64,000 nt of DNA from Aurelia coerulea (taxonomy: Eukaryota; Cnidaria; Scyphozoa; Semaeostomeae; Ulmaridae), in the NCBI GenBank assembly GCA_039566865.1, contig CM076944.1, positions 22,375,001-22,439,000 on the forward strand, given 5' to 3'. Positions 1 to 64,000 of the stretch are shown in pieces. The notes beneath the pieces were generated by a model that worked only from the letters and a program-made list of their open reading frames with translations, searched no databases and was not told where the DNA came from. How positions within the stretch are numbered: position 1 is the stretch's first letter; the number at the start of each line of letters is the position of its first letter. The translations under genes and the position numbers were made by a program.

Positions 1-1933
1 GAAATTCGGGAAATTTCAAGCAGTGTTTGTCCTGGTTGCGTTTTATGAAAGTAGGTAAAATTTAGAAAAAAATTCACACGTTTCTTTTGTCTCCTTCGCT
101 TTTTAGCCGTCTGATTGGTCCGTGAAAATGAGGCTTTGGCGGTTTCGACCATGGGCCACGAGCAATCGGCTATGTACGACCAATGGCTCCTATGTTATTC
201 CTATGCTCCACGGAATAGTCTTGGAGCAAGTCTACCATCTGATTGGACATCGCTTTTGAAACGTCATCTCATTGAACCGATAGAAATAGATGGGACACAA
301 GAGCAATTTAACCGTGTCGATTCCTTGTAACGCCGGTCATTCGCTTTGATGCGTAGACAGCAAATTACACGAAAGCGGAGGATGATAGCAACCCACCCAA
401 AGCCGCAATTGTGATCCTTGCTTGTCATGCTCATTTTACTTTTTGCTATCAGCTCATCTCAAATGTATTCGTTTAATCCAAGAAAATTAAAATGATTATA
501 AGGATCAAACATTGAAAAAAAAAATTAAAACATGAATATCAGATCAGTGTACCTTTCTTCTGTTCGAGAAATCAAGGTCGTGCCAAGAATTTAAAGTTTT
601 GAGGTCGCGACAACTGTGAATTTAGCAGTCTATATATGACATAGACTGAAATCAGAGTCTCGAATATCGAATCCTATATCAGCGAATTTACCATGACCAA
701 GTAGCAAAGACCAGAAATGTTTCGACCGCTGTGCAAAGTGCTTTTGCGTCTGCGCAAGCCGCCAAAACAGAAAGGTGGGAGAGGGGTGATTTTCTGGGGA
801 CTGCACGCAGTTGCGAAGGAATCTATTGTGATCCAGGCCTCTTGAGACGCGGCTTGATTTTGAGAACACGCCGAATGTGTCGAGAAGGGGATCAAATATG
901 GCTGAAAAAATCATCGACCCTGGAAAGCTTCGATAAAGGTGGATTTTTTGCCTTTCTTAACATTGGGCTGAAGGCGATATTTTGCAAGAAAAAATCAAGA
1001 AAGAGAAAAGGATTTTGTGGAAAAACTGGTCCCTGCCGCAAGATGAACGTTTGTGGACATTATCTGCAAGATGTGAGCATCATTTTGAGACAGGTCAGTA
1101 TTCTTGAAAAATTGGCTAAGTGTTTCATTTTTTGCCATAAAGTTAGGGCTGCTTTCGATGACGAAAAATATCTCATGTTTGTTTACATGCAAACAGGCAG
1201 CTTGTAGGAAGGTCTAAACAATGAATATGCCATGGAAATTTTTATCCCAGCTTCGTTAGGATATATAATTTCATGAATCGTATTCCGATCATTTATCCTG
1301 TCGTTGTTTGTCCACAAAAATATTTAATTTCTTGCAGCAAGTCATTTTCTGACGGGAGAGAAGGACATTTTAGTAACCCCAGAAAACAGAAATTTGCGCA
1401 AAATCTAGTCCCTGCCGCAAAACGAGACTATCATCACTGTGTTGGCGAGATGTTCAGCTTCAAATTTCTCAAACCTGATCTTGTCGAAAAATTGGCTAAC
1501 ATTGTTAATTTTCGTGTTTTAGTTTGTAAACAGCATTTGAACAACCACGGCATCCATGCCTAGGCCATTCTATTGTCTTAGCATTCTTGCTGTTGTTGTC
1601 AGTGGATGGCCTTTTGTTTTTCAGTCCTGCCTTTTTGTATTCAGAGTCTCCTCGTGCTCTGATGCTCTATTACCTTGTTTAATCATGTTTTTACAAGAAC
1701 TATTTGCCTCTTCAATGCATAATAACAATATAATTTTGGTTGTAATTTTATGACTTACTTGTTAAGCGCTTTAAGTGCATATTTTGATATCAAAATACCA
1801 GAATTTATTTGTGATTGATTGACCTACGAATGGCAAGTTTGGTTGCTGCTTAGCAAGAAAGCATATTCAGTTGTTTTACAAAGTTTAGCAATAATTCCAC
1901 GATGATGTTTCAGTTATTACTGTACGTCCATCA
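1..1933. other. No gene recognised; diverged internal duplication
   Basis: I see no recognisable protein or RNA gene here. Two stretches resemble each other in direct orientation: about 1016-1130 and about 1400-1515 share a 'TCCCTGCCGCAA' block followed at similar distance by 'GAAAAATTGGCTAA'. This looks like an old duplication or two copies of one repeat. A ~22-bp block near 700-722 (AGCAAAGACCAGAAATGTTTC) recurs in inverted orientation near 3742-3768, which suggests a dispersed repeat end. A 158-codon ORF crosses the first duplicate but shows no domain I know. Confidence 0.4.
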
Positions 1934-1941
1934 CCCTATTC

Positions 1942-2108
1942 CAGGGACGTAGGAAGCATTTCAAACTGGGAGGGGCACGACACTTCAAGGGCACTTTTTT
2001 CATTACTCTGAAAGGGCATTTCCTGAAAATAAATAGGGCACTTCTTTGTTTATTGCAAAATCTTGGGGGGCACATGCCCCCAGTGCCCCCCCGGTTCCTA
2101 CGTCTCTG
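1942..2108. mobile_element. hAT-like MITE (CAGGGACGTAGG family), intact with TSD
   Basis: A 167-bp element starts CAGGGACGTAGGAAGCA and ends with the near inverse, TTCCTACGTCTCTG. It is flanked by an exact 8-bp duplication, CCCTATTC, at 1934-1941 and 2109-2116. A CAGGG terminus plus an 8-bp target duplication is the known hAT signature. It has no coding capacity and a G/C-homopolymer-rich interior. A second copy lies at 2852-3052 and a fragment near 27729. Confidence 0.8.
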
Positions 2109-2116
2109 CCCTATTC

Positions 2117-2843
2117 TCATTCTCTGATTTTTGCAGTTTGGCACTTGGTGGAAAGAACAGTTTGACCAAAAATCTCTAATTTCTCCCTTGTTTTTTTTCA
2201 GATACTTTACACCCTTTAAATCAAATCAGGTATTCCTTCAAATGTGTTTGGTCTGGATACAGCTCCTGCAAGATGCAAATTTTGGCTGGAACTTACAAGA
2301 TTTTCAACGCATTCCCACAGAAGATTGGACACTGTTTGAATAGGATGGATTCTACCAAATCCTGAGGCATTGCCATATCTTCATTTAGGCTTGCGTAAAT
2401 ATTGCAAAGTATGTAAAAGAATCTAAGGAATTTCAGATTGATTCTTTCCTGCTCCTAATGTTTTCCATCGATTTAGATTAGTTTACTTTGTACGTTTGTA
2501 TATAGTAAGCTAGAGTATGTACATAATCGATGTAAAATAATTTGACAAACAAGTTTGAATGATTCTGAATTAGTCAGTGATGTGGTCTGTAAAGTCTTTA
2601 AGCATTTTTCTGTGACTACACTGATAGTTGTTGTGTCTTTTTGTTTGAATTCCTCAACTGACCATGAAATAGTGGGATCTTTAAATTTAGAATTTTGTTG
2701 AAACTGTTACCATTTGATGCAAAGGTCCAGAATAGACAATTATGCTCAAGATAGAGGGGAGGAGGGGAGGAACCTTTTACCAAGATGCATTTATTGTAAA
2801 TTATGCTCATCAAATCTATGTGCTTCATGAAAAAGGCAGATGA
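2117..2843. other. No feature recognised
   Basis: AT-rich sequence without a supported gene, repeat boundary or RNA. Short ORFs here match nothing I recognise. Confidence 0.4.
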
Positions 2844-2851
2844 GTTTGAAG

Positions 2852-3052
2852 CAGAGGCGTAGGAGCCATAGGGGCACTGTGAGCGCATGCTCCCCAACAT
2901 TTTGCAATTATGATAGCAAAGTGTCCTTTTGTTTCAGGAGGTGTTTGTCCTTGAAGTGTCAAGCCCCCCCCTGCTCCCTAACTGCTTCCTACGTCTCTGG
3001 TTTGAAGTGTCAAGCCCCCCCCCCTGCTCCCTAACTGCTTCCTACGTCTCTG
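2852..3052. mobile_element. hAT-like MITE, second copy, with duplicated end
   Basis: It begins CAGAGGCGTAGGAGCC and ends CCTACGTCTCTG. The 8-bp target duplication GTTTGAAG sits at 2844-2851 and 3053-3060. The last ~54 bp, including a copy of the duplicated target, are present twice in tandem (about 2946-2999 and 3000-3052). The right end plus flank was therefore duplicated after insertion. Same family as 1942-2108. Confidence 0.75.
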
Positions 3053-3060
3053 GTTTGAAG

Positions 3061-3906
3061 GAGTACTGTATTGCAGCGTATTGACTCCTAAAAACAATGG
3101 TATCCTATTGTTGTAGAAACAGGCACAATGTTGTGCCTCACAAGAAAATTGTGACTTCTACAACAAAAGGGTGTCATTGCTTTTAGGAGCCATTCAGCTG
3201 GGTGACATACTTTTGATACCAACCAATTGTAACATTTTAAGTCTAAATCATTTGTCGTCCCTCGTCCCTTCAAGATGATCAGAATTCTGCTTGGTGCTCA
3301 AATTTTGGCAAGAAATACACTTAGAACTGTGTTAGTAACCTCTTTTGATCTGCTTCAGACAAAATGAAAGGAAATATGCAATACAATGATCATTTAGAAG
3401 AAAAACCTAATTATTTTCGTTAAATAGAGTAAAAATTTTCATGCTGGATTGCAACGCTGTCATGCCATTCAATGTTGTGGCTCTTCGAGTTTGGTCTGCA
3501 TCATCCATCACACTGGCCTAGATGTTTCTGGTCGAGTTTGAAAGGGGCCTATGATTGAAACTAAAACTGATTGATATCAATCTTTTGCTGGAAATTGTGA
3601 AATAAGCTACAAATAATCACTTCAGTAAGCTCTTCATTTCGATTCAGCTGATTTAATTTCTGCTTTCCATCGTTGTGATTATCACGTGATCAGTTCGCCT
3701 CGTATTCGGGAGCCATGCATGACGATTCTGCGCGCGCATAAGAAACATTTCTGGTCTTTGCTTGACCAAGTACAAAACGTTGCGATAAAGAGGTCACAAC
3801 GTATTATATATGATATGTTGGTGTACATTTCCTTTTCTTTTAATGCAAATGTTTTTTTTGGAATCTCAGGATAACCTCTGCATGGTTGATAACGAGATAT
3901 GAGAAA
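3061..3906. other. No gene recognised
   Basis: Unique-looking AT-rich sequence. It contains an E-box palindrome (ATCACGTGAT near 3681) and, near 3742-3768, the inverse of a block found near 700. No coding evidence. Confidence 0.35.
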
Positions 3907-4560
3907 TTACAACCAAAATGTTATCTTCCCCCCAGTTGCAGAGACTACCATTATTATGTGATAATTCAGATTTGTGCTAAACATGGAATCAGCAAATCTT
4001 TTGACCATCATCCTTTGCGTCTCGAAGAATTTTTTCTCTGCATAGCCAAATAAGGATTTCAGTCGTTTTAGTACATTTAGCTGGGTTGCTGCGTTTTTGC
4101 AAAGATCAGATATGCGGAAGTCAAAGTTTGGTTTATGGCCGAGATTTAAACCAAGCAACCTTACTGAAGCTTCAGATTTGATCGTTTTCCCCGCGAATAG
4201 AAAAACTATGCTCTGTGGTGGCCGTTTGGTACTTTTCACGAGAAGTGCCTGGAATTTTTCGGGTTAGCGATCATTTCATTTCGATCGAGCCATGTGAGAG
4301 CAATGCTGGCTTCCTTTTCTAAAACATCAATTACTTGTGTGAGGCTGCTGCAAAAGTATATTAGAGTATTGCCATATGTGTAATTGACAAGAGATGCTTC
4401 TTTGATGAAATGAGACAGGTCATTAGAATAGAAATTTGACATAATAGGGCATAAGACGGATCCTTGAGGAACCCCTGATAAAACTGACTGAAAGTTGCTG
4501 TAAACTTCATTTATTTGAACCGACTGTTTGCGCCGTTTCAAATAGGAAGAAAACAAGAAA
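3907..4560 (-). pseudogene. CR1/Jockey-type LINE reverse transcriptase fragment
   Basis: Two overlapping minus-strand ORFs (4236-4556 and 3907-4239) together read as the palm-to-thumb part of a non-LTR reverse transcriptase. The conserved block SGVPQGSVLCP is present, followed by NDLSHFIKEASLVNYTYGN, where the catalytic YADD is degraded to YTYG. The second ORF continues with VKSTKRPP..LLGLNLGHKPNFDFRISDL, typical of the region after the palm in CR1-like elements. The frame changes near 4238 and there is no endonuclease part, so this is a dead 5'-truncated copy. The family call comes from motif order only. Confidence 0.75.
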
Positions 4561-4961
4561 ACCCTATGAAACGATCTTTAACAAATGAAATTATGACAAA
4601 ACAAGAGCAGCTGTTTTAGCTTTTAATCACTGTAAGGAAATTGCACATAGAAAAGTTCATCAAGTTGAAATTCACCTGTTCAAACAATTATAATTTCTTT
4701 GCATGAAAGTTTAGAAAAGATGTGACTCTTGCATTATTAAAAACTCAATAATGGTAGCTTTTTAAGTGGCTTTATAAATATTACTTAAAAAGAAATGTAA
4801 CTGAATCATGTTGCTATGGATGTGTTAAAAAAACTATGAGCTGTCAGCTCAAAAACATATATACTTTTATCATGTGGTTAAAACGACGGGCTTCAGCTGA
4901 ATTTAGGTTAGTTAGTGTTGTAAAATGTCTCTTGCGCAATTCCCTTCCGGGAATCTAAGCA

Positions 4962-5583
4962 TACCGGGTGACCCAGAAAAAAGTGACCCAACGCAATCTG
5001 TTATAGAAAAAAAAGTAAGTGGCAGATTGAAATATTTCAGACGTTGTTTTGTCGCTAAAAGACCAGCCTACATTACGAGTATTTTTTGCAATTTTTTTTG
5101 GGCACGGGAAAGTTCCCAAATTAAGGATTTTGAGGAAAAGGGCAGGCTTGAAATTCTCAAAAAGTCGTGAAAAACAAGGGATCGATTTGAAGCCATTTCA
5201 GATATTCAAAACAACGAGGAGCGTGTTTCATTCTGCCTGAGAATATTTTCAAGTACCTAGGGACTATAAACTTGCTCTGAAGACTTCCGACTGTGTTACC
5301 TATTCCCAGTTTGAATTGAAACACGCTCCTCGTTGTTTTGAAGATTTGAAATGGCTGTAAATCGATGCCCTGTTTTTGACGACTTTTTGAGGATTTCAGG
5401 CATGCTCTTTTCCTCGAAATCCTTAATTTTGGAGATTTACGGTGCCGAAAAAATTGCGAAAAATACTCATGGCATAGGCTAGTCTTTTAGCGACAGAACA
5501 ACGTTTGAAGCATCTCAATCTGCCACTTAGTTAATTCTCTGTAACAGATTGCGTTGGGTCACTTTTTTCTGGGTCACCCGGTA
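4962..5583. mobile_element. Tc1/mariner-like foldback MITE (TACCGGGTGACCC ends)
   Basis: The element runs from TACCGGGTGACCC to GGGTCACCCGGTA, with TA at both edges. The two halves (4962-5240 and about 5311-5583) are near inverse copies along almost their whole length, so the single strand can fold into one long hairpin with a ~70-bp loop. TA flanks and the CCGGGTG terminus suggest a Tc1/mariner-type MITE, by inference. ORFs inside are by-products of the hairpin arms. Confidence 0.75.
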
Positions 5584-6049
5584 TATATTTGGTAAAAAGA
5601 GCCATGTACACGTGCCGAGCCATATTTGGGAGCTGATCTACGTCAACAGGAAATACTGATATCTAATATGCTACAATTTAATTACTGGTGGCTTGGGACA
5701 CTATTTTATGCTTAGATTCACTTTAACCAAACAGTCAATATTCATTTATTGAATAACTGCAAGTGCAATACTGGTAGATATTTGAACAGCAGATCAACGT
5801 ACGGGCAGAACTCATTGGGATTCATACCACTATATATTGAGTGATTGATGAAGGCTCTATTGTTGTAGACGATTCATTTCATTGTAGAGCAATGGGGAAG
5901 AATGTTCCTTGTTTAAGAACTAATTTCTCATCAGGCTTGATCAAAATGCTGCACCTCATTTTATCATGATTCTACAATCCAGTAAAGAATCAGGAGACAC
6001 TTGCAGGAAACACTTAAATTGCTCCTAGATCCCTTGCGCCTTGTTGCAC

Positions 6050-6300
6050 TGGACCAGAAAGAAGCTCAACTGTCTAAAAATTTGTAATACGGACAGACTT
6101 AAGATGTTGGAATAAGTCTATGTTTGATCGATAGCCGAAAGACTGAAGTATTTTTGTAATTATTCTTTAATTTTTCTGAGCTTTGTAAATATAAGTAAAA
6201 CTGGATTTATGAAAATTTCTTTTGTTTGGAAATTGGTGAAAAATTGATAAGTAATGTCCTTTCTTGAGCAACATGCAGATACATTTCAATTTGAAATTGA
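6050..6300 (+). mobile_element. Fragment of the 13.8-kb MITE family
   Basis: The run from GGACCAGAAAGAAGCTCAAC through 'ATCGATAGCCGAAAGACT' to 'GAGCAACATGCAGAT' aligns by eye with the left half of the foldback MITE at 13766-14347 (ATTGATAGCCGAAAGTCT..GAGCAACATGCAAAT). It is a diverged, truncated copy; no right arm or target duplication was found. Confidence 0.55.
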
Positions 6301-8585
6301 ATTAGGACAGAGCACTATTGAATCCGTATCAGACAATCTAAGGACAGTAGCATTTTTAAGAAGGCAGTAAAACCTATCTTTTTGGACAAGCATTCAAATG
6401 TTAGGCTTTTATTTTTTGTTTTAAGATACTGTAATTTTTAGGATCTTTATTGCAATTTTAACAGTTATTTTTTTGTATCACTAAAATTTAAAAGACAAAA
6501 AGCAAAACTCAAATTTACTTACTGTTGAGGTGGAGGCAAAAACATAACGTTTTTGAGTTGCCTCTACCCACAACATCACAAATTTGCTAATGAATTACGA
6601 AGGAAATTAACTTTACGCTACTATAGGTTGTGCTATAAAACATGTTCAAGTCATTGCCATAAAAAACAGAAATATCAGAAATACAGTATCATGATTTTAG
6701 GCTCGCTTTGAAGTTTTCTTACACAGGGGCTTTCTTGAGAAAAGTACTTACAATTTCAGAAACGAGTGGCCGAGTTTAGTCAGGTAAATTCTAAAATATA
6801 TTTGAACATATTCAGTATTAAATGATATATTCGCCAATATCATTACCGAGTTATTCAGGGGACAGTGGCCTTTCAAACGGCGATTCCTTTTATTGACTCA
6901 ACTCACCCAGTCTACTAGCAGTTTGAATAACAGAAGTAGAACATGGATAGTGGGGGGGGGGCAGAAAAGGACCAGAGAGGAGGGTAACATGCAGAAATTG
7001 TGAAAAAACAGCCAAAGATAATTAAATTTTTGCCAAGTTTTTACATTTTTTGTAAAAAACTTGTATCTCTAGTCTATTCTAAATGTTCAAGACACGGACA
7101 TTTGCTGGCAGAATAGAATCCAATCAAGTGTCTATTGTCGGACCGGAAGTGCGAATGAAGCGACCTGAACATTTATTAAGAACTGTGTGTATGCGTAGAT
7201 TTTCTTTTAATTCCGAAATAACCGTTTATTTTATTCAAATTTCTTTCTTCAGCTTTGCGAAAGAGGGCCCGTGATATTCCATAAGTTATAAAGGGGAGGG
7301 CCCAGGTGGCGATCTTTAGGTGGCTGTTCTTTATGACTGGATGGATATTCTTTTAACTGCGAACCATCAGCACAGCACACAGTAGTACCCAGTCACAGTC
7401 AACGCAGGTTCTTCAAAAAGAAGCATATGCTTACACACATACGTAATGAGAAATAAACTTCGTTACGTAGATGAGCAGTCAAGTGCCGTTAACAAGAAAT
7501 AATGGAAACTTCTAACTTCCCCACTAATGACGTCTATTCACAACTTTTAACCAAGTGATTGGAAAAGGTTTCAGCAACTGTCTTTTAATCTACTTTGCTA
7601 AGTTAGTTTAGCTGCAAATAAAGTTATGGCTTTAACAGTTGTAGTTCGTTTGACCTTTCCTGACGCCATTTCTAAACTCACATGTAACACCGACAATTTT
7701 GAAAACCACACTGTCAAAGGGAAGCCAGTGGCTTCTCAGAAAAAACACTCCAAGCGATTTCTTTTTTATTTGCCACTGCGGGGTATGTTTAATAAAAAGC
7801 ACATGATATTAACCAACGTTTTGGTGACAGAAAATTCATTGTATGGCCTCCGTGATATCTCAATTTACCTTCCAGAATATGATTCCGGGTGTCCCAAAAT
7901 GATGTATTATCGTTTGATTGCTTACATGTCCGTAACCAATGAACCGATTTTCAAAATTTTTATTTTATTCGATTGCCAAAAGGCTAAATTGTATTTGAGG
8001 ATGCTGATTTTGGCCATACTGGTCTTCCTTAGGCCATCCCAAAAGCCCATACTATCCAGTGCTGCTAACACGACACTGGATTTTCATTCCGTTTTCGTTC
8101 TTTTTCCTATAATTTGTCGCAAAATTTTATTCTTGTGAGCAAGAGCCCCAAATAACATACTGTGACTTTGTATTATGTTTACTAAAATTCTTTTCAAAAC
8201 TAATGTGTTTGTTCGCATGGATAACTTTCAGGTATAAAGGGAGAACGCTTAGTCTGCACTAAATTTACTGCACCTATTGCACTAATACTATCCGCAGAAG
8301 CTATGTTTCAAGCCAAAGAACCAAAGAGGGTATTTTTGGTAACATTTGTGTGTGTCTAAAGTAATATTCATCAAACAGCACAACAGTACCGTCCGAACTT
8401 TTGAATATTGCCGTATTTCTTACAGAAAAAATACAAATATCATATAATTTCATACCGAAGAACAACAATTTGTCATGTAAACTACTTAGCTTTTTGAAAC
8501 ACAATTCATATAATGTGCTAAATTTACCGTTGATTTTTCCTATATAAAAACTTTCTTTTCAACATAACGTGAATTTTTCGAGGTT
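6301..8585. other. No gene recognised; possible MITE end inside
   Basis: AT-rich sequence. The longest ORF (7626-8138, 170 codons) has no recognisable domain. It runs across a CCGGGTGTCCCAAAATGA motif near 7886 that matches the termini of the Tc1-like MITEs elsewhere in the window, so the ORF is probably accidental. No partner terminus was found. Confidence 0.35.
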
Positions 8586-9472
8586 TTAACCCTATTTTAA
8601 CCGGGTAAAAAATAAGTGATTTTCTACCGGGGGGGTGTTTTTCGCCCCCCCCCTGTTTTTCTCCACAAGTATAACAGCTATGACAATGAAACTTGCACTG
8701 TGTCATAATTGAACAAAGGAGAATCTAAAAATAGCATCAATAAATCAATAGTCACGTGATTGGTTGCTAGGCAACCAAAAACAATGCAAATTTTGAGAAA
8801 ATCGAGCTATTTGCAGAAAAGGGCCCATAATTAGCAAATAGCTTGATAAAATTGGCAAAAACCATCCAAATACCTGCTTGACACCATTAATTTGTAGTTT
8901 TATATGGTTTCATACGGATATTTGTGGTTTCTAATAAATTAACTAATTAAATAATGAAAATTTGATTCAATGCAAAAATTTTTAGCTCAATAATTATGAT
9001 TTAAAGCCATTAATTTCGCATATTATTGGGGAAATCAAGTACCTTCATCGATATTTGAGGTAATTACATCATTTTTGCATGAAAAAATTACTCATTCATT
9101 AGGAATATGACGTCATGAAGATTGATGACGTCATAGAAATAATAAACTGCTGATGTCAGCAAATATGAATAAATTATATATCAAATGAAAGTACTCATCG
9201 AGACAAATCGAATGGTATATATATTGTTTAGATTTAGTAGCAAAGAAAGAATTTAGAGCCGTTTTAAAGAATTTCTTTGTGAACACTCTCCAAATATGGG
9301 CATGTGGTGGTCACGTGATCACACAATAGGTATTGAAATTTCTATTTTCTGATTGCCAACTAAATTTTAGGAAAAGTCAAGGAGTTTCAGCATTGTAAAT
9401 AGCATCGTTTGGGAGCTGTTAAAAAAACCCGATAGGGGGCGAAAAACGCCCCCCCTGTTAAAATAGGGTTAA
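8586..9472. mobile_element. piggyBac-like MITE with TTAA ends and CRE motifs
   Basis: The 887-bp element starts TTAACCCTATTTTAAC and ends GTTAAAATAGGGTTAA. A TTAA target with CCC-starting termini is the piggyBac signature. Just inside each end lies a G/C-homopolymer block with GTTTTTCGCCCC and its inverse. The interior has TGACGTCA-type palindromes near 9108-9136, CACGTGA boxes, a GTTGCTAGGCAAC palindrome near 8762 and GCTGATGTCAGC. A related copy at 18661-19556 shares the same order of motifs. No transposase. Confidence 0.8.
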
Positions 9473-10159
9473 AAGGCATGGTTTCAAAAATTTACCAACC
9501 ACCCTGAGCCCCCTTCCAACATAAGGGCCCCATCCACAGAAGCCCAATCGCGTAATATGGCGGCCTAGCTTACTAAGGTAATTTGCGTTGCTGCTATTTC
9601 CTAACTGCAATATAAAGATAGCAGTATTTGCTTTTTGAATTGAAGAAAATTAAATTCATACCGTAAATGGTTGATTGTTATCTCGGTTTTCTCTGTGTCT
9701 TTCTTCTTGTCCTCTTGTGCTCCGAAATCATTGAAGCACTCTGCCACCATGGTTACAGAATTGATGTTGTTGTTGTTATACTGGAATAACGCAACATTAT
9801 AGGTTGCAGTGTGTATATAAGAAAGAACAAGGACTGAAGCTTCTTTGCCCGCCTAAATCTAATAACAGTTTTGTCCTCGCTCAATCTCGGTGAATTTTGC
9901 ATCAAACGCCCAGTTCTTTGCATGAAAATGTTCCCCAGCTTTTAAACTCCATGCTCAATGCATTTGTCTTCACTTTCCTCCCCAAAATGATTTAAAACAA
10001 ACGCGAAACAAAACTGATCACTTTGGCAGTTAGAATTCTACCGAAGCTCCGTCTCACCATCGTGGCCAGGATAAAAGGCGCCGACGTTCGAAATTCGAAC
10101 AAAACGAATTACGAAGCCGGTAAAGCAACAGGCTGGCACTTGCCGCTATTTTCAGCAAC

Positions 10160-10390
10160 ATGTCCTTGAAAACAGCACCTGCAACTTTGTTTAAGGTAAC
10201 GCAGCTTTCCGCTCTAGTGCACAGCGAGATGCAGTTTCGCAAAGCCACTATCCTCAGAAAACAGTCAATTTCTCCCATATTATTCGGCCTATCGAAAAGC
10301 GGTAAAAAGGATGTTGCTCTGTATGGTCTGGGCAATCGAAAGATGCATAAATCGCAATCTGCTCGTCAACGCTGGCTTCGCAAATCCTAG
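10160..10390 (+). CDS. Small basic ORF, copy 1 of an inverted pair
   Basis: A 76-codon ORF not recognised as any family. Its C-terminal 45 residues are basic (SGKKDVALYGLGNRKMHKS..RQRWLRKS, then stop). A diverged inverted copy at 10906-11139 keeps the same C-terminus, the same stop position and mostly conservative changes: ILFGLSKSGKKDVALYGLG against ISFGLSKSGKKDVVLHSLG. Similarity starts after 'AAGGTAAC', which in both copies could be the edge of the repeat or a splice donor. It could be a small ribosomal-type gene copied in inverted orientation, or the arm of a foldback transposon. The start codon is uncertain. Confidence 0.4.
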   Translation: MSLKTAPATLFKVTQLSALVHSEMQFRKATILRKQSISPILFGLSKSGKKDVALYGLGNRKMHKSQSARQRWLRKS

Positions 10391-10488
10391 TTCGAATCTT
10401 TTTGTTGATTTCAGAAAAGTGGATTTATCTCCAAACTACTGGAAAAATGATCGATTTTTTTTCGCTCCATCTTTAGCTAGGTAGTTGA

Positions 10489-10841
10489 CCCGGGGAGGTC
10501 ACTACCATATGTACCAGTGCGGGATGTGCCATTTTTTGGGGTACCTTTTTTCATGCTGGAAATAAGTTTTAGGGTGTCATTTTTGGCAACATCACAAATG
10601 AACATAAATTTTAGGTTGTCATTTTGGAAGAAAAACGCTTCAGGGTATTGATTTTGATCTAATTTCAGATACTTGGTTAGAACTTCGAATTGTGGTCACA
10701 ATTTTAGGGTATCTATTTTGAATGGCCCGTAAATTTTGGGGTATGGTTTTTGAAAAATTCATAAATTTAAGGGTGTGATTTTACAATTCAAAATGGCACA
10801 CCCCCGTCATCCACCTATTGAAGTGACCCCCCCCCCCCGGA
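10489..10841. mobile_element. hAT-like MITE (CCCGGGG family) with 8-bp TSD
   Basis: The element starts CCCGGGGAGGTCACT and ends with AGTGACC, a C run and CCGGA. It is flanked by GTAGTTGA at 10481-10488 and 10842-10849, an 8-bp duplication of hAT type. The interior is repetitive, with multiple 'TTTTAGGGTGTCATTTT'-like phrases. It sits almost exactly in the centre of the inverted small-ORF pair. Related copies: 16562-16785 and 56068-56393. Confidence 0.75.
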
Positions 10842-10905
10842 GTAGTTGATCTACAACTTTGCCAAGTCTGATTCCATTTTTCTGAAATCATCAAAAAGAT
10901 TTAAA

Positions 10906-11139
10906 CTAGGATTTGCGAAGCCAGCGTTGACGAAAACATTGCGATTTGTACATCTTTCGGTTGCCCAGACTATGCAGAACGACATCCTTTTTACCGCTTT
11001 TCGATAGACCGAATGATATTGGAAAAATTAATTGTTTTCTGAGGACAGTGGTTTTGCGAAACGGCATCTCGCTGTTCACTGGAGCGGAAAACAGAGTTAC
11101 CTTAAGCCCTCCTTTGAAAGAGAAGGATACAATAAACAT
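10906..11139 (-). CDS. Small basic ORF, copy 2 of an inverted pair
   Basis: The inverse partner of 10160-10390. This 77-codon reading has the same C-terminal block and stop, with about 20 amino-acid differences over the aligned ~62 residues. Similarity continues beyond the stop (AATCTTTTTGTTGATTTCAG in copy 1, one base different here), so the repeat unit is larger than the ORF. Nothing identifies the product. It may be a pseudocopy. Confidence 0.35.
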   Translation of the reverse strand: MFIVSFSFKGGLKVTLFSAPVNSEMPFRKTTVLRKQLIFPISFGLSKSGKKDVVLHSLGNRKMYKSQCFRQRWLRKS

Positions 11140-11222
11140 TTACGTGATCCTTTTAAAGATATGACGCCTGACCATCCTTTTGGAATGTTTACCGATCATC
11201 TAAAGCAGCAGATTTTGTTTTA

Positions 11223-11325
11223 ATGATTGATTGATTGATTGATTGATTGATCGATTGATTGATTGATTGGTTGGTTGGTTGGTTGGTTGGATGGTTGGAT
11301 GGTTGATTGATTAATTGATTGAGAT
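11223..11325 (+). repeat. Tetranucleotide microsatellite (GATT)n/(GGTT)n
   Basis: A run of TGAT/GATT units passes into GGTT units and back. Tandem tetranucleotides of this kind often follow LINE 3' ends; the ORF just upstream (to 11222) stops at the start of this run, but I cannot identify it. Confidence 0.85.
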
Positions 11326-11627
11326 GGCAGTAACTATAACCAGATGACAATTACGACAAAATGCTAGTTGAAACCTCTGAAAGCAGATGAAAATAGGACT
11401 AAGGTGCCATTATTGTTTCAATTGTCTCGATTTAGACCCGATTACTTTGAATCAACTTTCATTTATACCAATGGCTCCTTTTTTGACACCCCTCTATGGT
11501 CCAAATGATTAAATATAGTCGGTCCTTTTAAAGTTCTTTTTTGGTGTCCAATTCTGGGAGCTACATCATAAGGCCTCTCACCTTCGTATCTGCCATAACG
11601 ATAACGATTTTCTATTTTCTCCCACAG

Positions 11628-11794
11628 ATGCAAAGTTAAAAAGTACCCTGCAAGTCTCCCAACGACTACAATCATTATCTGCTTTCATAACGAGGCTTGG
11701 TCAACTCTTCTTAGAACAGTGCATAGCGTAATCAATAGAACTCCACCAAGATATCTCAAGGAGATTTTATTGGTCGACGATGCCAGTTCTAGAG
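11628..11794 (+). CDS. GALNT: GALNT exon: start of GT-A fold
   Basis: Acceptor CCCACAG, donor GTGAGC. It encodes [19 protein letters not shown], then [16 protein letters not shown] and [11 protein letters not shown], the first beta strand and UDP-binding region. It begins with the last base of a codon, so a preceding coding exon must exist. Confidence 0.93.
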
Positions 11795-14700
11795 GTGAGC
11801 TTTTTACAGCCTGCAGACATTCGTTTTTTTTTCGTGGTTCAAAAATTTGTTTAAAGCGCCAAGCTCTGGTTTGGAGGCGGAAGCAAGTTTGAGCTTTGAA
11901 GATTTATATTTCTGCTCTCAGAGACCAATGTAAACATGAAACATAGAGTTAACAAGAGTATATATTTGTTAGGTTCACTTAGAAAATTTTATAACCATGC
12001 AATAAAATCTGCATTAAAACGTTGTTTATGAGATTGGCATTTCCAAATAAATTTATAGGCAGGAACACCTCAACACGACGAAAAACAACAGCAAATAAAT
12101 GAAAATTTATATTTTACCAATATTTCGTTTTACCAATGTCCAAATAGTCGTAACAAAAAAGCAAAAAAACTGCAGCGAGAAGATCGCTACATGATATTGC
12201 AAGGGAAGGGCATCAACAAAAGGTGTTCCGTATCATTGATACCATCATTTGTGGGCACCTTTGGTTTCTGTTATCCCTAATATTGTGCTTGAACTCGTAA
12301 AACTTGAATTTGCTGAGACAAATCAAGAATCGCGAGGATAATCATGTTATCATTCACATTCATTCCATTTTGGGGCATTTGACATTCCATAGTTAATAGT
12401 TGCTGACAAATCAAAGAAGTGAAACCAAATTAGTGACATATCCAGGTTAATAACATTTCCAGTAAAATAATGAGGACAAATGCGATACTTAAAATGATAT
12501 CCGATACCAGATTTGTCTTTATAAGTATACTGGAAATTTCGTTAACTTGCATTTGTTACTACTTCGGATTCTTCTCTTTGATTTGTCAACAATTATGGAA
12601 TTAAATATGGAATGATAACATGATAATCGTCACAATTCTTGTTTTTGGTTTTTTGGTGAGACTGTGTTTCACCACCAATACTTCAATTGCCATAAGACTT
12701 GTTATTACTATAAGACTGTTGCAAGACTTTCTGTACTATGGGCAAATCGCCTTATTATGCCGCTGAAACTTTTTACAGGGTGTCCCAAAGAAGTACTCCT
12801 GTTTGAAAAATCGCAAAAATTTGATAATATGACCTATCTTCAATTTTTTTTCCAAGTAGTTCAAAGAACAAATTATTTTCCGAGATATAACTGATCTTTT
12901 GATCGTTTTTAGAATTAGCAAACTGAGCTCTTTTAGGGCCGTCGGGTTTTAAAGCATACCACAAAAGCACTGGTCGCTACCAGATCTATTTCTTTTTGTA
13001 TACTAAGCTTCTAGCTCGATCATCAATGGCAGAAAAAACACAAACCAACATTGTAGACTTGAAGGGTAATGTAAAATCTCGATATCATGGCTCTTACGCA
13101 GGACTTACGATGTTGCTGAAAGAGTATAGCTCAGAATGAAGATTTTCAAGTTGTCCTTTTATACATCGTTCAAGTGAGAAAAGCAAATGCTTTATCATCT
13201 TTAATTGCATTTAGATCATTGACAAAAGAGATCAAACAGAACATTTATGATAGGTCCCATATAAACGGGAGTGATTTCTTGGGACACCCGTAGAATTAAT
13301 CAAAACTTACAGTTTCTTTCATATCTTACAGATGAGCTGAAGCAAAGGCTGGATGACTATGTGATGAATTTACCCCAAGTTAGAATTATTCGACTTGCGA
13401 AAAGAGAGGGCTTAATCCGTGCAAGATTACGAGGCGCATCAGAAGCCAACGGAGATGTTTTAACCTTTCTTGATGCACATTGTGAGTGCACAGTTGGATG
13501 GGTCGAGCCCCTATTGGCTAGGATTAAAAAAGATAGAAAATGCGTCGTTATGCCTGTTATCGATGAAATTAGTGAGACAAACTTCCATTACAATGCCGTA
13601 CCAGAGCCATTTCAAAGGGGAGTTTTCAAGTGGAGGCTGGAGTTCACTTGGAGGCCAATACCACAATATGAAATGGAGCGTCGAACGGATGAGTCTGATG
13701 GAGTTAAGTGAGTATCATGTGTGTTCTGTGTGTTTTGATAACAAAACTACGCTTAACTCCTAATCTACCGGGTGGACCAAAAATAATTTCAACTGTTTGA
13801 GATTTTGAAATGCGGAGCAAACTTGACGTATTGGAATGAGTCAAAATTTGATTGATAGCCGAAAGTCTCAAGTATTTTTTTTATTTTTCTTCTAGTTTTG
13901 TGAGCATTCTGTAAAATATAGGTATAATTGGATTTGTGAAAGTTCCTTTGCTTCGAACTGCGTGAAAAAAAATTTAATCTCTTGTCGAGCAACATGCAAA
14001 TTCTTTCATTTCCTTCGATACTTAAAAGCTGATTTTCGCTGAAGTATCAGATCGTATACGTCATTGCTTTCATAAAGATTTGATTCCTAGCTCTTGAGAG
14101 GAATAAAATGTGGTTGAGAGGTAAGATCGTTTATAATTTTGATCGAGGGCTTTAGGTCTCTTTTCACACATTTTGAAGTTACAGATTTTGTGTAAACTAG
14201 ATTTTACTTATAATTTTCCAATGCTTAGAAAAATAGAACGAAAATCACTCAAATATTTCAGCCTTCGCTATCAACTAAACTTTGATTCAGTCTGGTATCT
14301 CAAGTATTCTCCACGTGACGAATTTTAAAGCAGTTGAAGTTCTTTTAACGACATCGTTACAAAATGCAAGTATCAAAGTGGCAAGAATGCAAGGACTTCT
14401 TCAAGCAGTTTCGTTGCTTTCAAAATGGCAAAGGAGTTTAACATGATTTTTCTCTCATGATCCTCAGGTTATCCCTGGAATGCCGCTTGCTTTCGAAAGC
14501 CTCCCTGCAAAATCTCATCTATCTAATACTCCAAGAGAACAATCATGGCTTCGTAGCGCTCCGAAATACTTTACCACATGAATGGTCGAAAAACGGATTT
14601 GTAACACAATAGCATCAGTTGCTTTTGATTGACACCGGAATTCGATTGCAAACAAAGCGATTAGCGATTGCAAACAAAGGAAAATTCTCTCAAGAAGCAA

Positions 14701-17700
14701 ATTAGAACAAACGGACCCTTGAAAGTTGTCCTAAAACCAGTTAGCTAGCTCACTCGTTGTGCAATCCAGAAATTGTCTTTAAGAGCAAACAGAGCATATA
14801 TCGAAAGAAGAAGGATATTTAAACATCTCCCACGGGCATTTCAGTCGCTTGGCTCAGAACCTGAGCAGCAAGTGCTTTGTTACAGCCAAAAAATACGAGA
14901 ACTGAATCGCCTCCCAATCGGCTTCTGAACCAAACAAATGAATTACCCGTGGCAGACGTTTAGGTTTATGCTTCTTCTATCGATATATGCTCATATGCTC
15001 TTAAAAACCATTCCAGGAATGCGTAATGACGAGCGAGCTAGTAACCTGGTTTTGGGGCAACTTTTGCGGCTAATTTGTTTTGGATTAATGGTAGCGAAAA
15101 TGTTCATTGTCTGCAATCGCTAACCACTTTGAATTTCGGTGTCAATCAAAATCTACTGATGGGCCCTGGTGCTGTGTTAAAAGCTCTGTTATTGTTTTGT
15201 CTAAATAGAAATGGCAGTCTTTCTCGAGGAGTCATGATGATATTTCCACATTCGGAGATTTAGGTATCATCTGGATCATCCAGAAAAGTCATTCAACAAT
15301 TTTACTAAATAGTGAATCAATTCAACTCAGAATATTGTTAATTTCAGTTTTATTTTTGCAAGATATTGCATCTTTTCGCCTCCATTTATTTGGCAGCAGA
15401 AACGTAAACAGGCCCTGTCTGCACCTGACGAAATTTCGTGTAATTGCTATAAACAATTATTTTGACAATGCCATTTCTTTTGTAGAACTCCCGTTATGGC
15501 TGGAGGTCTCTTTTCAATTGATAAAAGATATTTTGAAGAAATAGGAACATATGATAAAGGAATGGATATTTGGGGAGGAGAAAACATCGAAATATCATTT
15601 AGGGTATGTATTTTGATTTCGGAACATGAGTCGACCTTGTTACCAAAAGAAATTACATTTGGAAGTGAGACAATGATAAACAATACTAAAGTTTTAACGC
15701 TAGACAACATTCATAGTATGAAAACAGCTGATCAAAATGAAAATTGATATTTTAGCAAGCTGCATCTTGAAATTATTTCCACTTTAGAAGTTTGAAAGCT
15801 GTTTCCATCAAAGCCAGAAACAACTGCTGTGCTTATGAAAAGAGTTGGTTTCCTCACCCAGACAAAACTCTTCAAGAATTACTATTGGTCTGCACCGAAA
15901 ATAAATGGCTCTGATTGGTGTTTCAAACTCAGCTGGGTATGAAACTCTCATCAAGGCAACTCTCTATGTAATCCTCGACAATTTTCATGTTTTAATGTTC
16001 TTGAAATATTTTCAAACAAGCTGTGATAGTAATAAAAAGAATACCACATAGTTGTTTTCTTTTCAAGTCTCATTATTCTAGATTAAATATTTCTGTAAGC
16101 CCATATTTCCGCTTGCTGCACGGAGCTGTTAGCCAATTAGGTTTCAGTGCAATTTTATGTTGCTGTCTTTGTCTATTAAGGGTCTCAACCATAGTCATTT
16201 AGTTTCACCTAATCGGTGGTAGAAAGCCCCGCCCTATATGGTTCGATATCGCAAATCATTTTGCTTCTCGATGTGAATCAAGGCAGTCGATACTACTGAC
16301 ACAAATGCCACTTAAACAAATAATTTGCAGTACAGAAGTTGAAAATTGCCTGAAATAACGGACTCATAGGTAGTAATAAGCCCACGAATGCAAAATAGGA
16401 ACTGTAATCTGTGGAAAGAACACAAACTGTAACTCCTGTAAAAGAATAACAGCCAAATAAATCTGTAACCAGGGAGAAAACTGTTAAATCCCGCAAGAGA
16501 AAATGAATTAATCTAAATTGGTGATTGGAGAGAAAAAATATTAATAACTGCAATAAAGACTGGGGGGGTACTTGATTTAAATTTGTACGGAGGTGTGCCC
16601 ACGAATTTTTTCCCTGCTCCAGAATTTTTCGCTCCAAATAATAGCCAATTCCAAAATATTGGTGAAAGTATACTCCAAAACATAAAGATTTGACCAAAAA
16701 ACGAGCCGATCTAACAAAATATCGCCTTTTGACAACAGATCCCCGTCGGACAAATATACTAAGTACCCTCCCCCCCCCCCCCGGAAATAAAGACTAACGT
16801 TGAGTAACCAAATACGTGTCTCTTCGCACACTCGTCACTTCCGTTCTCCCAAAGAACAAATTCACGCTACAAACAAGCCGATTTAACATTGGAAGAACAA
16901 GTTTTCATAAGGCAGAAAATAAATGATACAAATAGTGAAACTGATATTAGAAAATATAAATGATATAAATCAAAAGAACAAGGGAGGGGTAATGCCAACC
17001 CCACCCCCAAGGGTCTACTGCAAAATGTCACAAATGTTTTGAGAGTATTGTTTGTAGTAGATCAGTAGAAGTAAGATAGCTCAAACCTTTGTTTCACGCC
17101 ATACAGCCACAAATCAGCCACAAAGTCCTTTCATTTTTGTTTCCATTTTCGTTTTGTCTGTATTTTAACTAAACATTAGACTATTACATTTCGTCCCTAG
17201 TTTTCGCTCTCAATTTTATCTATTGAGTAGAGTTACTTCACCTAATTATTGAATGTAACTGCTCGCTCAAACAGCGAAAAGGTTAAAGTCAAATAAAAAC
17301 GAGCGAAATTTACGACGAAATGTAATCAGTCTAAGTAAACATCGTTTTTATGTAGCTTTTCGTAATTGTATATGTAGATGTAATTTAGTTTAGTGTTCTA
17401 TGTCATGACCCTGGGATAGTCATGGGTTCTTGCTTCCCGGGTTATCATCTTAGTTATGTAGTTAAGTAATTTGTAAGTATAGTCTGAAGTACCTCGTTCT
17501 TGTAAGTTTTTATATTGAATATAAAAAAAAAGTTTGGATTCATCATTTTACGTCTGAATGCCACACATATTTGGTTTTGTTAATTTAAATTAGTTGTTAT
17601 ATGGTTGTTGTTATTTCTCTTGCAAGATTTATCAGTTTTCTCCCGCTACAGGTTAAGTTGGTTGTTCTTCTTTACAGGAGTTAAGAGTTTTCTTTCCACA

Positions 17701-20700
17701 GATTGCAGTGTCTACTGACAGTGTCCACAGATTGCAGTCCGTCATTTAAGGCCATTTTTACAGATTCTCCATTTATATTGATAGATATGGATGTGCAGTG
17801 GCTCAATAGAGATGCTTCCATGTTCTCGCGTTGGTCATGTGTTTAGACCACGCTTCCCTTATTCATTTCCAAATCGAAAAGGAAAAGATGGCGATGTGGT
17901 CAGTAGAAATCTAATGCGTGTTGCTGATGTATGGATGGATGAATACGCAAAACATTTTTATAATATTAGGTAAGTATTACCTTTCGCTGAAATCCAGTGG
18001 AGAACTGAAACAAAGTGAAGGCGAGAAATTTCACGGTTGGCCATTGTCAAGCAATAGTAACTTTCTGTCTACGGCCCTTTGTACACAAATGCTTGCTGCG
18101 GGACTAATAACTAGCCATTAGAAAATTCTGCAATGGTAAATGATATTTCAAGTCAGTCAAAGTAGAAGATGCCTAAAAATTCCCGCTCGCCTTGAGACGT
18201 ATGACTTCCTGGCTTCTGTCAGCAATTATGGGCAAATTTATACTTATGCACCCGTAAACTTCAAATTTTCAAATTTTTCTTGGAGCGAAAGTATGCAAAG
18301 AGTGGTACATCAAGATGCTCAGCTTATTTCGCTCATTTTCGTTCGCTTTGAGTATGCCATGATCAGACGAGAAATTGACAAGACAACAACCATTTGTTTC
18401 AAAGCAGCTATGAAAATTTCATCCAAATTATCTCATTTCGATTGACTGATTGTGATATTGAGTATCAACTTGCCAATGACTGACAGTGATTAACGGGTTC
18501 ATCTCATTTAGGGTGGATTCTTCTAAAGTAAGGGTGCTTAGCGGTATTGTAATGTTCATTGTGTTAAATAGTTTTCCTGGACCCAGCCCCCGGTTCCCAT
18601 TTCGTCTGATTTGCTCACCGTTGCCGTCTATAATGGTGGATTACATCTGGCTAACCACTGTTAACCCTATTCTACATGGGTAAATCAAGCTCCACTTTCT
18701 CATGGGGGGGGGGGTAAAAAGGCCCCCCCAGATTTTCTAAGCAACCGTAGTGCCTATGGCAACGCAACTTGGTACACATGATTACCAAGCAATTATGATT
18801 CTAAAAATAGCATCATATGCTAATTGGTCACATGATCCGTTGCTAGGCAACGCAAAAACAGTGGAAATTTGCTGATTTTGGCTCTTCTCCTAAAAACGTA
18901 ATATTTTCAACCAAAAATAGTCAATAAATAACTTTAAAGTTATAGATATGATACATATTGATTGTTCTTAATGAAAACTGTCAAAAATTCTATTTTTGGC
19001 ATTCTATTGTTATCACAGCTGTCAATCAAAGTCATGGTTGATACCTAAACAAATTAGTTGATGCTTTATTGGCATTTTAAATACGTTTTTAGTAATAACA
19101 ACGATATGAAATTGATCTTGAATTGTTAATTACTCAATTTTGATCATAATACACTAATCATTTCATATGTTTATTATAAATATGACGTCATATATGAGTA
19201 TGACGTCATAGATCTTAAATTTTGCTGATGTCAGCAAAATAGAATATTTCATATATCAAATGAAAGTAGACTTCAAGACAAACTGATTGGTACAAATTGC
19301 ATTGAAATCAGATGTGTACGAGAAAAGTTATGCATGTTTTACTGATTTTCTGAGAGACCTGTTGCCAAATATGGGCCTATCATAGTCACGTGACCAATCA
19401 TATAACAATGAACTATTGTTAATTTGATGTAATATTAAATTTTATTAAAAGTCATCCAAGTTCCAGTGATTTATCATGCTTAGTTTAAGAGTATTTACAG
19501 GAAGTATGGTTGGGGGGGGACCTTTTTTGCCCCCCCCCCATGTAGAATAGGGTTAATCATACTAGTACCTTTTCAAATATGCTAGTTTTCAAATAAAATG
19601 CTGTGGCTTCAAAACTGAACCGAACACTTTAGGTCCTTAACGACTAATCTCCCGGTAAGGAATTACTATCCCCGTCTATCATTGCTGACGTCAGGCAGGT
19701 ATCATTTCATTACTGCTTCCCAAATAAGTAGTGCAACTAGACGATTACAATAATGTGGTTATCGCTATTGATAGACTTTAGCTGGCAGATCCTCTAACTA
19801 CGACTCATGATCACACATCAGCTTAAATCCGACTTAAGCTGCATCTTTGAAACCGTGCTTTTGATAGTGGAGGTGGATGGTCTAAGCAAAACCCCAATGA
19901 GAACGGGCTCAAAAGTAATATTCATTAGTGCTCAAAGATGGGAAGAAATTCTGTCAGTACAAAGATTGCTGTGTGTTTCAGTCACAAAGTGTACAATATT
20001 TCACTTCGACTCTTTAAATGCTGTGCAATGATTGCCGTGAAAGAAATCAAAACATTTCCAAAAATCATTGTATTTGTAATTAAGTCTTCCTCCCCTTAAA
20101 TTAGATACGTAGTAGAAGAGATGAAATCTTCTTCTTTTTGCTTTACTAACGACTATTTATTCTCCTTTCTACTCCAGGTTTGATTTAAAACGCAAAGAAC
20201 ATGATGATATCACGGAACGCCTCGGGTTACGTCGTAAATTAGGATGCAAGGATTTTAAGTGGTATTTAAACAACATTTATCCAGAGCTAGAGATTCCTGA
20301 CGATAATTATTTGGCTACAGGAGAGGTAAGCGTCAAACTTTCTACAACCTTCCACCTAGCTAAAATTTGAAAACGATTCCTGCATCGCTGTTGGTTGCGC
20401 ATGCTAAAAGGACGATAGCGACAAACTTAACGCTCTCATATTGAGGAGATGACAAACAAAACCCTCAAGTGGTATACAATGAAGACCCGCATGCCCTGCA
20501 TGCTAAATTTTTCAAACCAAGCTGTTTTGGTTCTAATGAAATGGATAATGTTGATCAAATCAGGCTGTTGGTTCTTAAGGTTACTGTATCCCTTGAATGA
20601 CCATGTTCGATGTTTTCTCTCTTGATTGTCACACACACGACATAACACGTGCAAACTATACATCATTCGATTTATCACTAAATGGGGAGTTTCTATGAGC

Positions 20701-23700
20701 TAAAAAGAATGCAAATATCTAAGACTCGTACGCTATACATCCGAAACATGCAAATTGGACCTTCCTTCTTTCTATAACCTCCCTGTACCCCCAGACAAGT
20801 TTCATACAAGCCTCAATGAGATTTTTGCAATCTCGACACATTAGTCTAGCAAAGTGTCTCAGATTTCCTTTGCGTGTCTTAGCTTCAGAATGATTGATGA
20901 TACAATTTTTCCCTTCGCCCTCTGGCCTCGTTTTGAGATTAATTCCAATGTTAAATATGGACCATGCAATTTTTCTCAAAACTGATACATGCTTTGGTCC
21001 CCCTATGCTTTTTCTCTCTGTCTGCCAAATCTCCGCCAATTACAATAAGCCGTTGGGTACAGGGTTGGGTAGGGTTGGGTACAGCCGTTGGGTATGAAAA
21101 GTCATTGGTTGCTGAAAGTTTGATTTGAGCAAATGGCTGAAATAGTTTCAAAGCGTAAAACTCCACTGTTGTCAATGATTGACGTTGATCTGACCACAGG
21201 TTAAACAAAATTCAAAAGCTTTGCCAACATGTTACTCATGTTAATCCCTTATCATTTTGTTTCGTGTGAAATATTTATTTCTGGCTTAGGTTTTATTTAG
21301 CCCATACTTACTTTAAACGTTTTTTTGGTGCGTTGTAACAGACACTTTGATATTTCTGATAGACAGTTGGCATTAATTAACTTCTTACATAGCTATTAGA
21401 GTTGTGCGCCAACTTTAAACAAATTATTTACTATATAGTATATATGTACATTATTTACTATTACTATTCATGTATTTAGTGCAGAGTTCATAATGGGTAT
21501 CAAAACTGTAAAATCTCTTCAACAGGAAATCAAGGACATCTCAAACTTTTAACCTATAGTCATCTAATTTTCTACCCAAAAAATAGCATATGCCTAACTG
21601 GGAATACGTTGCCTTAAATTCCTTAAAGTTCACTGAAATTAAAGGAAAATTCCTGGAAATTGTCAGAAATTGTCGGTAGATGTGTGTGCTATCCAAATAT
21701 AAAAAAAAATCCAAAAATGGATAGGACAAAATATGTTACCGTGCAGAAGGGGTACAGTAACCTTAAATTTAATTCTTAAATTTTGCAAAGAGAGATGTTT
21801 CCAATCACGTTTCTTTTTTCTGTCTTTAAAGCACCCTTGTTTAAAATCAAAATGCGGTGATAAAAAATGGCACTCCAGCATTGTGGTGGAATCAGACTCG
21901 TTTAGGCCTATTAGATAACTGATGAGCATATTGATAGTTACACAGTAATCAAATTGATGCTTTGGATTGTCACTGCTGAAACTAAATCAATGCATTTGTT
22001 CTTGAAACTTAGGTTCTTGCAGGAAGCCGTAAATATTGAAGATTTCACGCTGTGGGTTTTATTCGAAGAAGGTTCCTCTATGCAGGTTGTTATTGCAGTG
22101 CAAAATCATTCTAGGGGGAAATTATTTATTCAATTTTGTCGAATTTTGCTTTCTGCATGGTGGGAAGAGACTTAATCGAAACATTTCCATTCTAAAATAT
22201 TTGACGTACATTCAAATCATCCGTTTTTGTCTTTAGGTTAAGAATCCAGACACTGGCCTGTGCTTGGACACGTTGGGGAAACAAGATGGAGCTCCTTTAG
22301 GTCTATACTTATGTCATGGCCAAGGTGGCAATCAGGTGAGCTTTTCACATAAATTGTCGTTTCAGTGCATGATAGAATAGATTTGGATTTGCTTGCCAGT
22401 GTTTGCTCGAAAGTTGCTTATGAAAATGCTTCAAAAACGACTGCAAGTGTCGATAGAATGTTGTTAGATTGTCTGCTCCAAACCAGTGACATCGAGTGAG
22501 GCTGTTCGATAGGTAAGAAAATTCACAAACACGTTGTCCTTGTGTTGTGTTTCAAGAAATAAATGATGGCATTTTCATCATTCTAAAGTCAAGAATAGGC
22601 TGTGATTTCATCGTAATTCCTTGTTCTATAGGCTTCCCCAAAGCAGCTTCCATGTAACAGTAACAATAACTCTAGAACCGCATCACTGCTTTTAGCGAAA
22701 TAACTCTCCACGTCTAATTTGGGCTATTCCTTCGTAGACAATTCCTTAATGCACAGACATTAGCGCATAATCCAACAAAGAGCAGAGTTTGTAAAAAATT
22801 GTATCGGTTGCTTTAGAATTACACGCAGTTTCAAACGTATTAATGATTGCAGGCAAAGGAAACTCTCTCAAGCAATAAATCAACACAAGCGACGTTGCTA
22901 AATATGTGCTAAAATCTATGTGGCTAAGTATCTCGTTGCACACGGTAGCCCAGAGGTGTTTAGGAAGGGCCTTAGGTAAACACAAAATAGGAGGAAGATA
23001 GATATAAGCCTCTGCATTGCAAATTTCATGTATCTAAATCAGAAGATTAACTTTCGACATTGCATTTCTCGCATATTTAAACTTCAAGTAAACAATTTAT
23101 GATCAGCTTCCGACTTAGACGAATGAAATCTGTAAGGCGAATGAAATCCGTTTGCTTATATCCTTCTTTAAACGATAAATCAAGAGCCAATCAGCTTTGG
23201 TAAATAAAACAACGAAGAGAATTGAATAAGATACTAAAAGTTTCTAGATTTTTCGATAAAATCTTCTTCAGTTGCCTTAAATTCAGTTGGCTTTAACTGC
23301 AGTAACCTAAAAGAGTTAAAGCAGTTAGTGAAAAAAAAATTGTATCGAAGCTTATTGGAAGTTTTCTTTTTCTTTCGAGAAATACCGCTAACTTCTCTTA
23401 ACCAGATATCTCTAAAATGTTTTGATTGTATACCGGGTGTCCCAGCAAAACGTATACAGATTTGGTTGGGTCCGTCGATGTGAATCAATAGCTAATCATT
23501 TTCGAAGTGTTCCTCGATAGTTAACTTGAAAGTAGGTACCTCGTTTGTTAGTATTGGTGCTTTTAGAGCAGAGATATTAATCTTGAAAGCTCAAACTTGT
23601 GTCCATTGCCAAACTTGAGCGTTGGAGATTGGCCTAATCAAGTTCTTGAAGCATATCGAAATTAAAAACTAAAGTTAAAGGAAATTAACTGCACAATTGG

Positions 23701-26700
23701 TGACTTCTTAGCTGTCAGAATTAATATGATGTAATATTGCTCAGATTTTATCAACGCCATTGTTGATATGCTTCAAGAATCTGCTTAGGCCAAAACACCA
23801 AAGCTCTGGTTTGGAGGTGGATACAAATTCGAGCTTTCAAGATTAATATTTCTGCTCTAAAGACACCACCAATTACAAACGAGGTACCTATGTTCAAGTA
23901 AACTATCGAGGAACATTTGGAGAGTGATGATTAGCCATTGATTAGAGTTAAATTCACATCAATGGACCCAACCAAATCTGTATTCTTTTTCTGAGAGACC
24001 CGGTGCATTAACGATTTCAATAAATATCTCAGATGTCTCATTCATTGTTTTGATTGTGTGCAAAAATACTCCTGATCCCTATCTTGGTAAGTAGGTAGGT
24101 CGGTAAGTAGGTAGGTCGGTCGGTCGGTAGGTAGGTAGGTAGGTAGGTAGGTAGGTAGGTAGGTAGGTAGGTAGGTAGGTAGGTAGGTAGGTAGGTAGGT
24201 AGGTAGGTAGGTAGGTAGGTAGGTAGGTAGGTAGGTAGGTAGGTAGGTAGGTAGGTAGGTAGGTAGGTATTCCTTCCTGTTTGAGCGAGACCCCTTCCAT
24301 GATTTTTTCATTCTTCAAGCAAAAAACATCATTTGTCTTGAGCAACGCGCCAGTTGGCCGTGGTGATTTCAGAGAATCTCTTAAAGCTTGCACAAAAAGG
24401 AGTTTCAATTATTCTTTTGCCAAAGTTTGAAATGAGGTTCCCTTGAACATCAGAATCAGTCCTACAATCTACACTTTCAAAAAGAAATTGAAGGATTTCT
24501 TGTTACATCGGCAATGATTCCCAAAGCACGATCCCCAAGAAGAACAGCATTCTGTAGGTTTATATATTTAATCATTTTTGTATAATAGCATCCCGAGTAT
24601 TATGGTTTTGTTGTTGGTTTTATATTAGCTGATGGGGTTTTTGTGGATGGATATTATAAAATGAGCCTTGCTTGTTTTGATTTGCTGCTTGAGGGAATGC
24701 TCGCTACAATATCTGCCTTTGTTGCGCAGTCCATCGTCATACCTTCAGGGAAATTCTGACGCTTGCTTTGGGTAAACCGATATATGACCTACAATTCACA
24801 CACGCTTTTCTGGTAAATGATAGATCCAAATTCAACAGCAGTTTGTTATTAGGTACATTTTAATAGCTACCACATTCACACAATGGTTTTTACAGTTAGT
24901 TTTTCAGGTACCTTGGACTATCAAAAACCCATCTTGCATATCAAATTTTAATAAATGAGCTTAAATCTAGGAATTAAAAAAGGTGTGATGGCATTTAAGA
25001 TAAAGTTGGTTTTAAAACCCTTTTGAAAGTAGTATGTGTAACTTTTTGTGTGAAAGTGGCATAAATCATGTCAAGGCAAGTGCCACAAAGAATCCGTAGT
25101 AAGATCTACGTAAGAAATTCTGGTTTGAGTCAAAATTGATGATTGAAAACAGACCATTATGAAAGGTTTAATGTACACTTATTTGTTTATAAGAAACTGC
25201 TTGTAAGAAACTCAACTCTCAGATCGACAAAAAACTAAGAAACTCCAGTACTGGGAACATATAACTTAGGAAACTAGTTATCTTGACAATGGAAATCCTT
25301 AACATAATTTTACTTTATTTTAACTTTTTTTGTTTTCTGTATGATATTATACTTGAGTGATGTCTAAACAGTGGAAATTCCCCAAGAAACCTTGGTTTGA
25401 AACGTTCACGTGGGCACAGGTAGTGAATAACAAGACTGTTATGGAACCCTTAAGAAACTCATAAGAAACTCTGAGTACTCAAAATCACATACTTTTAAGA
25501 AACTTTCAGTACTGGCCAAAATTCTCATAAGAAAATACGTGTAGACGTATTTTTTCATAAGAAACCGCTTATAAGAAATGGAAGGCTCAATTTTTCGAAA
25601 GCTAAGAAACAACCCTACCTGAATTTTAAAAGCTAAGAAACTTTTGTAATTTGCAGCTTTAATTTCCCCAGCGCACTCAAAAGTGTTTTGACACTGTATA
25701 GTTAAAGCAACTGTTTGGACATTATTTTGAGTGCGAATTATGTTGTTTACTCGTTTTGAGATCTTACTAAGTAATTTGGGGGCCCTCTTGATAAAGCTTA
25801 AGTAATAAACTCTACACTTCCGGCATTAAAAATATGAGACACATGTTAGAAACTTTGGTAGCAAAATGGCCCAAATATTCAAGAAACTGCCTACCAGCCC
25901 CGAACTTTAGTTTCTTATAAAAAAATACGTGTATAGTACCAAAACATTTTTAATCCTACCGAGTCGCTCAAAGAGCGTCGTACCTTTAAGACTATTGCAG
26001 CAAATAATCAAATAATCTAGTTCACCGATTTTGCATATATTTGTTTTGATACATCAATGGAAGTCTGACTAGACTTAGAACACCATGTCTACGTATTTGT
26101 ATCATTATTTGGATATACTAAAACCAACCATAATACAGTATCGGTTTAAGAATTCCGTCAGGCCTCAGAATAAGTTTGATATTTGTTTACTTTATATTAG
26201 TCGTATTTTTTTAACAATATGATTCTTTGCAAAGTAGGGAATTATGAAGCCATAGCTTTCTTTCTATCCCTCATTTCCAAGGACATCACAAAGATCGATA
26301 AAGATTGTCACGGCGGTAACACTGACCAGTCAATTCTTGGGGCCTAAAAGCGTTTCCAAATGATTTTGTATTCCGATCGTTTTGCAACAGCAAACCGTTG
26401 AGTTAGATACATAAACTTGGTATTTAATCCTGAGTTAGATTATCATTGATTGCTAAGAGCAAGAATATTTGAAAAAATTCGGTAGTCTGTAGTAGTTCCT
26501 AGATTCTTTAGAATGTACAAATATTTTTGACTCACCTGATCTAAAGCAGCTATAGTTTTTGGAAAATCATGCAACTTCCATTTGCTACTCATTTAAGGCA
26601 GAAACGAACCGCTTTGGTCGGTCATTGTTAAGGTTTAACATATTTCGATCAAAGTAACACACTAGACTTTTGCATAAGAAACCAAATGGATAAAATCAAA

Positions 26701-28583
26701 TTACAATAACGAAAGCATCTGAACAATGATTACTACGTATCAAAGTTATGCTTAAAAGTTTGGCCTTGGGCCTTTCAGACAGTTATGTTGCCTCTTCCTA
26801 CTGAAAAGATCAGTGATCTACAATATATCTAGCATAAATCTGACTAAGTGCATTGAAGAAAATCTTTGATTTGTGACAAATCCTTTGTTGAAGTTTCTTG
26901 ATCGACTGAAACTTTTTTCGGACCCAAGACCATATCAGACCCACCCTGCATATTAGACCCACATCGAGCGAATACCTTTATCTTTAGTAAGTTCTTTTTT
27001 CCTTTCAGTACTTTACATTCAACAGTCGAGGAGAATTACGCAGTGAGGACAACTGCATAGACTACAACGGGCATGATTTATACTTACGAGAATGTGACAA
27101 CCTTGGCCTTAATCAAAAATGGATTTATAAGGTAAAGTTTATGTACTTGAGCATGAGCCTGTAAAATTTTGTACCGAGCTATAAGTGGCGAGAGGCAGAT
27201 CACTCCAAAAAAAGAGTACGAGATTTTGGGAGATTAAGAATCTCTCGGGTTTTTCAAAGATTTTTTAGATTTATTCTGAGATATTCAAACATTTTTTAGA
27301 TTTTTTAAGATTTCTACGACGTTTTGAGATTTTGAGATATGTGAGATTTTCAAAATGTTCGAAATTTGTCGAGACTATCAACATTTGCTAGAGGCTTTAC
27401 GATATTTGTGAGGATTCAAAAGGGAATTTTGAAATGTTCGACAATTTTTAGGATTTTGTTTGGGATTTCTAAAACCTTGTGAAGATTTTCAGATATTCAA
27501 GATTTTTCGGGATTTTTGGGATTTTTACGAGTGTGCGAGATTTTCGATGATTTCGATGATCTTCCCTCGATAATTGGAGGATATTTAAAGTCTCCTTGGG
27601 GCACAAAACTTAGAAATCTAATCGTAAATCGAAGGACAAAAGCCTTGATAGACTCTACTTAAAGCTTTCTTAGACTCTTTTCACACTTGTTATCAAACGT
27701 TCCATGTTGCGGAAATTGCCTAGCTGATCCCAGGGACGTAGGAAGCAGTTCACAGGGAGTTCACAATCTGATTGAAGCAGCTCTAGAAAGGCCACTTTTT
27801 CAACTACGAAGGGATGCTTTGAAATCTAAAGCCTGGGAAAAAGTGCACTTTAAGGTTGAAATACGGCACTTTAAAAGCTTAGAGGACACTCAAAGGTAAC
27901 AGGCAAAGGTAAATGCGTCTGTCCATGAATACAACGAAGAAAAAAAAGCGCACTATTTGTCTCCTTAGCTCATGCACTCGCTAATTTCAACAATTTCAAT
28001 AGATCTGTCACTCTTGCTCAATCCCTTGTTCATGAACCCAACGTTTACCTCTGCTGAATACCTTTAAGATGGGGCACTTTTAATCCCTCGCCGGCTCATA
28101 TACGTTGGTGAGTAATACACTTGAGAGAGTTCCACAAGAAAAATTGGAGTTACCTTCTGGAATAAAAGATAGATCAAACAGTAGAATCTGGCAGTTATGA
28201 CATTACCCAGGGTACCAGAGCCAAAAAATTATAAAAAAGAAAAAAAAGAAAAAAAGAAAAAATATATTTTTTTATAAATCTAAATTTCTGGCTCTGGCAC
28301 TCAGGGAATTATGACATCTTTCTTGTTAGTTTTAGCTGTAAACATTGTTTTAGCTGAGTCATTGCCCCCTTTCAAGTTTTGGCTGGATTGGATACACTCC
28401 TCACAACTATGTGTCCATTTGAATGAGACTATATTTTCTTTCTTATAGAACAAACTTGTTATGAACAGCAGATTTAAGCACTGCATGGAAGTGAGGACTA
28501 CAAAATATGTTATGATGGGACACTGCAGTGGCGTGAAAAATCAACAATGGATATTCAATAAAGTAGATGATATGAAAAGGTGA
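11628..28583 (+). CDS. GALNT: Polypeptide N-acetylgalactosaminyltransferase (3' eight exons)
   Basis: The product is a Golgi enzyme that transfers GalNAc from UDP-GalNAc to Ser/Thr and starts mucin-type O-glycans. Exons: 11628-11794, 13332-13707, 15486-15603, 17785-17969, 20178-20325, 22237-22335, 27009-27131, 28449-28583. All have AG/GT borders, and the joined frame stays open for 449 codons to TGA. The GT-A domain shows [28 protein letters not shown], the metal-binding FLDAHCE (DxH), [11 protein letters not shown], the WGGEN motif and [11 protein letters not shown] ricin-type lectin domain follows, with CLD and the QxW-like NQKW and NQQW. The stretch [20 protein letters not shown] resembles GALNT11-like members; the subfamily is a guess. 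The transmembrane anchor, stem and first part of the catalytic domain are missing: the first exon found starts inside a codon. They are probably in upstream exons I could not recognise or outside the window. Confidence 0.93.
11860..11945. mobile_element. Fragment of the 23.4-kb foldback MITE
   Basis: CAAGCTCTGGTTTGGAGG and the following ~70 bp match the right arm of the element at 23431-24006 (CAAAGCTCTGGTTTGGAGG). This is a truncated copy in the first intron of the glycosyltransferase gene. Confidence 0.55.
12774..13292. mobile_element. Tc1/mariner-like MITE with GGGTGTCCCAA ends
   Basis: It starts TACAGGGTGTCCCAAAGAAG and ends CTTGGGACACCCGTA, with TA at both ends: 519 bp, intronic. Termini belong to the same type as 4962-5583 and 23431-24006. 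It does not fold over its full length as those do. Confidence 0.6.
13332..13707 (+). CDS. GALNT: GALNT exon: DxH metal-binding motif
   Basis: Acceptor TTACAG, donor GTGAGT. It encodes [19 protein letters not shown] and [12 protein letters not shown], the DxH motif that binds Mn2+ and UDP. It then runs through [19 protein letters not shown] to the loop before MAGG. Confidence 0.95.
13766..14347. mobile_element. Foldback MITE in GALNT intron
   Basis: The left end TACCGGGTGGACCAAAAATA and the following ~100 bp (AACTGTTTGAG..GATAGCCGAAAGTCTCAAG) are mirrored in inverse orientation at about 14225-14345. The right terminus is eroded. The family also occurs at 6050-6300. Confidence 0.55.
15486..15603 (+). 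CDS. GALNT: GALNT exon: WGGEN motif
   Basis: Acceptor TTTTGTAG, donor GTATGT. It encodes [20 protein letters not shown] and [18 protein letters not shown] is the hallmark of the Gal/GalNAc-transferase motif and takes part in acceptor and donor binding. Confidence 0.95.
16562..16785. mobile_element. hAT-like MITE (CCCGGGG family), reverse orientation
   Basis: A 224-bp copy starts with a G run (GGGGGGGTACTTG) and ends with a C run and CCGGA. Flanked by AATAAAGACT at 16552-16561 and 16786-16795, a 10-bp match that contains the 8-bp duplication. The interior matches the inverse of 56068-56393 (TTGTCCGACGGGGAT; GTGGGCACAC). Confidence 0.75.
17785..17969 (+). CDS. GALNT: GALNT exon: CSRVGHVFR region
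   Basis: Acceptor TTGATAG, donor GTAAGT. It encodes [20 protein letters not shown], then [19 protein letters not shown]. Most family members have CGG where this protein has CSG, a mild oddity. Confidence 0.94.
18661..19556. mobile_element. piggyBac-like MITE, second long copy
   Basis: It starts TTAACCCTATTCTACATGGG and ends CCCATGTAGAATAGGGTTAA (896 bp). It shares with 8586-9472 the order: G/C homopolymer hairpin, TTGCTAGGCAAC palindrome, paired TATGACGTCATA boxes (near 19180-19210), GCTGATGTCAGC and GTCACGTGAC. Inside the fourth intron of the glycosyltransferase gene. Confidence 0.82.
20178..20325 (+). CDS. GALNT: GALNT exon: end of catalytic domain
   Basis: Acceptor ACTCCAG, donor GTAAGC. 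It encodes [20 protein letters not shown] and [17 protein letters not shown]. This is the conserved C-terminal helix pair of the catalytic domain, joined to the lectin by a very short linker ([12 protein letters not shown]). Confidence 0.94.
22237..22335 (+). CDS. GALNT: GALNT exon: lectin alpha repeat
   Basis: Acceptor CTTTAG, donor GTGAGC. It encodes [20 protein letters not shown] and [11 protein letters not shown]: the CLD and NQ positions of the first ricin-B trefoil repeat. Confidence 0.93.
23431..24006. mobile_element. Foldback MITE with CCGGGTGTCCC end
   Basis: The left end is TACCGGGTGTCCCAGCAAAA; the right end is its eroded inverse. The arms contain ACAGATTTGGTTGGGTCC and its inverse GGACCCAACCAAATCTGT, and mirror each other over most of 23431-23700 and 23730-24006. 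Intronic. Confidence 0.7.
24087..24270 (+). repeat. (GTAG)n microsatellite, about 45 units
   Basis: A nearly perfect GGTA/GTAG tetranucleotide tract; the first ~40 bp include GGTC variants. It produces spurious 'PTYL' repeat ORFs on the minus strand. Confidence 0.97.
24330..24515 (+). pseudogene. 3' end of a CR1/L2-type LINE ORF2
   Basis: In one frame the sequence reads [24 protein letters not shown], a stop where W is expected, then [20 protein letters not shown] and KDFLLHRQ before a stop. The order 'S F ..A..W N .. P..I R....F K..L K..L' is the common C-terminus of CR1/L2-like ORF2 proteins. Truncated and dead; intronic. Confidence 0.6.
25190..25660. repeat. Dispersed repeat with many AAGAAACT boxes
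   Basis: The motif TAAGAAACT(C) recurs about ten times at irregular spacing. Parts match 57848-58140 (AACTCAATTCTCAGATCG; AACTCTAGTACTGGGAAGAT), so this is a dispersed family. Function unknown; intronic. Confidence 0.55.
27009..27131 (+). CDS. GALNT: GALNT exon: lectin beta repeat
   Basis: Acceptor CCTTTCAG, donor GTAAAG. It encodes [20 protein letters not shown] and [18 protein letters not shown]: the second trefoil repeat with C-I-D and QKW. It follows the longest intron (4.7 kb), which is filled with repeats. Confidence 0.93.
27200..27550 (+). repeat. Degenerate GAGATTTT/AGATTTTT low-complexity tract
   Basis: About 350 bp in which variants of 'GAGATTTT', 'AGATTTTTTAG' and 'GGGATTTTT' follow each other without a fixed period. 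It lies just after the lectin beta exon. Confidence 0.7.
27729..27895. mobile_element. Diverged hAT-like MITE fragment (CAGGGACGTAGG family)
   Basis: CCAGGGACGTAGGAAGCAGT matches the left terminus of the element at 1942. The following AGTGCACTTTAAGG phrases resemble its interior. No clear right end or target duplication. Confidence 0.45.
28449..28583 (+). CDS. GALNT: GALNT last exon: lectin gamma repeat and stop
   Basis: Acceptor TTATAG. It encodes [20 protein letters not shown] and [20 protein letters not shown], ending in TGA at 28581-28583. The third repeat has CME in place of CLD but keeps QQW. No clear AATAAA was found close downstream. Confidence 0.92.
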   Translation, partial: NKLVMNSRFKHCMEVRTTKYVMMGHCSGVKNQQWIFNKVDDMKR

Positions 28584-30430
28584 TCCTTTGCACTGTTAGT
28601 TTATTCAGAGAACACATTGAAGCAGGCAACCAGACCCATGCGCAATTGCATTGATTCCTTATACTGAGGATACCAAAAGGAGGAGAAGCCGACTGCCATG
28701 CAGTTGGTCTTAACTTACACAGAAGACTGGACTTGAAGCTTTGCGAACAGTCCTATGAATTCCAAGTAGGGCCGGCCCCAGAACACTTTCTTGCGTTGTA
28801 TGGATTCAGATGCACCTGGTAAGCGTAGAATGACGATGTTGAATCAAAACCATATTCAAACCCTCGTTCTGCATCCTCTACCACATCATTTGTGGGGCAC
28901 AAAGGTTGACTGCATCTCTAAAGTTATATCTAAGCTCTATGAAAATTTAGTTGACCGAGTCCTACCCAAACCCTCGAGCGATGAGAACTATTTAGGGAGA
29001 ATACCTGCACGACTCCTTACCCCTGGTCCTCTGTTCCTTCTATTGTATCAGCCATTTTGAACATTGAAGCATATTTCTTCATGACGAAACTAAACCCATT
29101 TACAAAAATCCATGATTGTTCAAATTAGGCACAATACTACCGATAGTTATCAGTGGCTTTAAGAGTAAGGGAAATTTGGCAAGTTAATCTTCCAGATTAG
29201 GACGCTTCACTCAGTCCCTACCAGTTTCGAAAACAGATCCAAATTTTTGTAGGTTTAACGATTAACGAAGCCTACGCGAGCCCACACCCAAAGGCAAAGC
29301 CGCTTCCTTAGGGAACTTCATAAGGAAAGAGAGCGTTGTCTTCTAAGATTTTTGCCAGTGGCTGTGTTCCTGGATCCTTGTTCAATATGTTTTACCCGGG
29401 AAACTAAATAATTTGCCTCAAATCCATGCATGTAATCTATTTCAAGAAAGGTTGTTAGTTGTAGGCTACGACAAAGCATCCATCGCCAACAGCACAACAT
29501 TACAACAGCATTCACGATGCAAGAAGGTAGACATTCACAACCAAGGAGAGAGGGGTACATAACACTTTGATAGCTAACGGGCATGTGCTGCTCATATCAG
29601 TGGATTGGAAGGCACAAATGCCTCTGAACGTTGGTTCCTTTTCGGCTCAAAGATGAAGAATCGGTATAAGGGGAGATTTTTCAATGAGTTTGCTATTGAA
29701 GGGAATCTATGCATCTGAAGCCATTGCGGTCAATTTCTGGCCTATCAGATATCAGTATTTCCTATTTACATAGATCGTTTACCCAAATATGGTAAAGCAT
29801 GTTTCACGCCCTATTGTCTTTGAACGGCTGTTTTACCATGGATATTTATTGCTTTGATTCCTTTTAAAGGCGGGTTCCAACTGCATGCCGCGAACCCTCT
29901 ATCCCCTCCCGGCATCCAGATCTTTATCATTAGACTTACCACTGATCTCATATATGTTAGATAGCTTATAGGAAAAGATAACGTTTTGAGCTATTTTGTA
30001 ATTTTTGGATTAGAAGCTTTAGAATGTTGATTTAACCATTAATATTTTGTGGAGCAAATCATGGTATGTTTTTTTGCATATTCTGTAAAATTGTATCTTC
30101 TTTCTTGGATGGCTGGTGCAAATGAAACATGATCTCATCTGTTCTGTTGTTGAGGAAAAGTTTCACTTTAAAGTTTTCTCTTATTCATACAAAAGATTAC
30201 AATAGATCTTACATTCTACCATACTTTTCTAATTGCTATACAACAATACAGGGACGATACCACGAGGAACGAAAGACAATGGCTACCCCTTTACCAATAC
30301 ACAAAGACGCGCAACGTTCAACAAAAATACAAGGAAAAGTTAACCGAAATTAACTAATTACAAATACAAAATAAGCTGACAAAAAGTAGGTGCTAAGGTA
30401 TGGGAGTTTGTAGCAATGGAAAAGCGTTCT
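28584..30430. other. No gene recognised downstream of GALNT
   Basis: Includes the probable 3' UTR of the glycosyltransferase gene. ORFs of 61-89 codons here show no domain. No repeat boundary was found by eye. Confidence 0.35.
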
Positions 30431-30439
30431 GTAGCATGA

Positions 30440-31430
30440 ATGACTTTGAGGGTTGCCTCAAACAAATACTTATTGATGTCAATGGTAAGGGAGTTTCTTG
30501 ATAAAAATGGTTATGCAGGGGCGCTTCTTATGGATCTTTCTAAAGCATTTGATTGCCTTGACCACGAGTTACTTATTGCGAAGCTTTATGCATATGGCTT
30601 TAGTAGAAGTGCATTTGAGCTCATTTACAGCTACCTCAATGAAAGATTACAGAGGGTCAAGGTAAATCATGAGTGGTAGGAGACTGCTGTGTTAGCCTAA
30701 TTCTGCAATCGCCTAGAAACATATATATTCAAATTTACTCTGTCATATTTATTGCGTTCGGCCTAATATTCTCTGACCTCTTGCGGGCGCCGGCGTATTG
30801 CATTGATCCTACGCATGCGCATTAAGTGCTCGGATGGAGGGAGATTCCCCTTCCCACCTCGTTTTCGCTTTAGCGTGGGAGACTTCCCAGTAACTCATTC
30901 CGAGGCACACAAATCAATACGCATGCGTATGATCAATGCATTACGCCGGCGCCCGCAAGAGGATATAATATTAGGCCGAACGCAATAAATAAAAAAGAGT
31001 AAGTTTGAATAAATATGTTTCTTGGCGATTGCAGTGTTTATAGGCTAACACAGCAGTCTCCTACCACTCATGGGTAAATGGATCATTCAGTGAATGGAAG
31101 GAATCAACAAAAGGTGTACCGCAAGGTTTAGTCTTGGGACCCCTTCTATTCAATATATTCAGTAACGATATTTTCTTTTTGGTGAGTAATACTGAGGTAG
31201 TGACATGACAGATGATACGACTATCTTTGCATGTAATCTAAAACTAGAAATAACGATACGTTAGGAAATGCATGCGCTTGAGAGCCAAAAGGTAGTTGTA
31301 TCATGGTGGTACACAAGATGGACAAAGAGAAATGCACGGTGTGCGTGATTATCACCAGGAAATCAACAATAACAGAAGAAAACAGAAAATTAACACAACT
31401 CATTGCAAAGAAGTATTAGCAACATGAAAT
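30440..31430 (+). pseudogene. CR1-type LINE reverse transcriptase, split by a MITE
   Basis: The first part reads GALLMDLSKAFDCLDHELLI, AKLYAYGFSRSAFELIYSYL, NERLQRVKVN: the RT 'DLSKAFD' motif A region. The frame resumes after the insertion at 30668-31072 with [20 protein letters not shown] and [20 protein letters not shown], then stops before the YADD box. Deleting the MITE and one copy of its 7-bp duplication restores the expected '[13 protein letters not shown]' order. Confidence 0.8.
30668..31072. mobile_element. 405-bp palindromic MITE with 7-bp TSD
   Basis: It starts CATGAGTGGTAGGAGACTGC and ends GCAGTCTCCTACCACTCATG, perfect inverse ends. The arms stay complementary almost to the centre (CGCCGGCGTAATGC-like boxes, ACGCATGCG). 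The flanking GGTAAAT at 30661-30667 and 31073-31079 is the target duplication. The insertion breaks a LINE reverse transcriptase frame, which dates it after that LINE. Confidence 0.85.
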
Positions 31431-31829
31431 GAGGTCTCGTTTTTGCCATTACAAATAATTTTCTATCAAAGCTGCCAAACTGCAGGTGTAGAGTTTGAAA
31501 GAGGTCTGTTGACACTATATCCTGTGCACATGAAGTAAAGTCTGTGATATATTTGTGAGGATTTTAGTACTTCTTAATTGTAACTGATGATGCTAATACT
31601 TCAGTGCCTGCTATCAAAACTATATAGGTAGCATTTAAATAAATCAATGACAAGTATAAACTATAAAAAGCCAAGAAATTGTCTGTAATAGAATAGTAGT
31701 TTTCACAATTCTTATGTTTTACCAGTCTCTCTGGCTTGATTGTTTGGCATACAGTCTTGATTTTCTTTTTTCTGTCACTGTCAGTTTCCTTTTGATGTTA
31801 ATTAGGTTTTTACGAACTGGAGAAGAATT

Positions 31830-32075
31830 TCGAATGAGACATATTGTTGATACATAGTGTACTTCTGGGATAAAGCCTGTAAGAAAAATACTAAATCACA
31901 GGTTTTACTAGAATTGCATCCTTGGAAAATGTGACTGATGTTAATGATACAATGGAATGCATTAGCAACTGCCTGAATAATAATGTGGTCACACCATGTT
32001 CCCTTTGCAGACATTTGGGTAATATAAGCATTGAAGTCCATAACTGTAAACACATTCTCGGTATAAGTGTGGATG
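31830..32075 (-). pseudogene. OTU-type cysteine protease domain relic
   Basis: On the minus strand, frames shift but the order of OTU motifs is kept. HMNNHPHLYRECVYS is followed by MDFNAYITQMSAKGTWCDHI and IIQAVANAFHCIINI (family pattern: W-G-D-h-x-h-L-Q-A-h-A). After a gap comes GFIPEVHYVSTI, which matches the usual H-Y end of OTU domains. The catalytic DGNC part upstream was not seen. OTU domains are common passengers in invertebrate transposons, so this may be part of a dead element rather than a host gene. Confidence 0.5.
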
Positions 32076-32413
32076 GTTGTTCATATGAGTTATACCACAT
32101 TCCCTGATATGCGTGTCAGGGCTCCAAACATTAGATGTTAACGGGCACGAAAAAAGCAGTCTCTTGACCCCCCCCCCCCCCCCCCACATCATAGGGAAGA
32201 AGGACCTTTTGGCCTGAATTTCTTTCAAGCTCATCCATGACAAAAAGTGATGCTGGCAAATAAATGATAAAACGATTTTATTTGCAAATATTTCACAAAA
32301 AATTGCAGAATTTGGCATTGCAGGTATGAGCCAGGATAGATATATATGCATGACTCAAATGCCATGAACTGGGAAACTGGGAAGGGTTGCTTGCAAGCAC
32401 TGGCAGCATCATA

Positions 32414-33236
32414 TGCCAGGCACACTTTCATGTCCCAGAACAAGATTCAGAATCACATTCAGATTCAAAATCAGATTCAACAAATGAAGGAAACCTTGAA
32501 AAATTTGCACAAAGCCCCCAGGGGGGACATTTTTGGAAAGTTCTCTAAACAATATTTGGATACCATAGCTTGTTTTTATTTTAGGTTTGGGCTCGATATC
32601 TTGTAACAGGGAGCAGGGACCACGCAGCCATTGGGCTAGGGGGGGCTAAAGCCCCCCCACTTTTTTCAAAGATAGGTCTAAAAATTTTCACAAATATGGA
32701 ATTTTCAATATTTTCATACACGCAACTGCTGCATTTGCTGAGAGACCTTCTCAAATGGCTAGATTTCATAAAAACGAGCAAACACAATGTCCCCCTTAGA
32801 AATTGTTAACGATTTCGTTAAAAATTAGAATAGGCATCCAACTTTGGCACATTTACTCTCACAGATCTTCAGTGGTAATAGTTTTTAGAGTTGAGAAGGC
32901 TTTGCTGCTAATTTGTTGGTTGTAACGATGTCTCTTTTCATGGTAATTGAAATCTTTTTTGAACCAAACTGTATACAGTATAAATATGGACGTATTAAGA
33001 GGCAAGTATTTTATTGAAAAGGGCGTTTTCCAACGTTCTAAAGGGCGTGGTCTCAAAAAATTTTCTGAGGGCAGGCCCCCGGACCCCCATTTTTGCTCGC
33101 TTCGCTCGCCGTTCAGCCCCCCAACTTTGAAATCGCTGCGCGGTCCCTGACAGGGAGTAATGGGGGCAATGTTTCCTTCATTTGTTGAATCTGAATGTGA
33201 TTCTGAATCTTGTTCTGGGGACACGAAAGTGCCAGG
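32414..33236. repeat. Inverted repeat pair around a hAT-like MITE
   Basis: 32414-32495 (GCCAGGCACACTTTCATGTC..AACAAATGAAGGAAAC) is mirrored at 33165-33236 (GTTTCCTTCATTTGTTGAAT..GTGCCAGGC). Both carry the GATTCAGA/CAGATTC repeat also found near 35375-35425. It may be an older element whose middle was invaded by the hAT-like MITE at 32614-33149. Confidence 0.55.
32614..33149. mobile_element. hAT-like element (CAGGGACCACGCAGC ends)
   Basis: It starts CAGGGACCACGCAGC and ends GCTGCGCGGTCCCTG. The target duplication ACAGGGAG lies at 32606-32613 and 33150-33157 (8 bp). Next to each end is a block of G or C runs (GGGGGGGCTAAAGCCCCCCC). 536 bp, no transposase. Confidence 0.78.
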
Positions 33237-33415
33237 CCAGGCACAATCGGCAGACAGAGAACTGTTTGAAAAAATAAGAAACTGAGTATCGTTATCTCAG
33301 ATACCAGCAATGGGCAATGATTTTGCTCAGTGTACCACAATGGGCATATACTGGCATTAGTCTGGCTTTCATGATAAGTTCTAAGTGAGTAAGAAACTTA
33401 GGCCCACAGAGAGTA

Positions 33416-35320
33416 CGATAGCGAACACATCATTAGCTTCAATTTGAGGGGTCATGCAATTTCATACCCCTGGGGGGCTCTTTAAGAAAATGGGGAGTTG
33501 GTCCCAAAGTATGCAAACAGTCAGTAGGCTCTTGTCACTGTACCAAAGGCCATTGTCTCAAAGTGGTAAAATTTATCAATCAAAACCAATTTACTGATTA
33601 GAACACATCACTACCTTCAATTTGAGGGGTCATACAATTTCATACCCCTGGGGGGCTCTTCAGGAAAACGGGGAGTTGGTCCCAAAGTATGCAAATAGTC
33701 AGTAGGCTCTTGTCACTGTACCAAAGGCCATTGTCTCAAAATACTGTAGTAAGATTTATGAATCAAAACCAATTTACTCCATAATAGTACAATTAATCAA
33801 AGAGTTCTATTCTGCTCCCAGGACAGGGCAACAACGATCACTGGAAATTGTAAGGCTGGTCTTCACAGACACGTTGCTGGCAACATATGCAAAAGAAGAA
33901 GTCCAGGACTACTTTCCATTGTTGATAGAAATCCAAACTGAGCTCAAATTAGATTAAACCAAATTGACCTTCATTCTGATATACCTTGGAGACATATTTG
34001 CATACATTAAGTGCAAAAATTTTCGGCGTGACAAACTTTCGGACAAAGACTTGTCCGAAAATTTATTTGTACGAAATATGTAGTTGTCCGAAAATTTGTC
34101 ACGCCGAAAATTTTTGCATATATATGCACATGCGTAGTATGAATTTAATGCCCAAAATAAGAACCAAAATCTGAAATCGAATCTCCAGCACGTCATGAAA
34201 GGTTATGTAAACATGCAAAGTTTTTGAAAAATACTGTTCCAATCCAATATTATTGTCATAGTCAGAACTTATGGTTAGAACAAGTAACAACAAAGTCCTC
34301 TTCGTCTACCACCATTTACATGCTCTCACTATTGCTGATGTAATTCGAAAAGAATTCATATCAAAATGACCAAAATTGATGATGCTATCAAAACGACATA
34401 GAATGAGAAGACCCTTTTGCAGATTTAAACTGCCTATGACAACCAACTACCATTTAAAGTAAGTATACAAAAAATTGAAGAATAAGAATAGAAACAAGAA
34501 AATTGGTGAATTTTTTGCTATTCTATTTTAGAAAATTTTATGTTAGAAGGGACTGTAGAACATGCTACGGCTCTATTCCAAGCTTAATGAAGGTGTTTTG
34601 TTTCAATAAATTTATAAGCTGCTGTGATATTGCATAAATGATCCAAAGACTAGTCAAAATTTTGTCCGAAAATTTCTTTGTCCGAAATACCAAAAATGTG
34701 TCCGAAAATATTTTCGCCGAAGTTTATTGTCCAAAATTTTATCCGCCGAAAATTTTTGTACTTAATGTAATCAGTAAATTGGTTTTGATTGATAAATGTT
34801 ACAATTTTGATTCAATAGCCTTTGGTACAGTGACAAGAGCCTACTGACTATTTGCATACTTTGGGACCAACTCCCCGTTTTCCTGAAGAGCCCCCCAGGG
34901 GTATGAAATTGTATGACCCCTCAAATTGAAGCTAATGATGTGTTCTAATCAGTAAATTGGTTTTGATTGATAAATTTTACCATTTTGAGACAATGGCCTT
35001 CGGTACAGTGACAAGAGCATACTGACTATTTGCATACTTTGGGACCAACTCCCCGTTTTCCTGAAGAGCCCCCCAGGGGTATGAAATTGTATGACCCCTC
35101 AAATTAAAGCTAATGATGTGTTCTAATCAGTAAATTGGTTTTGATTGATAAATCTTACCATTTTGAGACAATAGCCTTTGGTACAGTGACAAGAGCCTAC
35201 TGACTATTTGCATACTTTGGGACCAACTCCCCGTTTTCCTAAAGAGCCCCCCAGGGGTATGAAATTGTATGACCCCTCAAAAGGAAGCTAATGATGTGTT
35301 CTAATCAGTAAATTGGTTTT
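33416..35320. repeat. Inverted arms built of ~178-bp tandem units
   Basis: The left arm has two units (33423-33600 and 33601-33785) containing CAATTTGAGGGGTCAT, ACCCCTGGGGGGCTCTT and TTGGTCCCAAAGTATGC. The right arm (34770-35320) has three units in inverse orientation, spaced 178 and 177 bp (GATGTGTTC at 34937, 35115 and 35292). Between them lies the MITE at 34003-34769. The plan, tandem units in opposite arms, mirrors on a small scale the large element at 39.8-61.4 kb. No transposase. Confidence 0.75.
34003..34769. mobile_element. Tc1-like MITE with TACATTAAG ends
   Basis: It starts TACATTAAGTGCAAAAATTT and ends AAATTTTTGTACTTAATGTA. The motif TTGTCCGAAAATTT and variants recurs many times near both ends. 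The left end also forms its own ~115-bp palindrome (34011-34125). It sits between the two inverted arms of the 178-bp repeat. Confidence 0.65.
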
Positions 35321-35572
35321 GGTTTGTGTCAGATTTTTATTGTTTGCGCTATTGTCATTATATTGGGAAATTTTTCTGAATCTGAATCTTGTTCTGAATC
35401 TGAATGTGAATCTTGTTCTGGGGAAATTAAAGTGTACGATAGCGCCCAAGAAAGGTCGCAGATGGGCACATTGCAGCTCTGCCACAGAAGAGACATTAAG
35501 GTAAACATAAATCTCAATGAATAATGTACAAAATAGTCAGTAACGGTGCAGAAACAATAAAATTTTGAAGAA

Positions 35573-35726
35573 TTAATATTTCCCCCCAAGCTTAACGCAA
35601 AATAACAATATAAGGCCATTTGCAGGGTGGAACCGGCTCAGGAATTGGGTGGTAGTGCATCAGCCCATAACTGCCTGAAAAATTCACATCTTTACGGTCG
35701 GTGATTGGATGGTAAGAATTACCGGC
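35573..35726 (-). repeat. Split direct repeat B, copy 2
   Basis: 154 bp nearly identical to 36029-36180. It begins TTAATATTTCCCCCCAAGC and ends TAAGAATTACCGGC (plus strand). One 2-bp length difference (AACAATATAAGG against AACAATAAGG) and few substitutions. Confidence 0.85.
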
Positions 35727-35815
35727 AGGCAACCAATGCACCTGTCCCACAGACTGAAAATCTGTGGAAAGGAAAGAAGAAAGCAAATAGAAAACAAGTG
35801 GGCTGGGAGGGCGGG

Positions 35816-35875
35816 GAAGATAAATACAAAGATATATGAGCTTGCTGCGAATAACTTCATATGGCCTAATCAATC
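35816..35875 (-). repeat. Split direct repeat A, copy 2 (recognisable 60 bp)
   Basis: 60 bp (GAAGATAAATACAAAGATAT to GGCCTAATCAATC) identical to 39739-39798. Here the sequence continues past AATCAATC for another ~150 bp up to repeat B; in the other copy it is cut by the MULE. Confidence 0.85.
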
Positions 35876-36028
35876 TTGGTGGAAATTGAAGCAAAACACT
35901 TCCGCCGTTGCGGTTTGATAACACACGTGCTGAATAACGAGACAAAACAGGTTTGACGCAACCCCGCAGAGGGAAAGGCATTGTGCATGGGAGAATATTA
36001 ACTACGGTTAAAGGACTCTAACCGACAT

Positions 36029-36180
36029 TTAATATTTCCCCCCAAGCTTAACGCAAAATAACAATAAGGCCATTTGCAGGGTGGAACCGGCTCAGGAATT
36101 GGGCGGTAGTGCATCAGCCCATAACTGCCTGAAAAATTCACATCTTTACGGTCGGTGATTGGATGGTAAGAATTACCGGC
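36029..36180 (-). repeat. Split direct repeat B, copy 1
   Basis: The partner of 35573-35726, in direct orientation. Its outer neighbour CTAACCGACAT (36018-36028) reappears at the right edge of the MULE (61450-61460), which supports the nesting model. Confidence 0.85.
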
Positions 36181-36336
36181 CAAAGAACACACAGTGTTCC
36201 CACCCAATCACAAACCGGAAAACTATAACTTATCTGAACCCTTACCTACCCAGCCTGGAAGAGTAAAAGAGGGGAGAAGAAGACTAGGCAAGGAAAAGTA
36301 GATAGCTAAGAGAAGGTAAGAGGTCTCAAGTAGACA

Positions 36337-38740
36337 AGACCCACAGTAAATAGGGTCAACATAAGCAAGGCCCACAACCAATGGAGGCCAGTGCATCAAG
36401 CAGAGCCTATGCTTAACAAGACCCACAATAAATGGGGGTCGCTATAAGCAAACCAAACAAGACCCACAGCAAATGAGTCAACGCAAACGAGCCCCACAGT
36501 CAGTGGACGCCAGCATAACAAGCAGTGCAGTGCGCATGCTTAACGAGACCCACCTTATATATAGGGTCAACGCATGCCAGGCCCACAGTCAACGGCGGCC
36601 AGCTAATCAAGCAGCGCACACGCTAAAAAAGACCCACAGTAAATAGGGTCAACGCAAGCAAGGCCAACAGTCAACGGAGGTAAGCTCATCACGCAGCGTA
36701 CATGCTAAACAAGACCCAAAGTAAATAGGGTCAACACAAGCAAAGCCCACAGTCAACGGAGGCCAGCACATCACGCAGCGCGCATGCTAGAAAAGACCCA
36801 CATTTAAAAGGGTCAACACAAGCAAGGCCCGCAGTCAACGGAGGCCAGCTCATCACGCAGCGCGCATGCTAAACAAGACCCACATTAAATAGGGTCAACA
36901 CAAGCAAGGCCCACAGTCAACGGAGGCCAGCTCATCACGCAGCGCTCATGCTAAACCAGACCCGCATTAAATAGGGTCAACGCAAGCAAGGCCCACAGTC
37001 AACGGAGGCCAGCTCATCACGCAGCGCGCATGTTAAACAAGACCCAGATTAAATAGGGTCAACGCAAGCAAGGCACACAGTCAACGGAGGCCAGCTCATC
37101 ACGCAGCATACATGCTAAACAAGACCCACATTAAATAGGGTCAACACAAGCAAGGCCCACAGTCAACGGAGGCCAGCTCCTCACGCAGCGCGCGTGCTAA
37201 CAAAGACCCACATTGAATAGGGTCAACGCAAGCAAGGCCCACAGTCAACGGAGGCCAGCTCATCACGCAGCGCGCATGTTAAACAAGACCCACATTAAAT
37301 AGGGTCAAGGCAAGCAAGGCCCACAGTCAACGGAGGCCAGCTCATCACGCAGCGCGCATGTTAAACAAGACCCACCTTAAATAGGGTCAACGCAAGCAAG
37401 GCCCACAGTCAACGGAGGCCAGCTCATCACGCATGCTAAACAAGACCCACATTAAATAGGGTCAACACAAGCAAGGCCCACAGTCAACGGAGGCCAGCTC
37501 ATCACGCAGCGCGCATGTTAAACAAGACCCACATTGAATAGGGTCAACGCAAGCAAGGCCCACAGTCAACGGAGGCCAGCTCATCACGCAGCGCGCGTGC
37601 TAACAAAGACCCACATTAAATAGGGTCAACGCAAGCACGGCCCACAGTCAACGGAGGCCAGCTCATCACGCAGCGCGCATGCTAAACAAGACCCACATTA
37701 AATAGGGTCAACACAAGCAAGGCCCACAGTCAACGGAGGCCAGCTCCTCACGCAGCGCGCGTGCTAACAAAGACCCACATTGAATAGGGTCAACGCAAGC
37801 AAGGCCCACAGTCAACGGAGGCCAGCTCATCACGCAGTGCGCATGTTAAACAAGACCCACATTAAATAGGGTCAACGCAAGCAAGGCCCACAGTCAACGG
37901 AGGCCAGCTCATCACGCAGCGCGCATGTTAAACAAGACCCAGCTTAAATAGGGTCAACGCAAGCAAGGCCCACAGTCAACGGAGGCCAGCTCATCACGCA
38001 GCGCGCGTGCTAACAAAGACCCACATTAAATAGGGTCAACGCAAGCACGGCCCACAGTCAACGGAGGCCAGCTCATCACGCAGCGCACATGTTAAACAAG
38101 ACCCACATTAAATAGGGTCAACGCAAGCAAGGCCCACAGTCAACGGAGGCCAGCTCATCACGCAGCGCGCATGTTAAACAAGACCCGGCTTAAATAGGGT
38201 CAACGCAAGCAAGGCCCACAGTCAACGGAGGCCAGCTCATCACGCAGCGCGCGTGCTATCAAAGACCCACATTAAATAAGGTCAACGCAAGCAAGGCCCA
38301 CAGTCAACGGAGGCCAGCTCATCACGCAGCGCGCATGTTAAACAAGACCCACATTAAATAGGGTCAACGCTAGCAAGGCCCACAGTCAACGGAGGCCAGT
38401 TCATCACGCAGCGGGCGTGCTAACAAAGACCCACATTAAATAGGGTCAACGCAAGCAAGGCCCACAGTCAACGGAGGCCAGCTCATCACGCAGCGCGCAT
38501 GTTAAACAAGACCCACATTAAATAGGGTCAACGCAAGCAAGGCCCACAGGCAACGGAGGCCAGCTCCTAAAGCAGAGCGCCTGCTAAACATGAACCACAT
38601 TAATTAGGGTCAACGCAAGCCCGGCCCACAGTCAACGGAGGCCAGTTCATTAAGCAGCGTGCATACTCCACCCAGACCCACGGTAAGAGGGGTCAATAGA
38701 AGCGTGCAAACGAGGCCCACAGTCAAGTGGGGAGGCCCCC
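36337..38740 (+). repeat. 82-bp satellite, about 29 units, with higher-order pattern
   Basis: The unit begins GACCCACATTAAATAGGGTC and contains CAAGGCCCACAGTCAACGG and CAGCTCATCACGCAGCGCG. Spacing is 82 bp (for example 37287 to 37369). Central units are almost identical and outer units on both sides are diverged, as expected from unequal exchange. Variant units (GTGCTAACAAAGACC against ATGTTAAACAAGACC) recur about every two or three units from 37.75 to 38.4 kb, a higher-order repeat near 246 bp. Confidence 0.93.
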
Positions 38741-39470
38741 AAAATCACGAGATGCCGCTGAAATGAGGAGAAAATATCCCACGAACGTGGGCATTCTCTC
38801 TGATGCTATCTTTGCAACGACACCAGCAAATACCGCCCATGCCTCTGCCCACTCTGAGAATGTCTCAATAGGGAAAAGATCCACCTTAAACAGCTTGCCA
38901 AGCTGACCAGGATTGGCCTACATACTGGGCAATTTTTTTCTTATTGCATGGTCGGAGCAATACAAAATCAACAAATTTGTTGTTTGCAATGTTTTCAACT
39001 AAGTAGCCAGGAACTGGCGGTATCGCGGTTGAAACACTTACAGCAGGCACCGGGGGCTGTGCAGAACCCCCTACTGCCACACCTGATTTTTGCTCAGCTT
39101 TTGACACAGCTGAAAGCACGCTCTGACCAGGCAAAACACTTTGAGCAGGCAAGGACGGCGTTGTTACCTCTGATGACAGTTTTAGGAATGCAGGGGCAGA
39201 AACAAGGTGGGCTTGATCCTCTTGATTACCTGCTGTATTAGATGTGGAAGCCAAATTAGAAGTACCTGGTGCAGAAGAAACCAAAGTGGCAGTTGAGGAA
39301 CCTGGGACACTAGTCACCGCAGGCTGCTGTGGAGGCTTGGACAGAATGGATAAAATCTGATTCATAGATTTATCGATGTCTTCGAACCGTTTCATGGCCT
39401 CTTGCCTGCTCATAGCGTCTGAGCTTGATGGGTTCTGTAAAGCATCAGTGTCGTCAGCCTGCCGATCCAT
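38741..39470 (-). pseudogene. Gag-like ORF of the YR retrotransposon, frameshifted
   Basis: The ORF 39470-38886 (194 codons) starts MDRQADDTDALQNPSSSDAM and has a long Ser/Pro/Ala/Val-rich low-complexity middle. It then reads PGYLVENIANNKFVDFVLLR, resembling the 'VDFxxLL' block at the start of ORFs of DIRS-order elements. After its stop another frame continues with LFKVDLFPIETFSEWAEAWA and VFAGVVAKIASERMPTFVGY, which fits the 'F..W..AW..........P.L..Y' block seen in the same proteins. One indel separates the two. The family assignment is from pattern memory and needs a search. Confidence 0.55.
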
Positions 39471-39738
39471 TTTTTACGAAACAAATCTCGAATACACAGT
39501 CAGAATTCGACGCGAATTTAATACGAACAAACAAACTATACAGTTATAATTACGTCCAAGCTAAAGCTTGGAACGAGCTCACCGATAGAAGTCTTAGGCC
39601 AGTAGATCGAATCTGAACTCAGCAACTGCACGTCGAATAATAAGCGGCAATGGCCAATTCAAGCTGACAACCAAAGAATAAATCGCTCCAAACATCAACC
39701 AAACATTCTTTTATTCAAACCTCTCGTCACCGATAATA

Positions 39739-39798
39739 GAAGATAAATACAAAGATATATGAGCTTGCTGCGAATAACTTCATATGGCCTAATCAATC
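39739..39798 (-). repeat. Split direct repeat A, copy 1 (truncated by MULE)
   Basis: Identical to 35816-35875 and ends at AATCAATC, immediately before the MULE terminus ACCATCTGCAAG. Confidence 0.85.
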
Positions 39799-39960
39799 AC
39801 CATCTGCAAGTTAGACGAATTTTCGTCTGGACGCAGATTCAGATTCCAGACGCAGTTTCATATTCGTGGCTCAGCCAGTGAAAGACTTTGAGAATAATGA
39901 AAAACTGTATCAATTAACAATTTTAACTCTTATTCAACAAAACTGCAACATGTACCGCTT
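39799..39960 (+). repeat. MULE left terminal inverted repeat, outer part
   Basis: The outer ~160 bp lie before the 189-bp array. It includes the hairpin AGACGAATTTTCGTCT (39814-39829) and two GACGCAG boxes, possible transposase-binding sites. The inverse copy ends at 61450. Confidence 0.88.
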
Positions 39961-40433
39961 CATTTAACGCGAAAACCGCATTTCTACCCCTTGCCGTTTT
40001 CCAGGAAAAACATCAAATGTATAGCCGACCGTTTGCTAATTCTCACATAAAGCACTCGCTCAAGTCTAACTGTTGCGAGAAAATATTCACTTTTGTAACA
40101 ATTTCACAATTTTCACTCTTATTCAACAAAACAACAATATAAATCGCTTCATTTAATGTAAAAACTGCATTTCTACCCCGTGCCGTTTTCCAGGAAAAAC
40201 GTCAAATGTATAGCCGACCGTTAGCTAATTCTCACATAAAGCACTCGCTCAAGTCTAACTGTTGCGAGAAAATATTCACTTTTGTAACAATTTCACAATT
40301 TTCACTCTTATTCAACAAAACAACAATAAAAATCGCTTCATTTAACGTAAAAACCGCATTTCTACCCCGTGCCGTTTTCCAGGAAAAACGTCAAATGTAT
40401 AGCCGACCGTTAGCTAAATCTCACATAAAGCAC
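39961..40433 (+). repeat. MULE left arm, 189-bp array, outer part (~2.5 units)
   Basis: Unit landmarks ATAAAGCACTCGCTCAAG at 40047, 40236 and 40425 are spaced 189 bp. Interrupted at 40433 by a 2,989-bp insertion. Confidence 0.93.
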
Positions 40434-43422
40434 CCGGGGGTGAAGCTACCCAAAACCGGGGACGGGGACTTGAGTAGGTCATCTAGGCAAGAGTACCCAA
40501 AACCGGGGAGAATATTTTGAAAAGACCACCCAAAACTGGGGTAACTTTTATGATGAAATACCAAAAATTGTGGAATTCCTGTAATCCCACACATGCAACA
40601 TATTTCACATGAAAAAACCTTTCTTCCTAATTCAAACAGATTCAAACTGTGTAGAAGCTCTACAAATGTGTTCTGTACAAAAAGTAATGCGCTGGAGCCA
40701 AACTATTATGGACCATTATGAGGGACCATTATGGAAACAAGGTTGCACTGATCTTTTAATGCTTATCCCTGCCATTTTCAATTGGGGGTATTTTTAGGTT
40801 CAAGTTTTAACTTTTATATTATATGGTACACTTGTAATTAAACTGATTATTTTTTCCTAAATTCATGTTACATCAAATTTTAATTCATAGCAAGGCCAAA
40901 TTCTAAAAAATACCTACATACATAGAACAAAACAGCAAATTCTTGGGTCAACAGGTATATCCCAATCTATATACAATAATATAATTATGAGCAAATGCAG
41001 AGCTTAATCAGTGACAGTGGGCCACTTTGGTCAACACTATGCTGTATTCGTTTTTTCTATTTGCTTGATTAATATTTACTTTAGTGCTTTACTGCATATC
41101 TAAATGTCTAAATATCACAACAAACACAGCAACCTGCAAGATTATTCCATGTGTGTACAAAAACTGCACAAGAAATCGTCATCAGTAGTAGTGTGCCTTT
41201 CATGAATAAGCTTGATGAGATGGAGAGGGATTCACCATGCTTGCTGATCAAGATAATAACCATCTGTTATACTGTTTTGACAACAACTATTGAGCTCTCG
41301 CCTCTCTGTTTGCTTAATCAATAATGAGGCAAGATCTCAGATTGGCAGCCAAAGAAATCTGAGGCTAGTAGAGGAGGCCTAATAATTTACATACTTCCCC
41401 TTTAGTGTGAGTGTAACAGCAAAAATCCTGTTCAGTTATGGCATAATTTGAACTTATAATACAATAAAAGCGGAGACATACCCTCCCTGGTGTGTGGCAT
41501 TGCTATCTTTCGCCTTTTGTAATTTTGCCATCTCTCCAGTTTTCAAGTTTTCAAAATTTACAACAACATAACAACAACAACAACAAGTTTAGTTTCGCGC
41601 CCTTTACGGCGAAAGCGAGGTCATTCGAAAATGACCGAGCAAAATTTTTCAGAATTTTTCACAACTGATTGAGGCAATTGTCTGAAAGCAACGAAAGACG
41701 GCTTTTACTGAAGATTTCATCTCATCTGATGTTATTTGATGGAGTAATCTTGAATATTTCAATGAACTTGAAAATAGTGTGGATTAATAATACTATCAAC
41801 CTGAAACCACAGAGAACCACAGTAGAGACTTGTTGGCTTGGCCTTTGGGGTCAAGGCTGCCACTCGTAGGGGAAATCCCCTACGGTAGGGGAAATGAAGA
41901 TTTTGTAGGGGGTAGGGGAAACCTACGGGGAAATGACAAAAAAGTAGGGGAAACGTAGGGGATTTGCAACGACAGTCAATCGAAAATAGAAAAACTACGA
42001 ATTTGCAGCAAAAATGGAGAATATCACAACTAAACTTGAATCTAAATTATAATCAAGCAGTCAATTGCTCAATTACTCAAAAAAGTCCTGCAAAGGTTGA
42101 AGGGAAATGTTCGTTTGATCTCAATGGCCCTCAATATGACAGAGAGTGAGCTTTTTAACTTTTATTGGCATTTACTCTTGAGAATGTTCTCTCAACTATA
42201 GTATAGCTGTGCTCTGACGATCTAAGGGGTACTCAGGTATGTTTAGAATAGGGGTGCTCATGCTGGGGTACAATGCATCAACCCAAAAGATAATTTCTGG
42301 CATGAAAATAGACCCCAAAAAAGTAATTTTTCCGACCTTACATGCCGGAAAGTTTTGAAGTCAGAAAAGCGCCCTGTAGATTACTTGGATATTTATGTTT
42401 ATCTATTTTTGTAATGTTGCTCAATTCTACGTTTGCTTCTAAACTACATTTTTCCAGATTTATTTTGCAATTTCCCACATTTGAGAGACCCAAAAAAGTA
42501 AGCCAGAATTTAAAACTGGTGAAAAGTTTTACTCCAAAGCATGAAAATCTGACCGAAAAACGACCCGATCTAACAGAATATCCCCCTTTGGCATGTTTTG
42601 ACAACCTTCTCTAGAAAAATTGCCTTATTCTGATACCGCATGCTAGAAAAATTGGTAAAAACTATACTCTGAAAAACGGCACATCCCTGTTGGACAAATA
42701 TACCAAGTAGCTATAGAGTAGGGGAAAATCTGGATTTTGTAGGGGGAAATAGGTTATTTGTAGGGGAATCGTAGGGGAAAGTTTGTCATGGCCGTAGGGG
42801 AAAGTAGGGGGATTGAGCATGCGCTGTAGGGGAAACCGGCAACCTCTGCGTGGCAGCCCTGTTTGGGGTATGTATGTGTCAAACACACATATCCCATCCA
42901 GCATTGATATGATTTCATGCCATGGTAGAACGACAACGATGGTTGGCGAAGCATCAGACAGAGCAGGCAGATAACAGTCACTAATTTATAGTAGAGTGCA
43001 TATAATGTGGTGTATTAACAAGAGCAGAAATGCTCCAGGAGAAGTTACTACAGCAAAGACTTTGTACAGCAAAGAGAACAGGGAATATATGCTCCACTTC
43101 ACCAGTAGTGTCAAACCATGTGATATTATGAACTTCAAAAGACCTCGAAAACTGCTTTATTAGTAAAAACAAAAAATGAATTGGCGTGAGTTGTCAAGCA
43201 ATAAGCATCAGTAACTAATCAGACCTCTTATAGAGATGAGCTTAAACTTTAGTTTGCGTTGGACAAGTAAGCAGTGGTAGAATTCCTACCCAAAACTGAG
43301 GATGATAGGATCTTCCTGAAAAAAAGGTGTTGGTATGAATTTTTAACCCAAAACCGGGGATTGTGAGAAATTTATGACCCAAAACTGGGGACTGATCGGA
43401 ATTTATGACCCAAAACCGGGGT
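40434..43422. mobile_element. 2,989-bp insertion in the satellite, 9-bp TSD
   Basis: It splits a 189-bp unit. ATAAAGCAC at 40425-40433 is repeated at 43423-43431, a 9-bp target duplication. Both ends carry short tandem phrases CCCAAAACCGGGGA in the same orientation (40449-40545 and 43286-43421), so the ends are direct rather than inverted. It contains the hAT-like element at 41852-42861. No coding sequence is recognised. Confidence 0.8.
41852..42861. mobile_element. hAT-like element nested in the insertion, 8-bp TSD
   Basis: It starts CAAGGCTGCCACTCGTAGGG and ends TGCGTGGCAGCCCTG, with duplication TTTGGGGT at 41844-41851 and 42862-42869. Both ends contain clusters of GTAGGGGAAA repeats. The right half (about 42480-42710) resembles the CCCGGGG-family MITE interior. 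No transposase. Confidence 0.78.
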
Positions 43423-45862
43423 ATAAAGCACTCGCTCAAGTCTAACTGTTGCGAGAAAATATTCACTTTTGTAACAATTTCACAATTTTCACTCCTATTC
43501 AACAAAACAACGATATAAATCGCTTCATTTAACGTGAAAACCGCATTTCTACCCCTTGCCGTTTTCCAGGAAAAACGTCAAATGTACAGCCGACCGTTAG
43601 CTAATTCTCAAATAAAGCACTCGCTCAAGTCTAACTGTTGCGAGAAAATATTCACTTTTGTAACAATTTCACAATTTTCACTCTTATTCAACAAAATAAC
43701 AATATAAATCGCTTCATTTAACGTAAAAACCGCATTTCTACCCCGTGCCGTTTTCCAGGAAAAACGTCAAATGTATAGCCGACCGTTAGCTAATTCTCAC
43801 ATAAAGCACTCGCTCAAGTCTAACTGTTGCGAGAAAATATTCACTTTTGTAACAATTTCACAATTTTCACTCTTATTCAACAAAACAACAATATAAATCG
43901 CTTCATTTAACGTGAAAACCGCATTTCTACCCTTTGCCGTTTTCCAGGAAAAACGTCAAATGTATAGCCGACCGTTAGCTAATTCTCACATAAAGCACTC
44001 GCTCAAGTCTAACTGTTGCGAGAAAATATTCACTTTTGTAACAATTTCACAATTTTCACTCTTATTCAACAAAACAACAATATAAATCGCTTCATTTAAC
44101 GTGAAAACCGCATTTCTACCCCTTGCCGTTTTCCAGGAAAAACGTCAAATGTATAGCCAACCGTTCGCTAATTCTCACTTATAGCACACGCTCAAGTCTA
44201 ACTGTTGCGAGAAAATATTCACTTTTGTAACAATTTCACAATTTTCACTCTTATTCAACAAAACAACAATATAAATCGCTTCATTTAACGTAAAAACCGC
44301 ATTTCTACCCTTTGCCGTTTTCCAGGAAAAACGTCAAATGTATAGCCGACCGTTAGCTAATTCTCAATAAAGCACTCGCTCAAGTCTAACTTGTTGCGAG
44401 AAAATATTCACTTTTGTAACAATTTCACAATTTTCACTCTTATTCAACAAAACAACAATATAAATCGCTTCATTTAACGTGAAAACCGCATTTCTACCCT
44501 TTGCCGTTTTCCAGGAAAAACGTCAAATGTATAGCCGACCGTTAGCTAATTCTCACATAAAGCACTCGCTCAAGTCTAACTGTTGCGAGAAAATATTCAC
44601 TTTTGTAACAATTTCACAATTTTCACTCTTATTCAACAAAACAACAATATAAATCGCTTCATTTAACGTGAAAACCGCATTTCTACCCCTTGCCGTTTTC
44701 CAGGAAAAACGTCAAATGTATAGCCGACCGTTAGCTAATTCTCACAATAAAGCACTCGCTCAAGTCTAACTGTTGCGAGAAAATATTCACTTTTGTAACA
44801 ATTTCACAATTTTCACTCTTATTCAACAAAACAACAATATAAATCGCTTCATTTAACGTGAAAACCGCATTTCTACCCCTTGCCGTTTTCCAGGAAAAAC
44901 GTCAAATGTATAGCCGACCGTTAGCTAATTCTCAATAAAGCACTCGCTCAAGTCTAACTGTTGCGAGAAAATATTCACTTTTGTAACAATTTCACAATTT
45001 TCACTCTTATTCAACAAAACAACAATATAAATCGCTTCATTTAACGTGAAAACCGCATTTCTACCCCTTGCCGTTTTCCAGGAAAAACGTCAAATGTATA
45101 GCCGACCGTTAGCTAATTCTCAATAAAGCACTCGCTCAAGTCTAACTTGTTGCGAGAAAATATTCACTTTTGTAACAATTTCATAATTTTCACTCTTATT
45201 CAACAAAACAACAATATAAATCGCTTCATTTAACGTGAAAACCGCATTTCTACCCCTTGCCGTTTTCCAGGAAAAACGTCAAATGTATAGCCAACCGTTC
45301 GCTAATTCTCACTTATAGCACACGCTCAAGTCTACTTGTTTCAAGAAAATATTCACTTTTGTAACAATTTCACAATTTTCACTCTTATTCAACAAAACAA
45401 CTATATAAATCGCTTCATTTAACGTGAAAACCGCATTTCTACCCCTTGCCGTTTTCCAGGAAAAACGTCAAATGTATAGCCGACCGTTAGCTAATTCTCA
45501 CATAAAGCACTCGCTCAAGTCTAACTGTTGCGAGAAAATATTCACTTTTGTAACAATTTCACAATTTTCACTCTTATTCAACAAAACAACAATATAAATC
45601 GCTTCATTTAACGTGAAAACCGCATTTCTACCCCTTGCCGTTTTCCAGGAAAAACGTCAAATGTATAGCCGACCGTTAGCTAATTCTCACATAAAGCACT
45701 CGCTCAAGTCTAACTGTTGCGAGAAAATATTCACTTTTGTAACAATTTCACAATTTTCACTCTTATTCAACAAAACAACAATATAAATCGCTTCATTTAA
45801 CGTAAAAACCGCATTTCTACCCTCTTGCCGTTTTCCAGGAAAATTGTCAAATGTATAGCCTC
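43423..45862 (+). repeat. MULE left arm, 189-bp array, inner part (~13 units)
   Basis: Units are nearly identical, start ATAAAGCACTCGCTCAAG and end CCGACCGTTAGCTAATTCTC. Repeated variant units (TTATAGCACACGCTC with TTTCAAGAAAAT; TAACTTGTTGCGAG) show amplification of blocks. The array ends with a degraded unit (CAGGAAAATTGTCAAATG). Confidence 0.95.
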
Positions 45863-45911
45863 GTGCATACAGTTTTTGACTTTTATATGTACGTAGAATT
45901 GCAAATGTTGA

Positions 45912-46219
45912 TCAAACTCGCTCTTTTAATCGTTTTATGCTACCCTTTATGTTATTCACAAATTCTTCATCTTGAGTTTTTATCCTGAAAACGTTGATAT
46001 TTACATTACTTCTTGGATTATCTTCTAGAAACTTGAAAATAGCGGTCAGGAACATAGTTGCGGTCTTCTTGTTGTCACGTTGCCCTTTGTTGTTGCAGAT
46101 ATATATATCGGGAAGACTTATTGACCGACATAATAGCTCATTGGCCATTCCCATGAATTTTGCTAACATCTCTTGGTTTGATTCGGCGGTCTTCTTCAGT
46201 GTTTGTTTCCTTGACGTAT
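45912..46219 (-). CDS. MULE gene, last exon
   Basis: Acceptor TCATTAG. It encodes TSRKQTLKKTAESNQEMLAK through DIYICNNKGQRDNKKTATMF to IKGSIKRLKERV and a stop at 45912. The phase fits the preceding exon (GAT G + AT). It reads as a Lys-rich, probably helical C-terminal tail; no domain recognised. It begins only ~50 bp inside the satellite arm. Confidence 0.6.
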
Positions 46220-46814
46220 CTAATGATTTAATAATAGAATAATCAATCACTTATTGGTCAATATTTTGCAAGGTATGAACCCGTCTTTTCTACTTTCCTA
46301 AGATTTGTCACATTCTTTCTAACTGCCCCTTGAATAGCATTGAAAGTTTTCATCTGACTCTCTAGGAGACGAAGGAAAGTTAAAGGACGCAGAGCAGTGA
46401 CATCAATTTCACTTCAATGTCATTGATATTTTCTTTTTATTTCTTGAGCTTCCTTTCTGTCTCGGCATTTTCTGCTCTTAACCAAAATACTCGTAGCACA
46501 TCGGAAACATAGGAAAATATTAGAAAATATTTCCGAATTTATGGGTATATACTTATCGGAAATTTTTCCGGATTTATGGATGGTAGTTTCACGCTTTGAA
46601 TGACACAACCCCATATCATGGAAACTTAGTTACCCCCCCCCCCCCCCCTCTCTCGGGTATCGAGCATGATATCTTGTGCAGGAAGCTACAGGAGCAATTA
46701 CATATAGGCTGCAATGCACCCTCGTGTTGGTGAGTGTACCTTTAGACAGGACACATCTTTGTTGCTAATGATTCCGAAGCATATGCTTAAGAGAAAAAGT
46801 GCTTAAACGCTCAC

Positions 46815-46965
46815 CATCTTGTTTTACCATGAGAAGCAAATATCTTCCAGGAATCTCAGTTAAATCTAAGGCAACAATCTCTCCAAGAGACAGTTCACCC
46901 TGTTTACGTTTCTCGTTCACTTGCGATTCTATACTTTGGTAGCCTTGTCCAAGCGTTTTTTTCAT
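46815..46965 (-). CDS. MULE gene, exon n-1
   Basis: Acceptor TTTTCATAG, donor GTGAGC. It encodes MKKTLGQGYQSIESQVNEKR and GEIVALDLTEIPGRYLLLMV. 151 bp, entering at phase 0 and leaving after one base. The 600-bp intron that follows holds other small ORFs and a long C run and seems non-coding. Confidence 0.6.
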
Positions 46966-47234
46966 CTATGAAAATAACATAAAATATATACATCTATACA
47001 GAAAGAAAGCAGTAAAAGCAAATGCACTCCGTCTCATTTTAATGAAAATTTTGCATTATCGAATGTTGTAGGCATAGCCATAAATGAAGAAGAGAAGAGA
47101 ATTGTTTTGTTGCCTCAATTATTGTCTGGTATCACGATGTTTCATTTCCCGTTGTAATCCGTTTAGGCGGGTTGCCACTTGCGCAAGAGCGCTCGAATTC
47201 GATCATGTTCGTAGTACGAAGTTGTAGAACTGAC

Positions 47235-47314
47235 CTGTTCCGTTAATTCGAGGTTGTTCCCAATGAAGGCACATTTTGCATGGCAGAAATCTTGTGTCAT
47301 GCTTCCATCATAAG
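47235..47314 (-). CDS. MULE gene, exon n-2
   Basis: Acceptor ATTTTAG, donor GTCAGT. 80 bp encodes YDGSMTQDFCHAKCAFIGNN and LELTEQ in the phase predicted by the upstream exon. Two cysteines; no domain assigned. Confidence 0.6.
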
Positions 47315-47687
47315 CTAAAATAAATATAGTAGTAATAATGTGTTAGACTTTATATCGAAATTGTTATGTGGTTGTGCGTACTGCTTGCTTTTACGGCCAA
47401 TTTGATTTATTAGAAATGGTGCCCGCAAATTGAAGTAGCAAGTTTCAAATTATTTGAAAAATCATTCTATTTAAAGAAATAAATCCAAATTTGTAATGTC
47501 GATAGTTGCCAAAAGGCCAAGATACATGTTTCCAATTACTTTGCTAGCCTTAAATGTTTATTTCAAAGAAGTGGACATGCCCCGTATCATGAAACAACAG
47601 CTTTCCTATTTTCTTAAACGATTAAGTGAACGCGCTATCTCGTTGAATCCAGTGTAAATGTCCAAATATTCGTTCGTACTAATACCA

Positions 47688-48322
47688 CGTTTACACAGAG
47701 CATGAGCGATAGGACACCAAGTGTGCTAAAGTTTTACTGGTAGCAAGACACTTTAATCAATTGTTATTGGTGTGTTTTTACCTAATTTTTACTTGATAGT
47801 GTGCCACCTTATCACATTCTTTTCATTTTTGAAATTTTCAGTAGTGAGCGCCCTTAAGTGCAGATCCACCTTAGTCGTAAAACCTCGAGAGGGAAATTTT
47901 TTCCTCTTGAGGCTTTACGGTTAGGATGGATTTGCATTTAAGGTGGCTCACTACCGGAAATTTGAAAAGTGAAGAAACAGCGATGAGGTGGCTCACTACC
48001 AAGTAAAAATTAGGTAAAAAGACACGAAAAACTATTGGTTAAGGTGGCTTGCTATCAAGAAATAGAACTTTCACACATTTGGTGTCCTATCGCTCATGCT
48101 CGGAGCAAAAATACAGGATCGCGATCCAGTCGTGATCCACAAGGGTCGAGAGCGCGTTCAAGTTGCGTGTACACGGGCGCCAAACGAAAACGGATGAGGA
48201 TCGCTATCCATTCGCACATGCGTATTGCGCATAGGTACGGGACCTGCGTTTACACGACACATTCTATCAGGATCAGGATTGCGATCTGGATCGTGATCCC
48301 TTGCTTTTGCTCCGTGTAAACG
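47688..48322. mobile_element. Foldback MITE in a MULE intron
   Basis: It starts CGTTTACACAGAGCATGAGC and ends TGCTCCGTGTAAACG. Inside, TGAGCGATAGGACACCA at 47703 is mirrored near 48080-48096, and the palindrome centres on CTCGAGAGG..CCTCTTGAGG near 47900. Intronic, so it would be spliced out. Confidence 0.6.
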
Positions 48323-48368
48323 GGTTATAACGTTACTTGGAGCTGGTTCTATCAAATATCAAACTCAC

Positions 48369-48450
48369 TTTGGATGTAAATATCTTTTTCGTCATCAGTT
48401 GATTTTCGGACACCTCCTCCCATTTTCCAAACATTGCAAACTTTGATGTC
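48369..48450 (-). CDS. MULE gene, exon n-3
   Basis: Acceptor CTTCTTCAG, donor GTGAGT. 82 bp encodes DIKVCNVWKMGGGVRKSTDD and EKDIYIQ. It joins in frame to the AAG end of the large exon at 48606 (..HIGILLK). Confidence 0.6.
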
Positions 48451-48605
48451 CTGAAGAAAAAAACGAAAGAGAAATAAGTTCATTGCCAGCCAGTTGATAA
48501 GAACCTTTTAACTTGTTGTATTTCAGTGTGCTCAAAAGATTGCGCCTATCGCCAATGCAAAAGCCTGACAGCGTAACGAAACTTTTAGATTCGAACTAAG
48601 CTCAC

Positions 48606-51026
48606 CTTCAATAGGATTCCAATGTGAAAGAAGCAAGTAGGATCTGCTCCAAAAAGGCACTTAAACAACTGTGTGTGAATGGTAGATCTATTCTCTTCTT
48701 TGATATAGTTTGCAAGGAGTTCAGGCATCAGGATATATCTGTAAAAGTTCTCGCGTGCCAGTGAAAATGATTCCCGTAGTTGCATATGCTCATATCCACC
48801 ATAATCAAACAGCTCCTCCGACGGCGTACGGTAATAGATAAACATTTTCCTTATGTAGCTCAAGCAAGAAGCGTACTTGGATTGACCAAGATATTTCACA
48901 ATTCTGAACTGTTCTTCATTTGCGTGTTGAAGAAACATTCGTTTTTGGATCAATATTGCCGCCAATCTTTCTGAAACTAACGTTCCTGCTGCAAAATCTT
49001 TCCTTGCATTTCCAATGCGTTTCAGCACTGGAATTTTGTTCTTCTGGAAACTTTGCGCAAGTTCATCATCGTCTGTCAGCTCTTCATCTGTGTCATCGGA
49101 GTCGGATCGTTCGCGGGCGAATTGTTTCGTCAACTGTCCAAAATCCACAGAAGTATCATCGCCAGCTGAAGTCCCTTCACTGAAATCCAAAGGGTCATCT
49201 GGATAATTTTCCTCCCTTATTTGATCTTCAACCAAATGATCAATGATAGATGTGAATTCGTCTTCATCAGAAGGACCAGCTTGACATGAAGGACCAGTCT
49301 GTTTTGTTGATGAGCTCGTTAAGATATTGTCGGTCTTGCTGCTAGCATTTTTTGGTACAGGATCCATCGCTTCTAGTTTTTCATGGCAATGGCTAGCTGT
49401 AGGCATCTTGGATGTTGCAAGATTTCTTGCCAGACGTTGAAATACGTTTTCACCTGGACATTGGTCAGGAAGCTCCTCCACAATTTCTGATCTCTTTACC
49501 AAGGCCAGTTCAATGGGTATAGCAAGGCCCTGTTTGTTGTCTGTGTTGCCCACAACTTTAGGTGCATTGAGTGCCATTGACGCTATCCATACACGTATTT
49601 TTGTGATTGTTTCCGGCCTATCTGCTAACCATAATTCTTGATGCAGAAGATTGTAGGAATTTAAACAAGCGTACGCACCGCAATCGTATCCATTTCTTTG
49701 TCTCGAGACATCTCTGCAGTTCAAAAAGATCCAATCTTTTATATTACAGGGCTTGGAATAATGCTGGTGCCATTCCCTAACGAAGGAAAACAATACAGAG
49801 AAAACAAATGCCTTTGAGCCTTGCATTGAGTCGCAATGGAGTATCAACTTAAGATGAGGGAAAACTCCAGCTACTGTCCAATGTAAATTGCCTCCTTTAC
49901 CGTCTTTATGATGGATAGGGACGATCACCAAATCGTTTTTCTCTAAAAACGTTCTATCGGCTTTGATGTTCTTGACTTCGATGGACTTCCTTCCAGAGCA
50001 GAGCGCTGAAACGAAATATGTCGATGTTGATGTCACATTCAGTTTCCTCTTCTGTGAACAAATATTTCCAATGAAAGCATTCACAATCGTTTCGTTAATC
50101 CATTGTTCAGGAATGGTTTTATTGAGATCAACCATATCGATTACTCTGTTTGTCGATGGCAAATTACTGTCTCCCAACCACAGCTGGACTACTCTGTTAT
50201 AAGCATGTTCCTGTAAGTCCCATGGAAAATGACATTCCGTAGAACCACTTGAATCTGCAGAAATATGTGACTCTCGAATGTAGAAGAGTAAGAATGTTCT
50301 TGCTCTGAATTCTGGATCTCTCAGTTTTGCTCTTGTCGTTGAGACGCTTACTACAGTATCGTCAAATGTAACTGCTTGCCCATCGTCGTCAAATATCGTC
50401 GCATAGTTGTGTCCAGAATACTGATTTCTTGCATACAGATTGACACTTGCACACAATCGATACGTTACGCTTCTACTATCTTCAGTTGCTGTCGAGGTCT
50501 TTAGTTCCAAATATTCTTCGATGTTTAACAATGTTTTATTAATTCTCCCTTGGATCATACCTCCGCCATGCATTGCCCCACCTACGACTCTGTTCGTCTC
50601 GATTACCAGGACAGACGGAGCGTCTAACAGCATGTACATGTTGTAAAACATTCCTTGCTTTGGTGAATTGGTGCTGTCTTGTCTCATTCTCTTGTCTGGC
50701 GTTTGTTTGGACGATTGGCAATTGCAGCCAGGACCTTCATTTTGGATGGAGTATTGGCAAGCGGCTGCATCCCATAAAAGATGCTTCAGGGCGATGGATT
50801 CTTTCCATTCCGGAACTCGGGTTCGAAGCAAGCATGGTCGATTCAGCATACCTTCTAAACCACCACAAGATCGACAAATTAAAAGTTCTGCTTCTCGTGG
50901 AAAAAATGCATCTTCATAAGATGCATTGCTGCAATCATTCCCAATCTTTGTAAGGACATTTCCAAGAAACTCAGACGCGCACATTTGCTGCGGGTTTTCA
51001 AAACTAAAGCTCAACCTCACTGCCTA
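48606..51026 (-). CDS. MULE gene: rest of USP domain and Ulp1-like protease
   Basis: The frame 51020-48585 (811 codons) has no ATG at its start and continues the USP domain begun in the previous ORF. It has PQQMCASEFL (USP QQDxxEFL box), RNQYSGHNYATIF with the catalytic His at about residue 204, VTFDDTVVSVS with the catalytic Asp at about 220, and FLLFYIRE. A second peptidase follows at residues ~360-460: GGNLHWTVAGVF (His ~380), LHCDSMQG (Asp ~397), then RQRNGYDCGAYACLNSYNLL with Gln ~441 and Cys ~447. That is the C48 Ulp1/SENP order. A Ser/Asp/Glu-rich linker follows. The coding part probably ends at a donor, GAAG|GTGAGC at 48606; reading through it meets a stop at 48585. All catalytic residues of both domains are present. 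Confidence 0.8.
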
Positions 51027-53412
51027 CTACTTTTTTGTTTCTTGTATCTCTCAAATGGTCTTGGTTTGCTTCTTTTAATTCATTATGTAGAGAGACAAGT
51101 GCTTTTACAATATTTGATGAACTGTCCGTTGGGAGAAATTGAAAAATCACGCTTCCGCAAAGAACTTGCAGCACAGCATTCATGAAACACGTAGTGCCTG
51201 TATCGTTTTCTATTCCCCGCCTGGAATAGACAACCCTCCGACAGTGCTTCTTTGCCCGTTTTTCGTATACGTCCAATCTCTCTATGCAGTTTTGCAAGCC
51301 AATGCTCTTCTTGTTCCACTCTAAGTACCTTCGAATAAGTTCCTGCTTGTTACCTGCGGGAATATCCTTTTTATAATGTGATAAGTACCGCAAGAAAGGA
51401 TGGAAATTTCCAAATATGCACTGCTCACAATGATAAAACATTGCTGCCTCAGCATAAGACTCCTCAATTCCTAAACATTCATGGTGGAACCAGACTTTAC
51501 ACAGATCACACATCACCATTGCATCAGGGCGCTGTTCATACGTGAAGTTGCACAAGCATGGTGATTTCATTAATCTCTCTGCATCTCTTTCATCAAAGAA
51601 TTCTTCTTTCTCGTTCTGGCTCAATCTACGCCATTTCCTCTGGATTGAGTTGATGCAATGTGCGATCGTTGGTGATGTAGGACCCTCAGTTTTCCACGTC
51701 TGATCTCGAAAAGCGTAAAATGCTAGCATCTCCTGTATGGGTGTCGTTTTCGATTTGTGATGCGGCCCATGTGGCTCAAATTCCACGTGTGCTTGACCAG
51801 GACGATAGGCACCAAAGCTTGTATTTTTCTTCCTCTTAGGTGTCGTCTTATTCCATGTTTCCTCGATGTTACTGTATGTATTCAGGTCATCTTCGTTCTC
51901 TGATTTGCCCACTCGTTTCTTAGACTTTGTCGTACTGCTGTCCTTACTGTTCTTCTTCTTATCACAACTGCCACTCCACAAACCATCTGCATATTGACGC
52001 CGCAACCCCTTATGATTGGACCATAATCTGCCTACAAAATGATCCAAGGGCAATTTGAGGGCGGAAACATCCCTTTTCAGCACACTGAAAAATCCTTCTA
52101 TTTGTCCACTGGTCCTGTTTTGTGTTCTAATGCTTCGCGCAGCAGTCGTCGGAGCTCGTATGTCATAAATCTCGTTAAACCTTGACAGGTCTCCAAGACA
52201 AAGGTTCGTCCAAAGGGTGACAGTTGGAAGCTTCTTTTCGCGGAGGTACTTGAAGTACATTGGATTGTGGTAGATGTTTAAAATTGGTGCTTCCTTAAAA
52301 GGTAGCTTCGTTACTGTCTTGTGCAAGCTATTCTGGATGCATCTATTCCAAAAAACGTTGATGTTTGCTTCTTCTGAACCTGTGTTTATTAGACTTTCCT
52401 CGTCGTTCATCTGGGCTTGGGAGTCATTCTCTTCATAGTCTTCCTCTTTCTGCTCTTCACTCTTTTTCTCCAAATCATCTAATGCCTCGTATACTTGAGG
52501 ATATTCATTTATACTTCGCTCTATGGAAGACAAGGCGGTGGTAACATTAGACGTCAAAAATTTACTGTTGAACACAACATAGCCATGTCCTACAAGATCT
52601 TCCAGCTCTTCTAAACGCCGACATTCGACTAGTCGTGCAAAAAATCGCATACTGAATTCTCTCACTTGTGAGGTAGGGCGCCCTGGTCGATTCTTAATGA
52701 ACTTGTCCAGCATAGTCTTGTTGTTTTTCATTACATGGGCATAGCAAATGTGGAGGAATGTTAAAGAAAGTTTGTCTGCGCTCGCTTTTCCACAAACAAT
52801 ATCAAATGTTCTGTCTATATATTGTTTAACTGTTTCTTGGTTGAATTCGCTAAGACATGCCATGATCATCGCTAGACTGTTGTCGGTTAGAATTAATGCT
52901 GGTTGTACGCATTTACCACCGAATATCAGCCTCTCTTTCTCTCTCAAGGTGGTAATCATTCTTCGTATGGATTCCGTTGTGTGGCTGCTGGACACGTATT
53001 CAGCAACTGGCAATGGTGGGGACTCTTCGTACGGATGACGCACACACAATGAATAGTACAGAATTCTCTTGAACTGAGGCATTTTCCTCACAACACTTCC
53101 AGTGGCATCAAAGTAGATGATGTCACGAGGTGCTATTCCATGGTAAAGTCTGATTGGCGGTTCATGGAGGAGAACTAATTTAATCTCTGGGACAAGTTCC
53201 ATTGACTGTATGTATCCAAACAGTTTACGTGATGCGTGTTTTAATTGTTTCGCCATGTCTTCATCTTCTTTCCTTAGTTTCTCCTGCAGATCCTTCATCA
53301 GATTGTGGAGCAGTTTGATATCTCGATGCTCCTTGGACACCTCGTTCTTTATTCCCTGAACCACTCTTACTGACCCTCCTGCGTCTGTCCGGTTTCCAGC
53401 GAGCAAATTCAT
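51004..53412 (-). CDS. MULE transposase with HMG-like, PHD and USP N-terminus
   Basis: 802 codons. The DDE core has IIYFDATGSVVRK (first Asp ~102), ALILTDNSLAMI (second Asp ~177), FLHICYAHVMKNNK (the C..H motif of MULE transposases, ~223-226) and NRTSGQIEGFFSVLKRDV (third acidic residue, Glu ~439). The spacing between the second Asp and Glu is long because of an acidic insert at ~310-350. Lys-rich region ~485-530; HMG-box-like stretch ~555-612 (KRKW, LSQNEKEEFFDERD); PHD finger ~619-665 (CLCNFTYEQ, VMCDLCKVWFHHECLG, CEQC). Then RRGIENDTGTTCFMNAVLQV, the Cys box of a USP (Cys ~742). The frame then breaks within the USP domain. Expected role: nuclear transposase carrying histone-reading and deubiquitinating modules. 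Confidence 0.85.
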   Translation of the reverse strand: MNLLAGNRTDAGGSVRVVQGIKNEVSKEHRDIKLLHNLMKDLQEKLRKEDEDMAKQLKHASRKLFGYIQSMELVPEIKLVLLHEPPIRLYHGIAPRDIIYFDATGSVVRKMPQFKRILYYSLCVRHPYEESPPLPVAEYVSSSHTTESIRRMITTLREKERLIFGGKCVQPALILTDNSLAMIMACLSEFNQETVKQYIDRTFDIVCGKASADKLSLTFLHICYAHVMKNNKTMLDKFIKNRPGRPTSQVREFSMRFFARLVECRRLEELEDLVGHGYVVFNSKFLTSNVTTALSSIERSINEYPQVYEALDDLEKKSEEQKEEDYEENDSQAQMNDEESLINTGSEEANINVFWNRCIQNSLHKTVTKLPFKEAPILNIYHNPMYFKYLREKKLPTVTLWTNLCLGDLSRFNEIYDIRAPTTAARSIRTQNRTSGQIEGFFSVLKRDVSALKLPLDHFVGRLWSNHKGLRRQYADGLWSGSCDKKKNSKDSSTTKSKKRVGKSENEDDLNTYSNIEETWNKTTPKRKKNTSFGAYRPGQAHVEFEPHGPHHKSKTTPIQEMLAFYAFRDQTWKTEGPTSPTIAHCINSIQRKWRRLSQNEKEEFFDERDAERLMKSPCLCNFTYEQRPDAMVMCDLCKVWFHHECLGIEESYAEAAMFYHCEQCIFGNFHPFLRYLSHYKKDIPAGNKQELIRRYLEWNKKSIGLQNCIERLDVYEKRAKKHCRRVVYSRRGIENDTGTTCFMNAVLQVLCGSVIFQFLPTDSSSNIVKALVSLHNELKEANQDHLRDTRNKKVVGSEVEL

Positions 53413-55132
53413 CTGGTGTTAAATTAGCAAGCCCTTTGCGGTACACGTCAGAAGGGGGCAAACCTGGATTTTTCTCAAAAAGTTTCTTTGCTTCGTTGCG
53501 CAGATCTCCAGAAATTTTTCTTGATTTGCGTTCATGCAGGTCGTGCTTTATTCTACCAGTAAAGCGAAGATGTATGTTGTCCATACTGTTCTTGTCTACG
53601 GAAAAATGTACCTCTGCACTGCATGTTGGCCTGTGGGCACATACTGCATATCCTTTCATAAAAGGGGAGTTTCTTTTTCTCGATCCAAAACTTGATACAT
53701 GGTTTCCCTTGAAAACAAGCGTGCAGTGAGGATTATGCTGCTTTATGAGCTCAGCAAAGAATTTAGTCCAATTTCCAATCAGCTTTTCCTTCCCGATAAA
53801 CTCCTTCCATTTTGCTGGCAGGCTGATGGTAATATCGGAAGGAATATCAGCAGTGAACATACCACTGGGATGGATATTGCTGTCAGACAGGATATTTAAG
53901 GTTTCATTTGTTATTCCTATTCCTGCAAAAGCATCTCGTTCACCCCCTTCATGCTCTGTTTGACAAAGCGTTGCCTCATCATGCATTTGTTCACTTGTGA
54001 CAGCGGCACTATTGGTCACCTCAAGTTGATCTCTGAGTTGAAAAGTTCTTACAACTGAACTCTTACATGCCGTCGATGTACGCGAATTGCCAAGATATTT
54101 CTCTGCAATATCGCATGTTATTTTTGAACACACACTTGCCACATAACTGGTTACACTGTTCCAGACACTATTTTGATGTGTTGAACCACTGTTGGCTCCA
54201 CCTGGATCTCCAATGGCATGAGTGTCTTCAAATGGATTTTTCAATGCCTCTTTTGCACCCTTCCTTGCAGAAATTTCAATTTTCCGTCCTATTTGTGTTG
54301 TATCTTGCCGCTCGTTTTCTCTCCATTCTTCCTCTTGGAGCATTTCTTTACTTTGATTGATAGTGCCTGCTTCATTTTCATCATTTTGGTGAGAGTCATC
54401 AAGTTCCTTTGCAAGAGTAGTGTCACCCAAATCAAATGTCATGCTGTCGAAGTCACTGTCCATTTGATTGTCGCCACCAGAATCTGTATCCCTTACTTTC
54501 AAATTTTCCTGCATCGTATGCAATTTCTCTTGCTTTTGCTCTGTGGTCCTATCTCTGCTCTCTTCCTCATCTTTACTGCGCTTCTCTGCATTGATCAGCT
54601 CCGCCAACAGAGGGGAGATTTTGCTGGAATGGTTCTCTGTTTCATTACCAGCTTCATTTCGTGTACATTCTATACTTATGTTCTCTTCATCTAACTTTGC
54701 GTCTCCATCATCCATTTTTCTGCGACGTACAGAGCTCCTGTAAAAGTCGTACAGCAGACGTGATTTTCTTTTGCTGATGTATTTTTGTCCATCGAAATAC
54801 ATGCGTGCAACTCTGGACCATCTTTCCTTCCAAGGTCGATCACTGTTAATTCGGTTCACGAACGCTAAACACCTAATTAGTTTTTGCTTATCGATTAAGG
54901 ATTTGTCTCGTTTGCGAATCTTTTTTGGTCGCCCTCCTGCTCGACATCTCGTGAAAATTGTTTCTCTTTCTCTCCATGGCAAACATTTCATATACCTTAT
55001 ATCAGGCAAAATATTCGGTTTTTCAGCTCGGCCTATTTTTCTCGTTGGTGACCTGCCTCGTGTATGCTTTCTCAGACAGGTTGGGCATATGCAGATGTGG
55101 TTGCGTCTGTAAGCAGTATTCCTGGCTGCCAT
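53261..55132 (-). CDS. MULE gene N-terminal ORF: zinc finger, DNA-binding region
   Basis: 623 codons starting MAARNTAYRRNHICICPTCL. Residues 14-63 contain several Cys, then an AT-hook-like GGRPKKIRKR (67-76). A long polar, acidic middle (140-420) follows. Residues 441-540 resemble the WRKY-GCM1/FLYWCH-type zinc fingers that precede MULE catalytic domains: VCAHRPTCSAEVHF (Cys 498, Cys 504), then GRIKHDLHERKSRKISG (His 530, His 533), followed by NEAKKLFEKNPGLPPSDVYR. The transposase continues in the ORF that starts at 53412, in another frame. The overlap is 152 bp and a single indel near 53345-53400 would join them. The start was chosen as the first ATG of the open frame. Confidence 0.75.
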   Translation of the reverse strand: MAARNTAYRRNHICICPTCLRKHTRGRSPTRKIGRAEKPNILPDIRYMKCLPWRERETIFTRCRAGGRPKKIRKRDKSLIDKQKLIRCLAFVNRINSDRPWKERWSRVARMYFDGQKYISKRKSRLLYDFYRSSVRRRKMDDGDAKLDEENISIECTRNEAGNETENHSSKISPLLAELINAEKRSKDEEESRDRTTEQKQEKLHTMQENLKVRDTDSGGDNQMDSDFDSMTFDLGDTTLAKELDDSHQNDENEAGTINQSKEMLQEEEWRENERQDTTQIGRKIEISARKGAKEALKNPFEDTHAIGDPGGANSGSTHQNSVWNSVTSYVASVCSKITCDIAEKYLGNSRTSTACKSSVVRTFQLRDQLEVTNSAAVTSEQMHDEATLCQTEHEGGERDAFAGIGITNETLNILSDSNIHPSGMFTADIPSDITISLPAKWKEFIGKEKLIGNWTKFFAELIKQHNPHCTLVFKGNHVSSFGSRKRNSPFMKGYAVCAHRPTCSAEVHFSVDKNSMDNIHLRFTGRIKHDLHERKSRKISGDLRNEAKKLFEKNPGLPPSDVYRKGLANLTPDEFARWKPDRRRRVSKSGSGNKERGVQGASRYQTAPQSDEGSAGETKERR

Positions 55133-56067
55133 TATTGCAAACTCGCCAATCAGAGATTCATGATTTCTAGTCTTTGTAACTTACAATGAGAGAATGTTGT
55201 AAATGTATTACACCGTGGTCTAACAATACCGATAAAATTGAACGAAGAATCTACACTAGCACCTGACCAGGAGTAGCAATCTGCAATGGCAAAAAAAAAC
55301 TGAAAACAGACGTGAAATTTAAATTCCCCCTTGATCCAAACAGAAATTTGACAGACTGCCTCTAAACTCGCAAAAAAGGAGCCGTGATTTTCTGTAAAAA
55401 ATATATAAGCTATTTTGTCCGGCTACTTTTGTTTATTAATCATTTGTAAGAAATAGAAGTATGGAGTTTTTAGTGCGCAGTATGGTCGCAGTTTCCAGTT
55501 TACTGGTGACCCTACAATCCTGGAAAAAATATATCGGAACAAAGTATAATTGTAAGATTTTACCCCTTTTACCCCCGATTTAATGTTGGTTAGATGTCTT
55601 TAGTTTCAAGGTGCCAACCAACATTGTTTTTGGTGACAATGTAGAAATGAGAAAAACTGAGATAATCAGAAAATATATAACTTTGTTCCAAATATTTGGT
55701 CCAGCATTGTAGATGCCCACTCGCATTTCAAACTCTTGTCCAGAGCTAAATTTATACACAGTCTCTGTATTCATCAGGAACAACAACGACACCCGAGAAA
55801 TTGAAATGTTGCTGCACGTAAGAAGCTCCACTGATAATCAAAACATTTAAAATCTCAAGTAATTGGATAAGATCGCTGGAGCACCTGTATCCTAATGAAG
55901 GAAGGATGAGAAGAGGTACGGATGATTGAAGAAAATTTGCTGTTGCAACTGAAGCTTTTTATTTCGCTTGAAGCATACTTTGGCCTATTCTTTGTAATTA
56001 ATTACGGGCGAAGGGATCAAACATGATTTGTGGCGAGTTCAGACTGTTGTATTTTGTGATAATAGCT

Positions 56068-56393
56068 CCCGGGGAGGGGGGGGGGGGTACTTAGTATATT
56101 TGTCCGACGGGGATGTGCCGTTTTTAAGGGTATCGTTTTCACCAATTTTTTTCTAGCACAGGGTATCAAAATAAGGCAATTTTTCTAGAGCAGGTTGTCA
56201 AAACATGTCAAAGGGGAATATTTTGGTAGATCGGGTAATTTTTCGGTCAAATTTCATTGTTTTAGAGTATACTTTTCACCAAATTTTTCTAGAACAGGTT
56301 ATCATTTTGAGCGAAAAATTCTGGAGCAGGGTAAAAAAAAAATTTTTCGTGGGCACACCCCCGTACAAATTTAAGTCAAGTAGCCCCCCCGGG
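56068..56393. mobile_element. hAT-like MITE (CCCGGGG family) with 8-bp TSD
   Basis: It starts CCCGGGGAGGGG and ends CCCCCCCGGG, with duplication TAATAGCT at 56060-56067 and 56394-56401. The interior includes TTGTCCGACGGGGATGTGCC and GTGGGCACACCCCCGTAC. Same family as 16562-16785 (inverse) and related to 10489-10841. Confidence 0.8.
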
Positions 56394-56470
56394 TAATAGC
56401 TTAAATTGGGCGTTGATCTAAATAACGAGGCCAGATTCCTGGAGGGGGGGGGGGGGGTGGGTGGGATTAC

Positions 56471-56619
56471 TTAACCCGATTACTACCGTGGGGGGCACAA
56501 AGTGCCCACGGCAAAGTTTACTTGATGTATTGTCGTCAGTTCAAAAGATAAAGAGCTGAAACTTTGCAACTTTTCCTAAAATTAATAGATCAAAAAAGGC
56601 CCGGTAGGATTAGGGTTAA
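56471..56619. mobile_element. Short piggyBac-like MITE
   Basis: 149 bp, starts TTAACCCGATTACTACCGTG and ends CCGGTAGGATTAGGGTTAA. TTAA edges. Contains GTGGGGGGCACAAAGTGCCCACGG hairpin-like bases (56488-56511). Related in its ends to 8586-9472 and 18661-19556 but much shorter. Confidence 0.7.
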
Positions 56620-56769
56620 GTTGAGGGGAGCCGCCCCCGGCCCCCCGCCTCGTACGCTTATGGCTTTTGTTCTCAAAGTCCGATAATTTGAAGAAACCTT
56701 CAGCAGGTACGACGGCCGTATTCAACTCTTATGGCATTCAAACATACAAGTATTTTTTTATATAGGAAA

Positions 56770-57850
56770 CTATGGAGCGTTGTTTGCGTCTTTATTGCAA
56801 TTGGTCTTTTTATATGGTCTTTGTCGATTTTGTATGGCAATGCCTAATATTGTTGCGTAATTTCTATGCTGATTCACACATTTCGTATGGTGTTTGTCCA
56901 TTTTAACAAGGTCAACTAATTAATTTTAAGTATCGCCTTCTCATTTTCGTATGGCGTTTTGAATTTCATATGGCGTGTTACATTACTGGAACCAAAAGCG
57001 TAGACTAATTACATATGTCACTCTATGTTGTTGTGTGTGTTGTATGTGTGTATGTATGTGTGTGTATGTGTGTTGTTGTTGCTGTTATTGCTCCTGTTGT
57101 TGCGGCAAGTCAGCAAAGGGAGCAAAACAAGAGACTTTTGGAATAAGTCTACTAAGAACGAACAATTGGGAACATTTCGTGAATTCCAGAACATAAAAAT
57201 TGTGAATCGTTTTGTCGGATTTTTCAGTACAACGCAATGTCCAATCCTGATTGATTTGATTGATCATATAAAAAGTTACAGCTCTTCCGACATTCCTGAA
57301 TAATGTAGATAGAAAAGTAGTAACTTTCTGACAGAGTTTATTTATTCGAAAACATCAGTAATAGCACGAGCAATATTTCCTGTCGCTTATTCTCAATACG
57401 ATTTAACGAAACAACTTCGGAGTACAATAAACGCATTTCTTCCAAATGTAGGAGACATTTCCATTCAAGATCGCCGCGAGGAGATTGTAGTTAAACTCCC
57501 GTTCGACTACTGTACATTCGGCCAGAAACTTCCAACACAACACAAAGTTTAATGCAAATAAAATTAAGTGAGGCCCGTGATAACATTTCAAAGTACAATG
57601 TGCAATAGACAAGAAGAAAATTCGATTTTGCCGGGGCCCCTTGCGGGGCTTAGCTCGATAATATCATTACAACATACAATGAAAAAATAAACGTTCATTT
57701 TCACGGGCCCCGGGGCAGTTGCCCCGTCTACCCCCCCCCCCACTCTCGGCGGTCCTGCGCAACAACATTAGGCATTGCCATACAAAATCGACAAGACCAT
57801 AAAAGAAGATCAATTGCAATAAAGACCCAAAAAACGCTCCATATGCCCAT
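56770..57850. repeat. Inverted repeat pair, ~95-bp arms
   Basis: ATGGAGCGTTGTTTGCGTCT to CAATGCCTAATATTGTTGCG at 56770-56860 is mirrored at 57757-57848 with about ten differences. Enclosed are a TG-rich tract and a GGGGCCCC-rich block near 57635-57740. Probably a decayed DNA transposon; no target duplication identified. Confidence 0.6.
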
Positions 57851-58860
57851 AAGAAACTCAATTCTCAGATCGCTAAAAAAATTAAGAAACTCTAGTACTG
57901 GGAAGATATTAGTAAAGAAACTATGTATTTTGATAAAGGAAATCGTTGACATAGTTTTACTTTTCTTCCACTTGCTTCCCGTATCATATTGCTCGTAAGG
58001 TACTTCAGTAATGTATAAACATGGGAAAGGCTTAAAAAAACATTGGGTCTGACTGCTCAAAATCTGATAAATTCAAGAAACTTTCAGTTCTCGCCCAAAT
58101 TCCTGGTTTCTTATAAAAAATATGTGTAATTAAGGACTTACCTTGCCTTCTACTTTGTACGAATTTTGTTGATGGCAAACGCTATTTCATTAAAATTTAC
58201 CAGAGGTATTCTCGAGAAAATAGGCAATCTTTCAGAATTCAAATTCGTCATAAACTCATTAACATTTACATCTCCTTCTAAAATCTAACACAACTAAACT
58301 CCATTATATATATTGTTTTGGGATATTATCAGTATAGTGTCTGGCGTGGTTTCTCCAGAATAGCCAGACCCCTGTCTAACTTCATTTGATTCTGCGCAGT
58401 AGCTATTTCAGGTTCTTCGACCTTAATATTCCTATTTTGATATGCGCATGCCCCAAAGATCTTCGCCTACTGCATTGATCAGTAAGCCAATCAGACTTAA
58501 CGTCTTTTCCATTTTGATTTGCAGAAGGGAGAGTTCGTAGTATCCCAAACAATATAGTTAATCAATTAGGGTTACAAAACTAGTGGTTATTGAATTGCAG
58601 AAAATTGCACATACGTAAATCGTCAATGTCGTTTATGGCAATCTAATTCTTCTCACTTTGTAAATCTCTTAGTTACCACATGATAAGGCACGCAATTAGT
58701 CATAATGATAATCCGTTCTCCAAGCAAAACGTAATGAGGTAATTAAGTTAGGTGGTCCGTAATGACTTTCCTGTCAATGGAAGTGGCTAATGATTACAAT
58801 ATTATTACTGCTGTTATAATCCAACAATAGATGCATTGTATAGCTACATGAATGTGTACA

Positions 58861-61289
58861 AGAGTGAAAATTGTGAAATTGTTACAAAAGTGAATATTTT
58901 CTCGCAACAGTTAGACTTGAGCGTGTGCTATAAGTGAGAATTAGCTAACGGTCGGCTATACATTTGACGTTTTTCCTGGAAAACGGCAAGGGGTAGAAAT
59001 GCGGTTTTCACGTTAAATGAAGCGATTTATATTGTTGTTTTGTTGAATAAGAGTGAAAATTGTGAAATTGTTACAAAAGTGAATATTTTCTCGCAACAGT
59101 TAGACTTGAGCGAGTGCTTTATTGTGAGAATTAGCTAACGGTCGGCTATACATTTGACGTTTTTCCTGGAAAACGGCACGGGGTAGAAATGCGGTTTTCA
59201 CGTTAAATGAAGCGATTTATATTGTTGTTTTGTTGAATAAGAGTGAAAATTGTGAAATTGTTACAAAAGTGAATATTTTCTTGAAACAAGTAGACTTGAG
59301 CGTGTGCTATAAGTGAGAATTAGCAAACGGTCGGCTATACATTTGATGTTTTTCCTGGAAAAAGGCAAGGGGTAGAAATGCGGTTTTCACGTTAAATGAA
59401 GCGATTTATATTGTTGTTTTGTTGAATAAGAGTGAAAATTGTGAAATTGTTACAAAAGTGAATATTTTCTCGCAACAGTTAGACTTGAGCGAGTGCTTTA
59501 TGTGAGAATTAGCTAACAGTCGGCTATACATTTGACATTTTTCCTGGAAAACGGCAAGGGGTAGAAATGCGGTTTTCACGTTAAATGAAGCGATTTATAT
59601 TGTTGTTTTGTTGAATAAGAGTGAAAATTGTGAAATTGTTACAAAAGTGAATATTTTCTCGCAACAGTTGGACTTGAGCGTGTGCTATAAGTGAGAATTA
59701 GCTAACGGTCGGCTATACATTTGACGTTTTTCCTGGAAAACGGCACGGGGTAGAAATGCGGTTTTTACGTTAAATGAAGCGATTTATATTGTTGTTTTGT
59801 TGAATAAGAGTGAAAATTGTGAAATTGTTACAAAAGTGAATATTTTCTCGCAACAGTTGGACTTGAGCGTGTGCTATAAGTGAGAATTAGCTAACGGTCG
59901 GCTATACATTTGACGTTTTTCCTGGAAAAAGGCAAGGGGTAGAAATGCGGTTTTCACGTTAAATGAAGCGATTTATATTGTTGTTTTGTTGAATAAGAGT
60001 GAAAATTGTGAAATTGTTACAAAAGTGAATATTTTCTCGCAACAGTTAGACTTGAGCGAGTGCTTTATGTGAGAATTAGCTAACGGTCGGCTATACATTT
60101 GACGTTTTTCCTGGAAAACGGCACGGGGTAGAAATGCGGTTTTTACGTTAAATGAAGCGATTTATATTGTTGTTTTGTTGAATAAGAGTGAAAATTGTGA
60201 AATTGTTACAAAAGTGAATATTTTCTCGCAACAGTTAGACTTGAGCGAGTGCTTTATGTGAGAATTAGCTAACGGTCGGCTATACATTTGACGTTTTTCC
60301 TGGAAAACGGCAAGGGGTAGAAATGCGGTTTTCACGTTAAATGAAGCGATTTATATTGTTGTTTTGTTGAATAAGAGTGAAAATTGTGAAATTGTTACAA
60401 AAGTGAATATTTTCTCGCAACAGTTAGACTTGAGCGAGTGCTTTATGTGAGAATTAGCTAACGGTCGGCTATACATTTGACGTTTTTCCTGGAAAACGGC
60501 AAGGGGTAGAAATGCGGTTTTCACGTTAAATGAAGCGATTTATATTGTTGTTTTGTTGAATAAGAGTGAAAATTGTGAAATTGTTACAAAAGTGAATATT
60601 TTCTCGCAACAGTTAGACTTGAGCGAGTGCTTTATGTGAGAATTAGCTAACGGTCGGCTATACATTTGACGTTTTTCCTGGAAAAAGGCAAGGGGTAGAA
60701 ATGCGGTTTTCACGTTAAATGAAGCAATTTATATTGTTGTTTTGTTGAATAAGAGTGAAAATTGTGAAATTGTTACAAAAGTGAATATTTTCTCGCAACA
60801 GTTAGACTTGAGCGAGTGCTTTATGTGAGAATTAGCTAACGGTCGGCTATACATTTGACGTTTTTCCTGGAAAACGGCACGGGGTAGAAATGCGGTTTTT
60901 ACGTTAAATGAAGCGATTTATATTGTTGTTTTGTTGAATAAGAGTGAAAATTGTGAAATTGTTACAAAAGTGAATATTTTCTTGAAACAAGTAGACTTGA
61001 GCGTGTGCTATAAGTGAGAATTAGCTAACGGTCGGCTATACATTTGACGTTTTTCCTGGAAAACGGCAAGGGGTAGAAATGCGGTTTTTACGTTAAATGA
61101 AGCGATTTATATTGTTGTTTTGTTGAATAAGAGTGAAAATTGTGAAATTGTTACAAAAGTGAATATTTTCTCGCAACAGTTGGACTTGAGCGTGTGCTAT
61201 AAGTGAGAATTAGCTAACGGTCGGCTATACATTTGATGTTTTTCCTGGAAAAAGGCAAGGGGTAGAAATGCGGTTTTCACGTTAAATGA
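58861..61289 (-). repeat. MULE right arm, 189-bp array (~13 units)
   Basis: Inverse of the left-arm array: units contain GAGAATTAGCTAACGGTCGG and GACTTGAGCGAGTGCTTTAT. Variant units (CGTGTGCTATAAGTGAG; TTCTTGAAACAAGTAGACTT) are the same variants as on the left arm, so the two arms share history or exchange sequence. Confidence 0.95.
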
Positions 61290-61450
61290 AGCGGTACATG
61301 TTGCAGTTTTGTTGAATAAGAGTTAAAATTGTTAATTGATACAGTTTTTCATTATTTTCAAAGTCTTTCACTGGCTGAGCCACGAATATGAAACTGCGTC
61401 TGGAATCTGAATCTGCGTCCAGACGAAAATTCGTCTAACTTGCAGATGGT
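61290..61450 (-). repeat. MULE right terminal inverted repeat, outer part
   Basis: The inverse of 39799-39960. It ends GACGAAAATTCGTC..CTTGCAGATGGT, followed by AACCGACATT, which matches the beginning of retrotransposon repeat A near 36019-36028. Confidence 0.88.
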
Positions 61451-61847
61451 AACCGACATTAAATGAAAGAACCTTACCACATCGACTGTCCCCTCGCTGT
61501 TTGCCTTGCTGTGCACGCCTTCTGCAATCACTATTCCAGCGATGATCCATCTAAACCATTCCTTGATCAGCCATAAAATGTCATACCTCAAGAGTATGCT
61601 GTGTCATGTTCTTTTCATTCATGCATATGACTCGAAAGGTATATGACTCGAAAAGGTATCATAAATCAAGATGCGACGATCACTTAAAATCACGGTTGCC
61701 ATAGGGATCCTGTTCCCAAAAGACAATGGATGATTTGCTGACGTTGCACAAAAATCTCAAAGTATGTCAAGATTAGGAGGCATGCTGTCGCATGCAATAA
61801 AGAGCATTGACAATCGCATTCAAGGATATGTCGTCAATTTTTGAAGA

Positions 61848-63575
61848 ATTGTTGACGAAGGCAGGCAGACTCAAGATAAGGCTCAAATCCTTACTGGTTG
61901 TCAGAGCATGCGGAAATCATCCAATTTCATGCTTGTCAGCCAATGAGATCACCGCTTTCTAGCCCCTGGAGACAAAATCGGTCGTTTGAGAAAATTTTCT
62001 AGTACCCTCACTAAAACTGAAATGGATGCTAAAATACTTCAGTTATTTGCAATTTTTTTTAATAAATCAGTTGTGGGGATGTCCGTCCAGAGTTGTTTAC
62101 ATGTTTAGGCACATAGCTCGTTTGGGGCCGGAGCTGCGTTCATTTTCCGGTCGAAGAATATTGACCTTCGTTGAAATATCTATAGAAATCGCTACAAATG
62201 AGATATACAGATAAGAATTTCAGCAATTATGCATACTGACCTCAGCAATAACCCAAACTCCTTTACTGCTATCATATCTCAAAATTGGAGGCAATTTCTA
62301 ATGATTTCTGGTAGAGATATCATTTGGGCCTAAGCTTGTCCTCGCTTAAAACTCATTCCATTGCACTTAAAAAGTAATGGTAAAGTTCTTGAGCTAGATA
62401 ATGCGCTCACCCATGACTCAGACACCAGTTTGACTTCGTTTGCCTTCTTTAATTCGCCACATTTTTGTAAGAAACAACCAGTTGTGGGTGAATTGCAAAA
62501 ACTTTCCTCAGTCCATATTTTTCTCTACACAGATTCTCCGCTTCAAACAACAAACAGTGAACTTTGACATTGTATCATAAAAGTCTTGCATCACAGAACA
62601 TTCCTTTTGAACGATTCCATGCGCTTTAGCGAGGCACTCGTGAATTGTATTCACGCATTTCGTTCTTTTCGTTCTTATTTCAATCAATACAAAACATAAA
62701 AAGAACAAAACATTGTTTTGGGTTCGCTAAAAAAGATACCCGGTTTTGCACTTTTGTTTGTTTGCATTGACTGATTGAACCAAATGCGTGAAAACAATTC
62801 ACGAGTGCCTCGCTAAGGCGCATGGAATCGTTCTATAGGAATGTTTTGTGATGCAAGACTTTTATGATACAAAGTTCACTGTTTGTTGTTTGAAGCGGAT
62901 AGACTGTGCAGATAAAAATATGGACCGAGGAAAGTTTTTGCAATTCACCCACAACTGGTTGTTTCTTATAAAAATTTGCTAATGTAAAAAAGGCAAACGA
63001 AGTCAAACTGGTGCCTGAGTCATGGGTAAGTGCATTATTCAGCTCTAGAATTTTACCATTACTTTTTAAGTGCAATGGAATGAGTTTTAAGCGAGGACAA
63101 GCTTAGGCCCAAATGATATCTCTACCAGAAATCATTAGAAATTGCCTCCAATTTTGAGATATGATAGCAGTAAAGGAGTTTGGGTTATTGCTGAGGTCAG
63201 TATGCATAATTGCTGAAATTCTTATCTGTATATCTCATTTGTAGCGATTTCTATAGATATTTCAACGAAGGTCAATATTCTTCGACCGGAAAATGAACGC
63301 AGCTCCGGCCCCAAACGAGCTATGTGCCTAAACATGTAAACAACTCTGGACGGACATCCCCACAACTGATTTATCAAAAAAAATTGCGAATAACTGAAGT
63401 ATTCTAGCATCCATTTCACTTTTAGTGAGGGTACTAGAAAATTTACCTCAAACTACCGATTTTGTCTCCAGGGGCTAGAAAGCGGTGATCTCATTGGCTG
63501 ACAAGCATGAAATTGGATGATTTCCGCATGCTCTGACAACCAGTAAGGATTTGAGCCTCATCTTGGCAGACTCAG
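61848..63575. mobile_element. Foldback element, ~1.7-kb palindrome
   Basis: The left arm (about 61848-62660) and right arm (about 62790-63575) are inverse copies along ~780 bp. Examples: GGCTCAAATCCTTACTGGTT at 61881 and its inverse near 63540; TTGGGCCTAAGCTTGTCCTC at 62324 and its inverse near 63100; GCGAGGCACTCGTGAATTGT near 62628 and its inverse near 62800. The loop is ~130 bp around 62725. Arms diverge by roughly a few per cent, with small indels. No transposase. Parallel ORFs on both arms are arm translations, not genes. Confidence 0.8.
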
Positions 63576-63632
63576 CCAACATTCACCAAAGAAACCTATA
63601 GTTGCTAATTACGGAAACTTATAATACCAAAA

Positions 63633-63999
63633 ATGATCTCAATCCTAAATTCATGGATGAAATCTTCGTCGAGAAGAAAATCCCATATAGCTAGACTGAG
63701 AGGTAATGACAACTTGTCAGTGCTAATTTTACAAACAAATGCTTGTGGTATAAAGACAATCAGGTACACTGGACACAAACTCTGGCATTCGTTGTCACTA
63801 GAACTAAAAGAGTCTCCTACGTCGACAGAATTTAGGCGGAAGATAAAAGGCATCAATTTAGGAATTGCAACTGTGGATTGTGTAAGAGATTTGTAAATAA
63901 TTTAGGATTTTTATAGATATTTATTTATTTCTATAGTCAAAATGTAAATAGATATCTTCGAGCCAACCGTAAATAAATGAATAACAACAATCATTATTA
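63633..63999 (+). pseudogene. CR1-type LINE ORF2 C-terminus and 3' end
   Basis: The frame 63633-63896 reads SSRRKSHIARLRGNDNLSVL, TIRYTGHKLWHSLSLELKES, STEFRRKIKGINLGI and ends shortly after. 'Y.G..LW.SL......S....F+++I' is the familiar C-terminal pattern of CR1-like ORF2 proteins. After the stop the sequence is AT-rich and runs into AATAAATGAATAACAAC at the window edge, probably the element's 3' tail. The upstream part is missing, as usual for 5'-truncated LINE copies. Confidence 0.6.
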
Positions 64000-64000
64000 T

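Follow-up and report, generated by a model that had tools for sequence, protein, structure and literature searches.

We found in the jellyfish Aurelia a family of transposons in which a DDE-type transposase core and a PHD finger are joined to two predicted isopeptidases, one of the USP and one of the Ulp1/SENP type. Judged by its anatomy, the element is almost certainly a Mutator/Rehavkus-like DNA transposon of large size, which moves by cut and paste and encodes one giant protein. The pairing of USP and Ulp1 in a transposon did not turn up in the searches made of open-licence literature, where separate precedents exist. All positions given below refer to the window, the whole stretch of 64,000 nucleotides that was analysed. 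The initial annotation had placed the gene at 48606-53412, which proved too narrow: exon 1 extends to 55132, further exons are predicted as far as 45912, and the whole element covers 39799-61450. The giant tandem-repeat terminal inverted repeats (TIRs), the downstream exons with their probable macro domain and the copies with a single open reading frame (ORF) were absent from that annotation. The following features were assigned:

39799..61450, no strand: the mobile element as a whole, 21,652 bp, of which 2,986 bp are an insertion into the left arm; inverted ends and the same architecture in three other copies
39799..45860, no strand: left TIR; end at 39799-39905, followed by 189-bp tandem units at 39906-40436 and 43423-45860
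45912..48450, minus strand: predicted downstream exons; splice sites and coordinates set by eye
48606..55132, minus strand: exon 1 of the transposase gene; it opens with an ATG (55132), closes with a splice donor (48606) and in the window copy has two frame breaks
49557..50192, minus strand: predicted Ulp1/SENP-type peptidase (C48); Pfam 1.3e-10, PDB Ulp1 3.5e-11, SENP1 6e-22 by profile
50271..50981, minus strand: second part of the predicted USP, with conserved Cys pairs; Pfam UCH 2.5e-8, His within 50403-50417, Asp within 50355-50369
51007..51222, minus strand: first part of the predicted USP, with the catalytic Cys within 51184-51195; Pfam 0.03 on this piece alone, below the cut-off
51418..51558, minus strand: PHD finger; Pfam PHD 2.1e-6 (window piece), PDB PHF2 4.8e-8
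51595..51723, minus strand: very weak HMG-box-like stretch, from profile hints
52087..53109, minus strand: DDE-type catalytic core with D (DATG), D (TDNS), CxxH (CYAH) and E (QIEG)
53534..53641, minus strand: putative zinc finger, CAHRPTC...HxxH, found by eye
58860..61450, no strand: right TIR, 13.1 units of 189 bp plus the end

Inverted ends, copies and reading frame

The first 80 bases are identical at the two inverted ends of the window copy (39799 and 61450), and in its longest matches to the left TIR the right one is 96-98% complementary. The left TIR is interrupted by positions 40437-43422. Inverted ends made of 189-bp tandem units were found in four copies, which range in size from 15 to 22 kb, and all four complete copies have TIRs of about 1.3-2.6 kb. 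When target-site duplications (TSDs) were sought at these four, two carried perfect ones (9 bp and 10 bp, respectively), while the window copy and copy B were without one. The two TSD-bearing copies are 99.6% alike over 8.6 kb. The duplications and the nearly identical copies at different sites show that the family is mobile. The 46 DNA matches in the genome are pieces, not copies.

On the minus strand of the window the gene lies in three overlapping open frames (55180-53261, 53418-51004 and 51023-48585). Copies B, C22, C1b and C9a keep one frame at both break sites, so the two breaks are a property of the window copy or of its assembly. Among the eight copies compared (window, B, C22, C1b, C9a, C9b, C9c and C5), the N-terminus through Ulp1 is in one frame only in B and C1b. 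Copy B (L002), which is near-identical to the window copy, has a single ORF of 2,085 amino acids running through USP and Ulp1. Copy C1b (L004), from the same genome and 71% identical, has a single ORF of 2,213 amino acids with the DDE-type core, CxxH, PHD, USP and Ulp1 regions, which bears out the earlier proposal that one gene carries all these domains. Copy C22 is split before the PHD finger, its PHD-USP-Ulp1 half being open and separate, and stops were found in the peptidase part of C9a, C9b, C9c and C5. Programmed frameshifting as a requirement could be ruled out, since copies B and C1b need none, and a chance overlap of frames is ruled out by the Pfam and PDB matches and by conservation.

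Downstream of exon 1, exons were predicted at about 48450-48369, 47314-47235, 46965-46815 and 46219-45912, with an uncertain one near 46361. They were found again in other copies; in C1b the second exon seems to be missing. These exons probably encode a macro domain: of 24 PDB profile matches 22 are macro domains (best E 0.0019), and Pfam Macro scored 18.1 bits on the P0009 piece against a cut-off of 22. In the window's own downstream exons Pfam gave no Macro match, and only DUF7391, below its cut-off, in the last exon.

Domains of the encoded protein and its relatives

The D, D, CxxH and E residues of the core are invariant in six of the eight aligned family sequences, the six that cover this region. 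Neither the MULE profile nor any other transposase profile in Pfam matched the window pieces or the eight aligned members at E up to 1, and P0008-P0010 gave none at E up to 10. A C/DxxH between the second D and the E is described as a Mutator-like signature that also occurs in hAT, P, Kolobok and Dada elements (PMC9587614). The initial annotation had called the core MULE, which fits the anatomy with its long TIRs, the D/D/CxxH/E motif and the TSDs; transposase profiles were silent on it, and Rehavkus is as close. AlphaFold2 models from 7-row alignments had a mean pLDDT of 37.2 for the transposase part and 31.2 for the PHD-USP-Ulp1 part and were unusable.

Of the other domains named at the outset, Pfam found UCH, C48 and PHD, while HMG was only hinted at (in the window piece by HMG_box_2 at E 0.18, in P0009 by HMG_box at E 0.27). 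The N-terminal putative zinc finger (53534..53641) had no Pfam match; we take its spacing to be WRKY/GCM1- or FLYWCH-like. The PHD finger has both the Cys4-His-Cys3 pattern and the profile, and its closest solved chains are those of PHF2, PHF8, JHDM1D, MLL5 and BPTF. Pfam PHD was found at E up to 1 in six of the eight aligned members: the window piece, L004 and P0007 exceed the cut-off, and P0002, P0008 and P0009 stay below it. At the same threshold it was absent from Clytia P0010 and from the P0006 fragment.

The complete USP (Cys, His, Asp) and Ulp1 (His, Asp, Gln, Cys) motifs claimed previously are all present in the window pieces. The UCH domain is split over two of these pieces and is whole in L004 (8e-13), in whose ORF C48 (1.1e-12) was also matched; PHD, UCH and C48 all lie above the Pfam cut-offs there. 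At E up to 1, UCH was matched in all eight aligned members, P0002 being below the cut-off. The USP catalytic residues are kept in the aligned members that cover them, the third being Asn in Clytia. All 40 PDB profile matches listed for the USP part are USP-family proteins (best E 4.6e-7), mostly over the His/Asp half, and the conserved Cys pairs of its second part presumably correspond to those of the USP finger. With the UCH profile and a Cys/His/Asp(Asn) triad, this domain classifies as USP (C19), and deubiquitinase activity is predicted. In the Ulp1 part, the His lies in 49875-49886, the Asp in 49827-49838 and the Gln and Cys in 49677-49703. C48 was matched in seven of the eight aligned members, the model of P0002 stopping before it, and the four residues are kept in all seven aligned members that cover them. 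The nearest solved structures are SENP1/Ulp1, far above SENP8 (6e-22 vs 4e-4). By its C48 profile and His/Asp/Gln/Cys residues, the domain is predicted to be of the Ulp1/SENP (C48) type.

UCH and C48 occur in the same protein in P0006-P0010, of which P0010 comes from the hydrozoan Clytia (29% identity). Together with the single ORF of L004, these proteins rule out two separate host genes. For USP and Ulp1, dN/dS was 0.159 and 0.151, respectively; synonymous sites are near saturation and the values are rough. In rough terms they show that both peptidases are under purifying selection, and on the same values decay of the family as a whole is rejected. Three Aurelia-tagged gene models, near or related (P0001, P0002 and P0003), do not reach Ulp1: P0001 and P0003 end before USP and P0002 ends within it. 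The model P0004 is without the USP His/Asp and without Ulp1. The support for expression consists solely of gene models. We also scanned viral contigs for one peptide pattern, taken from the surroundings of the USP Cys box; of the two stretches that matched, neither encodes a relative, which speaks weakly against a viral carrier.

Comparison with known transposons

Rehavkus, a Mutator-related group of insects and annelids, has a PHD finger in its transposase, a 9-bp TSD, a minisatellite next to the 3' TIR and one ORF (PMC6446971). The jellyfish element shares the PHD finger, the single ORF and, in part, the TSD (9 bp in one copy, 10 bp in another, none in two). However, the TIRs of Rehavkus measure 26-400 bp (PMC6446971), whereas here kilobases of 189-bp units lie at both ends. 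The minisatellite of Rehavkus precedes the 3' TIR; in the jellyfish element the 189-bp tandem arrays form the TIRs themselves. USP and Ulp1 are not mentioned in the description of Rehavkus, by which alone the two were compared (PMC6446971), and the host here is a cnidarian. Mutator-like elements with Ulp1 from hydra, lancelet and plants have a DDE core with CxxH, TSDs of 8-11 bp and Ulp1 in common with our element (PMC2836005, PMC6446971, PMC9587614), but no USP appears in their descriptions, and the jellyfish element is without a Pfam MULE match.

Ginger1-9_HM of Hydra likewise combines a transposase with Ulp1 and PHD; its core, however, is of the Gypsy-integrase type with GPY/F, no USP is listed for it and it measures 3,758 bp (PMC2836005). 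In Trichomonas XP_001314237.1 a USP-family domain (Peptidase C19) accompanies transposase_11, which is another kind of transposase, and only those two domains are named (PMC2836005). Helentrons with VTD and OTU also carry two deubiquitinase-type domains, but they are rolling-circle Rep-helicase elements with other protease classes, and their description includes no SUMO peptidase (PMC9741609). The VANDAL elements of Arabidopsis counter silencing via tandem repeats in their own noncoding part, as the present one may do; VANC, however, is a separate anti-silencing protein, in whose description isopeptidases do not figure (PMC10398659).

Possible roles of the two peptidases

SUMO and ubiquitin are central to the silencing of animal transposons and to the repair of transposon-made breaks. 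In the mechanism that we propose, the N-terminal zinc finger would bind the ends of the element or the 189-bp arrays there, the DDE core would cut and join DNA, and the PHD finger would dock on a histone H3 tail, for which its similarity to PHF2/PHF8 predicts H3K4me3 as the mark. USP and Ulp1, held at the element, may then strip chromatin or transpososome proteins of their ubiquitin and SUMO. The element would most likely gain by a local undoing of ubiquitin/SUMO-dependent silencing and repair signalling, through which it could be expressed and moved. In outcome this would be comparable to what VANC proteins do for plant VANDAL elements, on whose own tandem repeats they act (PMC10398659). For this mechanism as a whole we see about an even chance. 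The two peptidases have been kept fused to a transposase, and there is a hydrozoan relative (29% identity); this suggests a gain from removing both tags. The element also lends itself as a system in which changing a single Cys would tell which conjugate matters for silencing, transposase stability or repair. A bolder version, which we consider rather doubtful, is a one-protein kit for erasing chromatin marks, in which a PHD reader, a deubiquitinase and a SUMO peptidase are combined with a macro domain that binds or removes ADP-ribose. Drawn to the element's own 189-bp terminal arrays, it would act in cis to cancel silencing or repair signalling that depends on ubiquitin, SUMO and ADP-ribose, as an animal counterpart of VANC working by deconjugation.

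It is also possible, if somewhat unlikely, that the isopeptidases leave silencing unaffected and instead shield the transposase and its complex from degradation by the host that depends on ubiquitin/SUMO, or act on repair factors at excised ends. Transposase and both enzymes are linked in cis, a role in repair was suggested for Ginger (PMC2836005), and VTD was suggested to prevent proteasomal degradation of transposition proteins (PMC9741609). The PHD finger, however, is nearest to PHF2/PHF8 and points to chromatin. Protection of the transposase would require the same domains as anti-silencing.

Polyprotein processing is known for some viral relatives of C48, and the very long, multi-domain product could similarly be cut into functional parts by one or both of its own peptidases, host conjugates not being targeted; the proximity of the Ulp1 part to SENP/Ulp1 enzymes and the conserved Cys pairs of the USP part make such self-processing improbable. 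That decaying host USP and Ulp1 exons were captured by accident and are carried without function has the least to recommend it. MULEs commonly acquire host gene fragments (PMC6446971), and there are two frame breaks in the window copy and stops in the peptidase part of four others, but it is opposed by dN/dS of 0.15-0.16 in both domains, a rough estimate, and by sequence conservation that reaches as far as Clytia (29% identity). Hardly more probable is a domesticated host gene that now serves the jellyfish, for which one could cite the relatives in other genomes, one of them hydrozoan, and the gene models in the Aurelia annotation. Four copies with such inverted ends lie at different sites, however, and two of them have TSDs and are 99.6% alike, which argues for a recently active element.

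Domain architecture of the coding region

In the window copy, the stretch 55180-48585 on the minus strand is spanned by three overlapping open frames. When the pieces were searched separately against Pfam, we found a PHD finger (E 2.1e-6) and Peptidase_C48 (Ulp1, E 1.3e-10), and UCH (USP) was split over pieces, its start below the cut-off (E 0.03) and the remainder at E 2.5e-8. Among solved structures, the top match of the middle piece was PHF2 (E 4.8e-8) and that of the last piece yeast Ulp1 (E 3.5e-11). The initial annotation had placed all three domains in one gene. This is borne out by C1b, a copy of the family in the same genome, whose single ORF (L004) encodes 2,213 aa with PHD (1224-1270, E 1.2e-5), UCH (1338-1650, E 8e-13) and Peptidase_C48 (1757-1858, E 1.1e-12) all over the Pfam cut-off. 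Copy B also has a single ORF (2,085 aa), terminating after Ulp1. The fusion of PHD, USP and Ulp1 in a transposon gene is real. Since copies B, C22, C1b and C9a show no change at either frame-change site, the two frame breaks either belong solely to the window copy or come from its assembly. The C22 ORF is broken ahead of the PHD finger, and C9a, C9b, C9c and C5 have stops within the peptidase part. Of the HMG domain that had also been put forward for searching, we found only a weak HMG-box-like stretch (51595-51723), directly before the PHD finger and present as well in the related protein P0009.

In an alignment of eight family members, both catalytic sets read in the initial annotation proved conserved. 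Ulp1 His, Asp, Gln and Cys were kept in 7/7 sequences covering them, as were USP Cys and USP His, while the first Asp of the third USP site was kept in 6/7, with Asn in Clytia, as in USP2. The DDE residues and CxxH were invariant (6/6 covering sequences). Comparison of B with C1b gave dN/dS values of 0.159 (USP), 0.151 (Ulp1), 0.148 (overall) and 0.306 (N-terminal part), and pN/pS values of 0.24 (DDE), 0.17 (PHD) and 0.46 (tail), all of them rough because synonymous sites are saturated in the latter three.

Element structure, mobility and classification

The gene is flanked by TIRs composed of 189-bp tandem units, and three further complete copies have TIR ends of this kind.

Features of the element and its complete copies
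39799 and 61450: element ends, ACCATCTGCAAG...
40437-43422: insertion in the left TIR arm, 2,986 bp
48606, minus strand: splice donor of exon 1
B: complete copy, 17.2 kb
C22: complete copy, 18.2 kb
C1b: complete copy, 15.5 kb

The 2,986-bp insertion had no second match within the window at E 1e-20. The coding DNA has at least 46 matching pieces in the genome (574 Mb, 294 contigs), a lower bound in which several pieces come from one copy. When the flanks of the four complete copies were compared, perfect TSDs were found at C1b (10 bp; L016/L017) and C22 (9 bp; L013/L015), and none at either B or the window copy. The two copies with TSDs sit on different contigs and share 99.6% identity over 8.6 kb, so movement of the family was recent. 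The gene belongs to a mobile element. Two broken C9 copies, ~1 Mb apart (~8.64 and 9.71 Mb of G000), share 99.5% identity over 11.8 kb, through either duplication or separate insertion.

A MULE DDE core had been proposed. No transposase profile in Pfam matched any of the three window pieces searched alone; the D-D-CxxH-E core (74 and 267 residues between), the TSDs of 9-10 bp and the long TIRs fit Mutator-like elements. Rehavkus, a sister or member of the MULEs described with a PHD finger, a 9-bp TSD and a minisatellite beside the 3′ TIR (PMC6446971), is strikingly similar by this description, and we file the element as Mutator/Rehavkus-like without assigning membership.

Downstream exons and relatives in other genomes

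Homologous ORFs close alike, with GILLK-V (L004 and another locus, L003), GILLE-V (P0006, P0007) or LLLR-V (P0008), and the P0009 model splices onward past the end of exon 1. Downstream exons, drawn by eye, were recovered in B (5/5), C22 (4/5) and C1b (3/5, the second exon being absent). When the spliced C-terminus and that of P0009 were combined into a profile, it matched 24 solved sequences (E up to 10), 22 of them macro domains (PARP14, PARP9, PARP15, macroH2A and deacetylases; best E 0.0019). Against this, the P0009 piece alone reached macroH2A only at E 0.095 and Pfam Macro at 18.1 bits, below the cut-off of 22, and the exons of the window copy itself gave no Macro match in Pfam. The downstream exons probably encode a macro domain.

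Three protein searches recovered 10 distinct proteins. P0001, P0003 and P0002 are 99%, 98% and 47% identical to the window piece, carry tags that we take to be those of an Aurelia annotation, and are gene models ending before or inside USP. UCH and C48 occur within one protein in P0006, P0007 (with PHD), P0008, P0009 and P0010, the last from Clytia hemisphaerica (29% identity), so that the architecture sought in other cnidarians extends beyond one genome. The P0004 model has PHD and UCH but is missing Ulp1 and the His and Asp of USP. Among the aligned members, UCH matched 8/8, C48 7/8 and PHD 6/8 at E up to 1. P0005, a distant fragment (25% identity) from a 3,273-base ENA contig, has a DDE core (DATG, CAAH) and, after it, a stretch that by eye resembles the USP Cys box, with no UCH by Pfam; fusions of transposase and USP may thus form a broader family.

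Precedents and possible role of the isopeptidases

As the initial annotation stated, Ulp1 in transposons is known: it is described in Ginger1 and Mutator elements, with a PHD finger in Ginger1-9_HM, and the same source describes a Trichomonas protein with transposase and C19 peptidase domains (PMC2836005). Helentrons are described as bearing deubiquitinases of the VTD and OTU types, and VTD genes of cnidarians as lying alongside transposon domains (PMC9741609). For USP and Ulp1 in one transposase, our searches of the open-licence literature yielded no precedent.

All 40 solved sequences matched by the USP-part profile (E up to 0.01) are named as USP-family enzymes (best USP36, E 4.6e-7), the score coming mainly from the His/Asp half, with the Cys box aligning in position but weakly. 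The Ulp1 part was closest to SENP1, Ulp1 and SENP2, with SENP8 far behind. Architecture, mobility and conservation are observed. Beyond these, we propose that a putative zinc finger would bind the element ends, the PHD finger would dock onto H3, and the two isopeptidases would remove ubiquitin and SUMO locally, at the element. The main rival is that the isopeptidases protect the transposase. Their substrate is not readable from fold, since USPL1, a USP-family enzyme, is described as preferring SUMO (PMC8983731). The VANC proteins that VANDAL elements carry are described as binding noncoding tandem repeats of the same elements and as causing silent marks to be lost (PMC10398659), and by analogy the 189-bp arrays may also have a role.

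Tandem repeats were also seen elsewhere in the window. At 33423-35321, inverted tandem arrays of 178-bp units (~94% alike) form a small foldback-like element with tandem-repeat arms in the element's style, and at 36455-38664 an 82-bp unit is repeated 27 times in tandem.
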